Source: Saururus chinensis
Taxonomy: Eukaryota > Streptophyta > Magnoliopsida > Piperales > Saururaceae
DNA: 64,000 nt
NCBI GenBank assembly: GCA_035235625.1
Contig: CP141143.1
Location: forward strand, 14,429,092 to 14,493,091
Direction: 5' to 3'
Under the pieces are notes generated by a model. The model worked only from the letters and a program-made list of their open reading frames with translations. It was not told the origin of the DNA and did no database searches. The stretch's first letter is position 1, and every line of letters starts with the position of its first letter. Of this stretch, positions 1 to 64,000 are shown piece after piece. A program made the position numbers and the translations under genes.

Positions 1-540
1 ATCTTTGCTTGTGAGACTCGGAGGGTAGCTTAACGTCTGTGGCCAATCCAAGGGCCTAGAGCTGCCAGACAACACACCAAGTCAAATCCGGCTGCCACCA
101 CTCTAGGCCATGTTTTGAGTACTTAAAAACATGGTGATTATTGTGCCACCTACGCTAGGCTCAGAGAGCATAGAAAATGTTTTACTCGTTAAGAGTTGTT
201 TATATACAAAGCATTTTTCATACTCCCTCTTTAATGTGAGCCGAGTGCAAGGAACGCATGGGAGCTGTAGGATTTCAAGATTGGTGGCGTACACACTAGC
301 GTACGTTAGTGTAAGTAAGCGCTCCTTACGCTTAGCTCACTGTCAGAGTGGAGCATAGAAAATGCTTTCATTTATTGAACATTGACAAGTCTCTGATGTT
401 TCATGACCGGCTACCCCATACATGACATGCTGAATTCACTAGCCATGTTATGTAGTATCCCCACACAATCGTCACACCCTACTATAATCAACAGTTTTAA
501 TTGGATGCTAGTTCTTTTTAATCACTCACCTACAAAGTGT
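1..540 (-). pseudogene. FAD5-like desaturase 3' fragment (last two exons), decayed
   Basis: The first ~150 bases match the last exon of the intact desaturase gene at 21,942-23,673 almost base for base, and 385-540 match its fourth exon and adjoining intron. On the minus strand one can still read the family's late histidine-box area, but the open frame is broken. A block corresponding to about 22,122-22,170 is missing, and roughly 215-375 holds unrelated sequence with Stowaway-like edges. Exons 1-3 are absent: sequence similarity stops near 540, where retroelement DNA begins. The gene's stop codon would lie just beyond the left window edge. It is a truncated paralogue of the FAD5 gene, not a functional gene. 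The alternative that it is a live gene cut by the window is ruled out by the missing upstream exons. Confidence 0.8.
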
Positions 541-576
541 TAAATTAATTACAATTAAGAGAGACCTTTGCCACTA

Positions 577-757
577 TCACGACTTGATTTTTAAAAACTT
601 AAAAAAAAAACAAGAATGGTAAGTCACAAGAGTTTTTTTTTCTTAAATATAAAACAAATCATTCAATTAAATATTTACGTAATAATAATTGGGGTTTATA
701 AATATGAATATCAAAATATATGATATTATTATGCATCTTAAAATTTCATAAAGATTA
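577..757. mobile_element. LTR fragment, same family as the LTR at 54,217-57,736
   Basis: This stretch reads TATCACGACTTGATTTTTAA and continues, through an AT-rich block and an 'ATATGATATTATT' motif, to 'AATTTCATAAAGA'. The same order of words occurs at 54,217-54,395 and at 53,195-53,380. It is a short terminal scrap of that LTR family and abuts the Copia relic to its right. Confidence 0.6.
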
Positions 758-762
758 ACTTG

Positions 763-1899
763 AAGGTTTTAAAGCCAAGGGACATGAGCGCAAAGTGTGC
801 AAGATCAATAAGTCTATTTACAACTTGAAATAATTTTCGAGGCAACAGTACTTTAAATTGTATAGTGCCATTATTGAGTATGAGTTTGCTATGGTTGAAG
901 AAGATCATTGTGTCTACTTTAAACATTATAGGAAGAGTTTTGTAATCCTTTCATTGTATGTTGACGATATTTTGTTGGCTGGAAATGACATGGAGCAAAT
1001 CTTCGCCACTAAGCCGTGGTTGTCCTCTAACTTTGACATGAAGGGTATGGATGAAGCAAATTTTGTGCTTGGAGTTAAGATATTTAGAGATTGCTTAAAG
1101 AGGCATTCTAGCTTGTCACAAGAAGAATATACCAGGAAAGTGAGATTATCTTGATGTCTGCTAACAAGTTCAACGGCTTGACATATGTCCAAACGTATAC
1201 ACAACTTTGCATACATTGAACTCTCGATCACTGTGGAGTATGGGATCTACGACATTTCCTCATCTTAATCCATCTTTGGAGAGAGATGAAGACTAAGTCC
1301 ATCACTGTTGTCGATAGGAGTGTGAATGGGTTTATCATCATGCATTCGGAAGCACTCAAGGCTCATTGGAAAGTTGTTAGGTGCAATTTTTACTACCTAC
1401 ATGGAACCTCGGACAACATGTGCTTTAAAGGGAGTATCTTGACGTTATAGGGCTACACTGATGCTATTTGGGGCAATGATCTTGATGAATGGAAATTTAC
1501 ATCAAGTTATGTTTTACTGCTCAGAGGTGGAGCCATCTCCTGAAGTAGTAAAAAATAAGTGTATTACCCTTTCTACGATGGAATCAGAGTATATTGCCGC
1601 TAATGCTACCGTGCGAGAGGTCATATGGTTATGCAGACTATTGGTTGATCTCAATGTTGTTTGCCATTCCCACAATGTTGTAACAATCTATTGCCATAGC
1701 ATGCATACGATGCACTTTTGCAAAATATACCAAATACCAAGGCCACGCAAAGTATATAGACAACAAATATCACTATATCAGAGAAACGATTGCTCGAAAA
1801 GAAGTCATCCTCACACATTCTAACGGATCATATGGTGGTTGATTCTATGACTAAACCGATCCACACTCATGTAAAATCAATGGGAATGTGTAAACTTTG
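763..1899 (+). mobile_element. Ty1/Copia retrotransposon relic: reverse transcriptase and RNase H, decayed
   Basis: Translated pieces in several frames give the end of a Copia polyprotein. Around 763-850 is the RT segment with KVCKINKSIYNLK; at 858-1154 is the YVDDILLAGND catalytic motif followed by the FDMKGMDEANFVLG region. RNase H follows at about 1,450-1,830, with the CITLSTMESEYIAANAT motif typical of Copia. The tail IHTHVKSMGMCKL ends in a stop at 1,897-1,899, which is the usual Copia polyprotein end. Stops and frameshifts separate the pieces (for example in the RT start and between 1,150 and 1,450). Gag, protease and integrase are missing from this side, so the element is 5'-truncated and inactive. 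Confidence 0.85.
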
Positions 1900-3420
1900 A
1901 TTGTCCTTAATATAGATATTTAATGCAATCCTAATTTAGTATATTATGTTTTTCATTACATTTTAGCACAATTAGATGTATATCATATATATCTTTGCGC
2001 ACACTTGTGTTTATGCATGATCTAGGAGTGATAAATATAGGCAAAGGTCAACTTCTCATATAGCGACTGCCCTAATGCTATGGGGAGCATGTAAGGATGA
2101 GATCTATACAGAGTGTATAGCCGCCTCATATTACACTGAGATGAGGTTATTGAGCTGAATATTATTTGATGGCCCCATGAATCATATTGCATGTTATTAG
2201 CCAGATGTGAGACTTTAGACATGCGCACTAGTGAGCATCTTCAAAACTATGAAAATAGTTACAAGAGCTATGATACACAAGCTATGCTAGATGTCTCAGG
2301 TCAAACACTTTTAAGAGCAATTGGACTAAGATGTGTACGATGATCAACATCCCGTAGCATGTCTTACATACGATATATGTGCTTAGTCGACCGAAACACC
2401 TACACGAGCAAGGATGGATCCCTGGTTTCCTTATTGTCTGAGCAAATATCAGTTGTAGGTGGCCCTTGTGCCGTTATGACTAGAGACTGTATTATACTGT
2501 ATTATGAAGCTAACATTTGATGTTGCTACTTTAGCATGACATTTTGAAGCTCAAACAATACGAGAATCGAGAAGGCTTCTCAAAGTCACAGGTGAAAAGT
2601 ACATGTTTTCCAAATATTTGGCAAATTTTTTAAGAGTATTATATTATTATACTATGATTTTCAACAACAAAAATTTGTAACATGATGTTTCAATAAAGGT
2701 GTCATTGTGTACTTTAAGTGGGAGTTTCAATACGTTCTTGAGTTTGCACTTACGAGGGATTAAGAGGTGCATTTTACTATGATGTGATTATATGGGGCCA
2801 AGGGTTGGTTGGAGTTTTTATTTACCTTTTTGCATGTTATAATTGGGCCATGTTAGTTTAATGAAAATTTGATATGATTCACTTTTCATCAAATTCCTTA
2901 AGGTCGCACGCTTTGTTTTCCTGTATGACAAAGAATATAAATATGGGAGACTATTAGGCTTTTTATTAGATATGGCATCAACTCTGACGAGTGGGAGGTG
3001 TTGGGATTTGAGAAATGAAGGGGCATATGTTTAGATGCCCCAAGCTGTAACATGTGGCAGTTACTCTTGTAACTGTTAGGCAGCTACTCTCATCCTTAAA
3101 CACCCATTAAACTTACAACTAATGTGGGAGATAATAGAGATAAATGGAGAGCCAATTCTGCCCTACAAATAGTCACAAGGAGACATGTATTGTGATGTAC
3201 AGAAACTCAAAATTCAAGGAACTCGGGTTACTATTTATCGAAAACTTCTATCGTTTACCTTGGGAAGCAAAGTGTATAAGAATCAAGTGGTTCTAGTAAT
3301 AAGTTTCAACTCAAGCGGAACGCTTAAACATGGATCAAGGCGTAGTAAGGTTCCTAGGATTTTCTCCCTAGAATGGCCAAATGAGGATTGTTTCTTGCTT
3401 GAACGCTTGCCTACGTGAAA
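1900..3420 (+). mobile_element. 3' non-coding tail and probable 3' LTR start of the Copia relic
   Basis: No gene is visible. A purine-rich run, GAGTGGGAGG, is followed at 2,999 by TGTTGGGATTTG, which fits the polypurine tract and LTR start of many plant Copia elements. The LTR would run right from 2,999, but I could not fix its 3' end or find a second LTR. The extra distance between polyprotein end and LTR (about 1.1 kb) may itself contain insertions. Confidence 0.4.
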
Positions 3421-3613
3421 AATGCTGCCCACCGTTACCAAGCATCCGCCTCTTAATTTCATCGCAGATCATGCATGTGCTATGCAAGTATTGATCTACA
3501 AAAAATAAAACTAAGAATTGGCAAAAGGAAGGCATGAATTGAGTAGACCAACGATCCAATGGTCGGTGTTACTCACAGTGACAGAGAACAACCTTTCCTT
3601 GCTCCTTAACAAG

Positions 3614-4212
3614 TAGGGGTGTTAACGAGCTAAATATTGTCGAGTGTTCAAGCTCAAGCTTGAAACTTCAATTTCGAGCAAGAGTCAAGTTCGAATTGAG
3701 TTCGAGCCGAGTCGAGTTGTTATGCCTTGTAATCATTGTTTCGTTTTGTAATTGGTGACCCAAGTATATTTAAATGAAAATGACTAAAACAAACATGGTT
3801 AATAAGGGTTCAATGTGTTACATTTGAAAATCAAATGAGTTTTTGTTGATTTTGATTATCTAATTTAGACTATTAATACATGACAGAGGGACTAAAGTTT
3901 CATGAAAAATTATTTTAAATCTTACGAGACGTGTTATATAATTCCTCTAACAAAAAACCTCATGTAGTTATACATAAAAAAAGTAAAATTGATATATTTA
4001 ATAAAAAGAGTTAAAATTTAGAGAGACATGAAATCTATATATAATGTATAATATATATATATATATATTTAAAAATATAATATATTTAATATGAGTTTAA
4101 GTTTTTATTGAATTTCGTTGAACATAAGTATATTTAAGCTTGGCTTGACCATCTTCGAGCTCGAACACAAGTTGAACAGAGTCAAACTTTCAAGCCTACT
4201 TTAACACCCCTA
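3614..4212. mobile_element. hAT-type MITE with terminal inverted repeats and 8-bp target duplication
   Basis: The left end reads TAGGGGTGTTAACGAGC and the right end reads TTTAACACCCCTA, giving an inverted terminal repeat beginning TAGGGGTG. The 8 bases before it (3,606-3,613, TTAACAAG) and after it (4,213-4,220, TTAACAAC) agree at seven of eight positions, the target-site size of hAT transposons. The interior is AT-rich with imperfect inverted 'GAGCTCGA' words near both ends and no coding capacity. Related ends occur at 52,753 and 59,639. Confidence 0.8.
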
Positions 4213-4220
4213 TTAACAAC

Positions 4221-4529
4221 TTTTTTTTTAGTCCTTACTAAGCATTTCATACTAGAAACTTCAATACAAAATGTGCGAACATGTAATAAGCCAATTTTTG
4301 AAGCGAAAATACAGCTGAAATAGTAGTAATCTATTTATGATCTATGTTTCTATGCATTGAACGTTGCAACAATGTTTTCAGCTGAGACGCTTGTTATCAT
4401 TCTGCTCTTTTTTATATAATTACATGATATGTATCCAATTTTAGATGGTTGCTTCCGTTGCATCCTAACACGGAGAAACTGGCGCGCGTGGGTCATGTTT
4501 TGGTGGCTGATAGGATGGTAATGAGGAAG
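4221..4529. other. No gene seen; AT-rich, 3' of the CASP-like pseudogene
   Basis: Nothing recognisable apart from the decayed downstream flank of the CASP-like fragment on the minus strand. Confidence 0.4.
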
Positions 4530-4712
4530 AAGAGAACTACGGCAGCAGGATGGAATACCTAGCTCTGTCACAGAATCTGCCAAAATTGTCACAAAATGCC
4601 AGCCCATCCATCCAGTATGGGGGTTTCCCTTCCTTCCCACGTACCCGATTGCTGTTGCTGTTGCTGTTGCTGTTGCTGAGGAGGTCGCCGAAATTGCCAT
4701 TCCCATCATCGT
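4530..4712 (-). pseudogene. CASP-like (CASPL1) last-exon pseudogene
   Basis: Minus-strand translation gives MMGMAISATSSATATATA, then IGYVGRKGNPHTGW, which lines up with IIMGLSIAATSAATAIGFVGKYGNVHTGW of the intact CASPL1 gene at 15,762-16,624. After HTGW there is a short ATGG duplication that shifts the frame; in the next frame the expected AGI-DNFGRFCDRARYSI continues (one more base out of frame) and then meets a stop instead of the fourth membrane helix. A GCTGTT microsatellite has also lengthened the alanine-threonine stretch. Only the third-exon part is present, preceded by an acceptor-like CAG. It is a dead paralogue produced by duplication of the CASPL1 locus. Confidence 0.8.
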
Positions 4713-4877
4713 CTGTCAGGAGCGTATAACGGAAATGAGTTGATTATATTAAGGATTTGAGAGAAAATGAGAAGATGACATATTGCCGTTCCAAGCTTCT
4801 CATTTTCTCTCAAGGGATCACTCGCCTTTTCCCAGCAATACCGGGCCGGTCCGAACAGGCCTAGCTCCTGCGGCCTC

Positions 4878-4974
4878 AGCCCAATGGGCTAACTCAAATG
4901 AGGGGCTTCGGTTTTCGTCCAAGCGCAAGGGGCAGCTGCAAACCCTAAAAAACCAGAGAACCCTCTATATATAA
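4878..4974 (+). promoter_or_regulatory. Site II / telo-box / TATA promoter upstream of candidate snoRNA
   Basis: Inverted site II elements AGCCCA and TGGGCT lie at 4,878-4,890, a telo-box AAACCCTAA at 4,940-4,948, and a TATATATAA box at 4,966-4,974. This combination is typical of plant ribosomal protein and snoRNA gene promoters. Transcription would begin near 5,000, about 200 bases before the C/D snoRNA candidate, and no protein-coding frame of note follows. Confidence 0.65.
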
Positions 4975-5195
4975 TTTACGCGCCCTTCCCTACTCGAATT
5001 CTCCCCGTTGGTGGCGATTGTGCCGGCCATGCGCCTGCGCCTTGGTTGAGTGGTAGATATCTATCGGGCCCTTATCTTAGGCGGTCTATTCAATCACTTG
5101 GTGTTTCTGTATTTCTCTTTTTTGATGGGTCTGTTGTCTTTTGATGGCTCCTTTCGATCTGTTTTCAGCTGTTAATGTTTCAAATGATTCTAGAT

Positions 5196-5284
5196 GAGTG
5201 CGGTGACGAGGCTTATGTGGACTAGAGTTTCTGATCTGGTCTCAACCAGTAGTTGAAGACAAACCCTTGGCTGTCTGAGCGCTC
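5196..5284 (+). ncRNA. Candidate C/D-box snoRNA with two rRNA guide elements
   Basis: An 89-nt unit has a terminal stem (GAGTGC 5,196-5,201 with GCGCTC 5,279-5,284), a C box GTGACGA (one mismatch from RTGATGA) at 5,203-5,209, a D' box CTGA at 5,231-5,234 and a D box CTGA at 5,275-5,278. The 11 bases before the D box, CCCTTGGCTGT, are complementary to ACAGCCAAGGG, which I recall as a conserved segment of plant 25S rRNA. The bases before D', GGACTAGAGT, are complementary to ACTCTAGTCC, recalled from the same rRNA neighbourhood. It would guide 2'-O-methylation of two nearby 25S positions in the nucleolus. The rRNA matches are from memory. Transcription from the telo-box promoter fits an independent snoRNA gene; I saw no second C/D unit. 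Confidence 0.65.
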
Positions 5285-5962
5285 TATCTGTTTATTTTGA
5301 ATCGTTCTACCATCGGTTTTACTGTGAATTGTTCGACAGTTTCTTCTCCTTTTATAGTTTATTGCATCCGCCGCATTTGATTCCTAGCGTTTCAGCGAGG
5401 TGTCGATTTGAATATCGTGTTTTGGAGTATGCTAATTCTCTGGCTGCGAGAAGCCAGCGCGGGCGCCCCATTACCAATTCTGGGAGGTGTTTTCCGTTCC
5501 TCTTGGCATAATGGCTCGGGCGCTACATTGACTCATTGTGGCTATCCTGGTCTCTGGCTCCCCTCTGTGTCATCGACCCTGGAAACACCACATACATTCG
5601 CCTTTTCAGGACTGTTGGAAGTAGCTTTCGCCTTATTGAAGTAAATGTGTATGTAGATTCTGTCGTCTGTTCATTTGAAACTCTTCTTTGTTTTATCATA
5701 TATATGAATTCTTGCTTCCATTTGTATGTTTGAGGAGATTTTGTAATTTATGCGGACTCAAAAGTTAACAAACCCTTTTAAGTGTGCAACTCCCAGAGTA
5801 ATTTGCAAATCGTATAAACTTTCACTTCTTACACGGCCACACCTCATGTCCAATTTCTATTTTCTTTATTTTTTTATGAAACTATTTGCTTGTTTTACTA
5901 CACTGGTGGTGTTGTTGATTCTTTTTTGGCTGATAAAAACAACTTACGTTTGGTATTCTTAA
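5285..5962 (+). other. Probable rest of the snoRNA precursor, then AT-rich DNA; no gene
   Basis: The first ~400 bases stay moderately GC-rich and contain several short hairpins and ACA words, so an H/ACA RNA is possible, but I could not fold a convincing one. No coding region is supported. The stretch ends in the TAA target site (5,960-5,962) of the Harbinger element. Confidence 0.35.
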
Positions 5963-6435
5963 GGGCCTGTTAGGGGTTAGGGAAAAAAAAAATTTCTGAA
6001 AAAATAGCTTTCCAGGAAAATTATATTTCTATGAAAATAAATTGTCATAAAAATTAAAATTTCTATGGTTAAGAGTTTATTTAAAAATATTTTTAAGAAA
6101 TATTTTTAATATATATTTTAACAAAAATTAATTTATAAAAAAATTTGTATTAATAGAGAATATTATATTTAAGTCTTTTTACATATTTTTTAATGAGGTA
6201 ATCTTTCTATTTATGTCCTTTTAAACTTTTTTTTTAATGAGGTACCTTTTTAGTGCATAAAAAAAACACAATTTATTGCTAAAAAAATATATTGGACATA
6301 AATTTTTTATTTTTTAAAATAAAATTAATAAAAAAAATATATTAACTCAAATACACATTAATTATTATGCATGCATCTATATAAAATTATTATTTAGTAA
6401 TAATTTTTAAAAAAAATTATTTAAATAATAATTAA

Positions 6436-8020
6436 AAAATTTTATTTAGTAATTTAAACTATTTTGGAAAATATTTTTTAAAATGGTGTTAGTTTTCGCC
6501 ACGTAGGCGCCAGTCAAGCGCTTGCGCCTACATAGTTTTTTTTTAAAAAATTTTAGTTAATTTTATCTTTTAGAACGATGAAATTAAGTTTAAGTTAATT
6601 TTATCGTTCTAAACAATAAAATTGTTTAAAAAAAATTAAGCGATTTTATCCTTTAGAAGGACGAAATCATGTTAAGTTAATGTTATCCTTCTAAAGAAAG
6701 AAATTATATAAATTTTTTTAAAAAAAAGATAAAACTACGGGAAAGACGAATTAAAGCTTCTTTTATACAAAATCTTCGTCACTTTGGCAATCGTTCACTT
6801 AAATCATACTAAATAAAAAAATTTTAGGTGTTTAATCCACTAAGCATCTTGAGCACCATACTTAAATTTCGGTTGAGTACCATATTTATTTTTCAATTAC
6901 ATCATCTCTGTATTTGTTTTTATAATTTATTTTTCAATTATGTTATTTTTGTACACATTTTTATATTTTTTATCATGATTATTTACACTTATACTGTAGC
7001 AGTATATTTTTTTATTTTTATTTACGTCATTTTTATATATGTTTTGTTTGACCCTAATTTTTTACTATTTGACATAAGGAACGCTGATTTTTGACGTGCA
7101 GAGAGAGTGTTGATTTTTTTTATTGAGTACATTCTATGAGTGCTTTTTACTGTGTAGACTTTAGTCATGATTTTTACTGTATAGAGTTTACTGTACCTTA
7201 TACTGAGTACTTTTTATTGTATAAAGTGCTTTTTAGCTTTTTTAATGTGTAAAGTATTATTTTTAACTTTTTACTGTACAAAGCGCTCAAAATCGGTGCA
7301 AGGACCGTGATTTCGTCGTTCCACCAAATTTAACTATGGTGATGGGGCTGCCACCCGAATGCCACTCGGGTCAGGTAAATGGTAAACCCGACCTGACCTG
7401 ACCCTAATGGGTCGGGTTTAGGTTTTAGTGATCCAACCCGACCCGAATATAAATATAAAATTTATATTATATATATTTTATTATTATTATTATTTTAAAA
7501 AATTTAAAAAAATATTTTTAAAAAATATTTTTTATTCTATTCAGGTCAAATAGGTCGGGTTCGGGTCACAGTTTTGTTATGTGGTATCAGGTTCGAGTTT
7601 GGCAAAACCCGACCCAACGACATTACTATATGGTGATCAAGATGCTTAGTGGGCTAAGTACCTAAGAATTTTTTATTTAGTATGATTTAAGTGAACGATT
7701 GCCTAAGTGATGAGGATTTTGTATAAAAGAAGCTTTAATTCGTCCCTCTCGTAATTTTATCTTTTTTTAAAAAAAATTATATGATTTCGTCCTTTAGAAG
7801 GACGAAATTAACGTAACATGATTTCGTCCTTCTAAAGGACGAAATCGCTTAATTTTTTTTAAACAATTTCGTCGTTTAGAACGACGAAATAAACTAAATT
7901 TAAAAAAAAAAAAAACCACGCAGGCGTCAGCACTTGACTGGCACCTACATGGTGAAAACCAACACCATTTTAGGAAATATTTCTTAAAATAGTTTAAATT
8001 GATAAATAATTTTTTTAAAT
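6436..8020. repeat. Long foldback (inverted repeat ~400-bp arms) nested in the Harbinger element
   Basis: The left arm 6,436-6,866 and right arm 7,624-8,020 are inverted copies: GTAGGCGCCAGTCAAGCGCT at 6,504 mirrors AGCACTTGACTGGCACCTAC at 7,928, and the inner ends ('CTAAGCATCTTGA' and 'TCAAGATGCTTAG') also mirror. The right arm keeps three near-perfect small palindromes built on TTTCGTCCTT/AAGGACGAAA (7,784-7,808, 7,820-7,846, 7,866-7,890); in the left arm many of the CG pairs have become TA, TG or CA. The loop of ~750 bp is AT-rich. No coding region. Confidence 0.75.
7335..7622. mobile_element. MITE-like insertion in the foldback loop (GACCCGACCC repeats)
   Basis: Runs of CGACCTGACCTGACC, GGGTCGGGTTT and AACCCGACCCGAA at the left and GGTCGGGTTCGGGTC and AAACCCGACCCAA at the right bracket an AT-rich centre. 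This arrangement of hydroxy-'GGGTCGGGT' words is common in small plant hAT-type MITEs. I could not fix a target duplication. Confidence 0.4.
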
Positions 8021-8226
8021 TATTATTTAAATAATTTTCCCATGATTTTATTCTATTAAATATTTTATATAAAATAATCTATAAAATATTCTATAAAAAA
8101 TAAAAAATCTAAGAACAATACAAATGGCTGCAAGTCCCATAATTCTTTCATTTCTTTGAGAATACCAAACTTATTAAATAAACAAGAAATAAAAATAAGT
8201 ATTCAACTCTATTACTAAATAACTTC

Positions 8227-9540
8227 TTAAATATCATTGTAATTCCACATATTTGTAGCAAGCTCATCACGAAAATGGCCCATCCTCACTATTCCATTTG
8301 CCCATGACTGATAATCTTCTAAATTTGGTGCCTCCGATGGAAGTTCTTCATCGTGTAATTCATCATCACTCCACTCATCATCTTTATCTTTTTTCCTAAT
8401 AAAATTATGAAGAATAGCTTGAGCAACAACAATTTTAACTTGTGTCTCATATGAAAATTTAGGTCCTTTGTTTGATAATATTTCAAAACGGTTCTTTCAT
8501 ACTCCAAATGTGCGCTCAATAGTGGTCTTCAGCGAAGAATGACTGAGGTTGAAGAGCTCTTTAGCATTTTGTGGTGGAATTGGGCCAAACTCATTCAAAT
8601 GATATCGAGTTTTACGATATGGAGCTAAAAAACCCGGAAGATTTGCAAACCCCGCATCCACTAATAAATATTTACCTGTACTCAAAATAATATTACAATA
8701 ATAAGAAAATAAATTACTATCAAATAAAATAAATAAGCAATTATCAATTTTATTACCTCGAGGGACTTTTAATTTTCGACTTTTACTTTGTGTTGTAATA
8801 GCCGTCTTTAAGATAGTGTAATCATTTGCAGAACTCTCCCAACCAGCTAAGACATATGTAAACTCCATATCAAAATTACATGTCATCAACACATTTTGTG
8901 TAACTTTACCCTTCATGTTCTAAAATCTTATTTGATCTTTACCCATTATATGGGTAACGACATGTGTCCCATCAAATGCACTAACACAATCCTGAAATTA
9001 TATAAAACTAGTTATCAATATTATAAAATTATATAAATCTTTTATATTAAAAAAATAATTACTTTAAAGTATGGAAAAAATCTATCATCATCTCCAATTT
9101 TAGAATGGAGGGGAGAGGTAGGCGCCTTCACATAATCTTTACTTAGTATTAAAATTGCATTTAACACATTGTTGAAATGAGTACTCACTGTCCATGTTGA
9201 ACGTGCAAAATGCTCCCTTGTCACATTATAATGTTGTCTTTGACCAAGAGTTATTAATGTTATAGCCACTTGTTCCTCCACAGTAATATATCTAGTCTCT
9301 TTTAAATGTCTTTTTTCTTTCAAAATGTGACACAACTTCTTAAACGGCATTAGGTACATCCTATATACACCCCTAAACAATTTAGCATCAAATGGCCCTT
9401 CTAATATAAGATGTACCCCCTTCCCCAAAACTGTAATTTCTTTGTGTAGGAGGTAACCTCAAATGACAAAAATAATGACCTAATGCTGCACTAAATGCCA
9501 ACTGAAGCATTTTTTGTGTGTCAAAATCACATATGTCCAT
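8227..9540 (-). pseudogene. PIF/Harbinger transposase (DDE nuclease), disabled
   Basis: The reading starts MDICDFDTQKMLQLAF and ends MWNYNDI before a stop at 8,227-8,229. Recognisable parts are the helix-turn-helix-like front (VYRMYLMPFKKLCHILKEK, QVAITLITLGQ), the first acidic residue in AFDGTHV (~8,970), the second in SSANDYTIL (~8,825) and the glutamate in TTIERTFGV (~8,510), as in HARBI1-like nucleases. At least two introns with GT/AG ends separate exons (near 8,991-9,062 and 8,677-8,757). It is inactive: a frameshift near 9,430, TAG at 8,920-8,922 where a sense codon is expected before NMKG, and TGA at 8,497-8,499 where the family has tryptophan after ERTFGV. The enzyme would cut at the element's terminal repeats together with ORF1. 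Confidence 0.85.
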
Positions 9541-9906
9541 TTTCCTGTAAATCAACATATAACATAATTAACTACATAGTTCCATAAAATTGTATTACCA
9601 AAAAAATAAATAGCCAATTATAAAAATATAAACATACAACCAACAATATAAACTTTTAATATAAAGTATTTAACATTGAGTGCACACAACCACCTTTCAA
9701 CCAACCAATCAATCACATCACCATAAGTGTTCATGAATGAGTACACACAACCACATTCAACGATGATAGTATTTAACAAGTTTTTAACAAATATTGTCAT
9801 CCTACATAGAAAGTTAATCTAACTAATATTTGTCAACCCAAAAAATATCAAACTATGGGCAGCCGTCAAAGCACCAATGAAGCCACCTCCTTCTCCCTTC
9901 CACATC

Positions 9907-10804
9907 TAACAAAATAAAGTTTTCCTTTGCTTTAGGTGACTTGAGAAATTCCAATGCCCTAAATCTCTCTCTCTCTCATCCATATTAGGTATTTCATGCA
10001 AAGCCCGCATAGCCGCTCGTGTGGGATCACTTTCATGAAACATCTTCATAGTAGATGTCATCTCTCTTAATGCATCAGCAATTATAAAATCTGTATCTTC
10101 TTGCATTGCTCCTTTACTCATCTTACGACTACGTGAGGATGAGCCTTCTCCACGCCTTCGCCGAGTTGATTGAGCATGATTATCCTACACATCCTCATCA
10201 TTAGGAAAGGATGATGTGTCTATAAATGGGGCATAAGCAGAAACACCCAAGTCCATATCCCCAATATTATTATGGTGATCACTTTCATCACCATTACATC
10301 TAATGGTTGTGCTCCCAGTAGCTGTAGAATTACCAATTACAATAGAAAATTTCCCAAAAAATGGACATCCTCTCTCTTGATATTTACGGAAAACTACATC
10401 TTCCTACATTCAAATAAAAAATCAACATCTTAGTAGCATAATTTCATGATTACTGATTTATATAAATATTATATAGAAAACTAGCTTACCGTAATTAGTT
10501 CACTCCATTGATACTCCTCAAGAGTAACTTTCCCAGTTGTCGAGTCCCACCCAGCTCCACTCTTTGATAGCATTTTTATCCCATGTTTGTAAATTTTTTT
10601 CTAAGTTTTTAAACGATTGATAACATGGTCTTTTGTTTTCACAACCCCAGTCCTCTTCGTAAACTTTTGCAAAACACTGGGCCACATAGTAGATACCCAT
10701 GCATTTCCAACTCTAAGCCCATTAATTTTTGCTTCTTCCAAAAGATCAAGCATTATCTCATCCTCTTGAGTAGTCCATTTCTCATTGCTATTTTTTTTCA
10801 CCAT
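9907..10804 (-). pseudogene. Harbinger ORF1, Myb/SANT-like DNA-binding protein, disabled
   Basis: The N-terminus KWTTQEDEIMLDLLEEAKING, followed by WPSVLQKFTKRTG and KTKDHVINRLKT, is the Myb/SANT-like fold of plant Harbinger ORF1 proteins. The next part of the domain continues in another frame (NLEKNLQTWDKNAIKEWSW, then AGWDSTTGKVTLEEYQWSELI), so there are frameshifts near 10,610 and 10,560. A GT...AG intron (about 10,408-10,491) leads to EDVVFRKYQERGCPFFGKF. An in-frame TAG lies at 10,185-10,187, before a basic serine-rich stretch and a C-terminal region ending at 9,907. The protein normally binds element ends and helps the nuclease. It sits upstream of the transposase on the same strand. 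Confidence 0.75.
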
Positions 10805-13800
10805 TGCTTATTCTACCAAAATAAATCACAACACAAAAAATTAAGTGATAATTAAATTAAATATCAATATAAATATAAATAAAATCACAAAATAATAAAA
10901 ACTAATAATTTGACAAGTAATGAAAAGAACAACTTCAATAGTATAAGCACTTAACACAATCTAGCTCGTAGTTAGTTGTGAGAAGGTAAGCTATTAATGC
11001 TTACAAATTGAGAATTAGGTAAATGGTCAATTTTCTTCGAAGAAAAAAGATCTTATTTTTCTCTTTTTTTTGGGTACAAAAACACCTACACCTCCCTTCA
11101 ATCTTGTAAATAAACTTTTTATCTTGGTCTACAATATGCACTACATCACTGATAATGAAAAGCATGAACCAAAACAAATTTATTTTTTGCAGCAATAGAA
11201 AAATTATATAGTAAGTCAACACCTCTATAATTATATAGTAAATTATAGAGAAGATTATCCATACTAAGGGAGAAATTTCTATCAGCCTCTTCACAAACCG
11301 AAGTGCAATGCTTTTAAATGGCAAAAGAATCAACACCTGCATAGTGTTATACATAAGCACACAAAATCATTATGAGGCAAATCACTAGGGGAAGCATCAA
11401 CACCCAAACCCTCTAGCAATGTAACTACAATATGCTAGCAAGCATGAAAGGCAATCAATTAATAATTTCCATAAATAGACTTACTTCTATCAAATAAGCC
11501 AACCATTCAAGATCAGAGAAATCGCAAAACGAGAATTTAAAAAGTCTTATGTGATGCTTATGCACACACAAGCGCACATCAGCCTAAACTCGGATGAGTC
11601 CGGCCTCATAGTAATATGCGCAATTGCCTATTTGTTAAGAGTCCAATTAGTATAAGCACAGACTCACTTATATCAACATGAGCCTAAATCACTTATACAT
11701 TATATATAAAGGATTTGAGATCATAAGTCAGCCTGACACAATTATAACATGGCCAGGGTTAAGAAGCTGTTAGAACAAAACTGAGTAGAAAACATTGCCC
11801 AAGCATTATCACCAATGACCACCGCTTACTTCTGAGTACAAGAATCACATCATTAAGATATGGATGCAGCTATCCAAATGCCAAGTTGCTGAAAACAAGA
11901 AACACAAAGAAGGATATTGTTGCAGTTATCCAATTGATTATGAGAAATAACTGCATCAGTCTCCATGAAAGTTGACAAGTTGTATCAGGAGATAACATCT
12001 CCAGGTATATAATTCTCATAAGTAATAGGGAATATCATTTTAATAGAACTGAGAGAAACTTCTAATAGTTTATGATCATGAACAACCTATTCTTTCTAAA
12101 ATAAGAACATGACAAACAAGAAACCATGTCTATGGATTCACATTGAAAGCATTATGTTCACTGGACATGAACAGGTGGGAAAAGGTAACTTTGTTCTCAT
12201 GTATGTTGAACAAACCCTTTGGAAGCTTCTCAGTGCATCAACAATCATGGGAGTTTGGGGTGAAATTAAAAATATCAGCAAACTGTCAACATTATTAATA
12301 AAGCAGCATAAAATTCTAAGCTCAGCCATGCATGACTAAGGACTTACATAAATCGAAAAGAGATAAGTCAAAATTCTTGGCTCTGCCCTGTTTTTGACTA
12401 CTCCTAAATTGAAATTAAAATACTTTCCATACAGCTTGATGTTTCGAGCCTTCTAATTTGTCCCCACATCAATTGGACAGTCTACTAATACAATTCAATA
12501 AGACTAATTTAATGCACCTAATGCAACACCATGAATAGAAGATTCTAATATCTATGTCATTTGGAAGCTGATGTGGAAACTATGGAAGCAAAGAAGGAAA
12601 AAACAGTTCAAAAATAACAAAATTAGAAAAAGTGGGGTATTAGTAATTCTACACAACTATAAATAGGCTTTAAAGGGCATCTCAAATGAGTCACAGGATA
12701 GCTAATTAGATTTCCTAGCATTAGTTTGGAGTCATTAAGTCCACTATAGGGTCTCATTCAAGTTTTAGTTTTTGTTTTAATTTAACCAGGCATGTGGAAA
12801 GTGCAGCAATCTCCTAATATGGCAACAATCAGCTAAGTTAGAGAAAAGAATTCCTGTTATGATTCAAACTTAATTTTCTATAGCTTGATTCAAACTTAAC
12901 TTTTGTTAACTTCATTTTTCTAAACTTAGTTTCCTCGACTTTTCTTAACAAAACTTTCAGGATATTGGTGAGACCACTGCGAGATCTCCATCACTAATCC
13001 TCTAATTTGTATCACCCTTTGGACTTGTCGCTTCTCCATCTACAATCAATTATTTGTCTGTTCTGCTTATACATACAATTCACACGGAGAAAAGAATAAA
13101 ATTTTGGGAACATAAGAGGTTATTTGGCTAAATCAAGTTATTATCAGTACTACTCCCTTTAAAAAGGTCCAAGCAAATTCAACACTTCAAGTAATAATCA
13201 AATTCTATTTTTTAGCACGTCTCACATTTCATTATACACAAGGAAATTTTTTTTAACCCATTATTTTTTAAAAACACATTGCATCATGTTATGCATGTAT
13301 ATTATGTATCGACCAACTCTAGAAAAGTTGACTTTTTTGGGAAAATGACAATTTCGATATAGAAAATAAAAGTGGAGAATTACATGAAATTTTGAGTCAT
13401 AGCCTAAAAGAAATAAAAGAAAAATAAACAAAGAAAAAGGATAATCATGTGATGGCATGTTGGATCATTTTTATAATCCAACTTCAATGGATAGAGGATG
13501 AATTATCGTTTCTCAGCATTAAATGTTTTTCTCTCATATGAAGACTATCAAATATGAATTTGACAGTTTATCACTATGTCAGTGTTTGTACGTATAGCCA
13601 TTAGATACTCAAAATAGTGAATTACATAGATAATTGAGGATGGGTGTTAACACATAGATTTGAGACCTCAGAGAATCTTTCTTTATGTTTACATAGTTCA
13701 GAAAAAATGAAATTTCAATAATAACATAGGTCATACTATGCTGTCAACATGACCTACTTTGCCTAGCTAAAGACCATAACAACAAAGATGTTAGCTTCTT

Positions 13801-13833
13801 ATATCCGTCACCAGCTTCTCATTGTAGAAATTT
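10805..13833. other. Harbinger interior without recognisable gene
   Basis: About 3 kb of AT-rich DNA between ORF1 and the exon-like piece near 14 kb. Short open frames here look random. It may be intron or untranslated DNA of a captured gene, or later insertions. Confidence 0.4.
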
Positions 13834-13896
13834 CTATTTACTTCCATAACATGTAGTAGACAACAATGAGCATCTGAAATTTTCTTGAAAAAACAT

Positions 13897-14069
13897 ACCT
13901 ACACCACAAGCCAGGAACTGACCACCAGAAATCCAATCTGGGAAAGAGTGGGTTGCAATTTTTGAATCTAAATCAATGATGCCATCTTCTTTAAGACTTT
14001 CTATAAGTCCACCCTTCTCATTGTTGAATACCACACAATCCCCATACTCAACATATGGAATTTTATCTG
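13897..14069 (-). pseudogene. Exon-like fragment of an unidentified gene inside the Harbinger element
   Basis: On the minus strand an acceptor-like TTTTTCAG precedes an open segment reading DKIPYVEYGDCVVFNNEKG, then GLIESLKEDGIIDLDSKIA, then THSFPDWISGGQFLACGV, ending at a donor-like GTATG. The composition is unlike the surrounding AT-rich DNA and reads as ordinary soluble protein, not as a Harbinger product. I do not recognise the family. A GC-rich candidate first exon lies upstream at 14,330-14,640. It may be a host gene fragment carried by the transposon. Confidence 0.4.
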
Positions 14070-14270
14070 AAAAAGGTAAGGAACCTTTAGTGAACCATAG
14101 AACTAACAGAAGCAGAACTTCATGGTTAATAACACTAAAATACAGTAGACATCACACAGAGCTCGTTTTGGCGTAATAAGCAATACTAATAAGGCAACAG
14201 CTAAATAAAATCCAACAGTTCTAAGCAAAACCAAATGGGCCCTCAGCAATAACAGTCCCAACTCCGGCTC

Positions 14271-14640
14271 CTAGCCTACGTCGGAGTCGAAGACAAAAAA
14301 TGGGGCAACCCATTGAAATCGTGAGAATAGAAGGAAACGATAACAGACCTCTGAAGTATCTGAGGCAGTGGCCGCGAGATTGATGAATGGCTTGAGAAGA
14401 CGGCCGGAAACGGGCAAAAAGATGAGGAGAATGGTTCGTTCCGACAGAAGTGCGGGTGCAGGGGGCTTGAAGCGTAAAGATGACTGGAGCCGGGACTGAG
14501 CTCCTAGCCTACGTCGGAGTCGAAGAAGATCAGGATGGAGCCCTGAGGACCTAAGGCGGCTGAAACCGAGAAGCAAGAGAGAACGAGAAGTGAAACGGAG
14601 AAGAAACCCGATGCTCGAAAAAATGGTTTCCAGAGGGTTG
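14271..14640 (-). other. GC-rich segment near the right transposon end; possible captured first exon, with a 24-bp direct repeat
   Basis: This GC-rich island has a long minus-strand open frame (to 14,735) with leucine- and serine-rich composition and a donor-like GAG/GTCTG near 14,350. The 24 bases beginning TCCTAGCCTACGTCGGAG occur at about 14,271 and again at about 14,503, so ~230 bp lie between identical copies. The frame does not join cleanly to the exon at 14,069 in phase 0, so a coding role is uncertain. Confidence 0.35.
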
Positions 14641-14804
14641 GGGGGTCGGGAAATAAATCCCATATTTTCACCCACTTTTCTCGGGGTCGGAAAAATAAAA
14701 TTTTCCGTTTTAAAATTTTCTAAAACCCCTAACAAGGTACAAAGTTATTTTCTAGGAAAACTTATTTTCCAACTTATTTTTCCACAACCCCTAACAGGCC
14801 CTAA

Positions 14805-15761
14805 GCTTTTCTTTTTGGTTTTCCCAATATATTTAGTTTTTTCTTTATATTGAGATTGAAAGAAAGTGAAATTTTGTTGTACACTATAGAATTGTCAAGA
14901 GTGTTGTCTTGAAAATAGAGAGGGAACCCCATAGTAATTCACATGGTGTTTTGGTGACCCTAGGAAGATGCAAATAAATTTAGTAGGCATGTGTATAATT
15001 TTAACTATTGAATTCACGGTTTTAACAAACATAATTTATTGACAAATTTCTCATTAATCTAATTTATAAAACTTGTATTAGTCAAACATAAAATGCTTCA
15101 TCAATGTATTTGAAATTTTGATTTACTAGATTTACTACAAGGACTAATCTGTATCTAAACAGCCCCTAAGTGTTTTATGTGAACCTGGCGCTGGTGCTCT
15201 GCGCCATGTCCTAAAAAGTTACATTAATAAATCTATTTTTTTAAGTCAACTAGAGCCCCTGCATCAATGTAACTTTGAGGCGGTTAGGTCTCTAACGAAC
15301 CAAGCCAAATAAAGAATTGGAAGAATTGTAATTAAAATAGAAATCATGTGATTGTAATGACAAGACTTAAGAGTCTCGACAAAATGATTCATGCGGTAAT
15401 GTAGGGAGGATGGGCATTCCCAATTTGCTTTGGTTATTTTGTTGAGTTTCACAATTGCAATTATACCATAAGATAAAATCATGGAGGCTTTCTTGCAGTA
15501 AGAATATTACGAATAGTTTGTCATTCCAAGAATTGACTACTAAATCATACTAAGAAAAACATATCCTAATTCCTACTTCAACCTCAAAAATTTCTTTGTC
15601 AATAAATATTACAATGTCATCCTAGTTTAATTTTAATGATCTCTATACTACGAAATTGTAAAAAAAAAAAACTCTATTTCTCTCTTCTTGGTCTGAATCT
15701 AGTTATACTGTCGTTTCCTATTGAGGAATTCTTCCATTCAAATGTGGTAAAATGAAAATCC
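14805..15761. other. Intergenic; no feature seen
   Basis: AT-rich DNA between the Harbinger right end and the CASPL1 3' end. It probably includes the CASPL1 3' untranslated region; no poly(A) signal could be chosen with confidence. Confidence 0.4.
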
Positions 15762-16624
15762 TTAACTAGGAGAAACTGATGAGGATCTCGCATTGGCGGC
15801 TGAATAAATAGTGATGAAGAAGAACATCACCAAAGCAAGGTAAGAGAACCCAATGGAAAACGTGGCTTGATGACAAAACCTTACAAAAGGATTGCAAATG
15901 GCAGCCCAACCCGTGTGTACGTTCCCATATTTGCCCACGAAACCGATTGCTGTCGCCGCTGAGGTTGCCGCTATGCTTAGTCCCATTATTATCTGCAAAT
16001 AACAAAACATATACAATTTCATATTAGTAGTCAAATATATTGGTCTCTACGACAATTATACTTATTGATAGTCACACACTATATAGAAAACATAATTTTA
16101 TTCATGTATGCATCTTATCTAGCAAGACATCAAAATATAGAGCAAAAGAGAATAGTTCTAAGGACATGCACTATATGGCTTATAAGTAAGGGAAAGAACA
16201 TGCATGCAAGGCCATGAATGAAGAAGATACGTTACTTACCATATCAAGCAAAAACATCAAGAATCTTTGTCGTTTCGAAGTGAGAACAAAAACCAACAGT
16301 AAAGAAATTAGAGAATAGGCAGCGGTAATAGAATTTGCAATCACCAAAAACCTGCGCACAAGCACACAGAAATTTGTTAAGCATCGAACGAGTTGACATT
16401 CCTAACAGTTTTTGTCTGGCTACCTACTTGAAAGCACTGGTATATGAATATTTCGCATCGAGTTGGAGCCCAAAAAGTACAAGCGTTTGCTTGTTTTTTG
16501 CCATGATAAACGTGGAAGCAATAGCAGATCCAAAAGCGACTAGCCGGAAGATGAACTGTAGTAAGAAGAATCCCCTGGCGCTGTGAGACGGGCTCTCATC
16601 CAACCTCGACTGCTCGATCGCCAT
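15762..16624 (-). CDS. CASP-like protein family 1 (CASPL1) membrane protein
   Basis: Three exons: 16,428-16,624, 16,240-16,351 and 15,762-15,992, joined at GTAGGT/GCGCAG and GTAAGT/TTGCAG, give 179 residues. Four hydrophobic helices are visible (about residues 19-41, 67-89, 96-122 and 146-170), the layout of the CASP/MARVEL family, with the subfamily-1 signatures LLDMIIMGLS and GKYGNVHTGWAAICN followed by FCHQ with paired cysteines. CASP-like proteins are plasma membrane scaffolds; Casparian strip members organise local wall modification, but most CASPLs, probably this one too, have no assigned role. The start MAIEQSRL was chosen because the TATA boxes lie ~110-145 bases upstream. An open frame continues upstream of the ATG but is promoter DNA. 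A broken copy of exon 3 lies at 4,530-4,712. Confidence 0.9.
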
Positions 16625-16644
16625 TAATACGCAATAGCAAGAGG

Positions 16645-16703
16645 AAAGAGGACGAAATCGCAATACCAAGAGCCGAGAGGACGAAATCGCAATAGTAAGA
16701 GCG
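16645..16703 (-). repeat. Two tandem ~30-bp repeats in the CASPL1 leader
   Basis: AGAGGACGAAATCGCAATA followed by a variable dinucleotide and AAGAGC occurs at about 16,646 and again at about 16,676, directly upstream of the CASPL1 start codon and downstream of its TATA boxes. Confidence 0.75.
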
Positions 16704-16730
16704 GAGCGGAGAGGAAGTACAGTAAGTATA

Positions 16731-16794
16731 CTCCTTATATAACTCATGTCGAGAGAGTCCGTCTCCTTATATAACTCATGTCGACAGAGTCCGT
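16731..16794 (-). promoter_or_regulatory. Duplicated CASPL1 core promoter: 32-bp tandem repeat with a TATATAA in each copy
   Basis: Copies at 16,731-16,762 and 16,763-16,794 both read CTCCTTATATAACTCATGTC on the plus strand and differ by one base in their remainder. On the minus strand each carries a TATATAA box, placed ~115 and ~147 bases before the CASPL1 start codon. This could give two start sites 32 bases apart. Confidence 0.65.
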
Positions 16795-17249
16795 GAGCAC
16801 CACGTTGGAGACACGTACGAATACGGTGGAGAAGGGAGGAGGAATCCACAGTCCGTGAGGGAAGAGGCTGTGAGGACAGAGGACTCCGTTTCCAATCAGA
16901 TGTGAGTTTGTTCTCTTTCTTGAGCTTTGTGACTCTCGACATTGAATCGGCAGGAAATTTGAATTTCGAGTTGTTGGTATGAACTATCGTCTCTCCTACA
17001 CATGTTGGCCGTCTTAGAGTTATCAGAAGCAAACTTAATGCTCATTCCCAAGTATTGCGATGATGTGGGAGAGAGTAAGGTACCTGCAGGCTGCCTCTGT
17101 TTGTCCAAGATTTATTTCGCTAAGCGGCAGACTATTGCTTGTATAAAACTAAATCTGTCAAAATTTTATTAGTCATGTCTTAATTTGTTATTAGATAAAG
17201 TTGATATTTGATCTATTGTTTTTTCTTTATTAAAAAAAACAATTTATGG
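16795..17249. other. CASPL1 upstream region; no further gene
   Basis: Moderately GC-rich to ~17,110, with no supported coding region, then AT-rich. Confidence 0.4.
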
Positions 17250-18887
17250 ATAGTCACTGACCATGTATTAGCATATGACCAGTCTGCAAGAAAAGTGCTA
17301 TATATAAATTTACTTCTTAAGCATCAGGCTAAGATTACTGCGTTTGTTGTGTATTGGTTCCACCGGATTTAAGGTATTGATCCAAGGTCATCTTCCTACG
17401 GATATGGTTTTGGGAACCTCTCAGTTCAATTATTTGCAACCCATAATGTAGGATGAAACTACTGAAGGACTCGCAGGAGGGAATGTTGCAGGCCAGTTAC
17501 TTTGATATGTCCTACCTTTATTAGAATTAGATTGTATTAGATTTGAGATTTCAGCTTTCTTAGATTAGGTTTCCTTTCTTAGATTAAGTAGGATTTAATA
17601 TTTTAATTTTATCACAATTCATGATCGACTATTTTCCTTATGCTAATAGGATTAATTTCTAATTGCCCTATAAATTGTAGTTCACAACCATCTGCTAAAA
17701 AATTATTAAAAATTTAGCAATTCATATAGTTAATTAGTTTGCCCTTTCTCTCCTTCTTCTCTTCCTTTTTTCCTTAAATTTTCCTGTGTAGATTATAGTC
17801 TACATCGTACTTCCTTACTACAAATGATTAAAGGATTACTTAATTCTGCCAAATAAAAAAGAGAGAAAAGAAAATTGGACAATGATGACTTGATCATTTT
17901 AACCTCTGTCTTCCTCGATCTTGTCTCTGTTCTTTGACACTGCTCTTTCATGCTAGATTTATTAACTTTCATATGTATAAAGCTTATGACTAAGTCTGAG
18001 CACTAGTGTTTAAGATGTGAGAATGTAGAGGAGATGTGAACACCATGTAGTGTATCAGTGTTTTCTTTTACTTTGCGTGCTATAACTTTGTAAAACAAAA
18101 TGGATCTTGTAAAGAACAAACTATCATACTATCATATTGTTGGCCTATTTAGCATGACATTGTCTTCTTTTACTCAATATCAGCAGGTTGTATATTTTTA
18201 AATTTGTTTGTATATGATTTTACATTGTGTATCAATTAATAGCCATCAGAAATATAGTTTTTGTAGAATTGCCTCTGATGTTTATATGTTTATTTTGTAG
18301 CAGTACGTGACACAAAATCTACCTTTGCTGCCAGACCAAGGACAATTAAAGAGAGATACAGACCAGTTCCATTATGTGTTCCCATTTTGCTTCCTGTCCC
18401 ACATGCATTGGCAAACAACTTTTTTGTCCTTTTCGATCTTATTTGTAAACAGTTTTTCATAATTTGTGCCTTTAACATTCCTTTCCCTAATTGCTAGTGG
18501 TCTACATCTCCTTATAAAGCCGTTAAACATAGTTGCCTCTTACTGTGAGGAATTAACATATGAGAAAAGATAAATGCTCTCATTTTTGTGAATAAGTTAC
18601 AATTAACCAAAAAAAGCATCATGGGCATTCCAGGTTTGCATGTTGATCTCTGCTTGTGCTAATTGTTAAACCGGCTGCTCTACGAATAATACTAAAAGTT
18701 GACTCCTTAATTTATCTTATGATGAAGACACCTGTGAGAGAAATCTAAAAGTTGGTATACTTTTGCAAAATTTCCAAAATAATACTAATATTAATAATAC
18801 TGTTAGAAGAGTATTTGTTCGTAAGGCAGACCATTCAGAAATAAGATTATATAAAGATGACCAAACTACCCTCTATAAATAGAAATA
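17250..18887. repeat. Tandem duplication, copy 1 (unknown unit, ~1.6 kb)
   Basis: Three blocks (about 17,290-17,490, 17,810-18,660 and 18,690-18,887) recur in the same order at 18,990-20,880. They share many long identical runs, such as GCATTGGTTCC-type words and the AAGCTTATGACTAA region. Copy 1 differs by the LTR-like insertion at 17,508-17,804. One block (18,300-18,420) corresponds to the exon-like piece of copy 2 but its open frame is shifted. No working gene. Confidence 0.75.
17508..17804. mobile_element. Small LTR-like insertion (TG...CA, 297 bp) in copy 1 only
   Basis: Copy 2 of the tandem duplication lacks this block, so it is an insertion (or a copy-2 loss). It starts TGTCCTACC and ends GTCTACA, like a short solo LTR or TRIM. 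The flanking pentamers TGATA and TCGTA agree only at three positions, so the target duplication is weak. Confidence 0.4.
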
Positions 18888-18986
18888 CTCCCTCTATCTC
18901 ACATTAATAGCTCCATTTGGTTATTCAGAATGAACTAATTTGTTCATTTTGAAAACCAAATGGAACTTAATGCGGGATAGAGGGAG
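18888..18986. mobile_element. Stowaway-type (Tc1/mariner) MITE, 99 bp
   Basis: The ends CTCCCTCTATCTCACATTAA and its inverse GGGATAGAGGGAG form a nearly full-length palindrome (CCATTTGGTT...AACCAAATGG) between TA dinucleotides at 18,886-18,887 and 18,987-18,988. Confidence 0.85.
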
Positions 18987-19723
18987 TATAATATATAGAA
19001 TTACTTCTTAAAGCATCAGGATACTTAGATTATTGCGTCTGTTGTGTATTGGTTCCACTGGATTTAAGGTATCGATCCAAGTTTGCAGCTCCTTTATGAT
19101 CTACCTACGGATATGGCTTTGGGAACCTCTCAATCCAATTCTTTGCAACCCGTAGTGTAGGATGAAACTACCGAAGGACTTGCAAGAGGCAGTGTTGAAG
19201 GCAATTTCATTGCAGATACTTTGCCTTTTACTTCCTAGCTACAATTGATTAAAGGATTACGTAATTCTGCCAAATAAAAAAGAGAGAAGAAAATTGGACA
19301 ATGATGACTTGATCATTTTAACCTCTGTCTTCCTCGATCTTGTCTTTGTTCTTTTACACTGCTCTTTCAAGCTAGATTTATTAACTTTCATATGTATAAA
19401 GCTTATGACTAATGTTGAGCCCTAGTGTTTAAGATGTGAGAATGTAGAGGAGATGTGAATATCATGCAGCGTATCAGCATTTTCTTTTACTTTGTGTGCT
19501 ACATCGCCACAACTTTTTAATACAAAATGGATCTTTTTAAAGAACAAACTATCACACTATCAGATTGTTGGCCTATTTAGCATAACATTGTCTTCTTTTG
19601 CTCAATATCAGCAGGTTGTATATTTTTAAATTTGTTTGTATATGATCTTACATTGTGTGTCAATTAATAGCCATAAAAAATGTAGTTTTTGTAGAATTGC
19701 CTCTGATGTTTATTATGTAGCAG

Positions 19724-19828
19724 TGACACAAAATCTACCTTTTGCTCCCAGACCAAGGACAATTGAAGAGAGATACAGACCAGTTCCATTATGTGTTCCC
19801 ATTTTGCTTCCTGTCCCACATGCATTGG
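19724..19828 (+). pseudogene. Exon-like fragment of an unidentified gene in copy 2
   Basis: After an acceptor-like TATGTAGCAG an open stretch reads TQNLPFAPRPRTIEERYRP, then VPLCVPILLPVPHAL, and ends at a donor-like GTAAAC. The matching piece of copy 1 (18,303-18,412) has a frame change in LPL/LPDQ. A second possible exon begins after CCAG at ~19,982. The family is not recognised and no full gene can be built, so this is probably a gene remnant duplicated with the unit. Confidence 0.35.
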
Positions 19829-20394
19829 TAAACAACGTTTTTGTCCTTTTTTTTCTATATGTAAACAGTTTTTTGTAATTTGTGCCTTTTACATTCCTTT
19901 TCCTAATTGCTAGTGGTCTATAACTCCTTATAAAGCTGATAGGCATAGTTGCCTCTTACTGTGAGCATCATGGGAATTCCAGGTTTGCATGTTGATGACC
20001 TTAGTCACTGCTTGTGCTGTTTGTTAAACCGGCTGCTCTACGAATGATCTTGCAATTGGGTGTGAAGCCTTCTTGGTTCAGTATATTCACAGATAAGCAG
20101 ACTCCATCTGCTGGAGATCTTCCCAATTATATGATCGAATCAACACTCCCCTCTCTTAGTGATTCTTCGCAATTATATGATCGAATCTGCTGGAAAGGAA
20201 ATGGAGAAGTAAATGAGGACACAATCTGAATTCAATCAGATGCGCAGTAGGCTTTGGTCACACATAGACTACTACACCTTTTCTTTCATATGTTTTGTTA
20301 TTATTTTATTTTTCATATCCTTTTTAGTGTAATAAAAAAAATTAAAGTATTTTTTAGATAAAATACAATTTTAGCCTCTAAATTATATTTTAAA

Positions 20395-20570
20395 CATTTA
20401 ATAACAAAAAAATAAAAAACCTTCGATAAAGTCAATCTGGCTTGACTCACCTCGAATTTGACTTGATGTTAAGCTTGAGCCATCATGGTTTGGCTTGTAG
20501 CACAAGCTCGAGTCAAGTAGTGCAGAAGCCCGACTCAGCTTAGCCACTATTCAACTTTTTATGTATGATT
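20395..20570. mobile_element. hAT-like MITE scrap (CTTGAGCC / GACTTGA words)
   Basis: Clusters of CTTGACTC, GCTTGAGCC and CAAGCTCGAGTCAAG resemble the subterminal sequence of the MITE at 3,614-4,212. Ends were not found. Confidence 0.35.
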
Positions 20571-20780
20571 TATTACATATTTTTTATTTTCTTGACTCCC
20601 TAATTTATCTTATGATGAAAACACCTGTGAGAGAAATCTAAAAGTTGGTATACTTTGCAAAAAGTCCAAAATAATACTAATAGTGATAATACTCTCAGAA
20701 GAGTATTTGTTCCGAGGGCAGACCAATCAAAAATAAGTTTATATTTTAGATGACCAAACTACCCTCTATAAATAGAAATA

Positions 20781-20861
20781 TTCCCTCTATCTCACAGTAA
20801 TAGCTCCATTTCAGTTCATTCTGAATAACCAAATGGAGTTATTAATGTGGGACAGAGAGAG
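20781..20861. mobile_element. Stowaway-type MITE, 81 bp, duplicated with its flank
   Basis: The element begins TTCCCTCTATCTCACA and ends TGGGACAGAGAGAG. Its left flank (ACCCTCTATAAATAGAAATA) is the same as that of the MITE at 18,888, so the insertion is older than the tandem duplication. It has lost part of its centre. Confidence 0.75.
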
Positions 20862-20880
20862 TATAATACTAAAGACTTAG

Positions 20881-21941
20881 CATATGAACAATTACTTCTC
20901 TATCTAATACTACTGCTACTAATTCAAATAATAGTAATGAATATTATATAGTAATAATAACAATAATGATAATAATAATTACTATTATTATTATTTGCCA
21001 CATTGGCGAATTTCAGATTGCTTTGACACTGGTTATATTCTTTTATTCTTTACTCATTTTGAGAAATTTGTGTACAGAATATTGACAGAGTGAGCTGCCG
21101 CTCAAACAACTAGAATATACGTTTGTTTTTACTCAACTCAATCAACATGTATGAGGAGCCATTATCACTGGACCGGCCTAGAATTTGTTAGCCCTTATTG
21201 TTATGAATCATGGTGGTTTCACTGTGTTTTAGTAGCTTCTTTTGCTGTGCTGGTATGTGCTAAAGTTGTATGTATAAGTGTAACAAATTGCTATTCTATG
21301 AGATGTGTAAATGACATGGAGATATCTTCGGAGAAGAAGTTGGTAATTCTATCCGTTTTTATGTTTTATTTTGATTACGTATTTGATTTCAAGCTTAAGT
21401 ACAACTTATTTGAAATGTGGACACTTCGCAAGGGCCAAAAAGTTAAAAGTCTTTCTTTATGGATATGGTCTTTTCGCTCTTCTCTAGTTTCTCACGTTTT
21501 ACTTGTTATTTTGGAACATATAGAAACCCTGCTTTGGTATGCCTGCCATGTCTATTAAAAAACCACATACACGAAGAGCTAAGCTAAACGGTTACAAACT
21601 GGGGTTACCCAATTTGCTCATACTACCACCCGAACGTACAAAATATGCAAAATTTTCTCCAGTACTGATCGAATCAAAAGAATCTTCCAAATTGAATAAT
21701 GGTTATCACTTTGTGCGTAACAAGTTTATAATATGGTTTAATTAGCAATTGCAGGGACAAAACTTATACCCATTACAAGTTTCTACTTATTAGACAAAGA
21801 GATTAATGACAAAAAGGGAATAAGAAATGCATGATGCAAAGAAGAATGATGATGACTTAATTCTTTTCTGTATATATGAAAAGGCAGCTCTCAGCAATCA
21901 GCGAGGATGATGACTGAAATCTCTCTGGTGACTGACTGGTT
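20881..21941. other. Intergenic, 3' of FAD5; no gene recognised
   Basis: Contains an ATA/ATT-rich run near 20,920-21,000 and two moderately long plus-strand open frames (21,151-21,558, 21,539-21,745) with no recognisable family or splice context. Confidence 0.4.
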
Positions 21942-23673
21942 TCAGGTGCCTGAGGCTAGAGACAATCTTTGCTTGTGAGACTCGCTAGGTAGCTTGACGT
22001 CTGTGGCCAATCCAAGGGCCTGGAGCAGCCAGACGACGCACCAAGTCAAGTCGAGCTGCCACCACTCTAGGCCATGTCGAGCCGAGTACTCAAAAGCATG
22101 GTGATTGTTGTGCCACCCTTCTCCAAAGGCAAGCATCGCCACCCACCTGAAACACAACCGAGCATTAATTCCACAATTATTAAGAGTTGTTTTATACTCC
22201 TATATAGCAAGCATGACGATACCAGTTGTTCCTGGACAAGTCCCCGGTGTTCCATGACTGGCTACCCCATACATGACATGCCGAATTCACCAGCCATGTT
22301 ATGTGGTATACCCACACGATCCTCACACCCTGCGCCCACATCAAAACCATTAATCAACACTTATAATTTGATGCTAATTTTTTTTAATCTGTATGCTAAA
22401 TAGTCTCAATCCTGAGGGACCTCTGCCACTTGTAGGTATAAACGTCTTGGCTGCTAGCCACGGTTTAAAAGAAAAACATCTTAATTTTTTTTAAATTATA
22501 AATTATAAAAGAATATGATACCGAGAAGTTTTGAAGTGTTCCCAAAAAAAGATCTATCCATGATAAAAATAGCCTCTCACATGTGACCACCGCTAGTACG
22601 GATGACTACTGGAGGTGGGTGGTCCCGCGCACTAGACGTCACGTGAGGACACTCAGAATGGTGGGATCCTGGACGCCACAAAGCGCTTACCATGCCCCAA
22701 ACCAGGAAGGGGAAGCCTCCAGCAGCGTACAACACAAGGGCGAGAGCGATGGGGTGAGCAACGTACGTCTGCCGCATAAACCTGTAAAACTGCTGCCTCT
22801 CCAGGTCCCCTACATTGCTCGCTTCTCCGCACTGCACCACATCACAAACTCAAAGCTCAGAACCATCCCATCCCATTCAGCCTGGAATCCCATATTGGAA
22901 GTGGTTGTGTTTTACCCTCTGGGTGATCGACTCTGTATCAAAGAGCCAGCTGATGTGGCTGAACCAAAACCCTTCTGTCGGGCTGTGGGGGTCTCTCTCC
23001 GAGTCGCAGTACTGGTGGTGGTACCTGTGCGTGCTCACCCAGTCCAGTGGGTTTCCCTGCAGCAGCAGCAGTAGTAGCCAATCAGCCATGCACATGCAAA
23101 TGTCACACGTCCATTGTTGTATCAAGTGTGATACTTGTGATGGTGCATTTCGTCAGTCACCTGGAGAGCCTGGGCGCCGCAGTAGGCGAAGGCGTACTCG
23201 AGCCACTTGGGAAGCTTGAAGCTCCGGTGCGACAGGTTCCTGTGGAAGGAGAGCGTGATCCCGAATAAGCCCGTCACCACGTAGAGCGCCGCCGCCGTGC
23301 AGACAGCCCCCCAGTTGAACGCGAATGGCGCGAACAGGGACAGCACGTGCATTGATAGCACCACCGACGCGGTGGTAATGTCCCGGAAGTTCCACCTCCT
23401 ACGCCAGTATACCCGTCGCCTCCGCTCCACCGCCACGTCCGAGAATAGAATCCTCCCGCATTCCGCGTCCGCCGCCGCGCGCGTTGTAAAGGGCCTTCCT
23501 TTCACCTTGCTGCGAACTCCTCCCGGTCTGGGTCGATTTCTCAGGCGGAGTGATGTCCTCCGGACTTCATAGACAGGGAGTAGTCTGGCCAAATTTGTTT
23601 CAAGGATGCGAGGTCGAGGGTGCTGCTTCTTGACGAAATTAGGCGGCGGTGGAGCTGAAAGTGCCAGAGCCAT
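21942..23673 (-). CDS. FAD5: Palmitoyl-MGDG delta-7 desaturase, chloroplastic (FAD5/ADS3-like)
   Basis: Five exons (23,161-23,673; 22,916-23,056; 22,691-22,831; 22,223-22,329; 21,942-22,146) with GT/AG ends in phase give 368 residues. The first ~85 residues are rich in Arg, Ser and Pro without acidic residues at the start, as in a chloroplast transit peptide. Three histidine boxes of membrane acyl-lipid desaturases are present: HRNLSH (144-149), HRYHH (181-185) and HNNHH (313-317), plus NSACHVWG. The C-terminus ATDVKLPSE is diagnostic of the plant ADS/FAD5 group. FAD5 introduces the delta-7 double bond into 16:0 on monogalactosyldiacylglycerol, the first step to 16:3; the plastid-targeted start favours this over ER-type ADS desaturases, though substrate cannot be proven from sequence. 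It is divergent from a PIFI pseudogene 404 bases away. Truncated paralogues lie at 1-540 and 28,460-28,727. Confidence 0.88.
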
Positions 23674-24077
23674 TGAGTTGGGTCATGCAAAGGTCACGCC
23701 TTTGGATGCAGTCCTCTATATGAACTTCTAGGTTGAGGTGGAGAAATGCTGGTAGATAGGCATATCATAGTTAAAGAAGAGGCCGGAATCCGGATTATGT
23801 TCCCACCTATAACTGGGATTGGGTTCTCTTCCATATCGTGGAAAACAATTCTTTCTTCATTAATTTGATGATTACCAGATTTTTTTTGGCAACATGTGAT
23901 TTGTCCCTTTACGAAGCCCACTGGATAGGATGAGGAGATTTTCTCTGTCGGTGTTCCCCGCTTCCCCTCGTCCACACAATGTCATGGAGCCTTAAAGCAG
24001 TGTTGCTGATGGATAACTAACTACACGAGGACCATTGTAGGCGTAGCTGTGTACTTGAATTAGGCTTCGCGTTTCAC
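23674..24077. promoter_or_regulatory. Shared divergent promoter of FAD5 and the dead PIFI copy
   Basis: The 404 bases between the two start codons contain the leader and promoter DNA of both genes. Much of it (for example CCTCGTCCACACAATG and AACTAACT-CACGAGGAC words) recurs between the start codons at 28,728-28,995. It must now drive only FAD5. Confidence 0.65.
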
Positions 24078-27000
24078 ATGGTGACTGCCTTCACGAGTGC
24101 CACCTTTCTCTTGTTATTCTCGCCTTCCCCATGCCAGCCTTGCCATCAAAACCGTCTGTTGGACAATTGTTGCTCGCGGGTCAAAGGTAGCATGCTATTC
24201 TCCGTCCACATTCTCGTGTGCACCTTTTCATCCTATTTTCCCCTGATTAATTTTGCATGAGGTCGTTTTCAGTGGAAAGTGAAACTATGATGTAGGATGA
24301 ATAGCGCCTCATCAATTACTTCTTTGAATTTCATCTGTGCACTTTCTTCTTATTAGTTCAATGGATAAGAATTTATTGTATTGTAGCTGTCAGCAATCTA
24401 AAATCATCGCAATTGACTAATTTACTGGATCAAATTTCTAATAATGAATCCTTTGATTGCGTTTGTAGTTATTGAGTATCTACTAGAAGATCAGGTGTTA
24501 AACCTGCGGTTGAGACGTTCAGATTTCAGACGAAGGTGCATTTTTTAAGAAAGATATGTTATTGAACAGTCTTTTGCAAATGTAACTCAACACTAGCAAG
24601 TACTGACCATCTGACGTCTGCATCGCAGTTGATAATTATGAATCTCATTCTGCCCAAAAGGTTTTAGCAACCACATCCAGTATACCAAACATCATTAGCA
24701 ATTTAACATGACAGCAGGAGTGGAACTTTTAGGCCTACAAATTACAACTTCCGAGGAGAAGAAAAGTGGCTAAATGTTTTGCTTCTTTTGATGAACACTT
24801 TCGATTCTATTGACTGAGATTATACTGTTGCCAACTTTGTTTCCTCTTCATTTTCTTTTTTATTTGGAAGACTGCTAGGTTTTATCGTAAATTTGTAGCA
24901 TGAGAAATTCTTGATTCAACCATGCTTCAGTTTTTGTTTTGGAATGAATGGTCTTAGCATTTGCAAGATTGCTGTATATGTGTAATGATTAAGTACTTGA
25001 ACTGTATACATGCTTATACTCATATACATGCACCAACTTGCAAAGCCTCCTTGCACCATTTTGTTAGACTTGCAACTATGTGGTTTTCTTTTGCTTTTAT
25101 ACCTGTGTATATTTAAATCACTGGAATCTGTTGTGTCTTACCTTGGATAGGTATTCTGATGGACCCTGAGACACATAAATGTTGCCTATCTGCTGTAGTA
25201 CAGTGTAATATTGACGCCTAATTATTGTTATAACCCTACAACCACTTCTCTCTATTGCAGATAATGGTTTTGTGCAAGTTGGCTTGCTGCCACATATATG
25301 AAAGCCAAGGAAAACTGCTAAGAGTGGAAAAGTTAAAAGTTGTCTTGACATCTGCCATGTAAAAGGCAAAACAGTCTACCATCAAACAGTTAATAGGATC
25401 TTCTATATTCCCCTATTTCCTGCTCTAAAAAGTGCAACTGTCTTGCTGTTCTTTTACATTCGATTTCACTCATATGCTACTTACATGTTGCTTTATTTCT
25501 TTAAAAATTGTATAAGAACAATGGTAGTTGATCATAAAAAGAGTCAAATGTTGATGTACAATTCATATTGCCAACCCCGTATAGCTGTTATATGGCACAG
25601 GATGATGATGATGATGATTGGTTTCAAATTTGATATGTTGATGCATAACACGCCACAAAGGAGGATATTAACAGTGGTGATAATCAATGAGTTTTCTTTC
25701 TTTTTGTCCTTAGTGAGTGATCTAGTCTCATATATCTTCTTATATGACCAAACTTCAAGATTGTGTTCATATAGCATACAATTGATTTTTAGTTAACGGG
25801 CTGACTAACGTTCAATCACTGCATGCACCCTTTCCTTTTCCAATATTTTTCTCAAATGAAAAGTTTCTAATCATTTGAAACTGCTACCCATTTTATTCAA
25901 TGGCTTCTACATCCTTCATCTAGCACACTGCCAATATGTACTACTCTGAATGTGGAAGCGGTTTAGGTGACTGGAGTCACGAGTTTCACTCGGTCCAGTT
26001 CAGGAAGGAGCTTATACCCTATATGTAGTGAAAGGATAATATAGTACCAGAGTTTCTTGTGAAGTTAAATAAAATTAATTTACGAAATATACACTTCCCT
26101 GACCTACATGGATGTAAATAGCCTCACTGAAAGATCAGTCATTGCTTATACTTACAACATAATGATATTGCGTCCTATTATTCTGAAGCTTTTTCTGTGA
26201 ATATAATTTCAAAATGAGAAAACCTGTATCATTTGCAAGATGGAAATTTTGATTTTAGGCTGGATAATATGATATATACAGAATGCCACAATTTTGGGAT
26301 ACTCTAGATGTATCTCATCTTATAGGGTAATAGTCATCTGTAAGGAAATTCGCAAGGGGCGTAAGTGTTGCAATGAAAATCATATTATACGTCTTTACCA
26401 ATCATAAGCCTTCATCCATGATAATCATCCTTGCTAAGAGACCTGACGGGTTTATTGCTATTACTCTTCCAATGGCTATAGCCAAGGTTTTGGATTCTGT
26501 CATCTGTGTGTATTTAAGCTTATCTATACACAATATGATGATCCAGGAGTGTAGTATTGAACATTTCATGCTTCTCAAACTGTTCTAGTTTCAGCTGATA
26601 CTCTTGTGTTTCGGGTACAAACTACCTACATGGGCCGAATTAGACCTTGGACTTGCTCTAGTGTATTGGAAAGCCAATGATGGTTTTCCTCCTGCCACTA
26701 CAACTCATTCTTATGGATGTGAGTTGAAAATGACTTGGTTTCCTGATTGTGAGTTTCCTTAAGTTCTTTATTGAAGGGAGGCAAATTGACTCTCTTTGGC
26801 AATTTCTCAAACAAGTTAGTTCCAGATGACGACAACTGACCTAGTTTGGAATTGCTTTCAAATGTAATTCATTTCATTATATATAGATATACATTGTGAT
26901 TTTCCCCTGTAATTCATTTGAATGCCCTCTTGGATAATAGAATGCATTTTGCAGGAGGTTTTATTCCACCAATTATCTGTGGAAGTGACGGATGGTAATG

Positions 27001-27550
27001 ATAAGAAAAGTTGAAAAGCTGATCCTCGTATCTTCACGATCAATATATATGTCCCGGGATGTGGTCAATTTCCATTTTGTGAAAGATAATGACTTTAAAA
27101 CGTTAAAATGCTCCAGCATTCCATGAGAGTATCTTATGCGGTTATCCTCTTGAAATGGAGGTTTATGCAACCGTAATATACAGTTCTGTTATGTTTATTT
27201 AGCATAATTTTGTATACGTCTATCTCCACCTGTGAATTTGGTTTTCCAATTCACGGACGGAGTTGATTGGAATGGTCTACACAAGCTGAAATTTTAAGTT
27301 CCAAAAAAACAATCAAGTTCCAAAGAATTTGCGTTTAAACCAATCAGCTTTTTAACGAGATGAACATCTTATTCAGTATCATTTTTATACGACATTTAGT
27401 TCTTAAGTGTTGAGGAGGTTGAAGAGGAGCATATGCATTCCCGTCTCATGTTGCCATGTGAATTTCATGGTCAATTCTATCGATTTCCGTGATCTAAAAT
27501 TTTTAGGTCTATGAATCTACGAAGTCAGTTTCTCTAATTACTCCTAAGTC
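24078..27550 (+). pseudogene. PIFI pseudogene (left copy)
   Basis: Parts collinear with the intact PIFI gene at 28,996-34,357 are visible: exon 1 (24,078-24,186), exon 2 (25,260-25,370), exon 3 (26,615-26,699), exon 4 (26,778-26,864), exon 5 (26,955-27,030) and exon 6 (27,245-27,340), with matching introns between. Defects: a stop after LLPHI in exon 2; exon 3 acceptor CAG changed to CGG and its donor GT lost; exon 4 acceptor lost and a stop after PDDDN; a stop after CGSDGW in exon 5; insertions in exon 6. Similarity runs into intron 6 and stops near 27,550, so exons 7 and 8 are gone. Exon 1 is still open, so it could yield only a short peptide. It lies head-to-head with the live FAD5 gene. 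Confidence 0.88.
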
Positions 27551-27929
27551 CCACGCCCACCCAATCCATTATCCATCTAAATGAGATTATTCATTCTATC
27601 TTATGAAAGAATTTTCGCATTGAGACATGAATTTTTCATTTTGTTTTGATGGTTGGCTTGGTTAGGTTTCTTAGACGTTGCTTTAACTTCATACTTTCTT
27701 TGTATCATATTATTATTTTTACTTATTTTTTGAAAATACACTAAAAATTATTTAAAAAATAGATAAAACAGTTAATATGAGACATATAGAGTAGCTAACT
27801 AAGGGGCTATTTGGGAGATATATTGGAGGGAAAAATAGAGGGGAAAATTAATTCCTCCTAAAACATAGAGTTAGTGGGAAAGTACTTTTTTGAAATCTTA
27901 ATGTCTCTTAAATAACCTCTAAAGCACGA
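27551..27929. other. Breakpoint region right of the PIFI pseudogene; no gene
   Basis: AT-rich sequence that no longer matches the PIFI gene. Confidence 0.35.
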
Positions 27930-28116
27930 AAAAATATTAGATACGGATAGGTTACCAACGTGGTGGTACTTATCACTAATCAAAAATTTACTTATTTATA
28001 TATTTTTCTATTAACCCTTTAAGAATAACCTATTTAATAAAAAATATAATAATATCTTAAATTTTGATTAGTGATAGCCATGTCACATTGGTACTCTATC
28101 AGCACTTAATATTTTT
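27930..28116. mobile_element. MITE-like foldback, 187 bp
   Basis: AAAATATTAG...GGTTACCAACGTGG and ACTTATCACTAATCAAAATT on the left are mirrored by AATTTTGATTAGTGATAGCC and CACATTGGTAC...TTAATATTTT on the right; arms are about 65 bp. Superfamily not assigned. Confidence 0.6.
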
Positions 28117-28459
28117 CTAAAAAGAGCACGGTTTGAAAAGAAATTTAATTTTTCCACTTAAATATAATATGTTATATTAAGAGAAAAAAATCAAAATAAG
28201 GAGAATTGGTCTGAAAGCGCTTTCCCACCCTTGGGAGCCTCTTAAACAGTTAAACGACATTAACTGAGAATGCACGCGCTTATAGTGCATACAAGTCGCT
28301 GCCATAAAAATAAAATATAATTCAAATTACTCATTCTTTTTTATGGATGTAAGTAAAAAGTGGGTACTCTTTTATTTACAAAATCAACAAAAGGAAAGGA
28401 GCGACCATATATTAGCAGTTGTGTCTTGGATTTGAGATGCCATAATCAGCTGTGATTTG
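28117..28459. other. Intergenic; no feature seen
   Basis: AT-rich DNA before the FAD5 exon remnant; missing downstream FAD5 exons should have been here if the copy were complete. Confidence 0.35.
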
Positions 28460-28727
28460 TTACATTCCATCCAAATACTCACTGATGGTGCAATCGTCCG
28501 TTGTTGCATGGAGCTCGGTAGGCGAAACCGTACTCATGCCACTTTGGGAAGCTTGGAGAGCTCCGGGTAATCCTCCCGCATTCCGGCTCCGCTTCCGCCG
28601 GCGCCGAGAGGATTGGAAATGACCTTCCTTTCGCCCGGCGGGTCTGGGTCGGTTTCTCAGGCGGAGTGATGTCCTTGTGGATTTGTTGATGATATTTCCG
28701 TGGAGCTGAAGAAAATGTCGGAGCCAT
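28460..28727 (-). pseudogene. FAD5 first-exon remnant (right copy)
   Basis: On the minus strand the piece starts with ATG at 28,727 and includes, in shifting frames, TSLRLRNRPRP, also found in the intact FAD5 transit peptide region, then AEPECGRI, and then jumps to FPKWHEYGFAY, equivalent to LPKWLEYAFAY of FAD5. The sequence between (over 200 bp in FAD5, including the first histidine box) is deleted, and no exon 2-5 follows. It cannot encode an enzyme. It is placed divergently from the intact PIFI gene exactly as FAD5 is from the PIFI pseudogene. Confidence 0.85.
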
Positions 28728-28995
28728 TGCGTCCCTTGTTTTTTTTTTCGTGGTAAAAAAATCATTTTTCCATGTTTCTAATGGTCTCCAGATCTTTTGG
28801 CGACATGTGGTTTGTCCGTTTATGAAGCCCAGTTGATGAGGTGGAGATTTTTCTCTCTCAGGGCCGCCATTCTCCTCGTCCACACAATGATAGTGAGACC
28901 GTAAAGGCCTTAAAGCAGTCTTGCTGATACAGAACTAACTGCACGAGGACCTTTGTAGGCGTAGCTGTTTGCTTGAGTTCGGGTTCGTGTCTCAC
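28728..28995. promoter_or_regulatory. PIFI promoter/leader, remnant of the divergent FAD5-PIFI promoter
   Basis: Homologous to the interval 23,674-24,077 but ~135 bp shorter, mainly on the FAD5 side. Shared words include CTCCTCGTCCACACAATG-like and GGCGTAGCTGT. It now serves only PIFI. Confidence 0.6.
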
Positions 28996-31900
28996 ATGGC
29001 GACCGCCTCCACCGGCGCCACCTTCCTCTCGCCACTCTCGCCCTCCCCATCGCAGCCTTGCCATGAAAGCCGTATGCTGGTCCACTGCAGCTCTCGGGCC
29101 AAAGGTATCTTGATATTCTCCGTCTGCGTTTACGTGTTGATTTACCCATCTGGTTGATTTTGCGATTTATATGATATTTGTTTGGGTGGAAAATAAAACT
29201 CTGGTATATCATGCATAACGCCTCATAATTTACTTCGTCGAATTTTGTTTCTGCATATTCTTCTTATTAGTCTTCAGTGGTTAAGAATTTATTGCATTGG
29301 AGCTGACTCAGCAGTCTAAATCACCACAATTGACTGTTTTACTAGGTTGCATCTTCTAATGATGAATCTTTTGACTTATTTTGGGGTTCTTATTTATAAG
29401 AAGATCAGGAATTTTAATCTTACCGTCGAGAAGTTAAGAGGTTTGATGAAAAAGAACTTTTGAAGAAAGAAGACGTGTTATTAAATGGTCTTTTACAGAT
29501 GGAATCTCAGCTCGAACAGTACTGGCCATCAGACGCCTGCATTTCCTTATCCTACTTAAAAGGTTTTATAGTGAACTAGCGATATGTTCTTCACATAAAC
29601 TCAATATCATCACTAGTATAACCACAGGAGTGGAACTTTCAGGCCTACAAATTACAATTTCTGAGGAAAAGAGAAGTGGTTTAATGTTGTGGTTCTCTCA
29701 TGACCTATGTTGTTTCGTTTGGCTGAGATTGTACGGTTGCTAGCTTTGTTCTCCCTGCATTTCCTTTTTACTGGGAAGACTTCTATAGGTCACCGTAAAT
29801 TCATTGCATGAGAATTCTTTGATTCAATCATGCTTTAAGGATTTGTTTTGGAGTGAATAATCTAGCATTTGCAAGATTGCTATATTTGTGGAATCGATTG
29901 AACGTTCGACATTGCAACTATGTGGTTTAGTTTTGCTTTTATACATGTGTAGCATATTTAGATCACTGGAAATTGCTGTGTATTATCTTTGGATAGCTAT
30001 TATGATGGACCCTTGGAAACATGAATGCTGCATATCTGCCGTAGTAGAGTGTAATGTTCACACCTAATTATGGACACTGCAATGACTACTCTCAACAGCA
30101 GATACTGGTTTTGTGCGAACCGGCTTGCGGGTACATATACAAAAACTAAGGAAAACTACTAGGACTGGAAAAGTTAAAGCAGTCGTGACACCTGTTGTGG
30201 AAGAGGCAAAAGAGTAAGTGTGACTACGATTCTACAATTAACAGATTCTTTTATTTTTCACTATTTTTTTCTCTAGAAATTCCATATATCTTGTTGGTGT
30301 ATTATATTCAACTTCATGCATATTCCACTTTTATGTTGATTTATATCTTTTAAATTTATGAGAATAATGAGAATTGATCATAACTACGGTCAAATAGTGA
30401 TATAGAATCCTTACTGCCAACATCAGATAGCTGCAGTTAGGCACAGATCATGACATCATAAAAGAAGGAAATTGAAACTTGAAGATAGTGTGGTCCAATT
30501 AATCAGCTTTCTTTATTTTTGTCCACCAATAGGTAACCATTTACCTGGCCCACTTTTAAATTTGAATTTGGTAACAGGAAAATTAGTAGGGTCTTTTACC
30601 TGCCCATTTGTTTACCAGGTAGGGTATAGATGCCCCTTCCTTCATAACTCAAATCAGTTGGCCATTTTCATTTATTTTTCCCTTAGCCTGGACTTAACCA
30701 AGTTGAATTATATGTTGTGTCGCTTATGATCGAAATAATTTTAATAAGATCAGTTTACTATCTTAAGTTGCAGAATTTTCATTCATTTGAAAATTAAATT
30801 AGACTTTGAAATTTTTTATTTTATTTTTTACATGACTTTTTTTACCCGATTACCCACCCATTCACCCAATGGGTAATGGATAAGAATTTAAAAAATGGAT
30901 AAGGTAAAGGTAAAAAATGAGGAAGCAGGTATGGAGACCGGTTGATAACACTATCCACAGTGAGTGTGGTCTAGTCTACTTATTTCTCCTTATGCGACCA
31001 AACATTGAGATTGTATCCATATAACAAGTTTGATATTGACTTAACAGGCTGACTGGCATTCAGTAGCTGATGTGTTGGTCCTTTCCTTTTCCGAGATTTC
31101 TCATCTCAATGATTCTTTCTCTCTTGAAAAATATGTAAGCAAATGAAAATTTTCTAATCAGTTTGGAGTGCTACCCAATTTGTTTAATGCCTTGACTTTC
31201 TCCTTTGCTACATGCCTCGTCTTATACTATAGTCCAATATGAAGGAAGTGCTCAAACTTAGGAGTGGGGTTATTTAGGTAACTGAGGTCATCATTCCAAT
31301 CTGGCTCCAGTTTCAGCAATGGAAGGAGCCCATAACTGAAATTTTGTGAAAGGACAGTATCATACCAGAGTTTCTTGTGAAGATAAAAAAAATTTACACT
31401 TGTCTCTAACCCACATGGTGGTAAATAGGGTCACTGAAAAATAAAGGTCATTACTTGTACTTCTTACGAAATAATGATATAACATGTCCTATTACTCCGA
31501 AGCTTTTTGTTACAATTTAAATTTAGAATGAGGAAATTTGTACCATTGCAAGATGCAAATTTTAATCACAGATTTGATAAGTTCAAAAACAGAATGCCAC
31601 AGTTTTGGCTTCCTCTAATATATAACTTTTCATATTGGTTAATATTCATATATCCAGAAATTTACCGGGAACTGTAAGTGTTGCAATGAAAATCATACTG
31701 TGAAGTTTTACCAATCAGAAAACTATGCCCATGATAATCATCCTTGCTAGGAGATCTGATGCTTTTGTTGCTGTTCCAGTGGCCGTAGCCAAGGTTTGGG
31801 CTTCTGTTTTATGTAGCCCCGGCTGGTCGGACTATGTTCTACTGGACCCGGTGGACAAAACAGGCCGGTCCATCTAGGCCAGTGTGACCTGCCAGGTCAC

Positions 31901-34357
31901 ACTGGCCTTACCGGTTGAGCTGCTGACCCAGGTCAGACTCCACCAACACAAAATTTTTATGCGAGATCAGGGATTCGAATCATAGTCCTGTCAAGCTCTA
32001 ACATCAGCTACTAACCCAGTAGATTACAATGGACTTGTGCATACTTGTTGCCCAACTAATACATTTAATTTGACCCATGTGGCCTTTGTAATGGGTTATA
32101 TTTTAGCTTCTGACATCATCAGCGTTTGAACCTGGTTGACCCAGCACTGTGACCCATCCAGATAAATTGCCAGGCCGGTTTTATATTTAATTTTATCCAA
32201 ACATGAATATGATGCTCCAAGAGTGTAGTTTTAAGAATTTCAAGCATGTTGAACTGTTCTAGTTTCAGCTGATATTGTGTGTTTCAGGTACACACTACCT
32301 ACATGGGCCGAATTTGACCTTGGACTTGCTCCAGTGTACTGGAAAACCAATGATGGTCTTCTTCCTGCTTCTGTAAGTCATTAGCATGGATCACAGTCAA
32401 AATATCTTTTGGTTTCTGATTATGACTTTCATGAAGTGTTTATTGACAGGGAGGCAAATTGACTCTCTTTTACAATCCCTCAAATAAGTTAGTTCCAGAT
32501 GACGAGTTTGGGATTGCTTTTAACGGTAATTCGTATCATTATGTGTTTGTGATCTTTTTCCCTGTATTTCATTTAAATGCCCCCTTGAATAAATAGAATG
32601 CACCTTTCAGGAGGTTTTAATCAGCCCATTATGTGTGGAGGCGAGCCCAGGGCAATGACAAGAAAAGTTCGAGGAAAAGCTGATCCTCCTATCTTCACGA
32701 TCAAGATATGTGTCCCTAGACATGGTTAGTTTCCATTATGGCTACTTTGAAATGCGTCACCATTCCATGAGATTATTTCATGTAATCCTCTTAACATGGA
32801 GGTCTATGCTATCTTTCTGTACCATTGGATTTGATGCCTGACTTTCAGAATCAAGAGGAGCAAGATCGTCGATTCTGTTTTATAAATATTTAGATATATG
32901 GTATCATTTTGTATTTGTCTATCCACAGCTGTTAATTTGATTTTCTCATTCACAAACGGAGTGGATTGGGATGGTCCATACAAGCTGAAATTTCAAGTTC
33001 CAAAGAATTGGGGTAACAAACCAATCAGCTTCTTTAACGAGGTGAATGTCTCGTTTAAATTTTTCTTGTCTATCTTCATTTTCAGACAGTATTGAATTCT
33101 TGTTACATATTCAAAACTGAAGTCATCTGCTATGTCAAACTTCTCCTACTTGTTTGCATATGTGTTTTCCAAGTGAGGGGATTGAAAGAGGATTTCTCGT
33201 TCATCTTCATTTTCATAGGGTATTGAATTCTTGTTACGTGTTCAAAACAGAAGTCATCTGCTATGTCAAACTTCTGCTACTTGTTTGCATATGTGTGCCC
33301 CAAATGAGGGGATTGAAAGAGGATTTCTTGTTCATCTTCATTTTCATACAGTATTGAATTCTTGTTACGTGTTCAAAACAGAAGTCATCTGCTATGTTAA
33401 ACTTCTGCTACTTGTTTGCATATGTGTGCCTTAAATGAGGGGACTGAAAGAGGAGCATAGAAGTAAGAGAACCACCGAGTTTATGCACATTCTCATATGC
33501 TTGCCCTTCCCATTTTGCTATGTGAATTTCGTACCCATTTGTATCCATTTTATGACTAAATTTTAGGCATTGATAGCTTGAATGTGCACACCATGATGCG
33601 ATCCAAAATTTTTGGGAGGTCTATCAAGTCAGTTACTCTCAATCCCTTCAGGTCTTTTCCTGGTGGGACCCCTATAGGACATATTTATTGTGTAGAGCAC
33701 CAGGCTTTGCTGCAGTGAAATAATAACAGGAGGAGGTTGCTTACAAAATCATTGCAATTTGAAATGTGGCTCCCTTTGTGTGAAAGGAGCTTGCATACTA
33801 ATGGCCCTATTTCAATCCCTAGTAGGCCACTTTGGGGCTCATTGATAAAAGGGGGGGTTGGTTGGACTAGAAGGCGTGTTAAAGAACATACAGGTGAAAT
33901 TGAGAAATAATATAAAAAAAAGTATAAAATTGAGAAAAAATGGGGGTTTGACTTGACTTGTTCAATTATAGGCATTTAAGCAAACATTTAAATGTTATAA
34001 TGCAGGGTCTGGCAGAAGAATTAAGTAAAGAAGGAGCCTGTGATCAAGCTATCTTTCCAGATTCAAACATAGTCATCACGCGATGTGCAATGATTGGAAA
34101 TTTGTCGATTGAAGGGGTAACATTAAATGCCCTTGTCAAAAAAATTTAAATTAAGAATAAACGTGGGTATTAATTGTTGTCTGAGGAGTTTTCTTTTCTT
34201 TCGACTGACCTTTTATTTGTGCTTTTATATTCAGGGAGATCGATGCAATTTGGACTTTGTGCTGGGATGCACGGATCCAAGTTCACCATTCTTCGACCCA
34301 CTTGCAAATGTTGATGACGGTTCTTGTCCAATTGATTCAGACTCAGAAAGTACATGA
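28996..34357 (+). CDS. PIFI: PIFI, post-illumination chlorophyll fluorescence increase protein, chloroplastic
   Basis: Eight exons (28,996-29,104; 30,102-30,213; 32,288-32,372; 32,450-32,525; 32,611-32,724; 32,929-33,041; 34,006-34,116; 34,235-34,357), all with GT/AG borders in phase, give 280 residues. Residues 1-36 are Ser/Ala/Pro-rich, as in a plastid transit peptide. Conserved PIFI blocks follow: [73 protein letters not shown] and the C-terminal [11 protein letters not shown]...NVDDGSCP. In Arabidopsis PIFI is a stromal protein needed for the NDH-linked dark reduction of plastoquinone (chlororespiration); its biochemical activity is not known. Introns 2 and 6 carry an insertion and a 131-bp tandem repeat. 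A dead copy lies at 24,078-27,550. Recognition is from memory of the family. Confidence 0.88.
31814..32182. mobile_element. Insertion in PIFI intron 2, absent from the pseudogene copy
   Basis: The flanks line up with 26,480-26,540 of the PIFI pseudogene, which lacks this ~370-bp GC-richer block. Its ends CCCCGGCTGG and CCAGGCCGG are roughly inverse. It contains GGATTCGAATC (31,971-31,981), like a Pol III B box, so a SINE is possible, but I found no A box or poly(A) tail. Confidence 0.5.
33068..33455. repeat. 131-bp tandem repeat, three copies, in PIFI intron 6
   Basis: TATTGAATTCTTGTTAC begins at 33,090, 33,221 and 33,352, an exact 131-bp period. The copies share AGTCATCTGCTATGT and TGTTTGCATATGTGT with few differences. 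The pseudogene copy does not show three units. Confidence 0.9.
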
Positions 34358-34485
34358 AAAACTCGGTTTGTATTCTTGAGAGCTTGATCAGGATAACCTG
34401 CTTCGTCCTGTGCTTGGTAGCATAATCATATACGTCTGAATTAGAGTTCTGAAAAAAAGTGTAATATATGACTTATAGCTTTGCG

Positions 34486-34491
34486 AATAAA
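34486..34491 (+). terminator. Possible PIFI poly(A) signal AATAAA
   Basis: AATAAA lies ~130 bases after the PIFI stop codon in U-rich sequence, a usual place for a plant near-upstream element. Confidence 0.45.
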
Positions 34492-34519
34492 TTTATTGAT
34501 GATTTAGCGTTTTTGTTGT

Positions 34520-36636
34520 TTTCATTACTGGGAACCTTGTATATCATTTGAGAAATGGCTGAACGGATTGACCTTTTAAGGATATTAATGTTTGAAAGTT
34601 TAGCTAAAGTTAATTCTTTTTTTTAAGAATTGTATCTTGCCTTGGGCCTGTCCTATCAGAAGGTTAGCTAGCTGATTAAACAGCTGATGTGCATCTGATG
34701 TTGAGTTTCAATGCGGTCTCTGACTTAGACTAATACCCTAGTTTAAGTACAAAGACCCAATATACTTCTGAACAGGCTGTGGCTACTACTATAAAATCGT
34801 TGGGGAGGACGAATTATTTAATTGCGTTTATTCATTTTGGGCTAGTAATACCTGTCGTAAGAATGATAATTCTTAGATTTAGCTTCTTCAATGGACTTTT
34901 GAGTTCTAGAAATGTTTAAGATCGAAGCAAATGCAGTGTAATTTTGCATGAATTGCTGTGTCATAGTTGTCGCCCCGTGTGTACCTACTTTGGCTCTTGT
35001 TGTCTGAAGGGTATTGTGATCAATTATGGTACCGGGGTGTTTTATCAGTCTTTTGACATTTGGCCAAATCTCGGGAAGACATGAACGAAGAAAAGGCAGA
35101 GTCACTCACCGATCCTTTTTTTCCAACAAAGTGGGGGGAATAAGGGTTAGGTTAACAATAATCTTTAGCTTGAGATTCTATTGGATGTTTTATGTTTGAC
35201 TTGACTCTTATGCCTTATCTATCATTTTCTCTTCTTAGATGCCTAATAGACGCTCTCTTGCCCATCCTTTAGTTAACATACGTTGGCTAAAATAGTCCGC
35301 AGAACTGCTAAAAGTTCCATTTTAGGTGAGATGGATCAAGTATTCAAATTACGGGTAATTTATTTTTCTTTCTGTGATTCACTTTTTGTTGCCTTTGAAA
35401 TTTCTCTTGAAAAATTGGTTGCCGCTTTTCAGCGTTTCCGTATTACAATGATTATATTTGCTTGGTCTGTTTCTCACATTATTTGCGTTGTTTATTTCAT
35501 ATGTGAATATGACTATATTCCTGCTACAGGCTTGTATCTTACAAACGCACACTAAGTGACATATACAAGTATCGAGCTGTCTACTGACAGATGCTGATTT
35601 CTAAGATGTTTGAGATATGTCAGACGCCGTTAAAGAGTTATAAAGGGTCAGAATATGTTGGAGCAATAGAACCAAAACAAAGATGACGGCACAGCTATGC
35701 TGAGAACCAATGTATGCTTCAATCTAGGAATATACTACAAGTTATGATTTGCATTACTGTAATACTGAACAAAAGTCCTATTTATACTAGAATTTGCGTT
35801 ATTTCCAACAATTTAGCCATCATAGCTGAATGGGTTTTTTTTTCATTAAGGCCGACATCTTATGGACTTTGATATAGTCTGTAGTTAATATTATATCATA
35901 TGCACCCCACAAAATTAAGTTTTAATTGGCAAAATATAATTTACAATACGCTGAGTTGGCCACTCTGGAAGGGATGCTTCGCAAATAATTGAAGCCTTTT
36001 CTTTCAGAACGCTTCGGAACTTTTAGGCTCAATATGCTCAGGATTGTGTTTCTTTGATCTGCCTTTCCTTGCAAAAGCCAGGACAGATAACTACGAAGGC
36101 CAATTGTAAGGAGACACGCAGTCCACTTGATCATCAGAACAATGCATGTGCAGTCCTTGCCAATATGTGCATCTAATCTCCTCAAGAAACTGCAAGAATG
36201 TTAAAAGGGGCCATGTCCTGTCTTTCCATTATGCATTGTACTTGGCCAAAGAATACAAGCTAACAACACCAAACCAAGTATTCTTCAACTCCTCCCAAAA
36301 AAATCAAGTCATGACGCGTCTTTTCGCTTCTACTCCATTAAAACGAACCCATGCCCAATTACTGGGGCAAACAATTCAAATCATAATATAAATTTATAAT
36401 CAACGACAAGAAATCAAAAGCGATGATGACCGTTCAGAAACCTGTGATCCACGCCATGACGCCACCGATGTGAAATCATAGTCCACGCCAAGATGCAGGC
36501 CTCATCCCTTTCCCCACTGCCCTACCGCGAACGCTGTATTGACTCAGCTCAGCTGTCACTTTTGGCTCCGTTTGGGCTCCTTGAAGTGACACAAAGCAAC
36601 CTTTCCCCCTTCATGGGATCTGCGCACTTTCATTGA
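34520..36636. other. Intergenic between PIFI and PDCT (convergent); no gene seen
   Basis: Two kilobases without recognisable coding sequence. Both genes end towards this interval, so it holds their 3' ends; scattered open frames (for example 34,842-35,105 and 35,922-36,185, minus) match nothing I know. Confidence 0.4.
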
Positions 36637-37649
36637 TCAACTGATGCGCCTGTACTGGGCAGCCGCTGCGGCCGAATCAACGGCCACCTGATCTGGGTGT
36701 CCTCCGACATGGGCGAGGCAGCCTCTCTTCCTGCTCTCTTCGTACTTGCCGGCCAGAGAGTCGAAGAGGTAGCCCGCCCCCACACCCACGGCCAGGTCAA
36801 TGGTGTAGTGGCCCCTGGTGGCCAGAAGTCTCACTCCTTGCAACACGTTCAGCGTATCGAATGCCCAAGCCATCTCCTTCCTGTTGGTACGCCGCATGTC
36901 CAGTGACGCAATCACCGAGCCCGCCACATGACCGGAGAAGAAGAGGAAGAATGACACATTGCCCACCGGGAAATCCACGCCGGAGCCCAGAAACCCCTGG
37001 ACACAAACGAGAGTATATTTTGTTTAATTCCAGATTTTTTAAAATTTTCCGAGGGCTGCTTGTTGATCTACCTGTGGTAATGGGAGCTGGGTGGAATACC
37101 CCAGGATCCCTCTGCACGTAAACATGAATAGGGCGGAGATGGTGGCTCTTGGCCTCCCCTCCACCAGCCATGTCCACAATATGTAGGTCGTCTGCATGCC
37201 CACAAACACCTGGATGCATGGCAGAATCATCAGATAAATGAGGTCTCGTAAAGATGTAGTTCCAGACTACAAGAATGGGTTACGTATGGAATGGCAGTTA
37301 CCGTGTTGAGGGCAGCAAGGGCGGTGTTGAGACGGGGCCTGAAGGCGAGGACGCGTTGGAGGGGGAGCGTGAGAACAAAGCCCAGATCGAAGGGAGGGGA
37401 AGAGGGCGGGACCATGCGGAGGGTGTACTCGACGCCCATGAAGAAGAGGAGGGAAACGGCGAAGACACAGGGAATGGGGTGGTAGCGCACCAGATCCACC
37501 GCGTCCTCAGTGGTCCACGTCATGAAGGAGGGCTTCTCGCCGGGAGAGGCCGCCGGGCTCCTCTGTTTGGTGGCGGTGGGGGGCTCTCGGGGTTTGACAG
37601 CCCGCTGGTTGCAGGGCTGGGGGTGGTGGGCGCCGTTAGAAGAGGCCAT
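36637..37649 (-). CDS. ROD1: Phosphatidylcholine:diacylglycerol cholinephosphotransferase (PDCT, ROD1)
   Basis: Three exons (37,302-37,649; 37,072-37,209; 36,637-36,996) give 281 residues. Apart from a variable Pro/Ser-rich N-terminus, the protein follows ROD1: YHPIPCVFAVSLLFFMGVEYT, FDLGFVLT, VFVGMQTTYILWTWLVEGR, FMFTCRGILGYSTQLPLPQ and FLGSGVDFPVGNVSFFLFFSG. The lipid phosphatase/phosphotransferase catalytic residues would be H185 (SGHVAGS), H225 and D229 (GHYTID). The enzyme, a multi-span ER membrane protein, moves phosphocholine between PC and DAG and so feeds polyunsaturated DAG into seed oil. Start: the ATG at 37,649 lies ~65 bases after a TATATA box (37,713-37,718); another in-frame ATG at 37,733 is upstream of that box and was rejected. 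The Ala-rich C-terminus after KYEESR is lineage-variable. Confidence 0.93.
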
Positions 37650-37712
37650 GTCGGGCGGAGAGAGAGGGAGATAAGAATGCAGGCAAGTTACGGATGGGGG
37701 CGATAGAGGAGT

Positions 37713-37719
37713 ATATAAG
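37713..37719 (-). promoter_or_regulatory. TATA box of PDCT
   Basis: CTTATATAC on the minus strand, ~65 bases before the PDCT start codon; places transcription start near 37,685. Confidence 0.65.
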
Positions 37720-37749
37720 AAGATGGAGGGCAACGGCGCACAACAAGTC

Positions 37750-39460
37750 AGGGGACGCTTTTCAGTAACATATTATCGTAGAAAAGGAAGCATGAGAGCC
37801 TGAGATCTATGATGCATATTCTAGAGTTTAACTAGGCTCAGGAGAATTAAGGGCTCTATGCGCCGTTTAATTAGGCTCATTGTTAGTGGAGAATTTGAAA
37901 AACGTTTTCCATATAAAAAATGTTCATGTTTCTTGTTGAAATTAGTAAACTAGGATGGTGCTCAATTGGTCACATGCCAGTTGGGCTTCACATTTCCTTT
38001 TCAAGCATGCCCAAGAAACAAGAATAAGTAGATTTGCGTGTAAAATGTATATTTAATGGTATAAGGTAATGTTTAATCATGATGTTTATCTAGCTAGCTT
38101 TACAAACGTGTCATGTGGTCAACATAATGTGCAAGTAACTCCTTATCTACGATAATATTTATATAAGTCTGAAACACGGCGCTAATATTTTCACAACAAA
38201 AATACCTATAAAAATTTAAAATAAAAATTTATATAAGTTTTAATTGGATTGGATACGTGCCTACTTCTTAAGTCCAACCAAAATTTATGTATGAATTTTT
38301 ACAAATGTATTTTGTTATCGGAGTGTCAGTGTTCACTCGTGCGCTGTTGCGTACCTAATAAATTCTCCTTGGTCCTGGCCGTGATGTCTGTGAAGTGTGA
38401 ATTCGTGTAAGAACAAACCGTACAACTGGCCACTTGCATTTTTAGAAGGATCATTGGTGTCTTCATTCTTATGGAAGACTCCAACTCAAACGTGCACTTC
38501 TTTGTTGTGGTTAACCATTCTTGCCGAGAAGTGAGGCCACCAGCCAATGCTGGTTGCATTGGTCGGATGTATACAGCTGTATGCGTTCTTCGAGACCCCT
38601 GTGGGATCCAACTTCCAAGGCCAAAAGATTAGAATAAAGCTAAAGGTTGAGACGTTTGTTGTCTTGCTGATGGTGTCGAACGAGAGTGCAAATGAAACTT
38701 GTGATGAATGAAAACTGAAAAGGAGGACAGTAACAAGTCACACTAATCGGTGAGGAGTTAACGAGTAGGATGATAATACGTACCGAAGTTGCCAGGGGTA
38801 GTTGTATCATAATTATAGTGTTGATGATCATCCTTTTCTTCTTTCTTTTCTTCAAGAGACCTTTTTCTTCTTTGTTTTTTTTAACCCTCAAACATAATGA
38901 CAAAGTTATGTGAATTTTGTCATACAAAATTGAAAATTGATGATATGGACTTTATGCGAAAACTTTCAACCCCAAATTTATCACACTCTAGTTTGTCCTA
39001 TTTTTTTTCTTTTTGTTCCATAAACCGGTTTTAGGTGGATTTTTGGGATAAAAGTTTATTAATGAGTTTATTTTTGGGTCTCCCCATATTGAAGTTCATG
39101 TCAAGTTTCCCCGGACCTTCTTAATGATTCGTATTCTCCTACGGCCTTCGTGTTGCCCTTTCAGCCGGATTTTTTCTAATTTTCCTCTCTTTTTTTTAAC
39201 AGAACCAAAATGACCTTTGTCCAAATTGAATCACCCGATCTTGTCACTATGCCCTCGTAACGGAAAACTATCATTTCCTATATTGACAGAGATAGTCATA
39301 TTAAAATAAATAATAAATAAGATAGTCATTAACCAGTTCCTACAGGATCAAAACTCTGCCGAAGACTCACAGGTCTATACGTAGGCAGGGCCTACTGGAC
39401 ATAAAGCTTCAAAGAGATTATTGCATAAAAATTAGAATAGTAATGTTATATTAACTTTAG
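37750..39460. other. Intergenic, PDCT upstream; no gene seen
   Basis: AT-rich with no recognised element or coding sequence. Confidence 0.4.
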
Positions 39461-39465
39461 GTTTC

Positions 39466-39560
39466 ATACGTGATGAACCTACTACTTTATCATAAAATTG
39501 TTGATTAGTGGGGTACTTTCTGTAGTGTTTGGAGGATGAAGTAGGTTCATCACGTATATA
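39466..39560. repeat. Short inverted repeat, ~20-bp arms
   Basis: ATACGTGATGAACCTACT at ~39,467 is mirrored by AGTAGGTTCATCACGTAT at ~39,541, about 55 bases apart. It could be the decayed core of a MITE. Confidence 0.65.
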
Positions 39561-40880
39561 TCCTCACGTCACTATAGCATTTTTCAAATTAAAAGGAGAT
39601 AAGGAAAGTAGAAACTTTCCCATACATGAAACTTTTTTTATGTTAAATAACAAGGTTGTCTTTAGAGAAGGTCGAAGGGGTGTGAATATAAGAAGGTCCA
39701 TGTTTAGTTTCAACAGGGGCATCCCCGTAAATCTAATTGACCTTTTTGCTAGAAGGTGGCGATCATTCTTAGGTGCAATTGTTCTTGTGGGTCCATTTGA
39801 TAAGGCTAATTAAGAGCTGAATCTGAAAATCAACTTCATAGAACGACTTTTTAGACACTTCACATAGCGTAGGATGATGCCTAAAAAGCTCATGAGACCC
39901 AAAAATAAAGCTGGTGCAATCAGCTACTTTTTTGGACTTTTTTATCACCCATTTACATAGAGTTTTCAGCTAGTTTTGAGGTCTTTTTATAACGGGTGTT
40001 GCTATCTTACGTCACTTTTTTTCTATCAAAATCTTACACATGATATCTATTTTGTCCATGTAATCAAAATTTGGAAGGTTTAATTAGACATAAATTAATA
40101 TAGGAATATGAGTATCCATAAAAAATGGCCACATGTTTTATCACATGGCCTCAGTAGTGCAAGCCACGGATGGATAGGTCGTGTAAAACAACTGTCGTTG
40201 TAGGCCATGTCCACCTTATCGTCGTCTCGTGGGGGAACCGTCGCCCATGAGAAAAATCATTTAGTTCTCCAACAGTGCCACATGAAATTTAAATTTACTT
40301 TCAGGAGTTGTATCAATCCAAAGGTTGAATTGCTTCTTGGACGCCGTTCTCAAACGGAAGGGGAGCCTCTTGGAGGGGAGGGATTTTCTCAAGGAGTTAA
40401 TATGGAGAGTGGGGGGATAGGAGAATATTAGAGTTGGGGATGATAAGTGAATTCTTAATCCTATGTCCCCCCTTTCCGCTCTGGGTCCTAATGCTAGAGT
40501 TTGCGACCATATCGGCGATGGAAAGAGAGCCTCATATTTGAGTCTTTTGTCCCCATGGATCATAGAGCAATCTTGCAAATCCCCCTGACTCTCATTTGGG
40601 CAAGGTCGCAGTTTGAGATATTCAACTTTTCTTTACCAAGATCAACTTCAACTTGGTTGCGTCTCCTATTGAGGTAATCTTTTTCACCCTCTCTCGTCAC
40701 CCTTCCGTTTCTGTCTGCTTGGTTTCCATTTTCGCCTTGGCTTGGGAGTTGAGAGTATGGCATTGCCAATGCCGGAGTGTTCGGAGGGCGGGTGGCTCAT
40801 GGTTGACTTTGATAAGTTATCCTCCTTTTTTTTATGATTCCGTTGAAAAGCTCAATGTCTCTTGCCATGTAACGGGAAAG
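39561..40880. other. No recognisable gene; possible retroelement interior
   Basis: Moderately GC-rich between 40,200 and 40,880 with overlapping open frames on both strands but no known domain. It may be the remains of the element whose LTR follows. Confidence 0.35.
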
Positions 40881-41499
40881 TGTAATGTCCCGTTTTTCAA
40901 TTACGTCTAACCCGATTGACTAAGGATAATTATAAAATTTTAATAAGTTTTAAAAGGTTGCAAATGATAAAATCTCTATATATTGGTAGAACTCTAAGTA
41001 ACGAACATAACGAATTAATTAACGTGAAAAACGAATGTCGAGAGAGAAAGCTACAACTTTGGGAAATGTGCCACATGGGTGAAACCCACTTAAAAAGTGA
41101 GAGATGACCTACCTTTATGTAATCTAGTTTTTAAGGGTTCATTGATATGAGTCTATCAGTATAAAAAATGCATGATTCTGACTTTAGGATAAGAAGTTAT
41201 CGCATTTTGAAGTTAAAAATTATTTAAATAAAATAATATGAAAAAAAATAAAGAGGGGTTGTTGATGCCAGTGTTGGTATCAACTAAGCCATGTGGTGCG
41301 GGGTCCACACCATGCATGTGGCCCACACACACGAGTCCACCATCTGCTCGCGGACTCTTCCCTATATATAAGGAAGATATTCTATTTGAGGAGAGTTCTT
41401 TGGCCCGTTTTGAATTCTATTTCGCCATTTTCAGAGATGTTCTTAGCTAATTCAAGATTGTTCTATAAAATGAAAGTGTTCACTCTTTAAGTTATTAAC

Positions 41500-42015
41500 T
41501 TTAGAGAGGGGAAATGGCGCAAAGCATGAGGAGGCTTTGTCTGATGCCCTTGGGCAGAAAGAGGGAGGAGTGGCGCGAAGTGAGATGAGGAGGCTCTATC
41601 CTTCACTATCGGGTTGCATCAAGAGAAATGACCCGAAGTAAGAGGAGGCTCTGTCATTCATTAACATGCCATGCAGTGAGATATATGTCCCCTAGTAAGG
41701 GGTGGTTCTATCCATCGCTTACAAACATTAAGAGAGAAATGTCTCTGGGTAGGGGAAGTTATGTCTGTAACCTACGGGCGCATAGAGACAAAAGTGTTTT
41801 TGGGTAAGGAGAGGTTTTGTCTGCCGCATTCGAGTCTACAAAGAATTATGTGTCTCCGGGAAAGGGGGGGTTTTGTTTGTTGCCTTTGCACTAAAGAGTG
41901 AAGAAAGCCCTAGGAAAAGGGAGCGTCTGTCTGCCGCCTTTAGGCACAATGAAAAAAATGTTCCAGAGCAAGAGAAAGTTTCGCCTGCCGTCTCTGAACC
42001 TGAAAGAGAGAACAC
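41500..42015. repeat. Degenerate tandem repeat inside the LTR, ~9 units of ~52-62 bp
   Basis: Each unit has the form 'GAGAAATG-C(T/C)C-GGGTAAGGGG(A/G)GG-TTTTGTCTGCCGCCTT-GGGC'. Clear units start near 41,505, 41,568, 41,629, 41,680, 41,732, 41,790, 41,840, 41,895 and 41,950. Copies differ widely, so the array is old. Confidence 0.6.
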
Positions 42016-42367
42016 TACGAAAGAAGAAGCAACTCTGAATACCGCTACTTTCGAAACTATAAGAGAATAAACATTTCTTATCTCTAATTTTATATATGAT
42101 TATATGAATACATATGCTAATTAAGATATATGTGATGCTCCAATATGTTCTGATATGCTTTGATATGATAAGCTCTATTTTGATGTGATATGCTCTGATT
42201 TGATCTTGTATGATTGGATAGATCTAATATGATCTGATGTGATTTGATATAATATAAATTGTTTTGTTGTGTTTTGCTCCGCTTTGTGATAAAGCAAAAT
42301 GTGTGATTTCGCTGACTTGTTAATTCCATTTAACTCCGATGATTTATAAATTTTTTGTTTAACTTCG

Positions 42368-42391
42368 ATATATATATATATATATATATAT
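42368..42391. repeat. (TA)n microsatellite
   Basis: Twelve uninterrupted TA units. Confidence 0.95.
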
Positions 42392-42698
42392 TGACGTATA
42401 TAATTTTATACCACTTGATGCATGTATTAGTCATTAGTAGAATTACATTCCATCAAAATAGAGCTTTGTAAATGTATTGGATAACATCTACAATATTATT
42501 ACAATACGATCAGATCTAAATATAAAGTAAAATATAATTTTATTATTGCCTATGCACATCGAACTGCTTAAGCACTATAGTGCATAGAGGAATTTTACGG
42601 CTCTCATGTATAAACTCTTAGTTAATTTTAAAAAAATTATAATTTGATTTTGTGTCCCGAACCCCAATCCTAGTCGGTTCTTGGGCCAGGGTATTACA

Positions 42699-45581
42699 AA
42701 AAACTTCCTCTCTGTTGGATGTTTGTTGACTCCTACAAAGTGGGAGCTCATCCTATCTCACAGGAGTACGAATAATTTATCATGTTACATATATATCGTA
42801 ACTGGTTTTGGAGGAAAAAAATAAAAAAATAATGTCATGAAAACATAACTATTGTATGACTTTATTTTTAAGACAAACTATAATATGAACTAAATAATTT
42901 TTCATGTTATGGATATGTTGTAACCGGTTTTCTTGCCCCCTGCCCTGGGATCATTTTGGGCCTATTGTTAAAAGGAGCAGAAAAAAAACTCCTCTGTCAA
43001 AGCTCATCAACTAGAGTAATTTAGTTCATTTTGAAAAAATAAATAAACTCGAGGGAGGGAGTACTTTTCATGTTCACATTAAATTAATCTGTTTGGGAGC
43101 TACAAAATATGTTTGAAGTAGGGTTTTTGGGCGCTTAGGGTTTCTAAGCAAAAGAGAGAGGTGAAGTCAACTGATAATTGATAATATTTTTTTATATTAT
43201 TAACTGATAATCGATCAAAGGGTTTACGATCGTTTCGGTATATATCATCGACGCATACTCATATCCATAATCATCGATACTATCATCCATATCGATATTA
43301 CCTTCCATATTTAGAAGTTATTTGGCCGATGGCTTTCGTGAAGTTGGGTGTCCACTCCTTGTATATTATGTCTAAGGCGGCCATGGGCTTTTTTCTCGTG
43401 GTGGTAGTGGTTTATTTGCTAAGGTGACAGTGAGGCATTCAAGAAACGAGTTAGTGCTGCTAATGCGGTATACATATAATCTAAAATTTAATGTATGAAA
43501 TATTAAAAGAATAAAGGCGCCCATCTTAAAAAAAAAAAGACATGGGCTGTCATCAGTGCAGATCTGGAGGAAAAGAATAAAAAAGTGTCAGGAAAAAGGA
43601 ACTATTGTATGACTCTTTTTTTTAAGACAAACTATTGTATGACCTAGATAAGTTAATACTGTGTGCGGTCTCGTGCCTTCTCGGGCATGGCTATAAGGTC
43701 ATGCGGGGATCACAAAGCTGAAGTGAACATTAGGAATGGGGGACTCCCCTAGGAGTCTGTCCCCAAAAGATCTTAAGCAGCTTGGATAGGCCGAAGGGCC
43801 TTTTGACGTCTTGTTGGTAAGGATGCGTTTTGATTCTCTTCCAATTTTTATTATAACTTGTCCAAATTTGGTCCTAATGCCTGCAGTTGGAACGTTAGTC
43901 TTCCTCTGTTTAACTGATCATTAACCTCGTCTTCCAGTTGCTGATAAGCTCCGATTTCATGTTGTACACAGTTATCATGCAATGAAATTTTGCTAGTGTA
44001 CGGACAAGTAGTAAGTAAAGTACCGGATGGAATTCTTTGCCTGCTCCTGAAAAGCCTGAGAATAATTTGAGACGAGAACAAAAACTTACGGAATTTATGG
44101 GTAAGAAGACTAATTTGAGACTCATATACTACTCATCTGCTTGTCGCCCTTGCCTACAAGGTTTTTCTCTCTCCTTCCACAGCACAACAATATTCATTTT
44201 GTGATGAGGAGTCCATACCCCCTCTTTTAGCCCGCCCCAGCTCTATAAAGTCGGTAAATATTTACTGGCTGGATATACACGGTTGGTGGATATTCATAGA
44301 CTATATTGAAGGGGTGAGTTGGCCAAAAAATAAGGTGGAACACTCCTCATCCTTGATTCAGTAGCAACGTTTCACCAAAATAGAGAATAGATATTGAGAA
44401 CTGCCGGTTCAGTGTCACTTGCCAGTCTAAACAGAGTACTCCCTCCGTGCACTGATGTGTCTGTTTCACCTCCCATGCCTTTCACATTTCCACTTCTATA
44501 TGCCATCCCTTCCACCACCCACCTCTTTTTTATTTTTACGACTGCTGTTTGACAATGAATACGTATAATGTCCGTCTGGTGCAGCAAAAGAATTTGTTGC
44601 AATTTCACTCACACGCAATTATCTTTCCATCGGTGCACCAACATGCGAATAGGACCAAAATAGCGGCCACCCCTCGCTTCCTTCATCAGTAGGGTCACGC
44701 CAAGCAAATTTGCACGGGCTAAACGGTTAGAGATAACACCCACCATTTCATAGTTGGAAGTCAGAAGGTTGGACTACCGAAAGAGAGAGGCGAACTCAGC
44801 CGGGTGCAACCTCATGGAGCTTAGAATGGAAGCAGGTTTAGATGCCGAATGAAGCAACAATGATTTAGATACTTTTCAGCGGTTCAATAAAAATTATGTT
44901 CACGTTGTTTCCTTAATTTCTACTTTCCCGCAAATGGAAGGAACTGGAATTTGAGCTACTAGGAGTTGTTTACTGGTTCAATTTTTTTTTGTTTTGCATT
45001 AAAAAGGCGAGAATTGTAGTACTTAACGACAACGGGGGTCGTACACTTGCTCGGCCAGTGAAGTCCATGGAGTCCAAACTCTTAGACCAGCTCTGCCAAA
45101 CTCACACAGGGAAGCAGTGCAGATGCTGAGGACTGCATCAAACTCAAGTCTATGGAGTTGGGAATTACTCATTACATAACAAAAAGAAAATTGCATGAAA
45201 CAAATTGACACTAGATAAATCTCTCAAATAACACACCATCTGAATCTGATCAACATTTCATCAGTAAGAATTGAATTGAACAAGCCGCTCTTCCCATTTT
45301 CCTCTCCTCCCCTCCCCCAACCCGCATGCAATCGCATTTCACCGGGTCAGCCATCTGACCACACAGCCGCAGCCGCTTCTCCCAACCATCTCTTTTGGGC
45401 ATAAACACAAACATTTGGTGGCACACTGGGCGAATGGAAGAAACTCGTTCGACATGAAAAGACACGGAAGAGGGAACAGAGCACAAAAAGAGAAACCTAG
45501 TCCCAGCGAAAATTCGAATAAACATCAAGAAAATTTAGTTTATACAAAAAATAAAAACCGGCATCAATCAAAATACCCAGC
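42699..45581. other. Intergenic repeats: a ~90-bp direct repeat, Stowaway-like scraps, possible gene fragments
   Basis: A block with ACTATTGTATGACT and TTTTAAGACAAACTAT occurs at about 42,820-42,900 and again at about 43,570-43,655. Stowaway-like half ends occur at ~43,055 (GAGGGAGGGAGTAC) and ~44,436 (CTCCCTCCGTGCAC). A minus-strand open piece at 43,851-44,000, QHEIGAYQQLEDEVNDQ then LNRGRLTFQLQALGPN, looks protein-like but has no identified family or gene structure. Nothing else is supported. Confidence 0.4.
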
Positions 45582-47492
45582 TCAATACGGAGCGTAGTAG
45601 TACCCAACGCCATTGGCCGGGGGAATCGGCATTCCGTACGGCATCGGCGTCGCTCCCATCATCGGCGCCGCTACCGCCGCGTAATAACCGTTCTGCCCCA
45701 GCTTGGCCAGCCCCAGCTGGCCCTGCATCCCGTCCTTCTGGTACTGCTGCCACAGCTGCTGCTCCTGCACCAGGAGGTGCTGCTTCTTCTCTATATCAGC
45801 CATCTGGACGTAGGCCGGCGGCGGCACGGTCAGCGACGCCGCGAAGGGATCCCCGCCTACCGTCTGCACCGATCCGTCCGGCGCCGGCAGCGCCAGCACC
45901 GGCGTCTTGCTCGATCCGGGCCCCGGCAGAGCGATGCTACTAGCGCTCCCCCCGGAGCCCATCTGGGCGCCCACGTGCTGCCGCACCGCCCCCTGGTCGT
46001 ACATTCCATTCAGCAGCAGCGGGTCGAACCCTCCGGCCAGCGCTGGCTTCTGGTTCGACAGCTGGCTCGCGTGCTCCACCAGCGCCAGCTCCCAGTCGGC
46101 CTTGCCGCTATCGGCCGCCGGGTTCTGCCACGCAGAGGTCACCCCGTTATCTGCTGGTCCCTCGCCCGGACCAAAGGCTTCCCATTTCCCATTCACGGAC
46201 GAATTGCCATTGGCACCGCCGGCGAAGAGAGCCAGAGCGAACCGATTCCCTTGATCGTCAGCCGTCAAGTTGTCCTCTCTCAGATCCACCAGGTCGCCCG
46301 CCTCCTTTGGCTTCGGTGGCTCGGGCTTCTCTACCGGTGGGGGAGTCGGCTCCTTGTAGTCCTCCGGCGCCGGAAGCGCCTTGATCGCATTCATATCCTC
46401 CTCCACGGGGGATTCCTCCACCGGAACTGGCTCCGGCTTCCTCTCCGGACTCTTAGGCTTCCGACCCCTGTCCCGTACGAACTCGTCCAGCGTCTCTAAC
46501 AGTTTGTCGGTAATCCTTTGCACCTCGGGGTACTCGGACGAGCGGGCAACGCCGGTGTCCTTGCACCAGCCGTAGAAGGCTGCGAGCTCGTCGATCTGTT
46601 TGGCGGCGCTGGCGTAGGCCTCGAAGGACTTGACGCAGTCCGGGTAGTCCATGTCGAAGAAGCGGTCGAGCAGCACGGCGAGGATCTCGCAGATGTCGGC
46701 GTAGAGCTGGAAGGTCTCCCTAACGATTGGGTACAGTGCTATGAGGACCAACCGGCTCTGCTTCGCCATCCCGGTGGGGCGGCAGGCGAGGAACCGGTCC
46801 AGCAGCTGCTGCAACTGGTGCATCCGTCCCAGAATCCGCTCCGTCTTCATCTCCCGCAGCGGGGTCGTCGGCGCAGCCGGCTGCGGGGTGCCTCTCCGGT
46901 CGCGGTCCTCGTACTCGTAAGGAGATCTGGCGCCGTACCGGTCCCCGCCGCCAGATCGGTCATCGAAGTCACGGTCTCGAGGGGCGGAAGAAGAAGACGA
47001 GGAGGCCGATTGGAGGTGCTTCCGCTCGTAGATGAGGCACTCGAGGCGCTGGTCGAGGTAGAGGGCGTAGGTGCGGACGAAGGCGGAGTGATCCCAGGAG
47101 GAGGAGTGGGCCTCGTCGCGGAAGTCGGAGAGGTTGAGGAGGCGGGTGCCGCGGCGGGTGGCGTGGAGGATCTCGTGGTGGAAGGCGGAGTCGCCGTCGG
47201 AGAGGAGGCGATGGACGAGCGCAAGGGCCTTGAGGGCGACGATCCAGTCGCGGGTCTTGCCGAGGCGGCGGGAGACAGTCGCGACGCAGGAGGAAACGTA
47301 GGCGCGGGAGTAGGACGTAAGGGTGAGGATCTCGCGGATGTGGCGCTCCTCGGCGGGGTCGTCGTCGTGGCTGGTGGCCTTGACGATAGCCACGTCCAGA
47401 TCCGGGGCTATGTTGCTCGACACCTTGGCGATCCCGATGCTCGTCTGGTCCTTCACCGCCCCGATCGCCTTCCTGATCGTGCTCGGCGCCAT
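45582..47492 (-). CDS. Clathrin assembly protein, AP180/CALM type with ANTH domain (At2g25430/ECA4-like)
   Basis: A single uninterrupted frame of 636 residues starts MAPSTIRKAIGAVKDQTSIG. The N-terminal ~370 residues are the ANTH domain: VAIVKATSHDDDPAEERHIREIL is the phosphoinositide-binding helix region, followed by LGKTRDWIVALKALALVHRLL and FVRTYALYLDQRLE. A Ser-rich/charged insert (~180-215) separates it from MKTERILGRMHQLQQLLDRFL. The C-terminal half is disordered, Pro/Ala/Gly-rich, with a DPF motif (GGDPFAASL, ~550) for adaptor binding and a Gln-rich stretch before a PYGMPIPPANG tail. Such proteins bind PI(4,5)P2 membranes and help build clathrin coats in endocytosis. The intronless reading frame matches the plant ECA-type group. 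GC content is much higher than the surroundings; long open frames on the opposite strand are shadows of this. Which of the two Arabidopsis relatives (At2g25430 or At4g32285) it matches best cannot be decided by eye. Confidence 0.92.
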   Translation of the reverse strand: MAPSTIRKAIGAVKDQTSIGIAKVSSNIAPDLDVAIVKATSHDDDPAEERHIREILTLTSYSRAYVSSCVATVSRRLGKTRDWIVALKALALVHRLLSDGDSAFHHEILHATRRGTRLLNLSDFRDEAHSSSWDHSAFVRTYALYLDQRLECLIYERKHLQSASSSSSSAPRDRDFDDRSGGGDRYGARSPYEYEDRDRRGTPQPAAPTTPLREMKTERILGRMHQLQQLLDRFLACRPTGMAKQSRLVLIALYPIVRETFQLYADICEILAVLLDRFFDMDYPDCVKSFEAYASAAKQIDELAAFYGWCKDTGVARSSEYPEVQRITDKLLETLDEFVRDRGRKPKSPERKPEPVPVEESPVEEDMNAIKALPAPEDYKEPTPPPVEKPEPPKPKEAGDLVDLREDNLTADDQGNRFALALFAGGANGNSSVNGKWEAFGPGEGPADNGVTSAWQNPAADSGKADWELALVEHASQLSNQKPALAGGFDPLLLNGMYDQGAVRQHVGAQMGSGGSASSIALPGPGSSKTPVLALPAPDGSVQTVGGDPFAASLTVPPPAYVQMADIEKKQHLLVQEQQLWQQYQKDGMQGQLGLAKLGQNGYYAAVAAPMMGATPMPYGMPIPPANGVGYYYAPY

Positions 47493-50400
47493 CCCCGCCC
47501 CCTGCCAAAACCCACCCTTCTTCCCCTCTCCGATCTAGACAAGAAACAGAACTATATCACAAAAAAAAAAATACAGATAACTCTACAGAAGGAGATCTTC
47601 GGTAGATCTGGATTGGGCGATCGACTGATTTGGGGAAGAGCGAGGGATTGCCGGTGGGGTTTGGTGAATTGGGTGGCGGTGATGGAGTTTTTTTTTGGTA
47701 AGAGAAGAGTAATCAATGGAGACGAAAATTAAAAGACTTTGTCTCCTTTTCCTAGCGGAATTGGAGTGGTCCGGGCGGGTGCGGATTGCTTCGGATTTAG
47801 CCGGCAAAAGTTAAAGATTACTCCTAGTCCTAAATGAGCTGGAACTTGGAAGTGAAAATGAAAACGGCGATTTCTTTTTACTTGGAAGTTTTAATGGAGT
47901 CCACTCGAGTAAAGTCGACCAATCTGGGCCGTTGGCTTTCGTTCCTTCTCTCTGTGTGGCATTGGAATCGCCGGATTGATGAACTCCTGGCCGGTTATTG
48001 CCAGGGGACTCGGTGACCATCGATCACCTTTTTTTATGTATTTTGGGTATAATATGGATGAGCTTGATTGAATTGGCTGAGCTTTCATTTTAGCAAAAAC
48101 AAAGAGATCATGGATGAACGAAGGAAGCCGGTATGAAAGAAGTCAACCCACCAAAAGGTGACAGCGGCAGGTTTGGTGAAAACTCTGACTCGTGGTCGAC
48201 CCGCCATGCGAACAGTTTCCGCGTTAAGTCCTTAACTCTTGTTTTCGGTCCACCGGTTCGTCCCTGACCGTGGGCTATCATCCACGCACAGGCGACTTGT
48301 TGATCACCGACTTTCCTGGTTTCCTCCGCGTGACAGCAATTAAGAATCAATCTTTATTCATTGGTAGAGTATTTTTAGGCGCTTGGATGAGTGATGGCAC
48401 CGGGTTAGGTTTGGGTCGAAAAACCCAAACTCGAAGATGCCAAATACAAGCCTGGCCCAATGCCCCAATTCAACTTATTTATATATTTTTAAAAACACTT
48501 AATTATAAATTTTAAAGTAATCATTAATTTTTTTTCTCACTTATCAAACAAGTTTTAAAGATTATTATTATTATATAAAAATAATAATTTTTATAATTTT
48601 AGTTAAGTCGAACCTGACCCGAGATTTAATTTAAAATTTTAACCCCAACCCTTTATAGGCATGTTCTATCGGAATTTTTCGTATAAGAACCCGAGTAGTA
48701 TCCCGTATTGAGTTTTATCCCTGTAACATTATAAACAGGAACGAACCTTCCTTCCGAGAAAGTATCTAGTAGAACCGCTCTACCACGTGGCCGTGCATAC
48801 CTCTATTCATATTTAAACACGTACACTGAAAGTTATGCCTCATCTTACTCACTTGTAAACACGTATCAATTGGTTAAACTTGTTAAACATCAACAAGACG
48901 TATCTACCACGTGGCCCGTGCAACGGTTCCACAGAATAATTTTTCCTTCCGGTGCCACTAGCTTTCATGCACAAACGCAGACAACAGCGCATCCATATGC
49001 AGAAATAGCGGTTCCATGTTCAAAATTCACAACTTTTGACAGCATATTTTCATTGGCCTTTCCCACCCCCATGTTCTAGGGCACTGTCCACGGAACTTTG
49101 TAGGAAACCAGACAAATAACAAACAAAAAAAAGTTGTCTCTTCGTTCCATCATTTGTGGATTCAATTCTATCAATCTCCCTACTTCGCACGTTATAGATC
49201 TTATTATTCATGCTCCATTTTCCTTCAAAGGCTCTACAGACTGCAAGTTTTATTATTAAAAAACGGGAACCACATCAAGTCCACACCACGGCCTTGTGGA
49301 CTAGTTGGACGTTCTGATGACTGGAACATACAAATGATACAAACGTTTCCTTTTCCTCTAGGCTTCTTTCTTACCTGACACTATTTTCTACCCTTTGCTC
49401 TTACTCTTTTCCTTCTAGAACGATCCAACATCACTTTCCTATGGACAAAGCAAGTCTCTGTCGTTCATCGCCTTGCCTTTCCCGCACCTAGCTTGTTCTT
49501 TTTCATGTCTCCTACTCTACCTTGCCTTTCAAATTGTCCTTTACACCGTTTTTAGTTTTCACTATTTCATCAGTGCCTCGGGGCCGCATTTTTTTACGAG
49601 GGAAAACCCCACTTTGTTTCCTTTCGATTAAAGATAAGCGAGTTTATTATCTCTAAAAGAAAAATGATATCAAGCAAGCATCATCCTTAACCATTTTCAT
49701 GTTCTAAACTAAACTTGTTTATGGGGTGTTCTTTTGCTGTGAAAGCCTAGCAGGCTAATATTACTATTTCAAGTGTGCCTGTTATGCTATTGCATACATT
49801 GCCTACTGCAGCGTACAACAATTATTTCTTTTCGTATTAAGACAGAAGCTACGGAAGAGGAACAAGTAATAACGTCATTTAAGAATGCATAATCAGAAGT
49901 AGATCTCTTAAGATACGTATATAAAAGAAATAATGATTTGTGTTTCTGGTCGTTCATCTTCATGGTAAAACTCTATATGATGAGTTTAGTGGACGCATTA
50001 AGCAGCAAAAAAATGCATTTCAAACTGTTTTCGTTAAACCAAATTTGTAGTAGAACTCGATTCAAAAGACTTCCCTTCATGCAGAAATCGGACTGACAAA
50101 AAAAAATCTAGAGATGAGACAAAACAAAGCCTCATAAGGGAAGAACAGTTTTTCGTCCCCTTTTCCTCTTCTTTGCTAAAGGGTTGGGCCTTCCTTTCCT
50201 GATTGTCCATTCCTTCCCATGCATCATTCATAACTCCTCGTATTTGTACTAGCCGCTTCTAAATCCTTCATCTTAATAACGGATTAGCATTTATGGTCGA
50301 ATGCTACTATACCAGGACGAGGAATGCGACCAATTTAGAGTGCATCACAGAAACCTCACTAAATTCACGATGCAATATTGTACAAAGGTGCATGCCACTT

Positions 50401-50690
50401 CTCCATTATATCTATATTTTCATCACATCATCTCATTGTTATAATTGAATTAGAGGACCTACCTGAGGTGCACTTAGAAATGTCTTGAAATGTTTACATT
50501 AAGAGGAGGTAACATTAAACATTTTTCTTCACATTATTGTCCTTGATTCTTGTTTTACTTAACTGACCTATTGAGCTAAAGATAATATAAACAACAGAGT
50601 CACTGCACATACAAGAGTGTGTCACAAACAAGTTAATTAGAAGCAAAATATTTCACTCCCAGCCTTATATTTTCTTGCAACAACTCTCCC
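47493..50690. other. Intergenic between two minus-strand genes; no gene seen
   Basis: The first ~300 bases are the clathrin assembly gene's leader and promoter, with a possible leader-intron acceptor TTCTTGTCTAG at ~47,537. The rest is AT-rich with no recognised coding sequence. Confidence 0.4.
48397..48680. mobile_element. MITE-like scrap with GGGTTTGGGTCGA / TCGAACCTGACCC ends
   Basis: CCGGGTTAGGTTTGGGTCG and AAACCCAAACTCG at the left and AAGTCGAACCTGACCCGAG and AACCCCAACCC at the right surround an AT-rich centre, like the insertion at 7,335-7,622. No target duplication found. Confidence 0.35.
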
Positions 50691-50699
50691 TCATTAACG

Positions 50700-50715
50700 C
50701 CCCCCCCCCCCCCCC
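50700..50715. repeat. 16-base poly-C run
   Basis: Homopolymer just beyond the UBC37 stop codon. Length may be uncertain for sequencing reasons. Confidence 0.85.
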
Positions 50716-50740
50716 AAAAGACAGAGTGTATAAAAAACTA

Positions 50741-52535
<1,795 letters not shown>

Positions 52536-52752
52536 GGCGGGTGGTCGATGCCCGTAGTCTCTGTCCGTTCGCAGTTTGAAAAAGGAACAAAATGGCGCGC
52601 AAGTCTAAATTTTGGAGAGTAATTGCTACGTACGCTTCCCTCATTTGCTCGGTGGCACGCGGGCCACGACGTGGGAGCCTCACGGATGGGCCCGTGCCTT
52701 CATCGCAGCGTACGGACGGTGAGCAACTCGGCGAAGGGACGTAGGTCATAAC

Positions 52753-53194
52753 TAGGGGTGTTAACGACGAGTGGCTTATTTAGCTTAAACTTAAATTGTT
52801 TAAGCTCAATTTAAGTTTGACTCGAAGATGGAACAAACTTGAAATTTTCAACTTGAGTTTGGCTCAAATCGGAAATCTAAAGTTGGCCTCCAGCTTGAGC
52901 TTAAATTGCAATAAATAAATTACGAGACTAGGCTCGAACTTAAAAAAAATATTTAAATCTAAAATATATAAAGTATCATACATAATAAAATATTTTTAGC
53001 ATTAAATAATAATAGTAAATATACTACAACAAGTATTAGAAGTGCGCCTCCAACAATTAATTATAGTCATTAGGAAAGAAAATAACTATGACAAATAGGT
53101 TTTAGTTATAGATACTCCAAAAAGGTAATATTATCATTTTCTTTTTTTTATATTTATATAATCATTAAAAAAGATGTAGAAAATAGAAACTTAA
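52753..53194. mobile_element. hAT-type MITE, left end clear, right end lost
   Basis: Starts TAGGGGTGTTAACGACGAG, the same end as the MITE at 3,614, followed by CTTAAACTTAAATTG and GCTTGAGC words typical of it. It runs into the LTR fragment beginning at 53,195 with no matching right terminus. Confidence 0.5.
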
Positions 53195-54216
53195 TGTCAT
53201 GACCTTGATTTTTAAAACCTTTTTATAAATAAAGAACATGCGATAAATTACGATATTTTTTTATTATTAAACACAAAATAAATCATCTAATTAAATATCT
53301 AGGTCATGATATATGGGGTTCACAAATATGAATATCAAAACACATGATATTATTACACATGTCAAAATTTAATAATAACCCTCTAAGTAGAGCTTGGCAT
53401 TTCGTTAAAGGCTTCCTTGAACCCTAATTGGTTTAAAACTAATCTCACGGGTACTCCTTAACATTATGGACCCGAGGTTATTTTCTTGCCATTTAACAGG
53501 GTTGTAAACCCCTTGAACCGATTTAGTTTATTTAATAGTTTTATCTTAACCCTACGGGTAAAATAGTAATTTATCTATTTACTTGGATTTTCCCTTAATT
53601 TGTTCATCAGTCTATAATTAGGGTGCACATACACCTATCACTGGGATTTTTCTTAATTTTTAAACCCACTCATAAGCCCCTAAACCGGAGATCCTAAGTT
53701 GGGTAAGGAAACTGCTACTTAGCTATAAGGGTAAAATAGTCATTTCATATACACTGAGAATTTTCCCTAGCCTGAAACTTGGTTTACTTATCCCTCATAT
53801 TCCTGAAGATAGTATGTAATTTTTTTGAATTTTTCATGTGTATATAACCTACTGAACGAGACCCGGTTCAATGGGAGTTTTTTTTATACATATTTTCGGT
53901 CGAGTATGCAATTCCCGCCCTAAATCGGGCCAAACCCACAGACCCACCTACAGGTCATCTTCCTCGTGGAGATGTTTGCAGGGATGCGGCCGGCGACTGG
54001 ATTGAATCCAAATGATGTCGGCTTGGAGCGGCTGGATCCAATCTCCCGGATCCGATGCCGCCGGTTGGTGCAACCCAGACCCGCATAGCGGGTCTCTTAT
54101 GCTCTCCACGGCCAACTCCGCTGAGCACCAAAAAATAATGTTGTTGCCTCGGCTGGTCATGGGACTGTCTGTCGTCTAGTGGCGATTCCGAATTCATTGA
54201 CCCTAAGGTCAGCCGG
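53195..54216. mobile_element. Outer LTR fragment, host of a nested same-family LTR
   Basis: Begins TGTCATGACCTTGATTTTTAA and is collinear, with deletions, with the LTR at 54,217: the AT-rich start (to ~53,380), 'GGTAC(T)CCTTAACATTATGGACCC' (~53,450) and 'GACCCGCATAGCGGGTC' (~54,075) each have counterparts at 54,217-54,395, ~56,170 and ~56,658. The nested LTR interrupts it at 54,216/57,737. Confidence 0.6.
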
Positions 54217-57200
54217 TGTCACGACCCGGATTTTTAAAACCCTTTTTAAATAAAGGACACACGATAAATTTTTTCTTTCTTTCTTAAACACAAAACAAAT
54301 AATCTGATTAAATATCCAGATCGTGATAACTGGGGTTCACAAATACAAATATCAAATCATATGATATTAATTAACATCTGAAAATTCATAAAGACCAGCT
54401 CATCCATCTAAGTATAAGTCTGTCATCCATCTCAAAATAAATAACTAAGTTGACTCTCACGCTAGAGAAACACTTACGTACCGGAGTTGCAGAAACGTTC
54501 TTCTTGTGCTCGCCTATCTTGATCTCACTTGTCGTGACCTGGAGAATCTGCATCAAAGCAAACCAAACAACAACCACAACCACAATGAAGCATCTCCGCC
54601 TTCAGAAGAAGAGCTTCCAAAGGACAAAAGGTTTAATTAATATTATTCGGATCGGGCCAACATCACCCGATGTTAGTTGCCTACGTACTCATCAGACAAC
54701 ATCTCCAATGTTTCTAACAAGATCGGATCCAGACGTAGTTCTGCCTAATACTACACTATACTAAGAAGCATAGCCACACACATGCAATGCTTAAGTATTT
54801 TAAAGCAACCTACATTTTATGCAAGTCATTTAATCGTTCCACTTGTTCTAATTAAACAAGCAATATCAATCAATGTTATTAATTATTTCTCGAACCATTG
54901 CTCGATAATTAATATCCCCGTCTAATCCCAAAGACAGACATACTCGTTAGATGTCAACCTAAGTGACAAATGATAACGAAACACCCTGGAATCCACCAGG
55001 AAGCACCATCACCCCTCCTAGCCCATGAAGGACCTGACCGGAGTGGAAGGGCATGGCTCACAACTGCACCTGAACAGAAGTGGAGGGAAAAGCCAACCAA
55101 GCAGGATGTCAGCTAATCCAATTACGTGTACACTAAAAGATCCTCAATAGATCGAAAGTGAGCCCGGCTCACGCACAACTCCCTCCAAAGGGGAGCTGCA
55201 ACTACACGGTCAAATCAGCAGCTCCTCAAAAGAGCAAAAACTCAGGAAATCATTCTGAACCCTATCTTGCTCATCATTAAGCCAGGATTTCGAATGACTA
55301 TCTCAAACCCTATTAGTCCCTTCTAGACTAAGGTTTAAAACTCGAGACTGCCATCGGTTCATCAACCAAGGCAAATCGTCAAGTCAAAGGCTTTGTTCAC
55401 TCTATGAACTAGCCCCAGACCCCTCAGAAGTATATTAGTCTTTATCTTGATTAGGTGTTCTCCCCCAATCCAATAGCAACCCATGTCTCTTGATTAAACT
55501 TCATTAATCTTGAGTTACCGATAAAAATTAAAGCATCAACAATAAAAGCATGCACCAGGCTAACCAACATAAATAGCATACATTCACACCAATGTATAAA
55601 GAATGAATAAAGGCCCGTTGCACTCATTTGCAAGGCTAGGGCTTAACTAATTCAAGCCCAAGAGTGCAACAACTCTAACGCATCCCGCGATTTATATATA
55701 TATAACACTCTAGTCAATTGATGTACTCAATTGCAGACACGAGTAATCCGCTGCCCTAAACCTTGAGAACGAAGATCATTCCTCTTGCTTCCTGTGACAC
55801 TATGACCTGACAAGGTCTTCGTGTCACTTGCTAGTCACACCTCTTCCTTTTGAAGCCGTTCCACGTCACTATAACGTACCCTAACGCTTAGTGGTTAGGT
55901 TATTAGTTTCGATATAAATGGAAAATACTGCCCTTAAGGGCATTAGGGTAATTCTACCCCTTAGGTTATGTTACCCTCCCTTGGGTCATTCGGGTCATCA
56001 CACTACCCTTTTATTTATTTTAAGTCATTGTCCTCTCACAAAGCTCCACTCTCAGACTGTCCCGCGCTTCCATTCACACGAATGTGGCCGGATCCACTCT
56101 AAGGGGTATTTCTATCATTTGGTTTAAGGCCTTAATGACATCTAATGGGTCTAAAATTCAACTCAAGGGTACTACTGACCTTCATGGACACTGTGTAATT
56201 TTCCTGGCGTATGACGGGGTCGTGAACCCCTTGAACCGACCCAGGTTTTGACTAATGGTTTACTATAAACCCTAAGGGCAAAAGGGTTAATTAACTGCTC
56301 ACTGAGATTTTTCTTCACTTAGATATTTGTCCTATAAATAGGTTACACATTAAACTATCACTAAGAATTTTTTGAATTTTTAGATCCACTCATAGGCCCC
56401 TGAACCAGAGCCTCGAACTCGGGTAAGTTAATATTATACGATAATTAACTAATAGGGGTAAAAAGGTTATTTTACGTTCTCTGAGATTTTTTCCCGAGCT
56501 AAAACTTGGCCAGAATACTCCCACAGGAAAATAGTAATTTCCTATAAATTTTTTGACATATTTAGCACTGTGAACCGGTCCCGGTTCACAAGTTTTGTTT
56601 TTTTTTTAAACCTGGGCCGAACGGGTCAGGTAACTTGACCCGGTCCAGCGAGACGACGACCCGCACTGCGGGTCGTCTTCCACAAGGCCGGCCAGAGGGC
56701 GCCTGGCCTCTGGCAACACCGCCTGCACAGCGGCGGGGGGGGGCCCGGACCTCAGGCTTCCGGACCGCCGGGGCGCAGCGGAACCGACTGTATCGATCCC
56801 GCCGCCGTCCGGTGGCCGAAAAAGCCATTTTTCCTCTCTGCGAATCCGAGTGGAGGAGCCGTCTCTGCGACCAGGGCCAGCGCAGCCGGGGCTAGCGCCG
56901 CCACGGCCGGCGCGATCGGGGCCAGCGCAGCCAACATTTTTTTTTTGAAGTACAGGCCCGCTTGGCGGCGGCGGAACCTGCCGCCGGTGGGTATCTTCCA
57001 GTCTCTTTCACCCAGCGACCAGGGTTTCTGGCCAGAAGGAGACCAGCCAGCGGCCTGAAAGTGCATGTTTTTATTATACAGATCCACTGTTTCGCGTAAT
57101 TACGGGAATAGTGATCTCTGCACTAATTGAATAAGAAATTACAAATTCATTGCAGAGATTTCTGCTCATAATAATTACACAATAGTAAGCAGATTTAATT

Positions 57201-57736
57201 GACTCGAGACTAAGATAACCAACCTAATTTGCTAGTTTGCCGTCGATCCTTCGCCACCGGAGCCTCGCCGGAACTTCACCGGAACCACCTTCTCCGTCTA
57301 GGCCAAAAGAGAACCCCCCAAATTGAGCCCTAAGTATGCCTTTTATAAATATGGAGATTAGGGTTCCTAATCCCCCTAGAATTTTAGTCAATTCTCCTTA
57401 CTTAGAGACCTTAATTAAGCATCTAAAACTAATTTCGGAACTCTCACTAACCGGGCCCATAAGATGACTTAAATGGGCCAAATACACGTCTAAATCGGGT
57501 AAATGGGCCTTATACGATATGTTCAACTTCGAACAGTCGTATCTCCCTCATCCGAACTCCAATTCATGTGTTCTTGGTGGCATTTCGAAGCTCTATTTGC
57601 CTAATTTCTAATAGAATTAGTTTCAGCCACAAATTCTATCTAGAGAGGAGGTTATTCTCCTAAGAAGGTTAAAGGGTCAAATACCCTTTTTCCACGTATT
57701 TAATTTTCGAAAGCTAGGAAAATTCGGGATATTACA
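54217..57736. mobile_element. Solo LTR of a large Gypsy-like family, 3.5 kb, with near-perfect 5-bp target duplication
   Basis: The ends TGTCACGACCCGG and CGGGATATTACA give the TG...CA form. The flanking pentamers are GCCGG (54,212-54,216) and GCTGG (57,737-57,741), one mismatch. There is no polyprotein inside and no partner LTR nearby, as expected after LTR-LTR recombination. The interior includes a GC-rich island (56,590-57,060). Other copies: 577-757, 53,195-54,216 and an inverted partial copy at 58,350. Confidence 0.65.
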
Positions 57737-58349
57737 GCTGGTGGCTAGCCAGCCTTCACCCAAAGCCCAAAAGCTATACCCTTTCCTTGGTGTTGTTCTG
57801 CTTTGTGCCAAATGGCACAGTTGTAGTTACAGCCCCCTCGGCTAGCCATTAGGCGAGGCATGGACGGATAGTCGTCGAACACCGACAAGCAGCACAACCC
57901 CATCCGCCAAGTGTCACCTCCAGGTCATGCCAGCCCCCTCCATCTGATAAGTGGTGGGCTAGCCAACCCCGCGCTAGAGCAATGCAGCAAGCCTCCCTGC
58001 GGCCATCGGATTTGACTGCCCAATCGCCTCCGACCAGATTCCATCAACAATCCGGCGAGGACTAGCTTATGAACTAATTAAAACGCAAGTTTATAATATC
58101 AAATCTATTAAAACACAAGCTTATGAACGGTGACCTTAGTTTACAAAAGAATAATTAAAATATTCTTTTAAAAGCTAAAGCATGACACTAAGGGACTAGC
58201 CTCAACTTACATATTGTTTTTTTTTTTACATATACTTGAATTTTTTTAGAGGCACACTAAAGTTGAATAATAGTTATTTTTTGAGTGATTTCTAAGCATG
58301 TAAAGAAAATAAGATATAAAGAAGTAGATGGTAACGCTACCTATGTAAG
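57737..58349. other. Probable continuation of the outer LTR, then AT-rich DNA
   Basis: GC-rich to ~58,060 and in line with the GC-rich part of the outer LTR fragment, but not aligned base by base. No gene. Confidence 0.35.
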
Positions 58350-58935
58350 TGTAATATCCCGAATTTTTCTAGGTTTTAAAAATTAAATATATAAAAAATA
58401 GCATTTTGACCCCCTGAGCTTCTTAGTTGAATAAATCCCTAAATAGATGGAATTTTTGATTAAGACAATTTGATTAGAAATTAGATAGAAATAGCTTTGA
58501 AATGCAATCAAGAACAAGTAAATTGAAGTTTGGATGAGAGAGATATGATCATTCGAAGTTTAACATATCATAGAGGGCCAGTTTACCCAATTTAAACGTG
58601 TATTTGGGCCGTTTAAGTCGTTTTGCGGGTCTAATTAGTTAAAGTGTTAGAAATTAATAAAAAAATGGCCTAAGTAGCCTAATTGGCCCATCTTCTAAGG
58701 GGATTAGGGTTCATAATCCCCATTATAATAAAAAAGCCACCTAGGGCTTATTGTGGGGGAGCTTTTTGGCCCGAGAGAGAATAAGACAGTTTTCTGGCAA
58801 AGGCGGCCGATGACAAAGTCGGAGAGGAGTGAGTTTGAAGTTCTAGTTGCAGTGGATTAAGGGCAAATTGGCAATTAAGGTAGTATCATGCTTCTTTGTA
58901 AAATAATTCATTGGTATATTAGTGTGTTATCACGT
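58350..58935. mobile_element. Inverted partial LTR of the same family
   Basis: Starts TGTAATATCCCGAATTTTTC and is the inverse of the end of the solo LTR: GACGTGTATTTGG-like, GGGGATTAGG...CCTAATC-type and AAGTTGAACATATC words appear in inverse order at 57,290-57,736. It fades near 58,935. Confidence 0.7.
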
Positions 58936-58937
58936 TG

Positions 58938-59015
58938 ACCCTCCATCCTATATTAATAGCTCCAAATTAGTTCAATTGAAAAAACAAATGGAATTATTAA
59001 TTTGGAATAGAAGTG
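58938..59015. mobile_element. Stowaway-like MITE, decayed
   Basis: CCCTCCATCCTATATTAATA at the left and TATTAATTTGGAATAGAAG at the right are roughly inverse; the centre has AATTGAAAAAAC. It resembles the elements at 18,888 and 20,781. Confidence 0.5.
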
Positions 59016-59439
59016 TTTGTTTCTCTAATTTTTTAAAACATGTATCATACATAAAAATTATGCATCCATTACAATTTAATTAGGACATATATCATGAAAA
59101 AATTAGTATTAGTTTGAGCACACTCATATTAGAGTGAGCCTAGGCATTGTGGGCCATCAAATTGAGATCCAAGGGTGTAAAGGAGCATAAACAAATGTGC
59201 CACATGAGTTATGTGTGCTGTCAGATCGAAATCTAAGGGCATATGATGTTCCAGCTCACGCAGTCACGCGTGAGCCCGATCTCATATAAACGGGTCTCAT
59301 ATATCATATGATACATAGTATTGGTACACATATGTCATTATATATAAGCATAATTATTAATTATAATATATATTTAAATTAATAATTATGTATATATATT
59401 ATTTATTTTATGTATATTATTTATATAATATTTCAAAAT

Positions 59440-59639
59440 TATATTCGAGCTTGAGCTGAGTAGAGTTGAGTTTAAGTTTCAATCAAGTTCAGTATGAGGA
59501 GAGGTATGCTCAAACTCGGCTCAAGCCTACTCGAGTTCAAATCAAGTTCAAGCTGAGTTCGGTTTGAGTAAAGCCTAATTCGAGTCAAGTTGAGCTAGGC
59601 CTACACGGCAAGCCAACTCGACTCGTTAATAGCCCTAAT
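59440..59639. mobile_element. hAT-like MITE, right part
   Basis: Repeated CGAGCTTGAGC, GAGTTCAAGC and GAGTCAAG words lead to the terminus CTCGTTAATAGCCCTA, close to the inverse of TAGGGGTGTTAACGAG. Left end not found. Confidence 0.45.
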
Positions 59640-59871
59640 CACAACTTTAGAAGGTCTGGTCCAAAGGGAGAGCACCGAACACGAAGTCTTTTTAGCCACA
59701 CGGTCATTTTCTAGTTCTTGGACACCGACTTGCGAATAAAATTGCAATTGTTATGACTAGATTTTTTTTGTCTGGTTGGTCGGGTAAATTGTATTTACAT
59801 TTCTAATTTTTAGTAAAGTTATATTGTCTCTCTTTGTCTTTTATTAATAGTTACATTTGAAGAAATAATAC

Positions 59872-60221
59872 ACCCTTCATCCTACATTAATAACTCCATT
59901 TGACAAAAATGATATTATTCCATATTAATAGCTTCTTTTGTTAAATTTAAGTGGCTAGGTACTTAACAAAGAGTATTATGAGCTTATTTTCCCTTCTCGT
60001 AGGAGTGAATTTCACCACTCAATAAAAATTAATAGTTTTCTAAATGTTAATATAAGAGGGAGTATTTTTTAATTTAATGGTGAAATTCACGTATAAAAGA
60101 ATGAAAAATAAGCTTATGATATTTTTTTAAGTACTCAACTACTTAAATTTAACAAAATAGAGCTATTAATATAGAATAATTTATGTTGCCAAATGGAAGT
60201 ATTAATTTGGGATGAAGAGAG
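59872..60221. mobile_element. Foldback MITE with ~150-bp arms, Stowaway-like
   Basis: Left words CCTTCATCCTACATTAATA, ATATTAATAGCTTCTTTTG and GTGAATTTCACCA are mirrored by GGTGAAATTCAC, AAATAGAGCTATTAATAT and TATTAATTTGGGATGAAG. The symmetry axis is near 60,047. Confidence 0.65.
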
Positions 60222-62558
60222 TTTATATTTTTAATATTTTAAAATTGTACATGTACTTCTTAAAAATAATATTTTAAAATAGATAAAAATATCATATTTA
60301 CTCAACTATTAAGAAGGTCTTGACCAATAAGAGCATGGAGTGCCCCCTATAAGTCGTTATGTGAATAGGGATATTTTATTTTTTTATAAAAATATTAACT
60401 TGGGAGTGCATATATAGTTTTTAAAACATCAAAAAATATACGTGCTATTTTGCCAAAAGTCATAGAGTATAAGTGAAATTTACTCTTTTATTTCTTAATT
60501 AAAAGAGAATTTTGGATAAGACCCATTAGTACTAACGGAGAGCAAAGTGGGTTAACGATGCTAGTATGCCTGCTTAACCTTCACGTCACCATAAAGTGTA
60601 CCAAGCATCTAATGCCACAGGTCCAACAACTGCACCGTGGTTAAAAATAAAATGCATATTCATGGACATAATTCTTTATAAAAAAGATTTTCCTAACTAG
60701 CTAGCTTTTTAAGATCAATCATGTGAGCTATTTATTCGGAAGAGTTTTTCATGTCTCACTTTAACAATGAGTCTAACATAACAAATGCATAAAAACTATT
60801 GATATTTGATATTGATAGCATACATGTTAATGCTAGTGTACACTAACATATATGCTGACAATCTCATAGACAAAGGGCTTTTATGTGTTCCCCGCGTTGA
60901 ACTTATTATCAAATGGGAGTATTAAAAACACTTCCTATTTACATAGGGATCTAAAGTCTAAACATAATCGTGCATAGAAATTTGTTCCCCATTATATATG
61001 GGGAGGAGTTTTTCCTATCCCATTGTGACAATGAGCCGAGTGTACCATTTATCCATAAAATCAACTATGCATATAATAATGTATGCTAACATTAATATTT
61101 CTATGGTATTATGTATGTCAGCATGTACACCGTTAATTTGTTGGATGAACGACTCCCATACAGTGATTACCTCTTCCCACCACATAGACTGGACAGCCTG
61201 TAAACTTTTTTAAGGAAAAAATTTAGCCAACTGCAGTTCCTTAGCCGTCCGATCATGGTTTATATGACTAGACATCCTCTTTGTTTATGCTACGCCACCA
61301 ACTAACATGTCCAATGAATTAGTGATCCCTGGGAAATGCTTCTCCACCATGCATCAGCCGAAAGCAATATACCGTGAGGGCCGTGCCGGGCCGGATTACT
61401 AAAATAAAATTGTCTCCGTAAGGCCTTTTGGTCAGGCCCGGATCAAGCCTCAACTTGGCCTAACAGGTCTTTGACTGGGCCTGTTTTTAGCCAGGCCCAG
61501 ACCGGGGAGGGCATGATAAGGCTCATGGTCCCGGCCAGTTGCATATAGGGCCGGGCCCTGTTGTGAAAAAGCGATCACTTTTATATGCCTATTGGCTACA
61601 CAATTTTTTATGGCCAAGCGGTCATGTATAATAGGGACTTTGCAGTGGCATATTGGGATAATTTATGTTAAAACCTAACGGTTATCTATATTTATTAATA
61701 GGTTTATAATAAAATTATATTATATATAATAATATAATTTTACTATTATTCATTTATAACAATAGTAAAATATAAATAATTATTAAGTGTACAATTTTTC
61801 ATTTATTATAGCTTAAGTCTTTTATGATAAATATTAGTATATAAATTTTTTATACATTTTTAGAGAATAAATTACGTTATGAACAGTGTAGAGTTTTTAA
61901 AAAATCCTTAGGCCGACCTAATAGTCACGATTAGCTTCACAAAGGAATTCTTCGTAAGTATATAATAATATATTTATATTATAATATATATAATATAAAT
62001 TTACAAATTAAACTATTTATCCTTATTAAAAAAACCCACCCACCTTAGTGTAGTAGTATTTGACACAGCCTCATATGGGAGCTATTTAGGTGTTAAATTT
62101 TTTAGAAATAAAAATAAATTTTTTTGGAATTAATTTAAAAAATTTACAACCAATGCGAATTATAGTTAGTAATAAAAAAATTAAAATAAATTTAGATATC
62201 ACGTAAAACCTAATTTTAAAATAATATAACTATTTCTTTCGAATATGTACATTATTAGAACTATTAAGCTCTTTAATTTTAAACCTTATCAAACAAAATT
62301 TTATAAGAGTGATTAATTTTAAAATTTTAAAGTGGGTTTTTTATCTTTGATACGCTTCTCGAAGTTTAAAAAATAATATAATTTATAATATTTGTATGAG
62401 AGCCCTAATTAATGAAATTACCTTATGAGGCGAGATTCCGATTGATTTTAACTCGGCTTAGAATAATTTTTTTTTAACTCTATCCACCTTTACACACAAA
62501 AATGACTTATATAATGTGAAATTAACATAACCTTACAGAAATTTTATACACTTACACT
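60222..62558. other. AT-rich intergenic DNA; no gene seen
   Basis: Contains a GC-rich MITE-like block (see 61,376-61,560) and otherwise low-complexity AT-rich sequence. A loosely related pair of segments occurs near 60,735 and 61,005. Confidence 0.4.
61376..61560. mobile_element. MITE-like block with GGGCCGGGCC ends
   Basis: GAGGGCCGTGCCGGGCCGG at the left and ATAGGGCCGGGCCCTG at the right are roughly inverse, with repeated CAGGCCC words between. The ends are like hAT MITEs starting CAGGGC. No target duplication was fixed. Confidence 0.45.
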
Positions 62559-62847
62559 CCCGTGGCCATTGGTCGAAGAGCGAGGGGATTGCATACGTTC
62601 CTCTTTGGTGCCTGTCATCTTCCTGCAAAAAGGCTCCGATTCAGGCTTTATTGCACCGAACTGATCACCTGAATGTGAGTCTAAAATGGGTTCTGACTTC
62701 TGGTGTCGATCACGCTGTAAGGAAGGGCGTCACATTCAGGTGATCTGTTCGGTGCAATAAAGCCCGAATCGGAGCCTTTTGCAGGAAGACGACAGGCACC
62801 AAAGAGGAACGTACGTAATCCCCTGCCTTTCGACCATTGGCCACGGG
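62559..62847. repeat. Near-perfect hairpin: ~119-bp arms, 51-bp loop
   Basis: Arm 62,559-62,678 (CCCGTGGCCATTGGTCGA ... CACCTGAATGTGA) is mirrored by 62,730-62,847 (TCACATTCAGGTG ... TCGACCATTGGCCACGGG), with only a few percent differences. ACT flanks both ends (62,556-62,558 and 62,848-62,850), a possible 3-bp target duplication. It sits ~600 bp upstream of the BAC2-like gene. A MITE is likely; as RNA it would form a long precursor for small RNAs. Confidence 0.9.
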
Positions 62848-63501
62848 ACTAAATGAGGTTGCGTCGGTTACCACGACACTGAGGTGGCGGGCCTGGCGGC
62901 ACCAACGAGAATGGAGGGTGACGACCGGCTGGTCTCTATTAGCAACGTGCAAAGAGCCAAAGACAAGCTAACGTCCACGTTGGCGATTGGTGTGCGAGAG
63001 TTGGACGTTGGCCTTTTCCTGGTGCTTGCAACGATTTAGAGTGTGGCCATGGATTGCTCTCCTCACCGCCGCCCACGCCAACCAGAACTCTCTCGCTTCC
63101 CCTGCGCCTTCGGACAAAAACAAAAACAAAAACCACCACAGAGCTCCAGTTCCAAGATTGAGAGATAAGACACAAGAAAGGATACTACTAAAAGAGATTC
63201 AAAGTAGGGAAGAAGAGAGACAGCGGGAGCTGAGTGTTCTGTCATATCCTACTTTCAGTCGTATACGGAATGCCTGCGAGATAATACGGTGTATATATAT
63301 AGCAAGTAACGTTTGAGATCCCGGAGATTTCCGCTGCCGACTTCTGTTTTGGCAGGCTTGCAATAGTTGTGTATTTTAATGATTGTACTGTGACTCTGTG
63401 AGGACATTGGATTTTTTTTTTGTTGTTGAAGCCTGATTGCAAGGTGGGCGGGTGTTATGTCAGATTTGCATCAAGGAGTCGGGAGGCAAAGCGGATGGGA
63501 G
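62848..63501 (+). promoter_or_regulatory. Upstream region of the BAC2-like gene; no separate gene
   Basis: GC-rich around 62,870-63,120, then A-rich. It holds the promoter and leader of the carrier gene. No clear TATA box near the start was picked. Confidence 0.35.
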
Positions 63502-64000
63502 ATGGAGTTCTGGCCGGAGTTTCTTGCAAGTAGCCGGGGCAGAGAATTCGTTGCTGGGGGCTTCGGAGGCATGGCTGGAGTGATCTCTGGACACCCCCTC
63601 GACACCCTCAAAACTCGTCTGCAGCAGCCCTCTAATAACATGTCGGCTGTTGGTCTTCTCCGCAGGATCGTTGCCACAGAAGGGCCTTCTTCCCTCTTCA
63701 GAGGCATGGGCACTCCTCTGGGCACTGTCACCTTCCAGGTTTGTTGCTTCCCTTATTTTTTTTTTAATTATGCTTCCCTTAAATTGGGTGCTGATATTCT
63801 ATTAAACAGGACCGTATCAAAGAAAGAACATAAAAATTGTCATCGTCTGATTTATATTTCTTCAGTACAACATATTTGATCTCATATAAGAAATACACAA
63901 GTCCTCGACACCGGTAAACTATATGCCTTAATTATCTGCTTGTACTAAGATTTCTTGTTCTAGAGGCTAGGGTGATGGGGCTGACGGATTTGGAATTCCC
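63502..64000 (+). CDS. BAC2: Mitochondrial basic amino acid carrier 2-like (BAC2), first exon, cut by window edge
   Basis: Exon 1 is 63,502-63,738 (79 residues), ending at a CAG/GTTTGT donor; the next exons lie beyond the window. MEFWPEFLASSRGREFVAGG followed by GGMAGVISGHPLDTLKTRLQ is the first helix and signature (PLDTLKTR, residues 32-39) of the mitochondrial carrier family, and EGPSSLFRGMGTPLGTVTFQ begins the second helix. The opening matches Arabidopsis BAC2, an inner-membrane arginine/basic amino acid exchanger linked to stress and proline metabolism. Start: MEFWPEF at 63,502 matches the family start; an in-frame ATG 45 bases upstream (63,457) would add 15 residues and is the alternative. 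Confidence 0.85.

Follow-up and report, generated by a model that had tools for sequence, protein, structure and literature searches.

A 64,000-nucleotide stretch of Saururus chinensis DNA (the window) contains a tandem duplicate of a head-to-head gene pair, the photosynthesis-related FAD5 on the minus strand and PIFI on the plus strand, in which FAD5 is whole on the left, PIFI is whole on the right, and a truncated copy of each lies between them. This arrangement probably arose by one tandem duplication of an internal segment, running from FAD5 intron 1 to PIFI intron 6, that would have truncated both middle copies at birth. The original prediction correctly described a tandem duplicate with complementary survivors. 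Its reading of "reciprocal loss after duplication," in the sense of two gene deaths, is not supported because the missing parts meet at one junction and left PIFI appears to have long been unconstrained.

Structure of the duplicated locus

Self-BLAST recovered direct, collinear homology between 23182-27364 and 28518-33046, in blocks matching at 73-97%. Left FAD5 (21942 to 23673, minus strand) has an open frame of 368 amino acids in five exons (23161-23673, 22916-23056, 22691-22831, 22223-22329, and 21942-22146), all with GT-AG boundaries. It contains a PF00487 FA_desaturase domain (E 2.7e-19), and its PDB matches are the acyl-CoA desaturases 4ymk (E 2.2e-33) and 4zyo (E 1.1e-31). The 368-amino-acid model has three histidine boxes, HRNLSH, HRYHH, and HNNHH, which we take to be those of FAD5 and plant ADS-type desaturases. 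The name FAD5 is based on the domain and the PIFI neighbor, not on activity; plastid targeting and palmitoyl-MGDG delta-7 activity are putative. Right PIFI (28996 to 34357, plus strand) is also open, encoding 280 amino acids in eight GT-AG exons (28996-29104, 30102-30213, 32288-32372, 32450-32525, 32611-32724, 32929-33041, 34006-34116, and 34235-34357), and its PF25419 Ig_PIFI match covers profile positions 1-130 of 130 (E 2.7e-67). The open frames, splice sites, and Pfam domains bear out the expectation that these two genes are intact.

Left PIFI is a pseudogene (24078 to 27507, plus strand) that retains exons 1-6 (24078-24186, 25261-25373, 26615-26699, 26777-26863, 26955-27063, and 27230-27359) and part of intron 6, within which homology to the right copy is detected to 27507, corresponding to 33567. 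Exon 1 is open. Exon 2 has one additional base and a TGA, with its donor still GT (GTCTAC); in exon 3 the acceptor AG has become GG and the donor is lost; exon 4 has 11 additional bases, with a TGA; and exon 5 lacks 5 bases and has several stops. Exons 7-8 are missing from the left copy and were located only in the right copy. The gene is dead, as had been claimed from the stops in exons 2, 4, and 5, the exon 3 acceptor and donor losses, and the absence of exons 7-8. Damage to exon 6, overlooked earlier, comprises a net gain of 17 bases, a TAA, and loss of both acceptor and donor.

Local and global pairwise alignments confirmed that right FAD5 (28483 to 28727, minus strand) is reduced to a gapped first exon. 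The relic consists of exon 1, interrupted by large internal gaps, and some 20 bp of intron 1, in which homology is detected to 28483, corresponding to 23138.

FAD5 and PIFI proteins were searched exon by exon over the 516-Mb assembly, with only the best candidates scored. All 11 PIFI matches and all 8 FAD5 matches among these candidates fell at the FAD5-PIFI locus, and intact PIFI exons 7-8 and FAD5 exons 1-3 each occurred once. Thus, these searches of the assembly's best-scoring candidates found no second intact copy of either gene that the original prediction might have overlooked.

The eight FAD5 matches include two 3' fragments, also overlooked earlier, at and just outside the left edge of the window; one of them (exons 4-5, positions 1 to 523, minus strand) extends past that edge. 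Both include 3' flanking sequence of FAD5, and their K80 values of 0.07-0.21 suggest a more recent origin. For these reasons we rejected them as the displaced 3' half of right FAD5 and regard them as separate partial duplications. The locus has thus yielded other partial local copies ending inside FAD5, in keeping with a partial duplication of the pair.

Origin of the truncated copies

In the ancestral state, FAD5 (minus strand) and PIFI (plus strand) would have been divergent and would have shared a short intergenic region. The tandem unit would start within FAD5, in intron 1 by detectable homology and possibly further in, and stop within PIFI intron 6. Because such a unit had both 5' ends and the intergenic region and neither 3' end, its product would necessarily be a full FAD5, one intergenic copy, and PIFI exons 1-6, followed by FAD5 exon 1, a second intergenic copy, and a full PIFI. 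Both middle copies would thus have been cut at birth and then decayed neutrally, with transposable elements probably entering the junction later. The observed map has the features of a partial tandem duplication: the unit ends inside genes and the truncated copies meet at one junction. However, the same arrangement would also result from a later deletion.

Such a deletion defines the strongest alternative. The complete pair may have been duplicated in tandem and may soon have lost, through a single deletion, the two tails that faced each other (exons 7-8 of left PIFI and exons 5-2 of right FAD5), so that both middle copies died together. In such an array these two copies lie tail to tail, and so one deletion suffices to produce the map. 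Because the missing exons of the two copies would be adjacent in the array and both losses end at one junction, one event, either internal-segment duplication or tail-to-tail deletion, can explain both truncations. The deletion route nevertheless needs two events where one suffices, and we consider it possible but rather unlikely.

The junction between the two units (27508 to 28482) bears on this choice. Apart from dispersed repeats, at about 27687-27812, 27928-28117 (palindromic, MITE-like), and 28140-28191, it consists of unplaced sequence. Two filler pieces, 27560-27820 and 28119-28480, which together account for 623 of the 975 junction bases and leave out the repeats at 27821-28118, were compared with the end of PIFI intron 6 and the PIFI 3' side and with the FAD5 introns and 3' side. 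The four comparisons scored 28, 28, 32, and 41, versus 123, 187, and 256 for three intron pieces of similar size. Three of the scores (28, 28, and 32) did not exceed the maximum of 200 shuffles, although the score of 32, from a different piece than the 41, equaled its shuffle maximum and exceeded the 95% level. These two pieces showed no clear trace of the missing gene parts or of either 3' flank, which argues against a complete ancestral duplicate.

The score of 41 came from an AT-rich stretch, 28127-28185, whose same-strand similarity to FAD5 intron 3 marginally favors the deletion route. This score exceeded the maxima of 100 (36) and 200 (37) plain shuffles and was attained by 1 of 300 local dinucleotide shuffles. 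However, most of the stretch lies within a dispersed repeat that is matched better by a copy on another contig (67), and the 3-kb locus around that copy contains an unrelated spot against which FAD5 intron 3 reaches a score of 46. The match is marginal, and with the other three scores no higher than their shuffle maxima, the idea that the junction is a relic of the missing gene parts was dropped. If the similarity is real, the unit originally extended further into FAD5, and the FAD5-side breakpoint is uncertain for this reason. Because the junction is about 1 kb long and consists partly of repeats, the original breakpoint can no longer be read, and the ends of detectable homology may only approximate it.

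The divergence of left PIFI narrows the timing. In an unpolarized pairwise comparison of 198 of the 203 codons of exons 1-6, the left and right copies had a dN/dS of 0.74 (bootstrap 0.48-1.22). Simulations that kept the left copy functional at least half the time gave 97.5% limits of no more than 70, and the 71.5 nonsynonymous differences lay above the limit in each of their 18 settings. Nonsynonymous change exceeded even the simulated range for immediate death at an omega of 0.1. Total differences (99 of 594) are, taken alone, compatible with function for half the time at a survivor omega of 0.4. These results indicate that left PIFI was unconstrained for most of the time since the duplication, and it may have been so for all of it. 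Such an early loss of constraint demands that any deletion of the tails came soon after the duplication. For the FAD5 relic, dN was 0.158 and dS was 0.148 (64 of 171 exon 1 codons). The simulated chance that an unconstrained survivor would be free of stops was 0.006 for FAD5 and 0.037 for PIFI.

The original prediction amounts to full duplication, a period of redundancy, and then independent loss of left PIFI and right FAD5. The survivors are indeed complementary, and each relic has many separate disabling changes, but point lesions would follow any truncation, the two truncations stop at one junction, and the left PIFI divergence opposes prolonged function (71.5 nonsynonymous differences versus 97.5% limits of at most 62 and at most 54 if the gene functioned for three quarters of the time or throughout, respectively). 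We therefore regard independent loss as improbable. A haplotig or misjoin in the assembly has practically no likelihood, given that K80 between the introns of the two units (0.256) is far above usual haplotype divergence and that the relics bear many distinct lesions.

Under the partial duplication that we favor, this locus illustrates clearly how a partial tandem duplication that spans a divergent intergenic region can be mistaken for complementary "reciprocal loss." Geometry alone leaves the outer copies whole and the facing inner copies truncated.

Intergenic regions

The left (23674 to 24077) and right (28728 to 28995) intergenic regions, 404 and 268 bp from start codon to start codon, are homologous, as originally proposed: 206 of 254 aligned bases are identical, and the local alignment score of 205 compares with a maximum of 29 in 500 shuffles. 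The right copy has a gap on the FAD5 side relative to the left. The proposal that each survivor keeps half of a promoter is wrong; each retains a whole intergenic copy. With 43 of 224 sites differing (21 of 137 next to PIFI) versus 466 of 2164 intron sites, special conservation of the promoter was not evident.

By start-codon spacing, both units are head-to-head pairs (divergent, with less than 1 kb between genes). The surviving FAD5 and PIFI, with 5322 bp between their start codons, no longer are. The original term "unlinked" is too strong because these genes remain adjacent and divergent. As a likely consequence of the duplication, FAD5 and PIFI no longer share one intergenic region but have a copy apiece. 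Such private copies in two genes that once shared a region form a natural experiment on whether coexpression is constrained by shared promoters.

One could also imagine that each intergenic copy remains active in both directions. The spacer separating the survivors would then be transcribed from either end, through the PIFI pseudogene from the left and through the FAD5 relic and beyond from the right. Running antisense across the PIFI pseudogene, the latter transcript could supply small RNAs against PIFI and make the relics a regulatory element. We consider this very improbable; the fragments between whole FAD5 and PIFI are probably an ordinary outcome of partial duplication.

Comparison with other plants

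Arabidopsis FAD5 is presumably At3g15850, and At3g15820 is the gene that we take to be PDCT/ROD1. On the PIFI side of the S. chinensis locus there is a PDCT/ROD1-like exon, and by gene number At3g15820 is likewise on the PIFI side in Arabidopsis. Arabidopsis PIFI is AT3G15840 (PMC11142341). Our literature search found no publication naming both At3g15850 and At3g15840.

According to PMC7935947 and PMC6092874, partial tandem gene duplication in plants gives fragmentary pseudogenes. The S. chinensis locus resembles such cases in that truncated copies sit close to an intact parent, decay is neutral, and the process recurs locally. Unlike them, it involves a segment that spans a divergent intergenic region, so that two different genes are cut simultaneously and the fragments lie between the intact copies.

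In the gene entries of PMC5066645 that concern this pair, Brassica napus has FAD5 genes BnaA05g23670D, 23680D, and 23690D with PIFI BnaA05g23700D, and BnaC05g37420D, 37450D, and 37460D with PIFI BnaC05g37470D. Judged by gene number, FAD5 and PIFI are thus neighbors in Brassicaceae, and B. napus also has multiple local copies of FAD5. Those entries place one PIFI in each B. napus segment, whereas in S. chinensis a PIFI pseudogene and a FAD5 relic lie between the survivors.

Structure of the duplicated unit

Self-comparison of the window aligned positions 23182 to 27364 with positions 28518 to 33046 as a direct repeat of collinear blocks with 73 to 97% identity, which confirms that the tandem copy of the divergent FAD5/PIFI pair is real and cleanly preserved. 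As the original prediction had stated, FAD5 is whole on the left (21942 to 23673, minus strand; 368 amino acids, five exons) and PIFI is whole on the right (28996 to 34357, plus strand; 280 amino acids, eight exons), all exon models being GT-AG. The FAD5 product has an FA_desaturase domain (Pfam, 2.7e-19) and matched solved acyl-CoA desaturase structures, and the PIFI product has an Ig_PIFI domain (Pfam, 2.7e-67). Intron 6 of the intact PIFI contains a 131-bp unit three times in tandem (33062 to 33454); its counterpart in the pseudogene is only ca. 65 bp.

The left PIFI (24078 to 27507, plus strand) is dead. Exon 1 has an open frame. Exon 2 has a 1-base insertion and a TGA but retains its GT donor; the exon 3 acceptor has changed from AG to GG and its donor is gone; exon 4 has an 11-base excess and a TGA; exon 5 has a 5-base deficit and multiple stops; and exon 6 has a net gain of 17 bases, a TAA, and neither acceptor nor donor. 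Exons 7 and 8 are missing. This exon-by-exon comparison bears out the predicted stops in exons 2, 4, and 5, broken exon 3 splice sites, and lack of exons 7 and 8. The right FAD5 (28483 to 28727, minus strand) is, as predicted, reduced to exon 1 with big internal gaps, together with a small trace of intron 1.

The left (23674 to 24077; 404 bp) and right (28728 to 28995; 268 bp) intergenic regions are homologous, as had been proposed, with 206 of 254 aligned bases identical and a local alignment score of 205 versus a maximum of 29 among 500 shuffles. The right copy falls short of the left by 136 bp, chiefly toward FAD5. Each survivor was thought to keep half of a bidirectional promoter, but each has an entire intergenic copy. 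"Unlinked" likewise overstates the case: the surviving FAD5 and PIFI are still divergent neighbors with 5,322 bp between them. Comparison of the two units revealed no clear excess conservation of the intergenic region over the introns.

Origin of the truncated copies

Homology of the left PIFI could be traced into intron 6 (27507 corresponds to 33567) and that of the right FAD5 into intron 1 (28483 corresponds to 23138). A tandem duplication of a unit running from FAD5 intron 1 through PIFI intron 6 would give the observed map directly. A single event is preferred because the tails of the left PIFI and the right FAD5 face each other in the tandem array. Thus, partial tandem duplication across the divergent intergenic region is the most likely origin. 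The description of the locus as reciprocal loss after duplication was correct as to the duplication but is a slight misreading as to reciprocal gene loss, which is undemonstrated because a single event gives the map.

The alternative, in which the entire pair was duplicated before a tail-to-tail deletion, could apply if positions 28127 to 28185 were a true FAD5 relic. These positions lie in the junction (27508 to 28482), which is ca. 1 kb long and has at least three dispersed repeats within it. Pieces of this filler scored 28, 28, 32, and 41, and positive-control intron pieces scored 123, 187, and 256. The score of 41, for positions 28127 to 28185 against FAD5 intron 3 on the same strand, exceeded the maxima of plain shuffles (36 with n = 100; 37 with n = 200) and was attained in 1 of 300 local dinucleotide shuffles. 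However, most of this segment is inside a dispersed repeat and fits a repeat copy on another contig (C1) better, with a score of 67. An unrelated part of that 3-kb C1 locus gave a score of 46 with FAD5 intron 3, which shows that AT-rich matches this large do arise. A true relic would mean that the duplicated unit reached FAD5 intron 3 or further; if the unit started in intron 3, the duplication would still be partial.

The junction also contains a palindromic MITE-like repeat of ca. 190 bp (27928 to 28117) with many dispersed copies, at least 90 matches being found when 40 of 166 candidates were scored and both palindrome strands were counted. A cluster of copies is located near 48.89 Mb on contig C3.

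Timing of loss of function

Intron divergence between the units was K80 0.256 (2,164 sites), from an alignment of well-aligned blocks retaining 3,077 of the unit's 3,598 columns. If plant substitutions accumulate at ca. 6.5e-9 per site per year, the age of the duplication would be roughly 20 million years, which is a rough estimate only.

Left and right PIFI differed with a dN of 0.175 and a dS of 0.236 (ratio, 0.74; bootstrap, 0.48 to 1.22; 198 of 203 codons, exons 1 to 6). Simulations took the neutral rate from dS or introns and a survivor omega of 0.1, 0.2, or 0.4; they had no indels or rate variation, and the left/right differences were unpolarized. The 71.5 nonsynonymous PIFI differences lay above the 97.5% limit in each of the 18 settings in which the left copy was functional for at least half the time (highest limit, 70). 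With the left PIFI dead at duplication, 71.5 was in range for four of six settings and above range for both omega 0.1 settings; if the left PIFI died one quarter of the way through, 71.5 was in range at omega 0.4 only. Total PIFI differences (99 of 594) were less decisive, being compatible with half-time function at omega 0.4. The FAD5 relic differed from the intact gene with a dN of 0.158 and a dS of 0.148 (64 of 171 exon 1 codons). The chance of zero stops in an unconstrained survivor was 0.006 for FAD5 and 0.037 for PIFI.

Other copies and genomic neighborhood

Protein searches of the assembly (516 Mb in 11 contigs, the window's own being 48.5 Mb), run per exon and scoring the best candidates only, gave 11 PIFI and 8 FAD5 matches, all at the locus. 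Of the eight FAD5 matches, three were 3' fragments lying on the left edge of the window or past it. A PF00487 family search of the assembly gave nine matches, every one of them on a contig other than the window's, and missed the FAD5-PIFI locus; this search is therefore blind to short-exon genes such as FAD5. The FAD5 protein matched none of the nine places at an E value of 0.001.

The left-edge locus, from positions 1 to 523 to ca. 1.8 kb left of the window, comprises two tandem FAD5 3' fragments (exons 4 and 5 plus 3' flank) homologous to positions 20994 to 22389 (K80, 0.07 to 0.21) and now ca. 21 kb from FAD5. The intervening DNA contains repeats as well as a reading frame resembling a transposase (PF13359; 8497 to 8919). 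Directly downstream of FAD5 (17300 to 20829) are direct repeats, possibly a recent transposable element; 17808 to 18549 and 19229 to 19965 are ca. 93% identical over 727 aligned sites (K80, 0.074).

In Arabidopsis, FAD5 is At3g15850 and ROD1 is At3g15820. PMC11142341 gives Arabidopsis PIFI as AT3G15840, and PMC5066645 gives FAD5 copies and PIFI with neighboring gene numbers on Brassica napus A05 and C05. Because these gene numbers are close together and a PDCT-like exon adjoins PIFI here (PF24788, 7e-7), the FAD5-PIFI neighborhood seems old and the duplication derived, adjacency elsewhere being judged by gene numbers. According to PMC7935947, plants commonly carry fragmented pseudogenes and tandem ones, although that paper reports that tandem origin and fragmentation are not clearly linked. 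PMC6092874 likewise discusses partial copies of genes.

The PDCT/ROD1-like gene is on the minus strand at 36797 to 37772. Its frame at 37230 to 37772 is the PF24788 match, and the frame at 36797 to 37279 matched no family. A 650-codon reading frame with an ANTH domain (PF07651; E value, 6.1e-81) is on the minus strand at 45582 to 47534.
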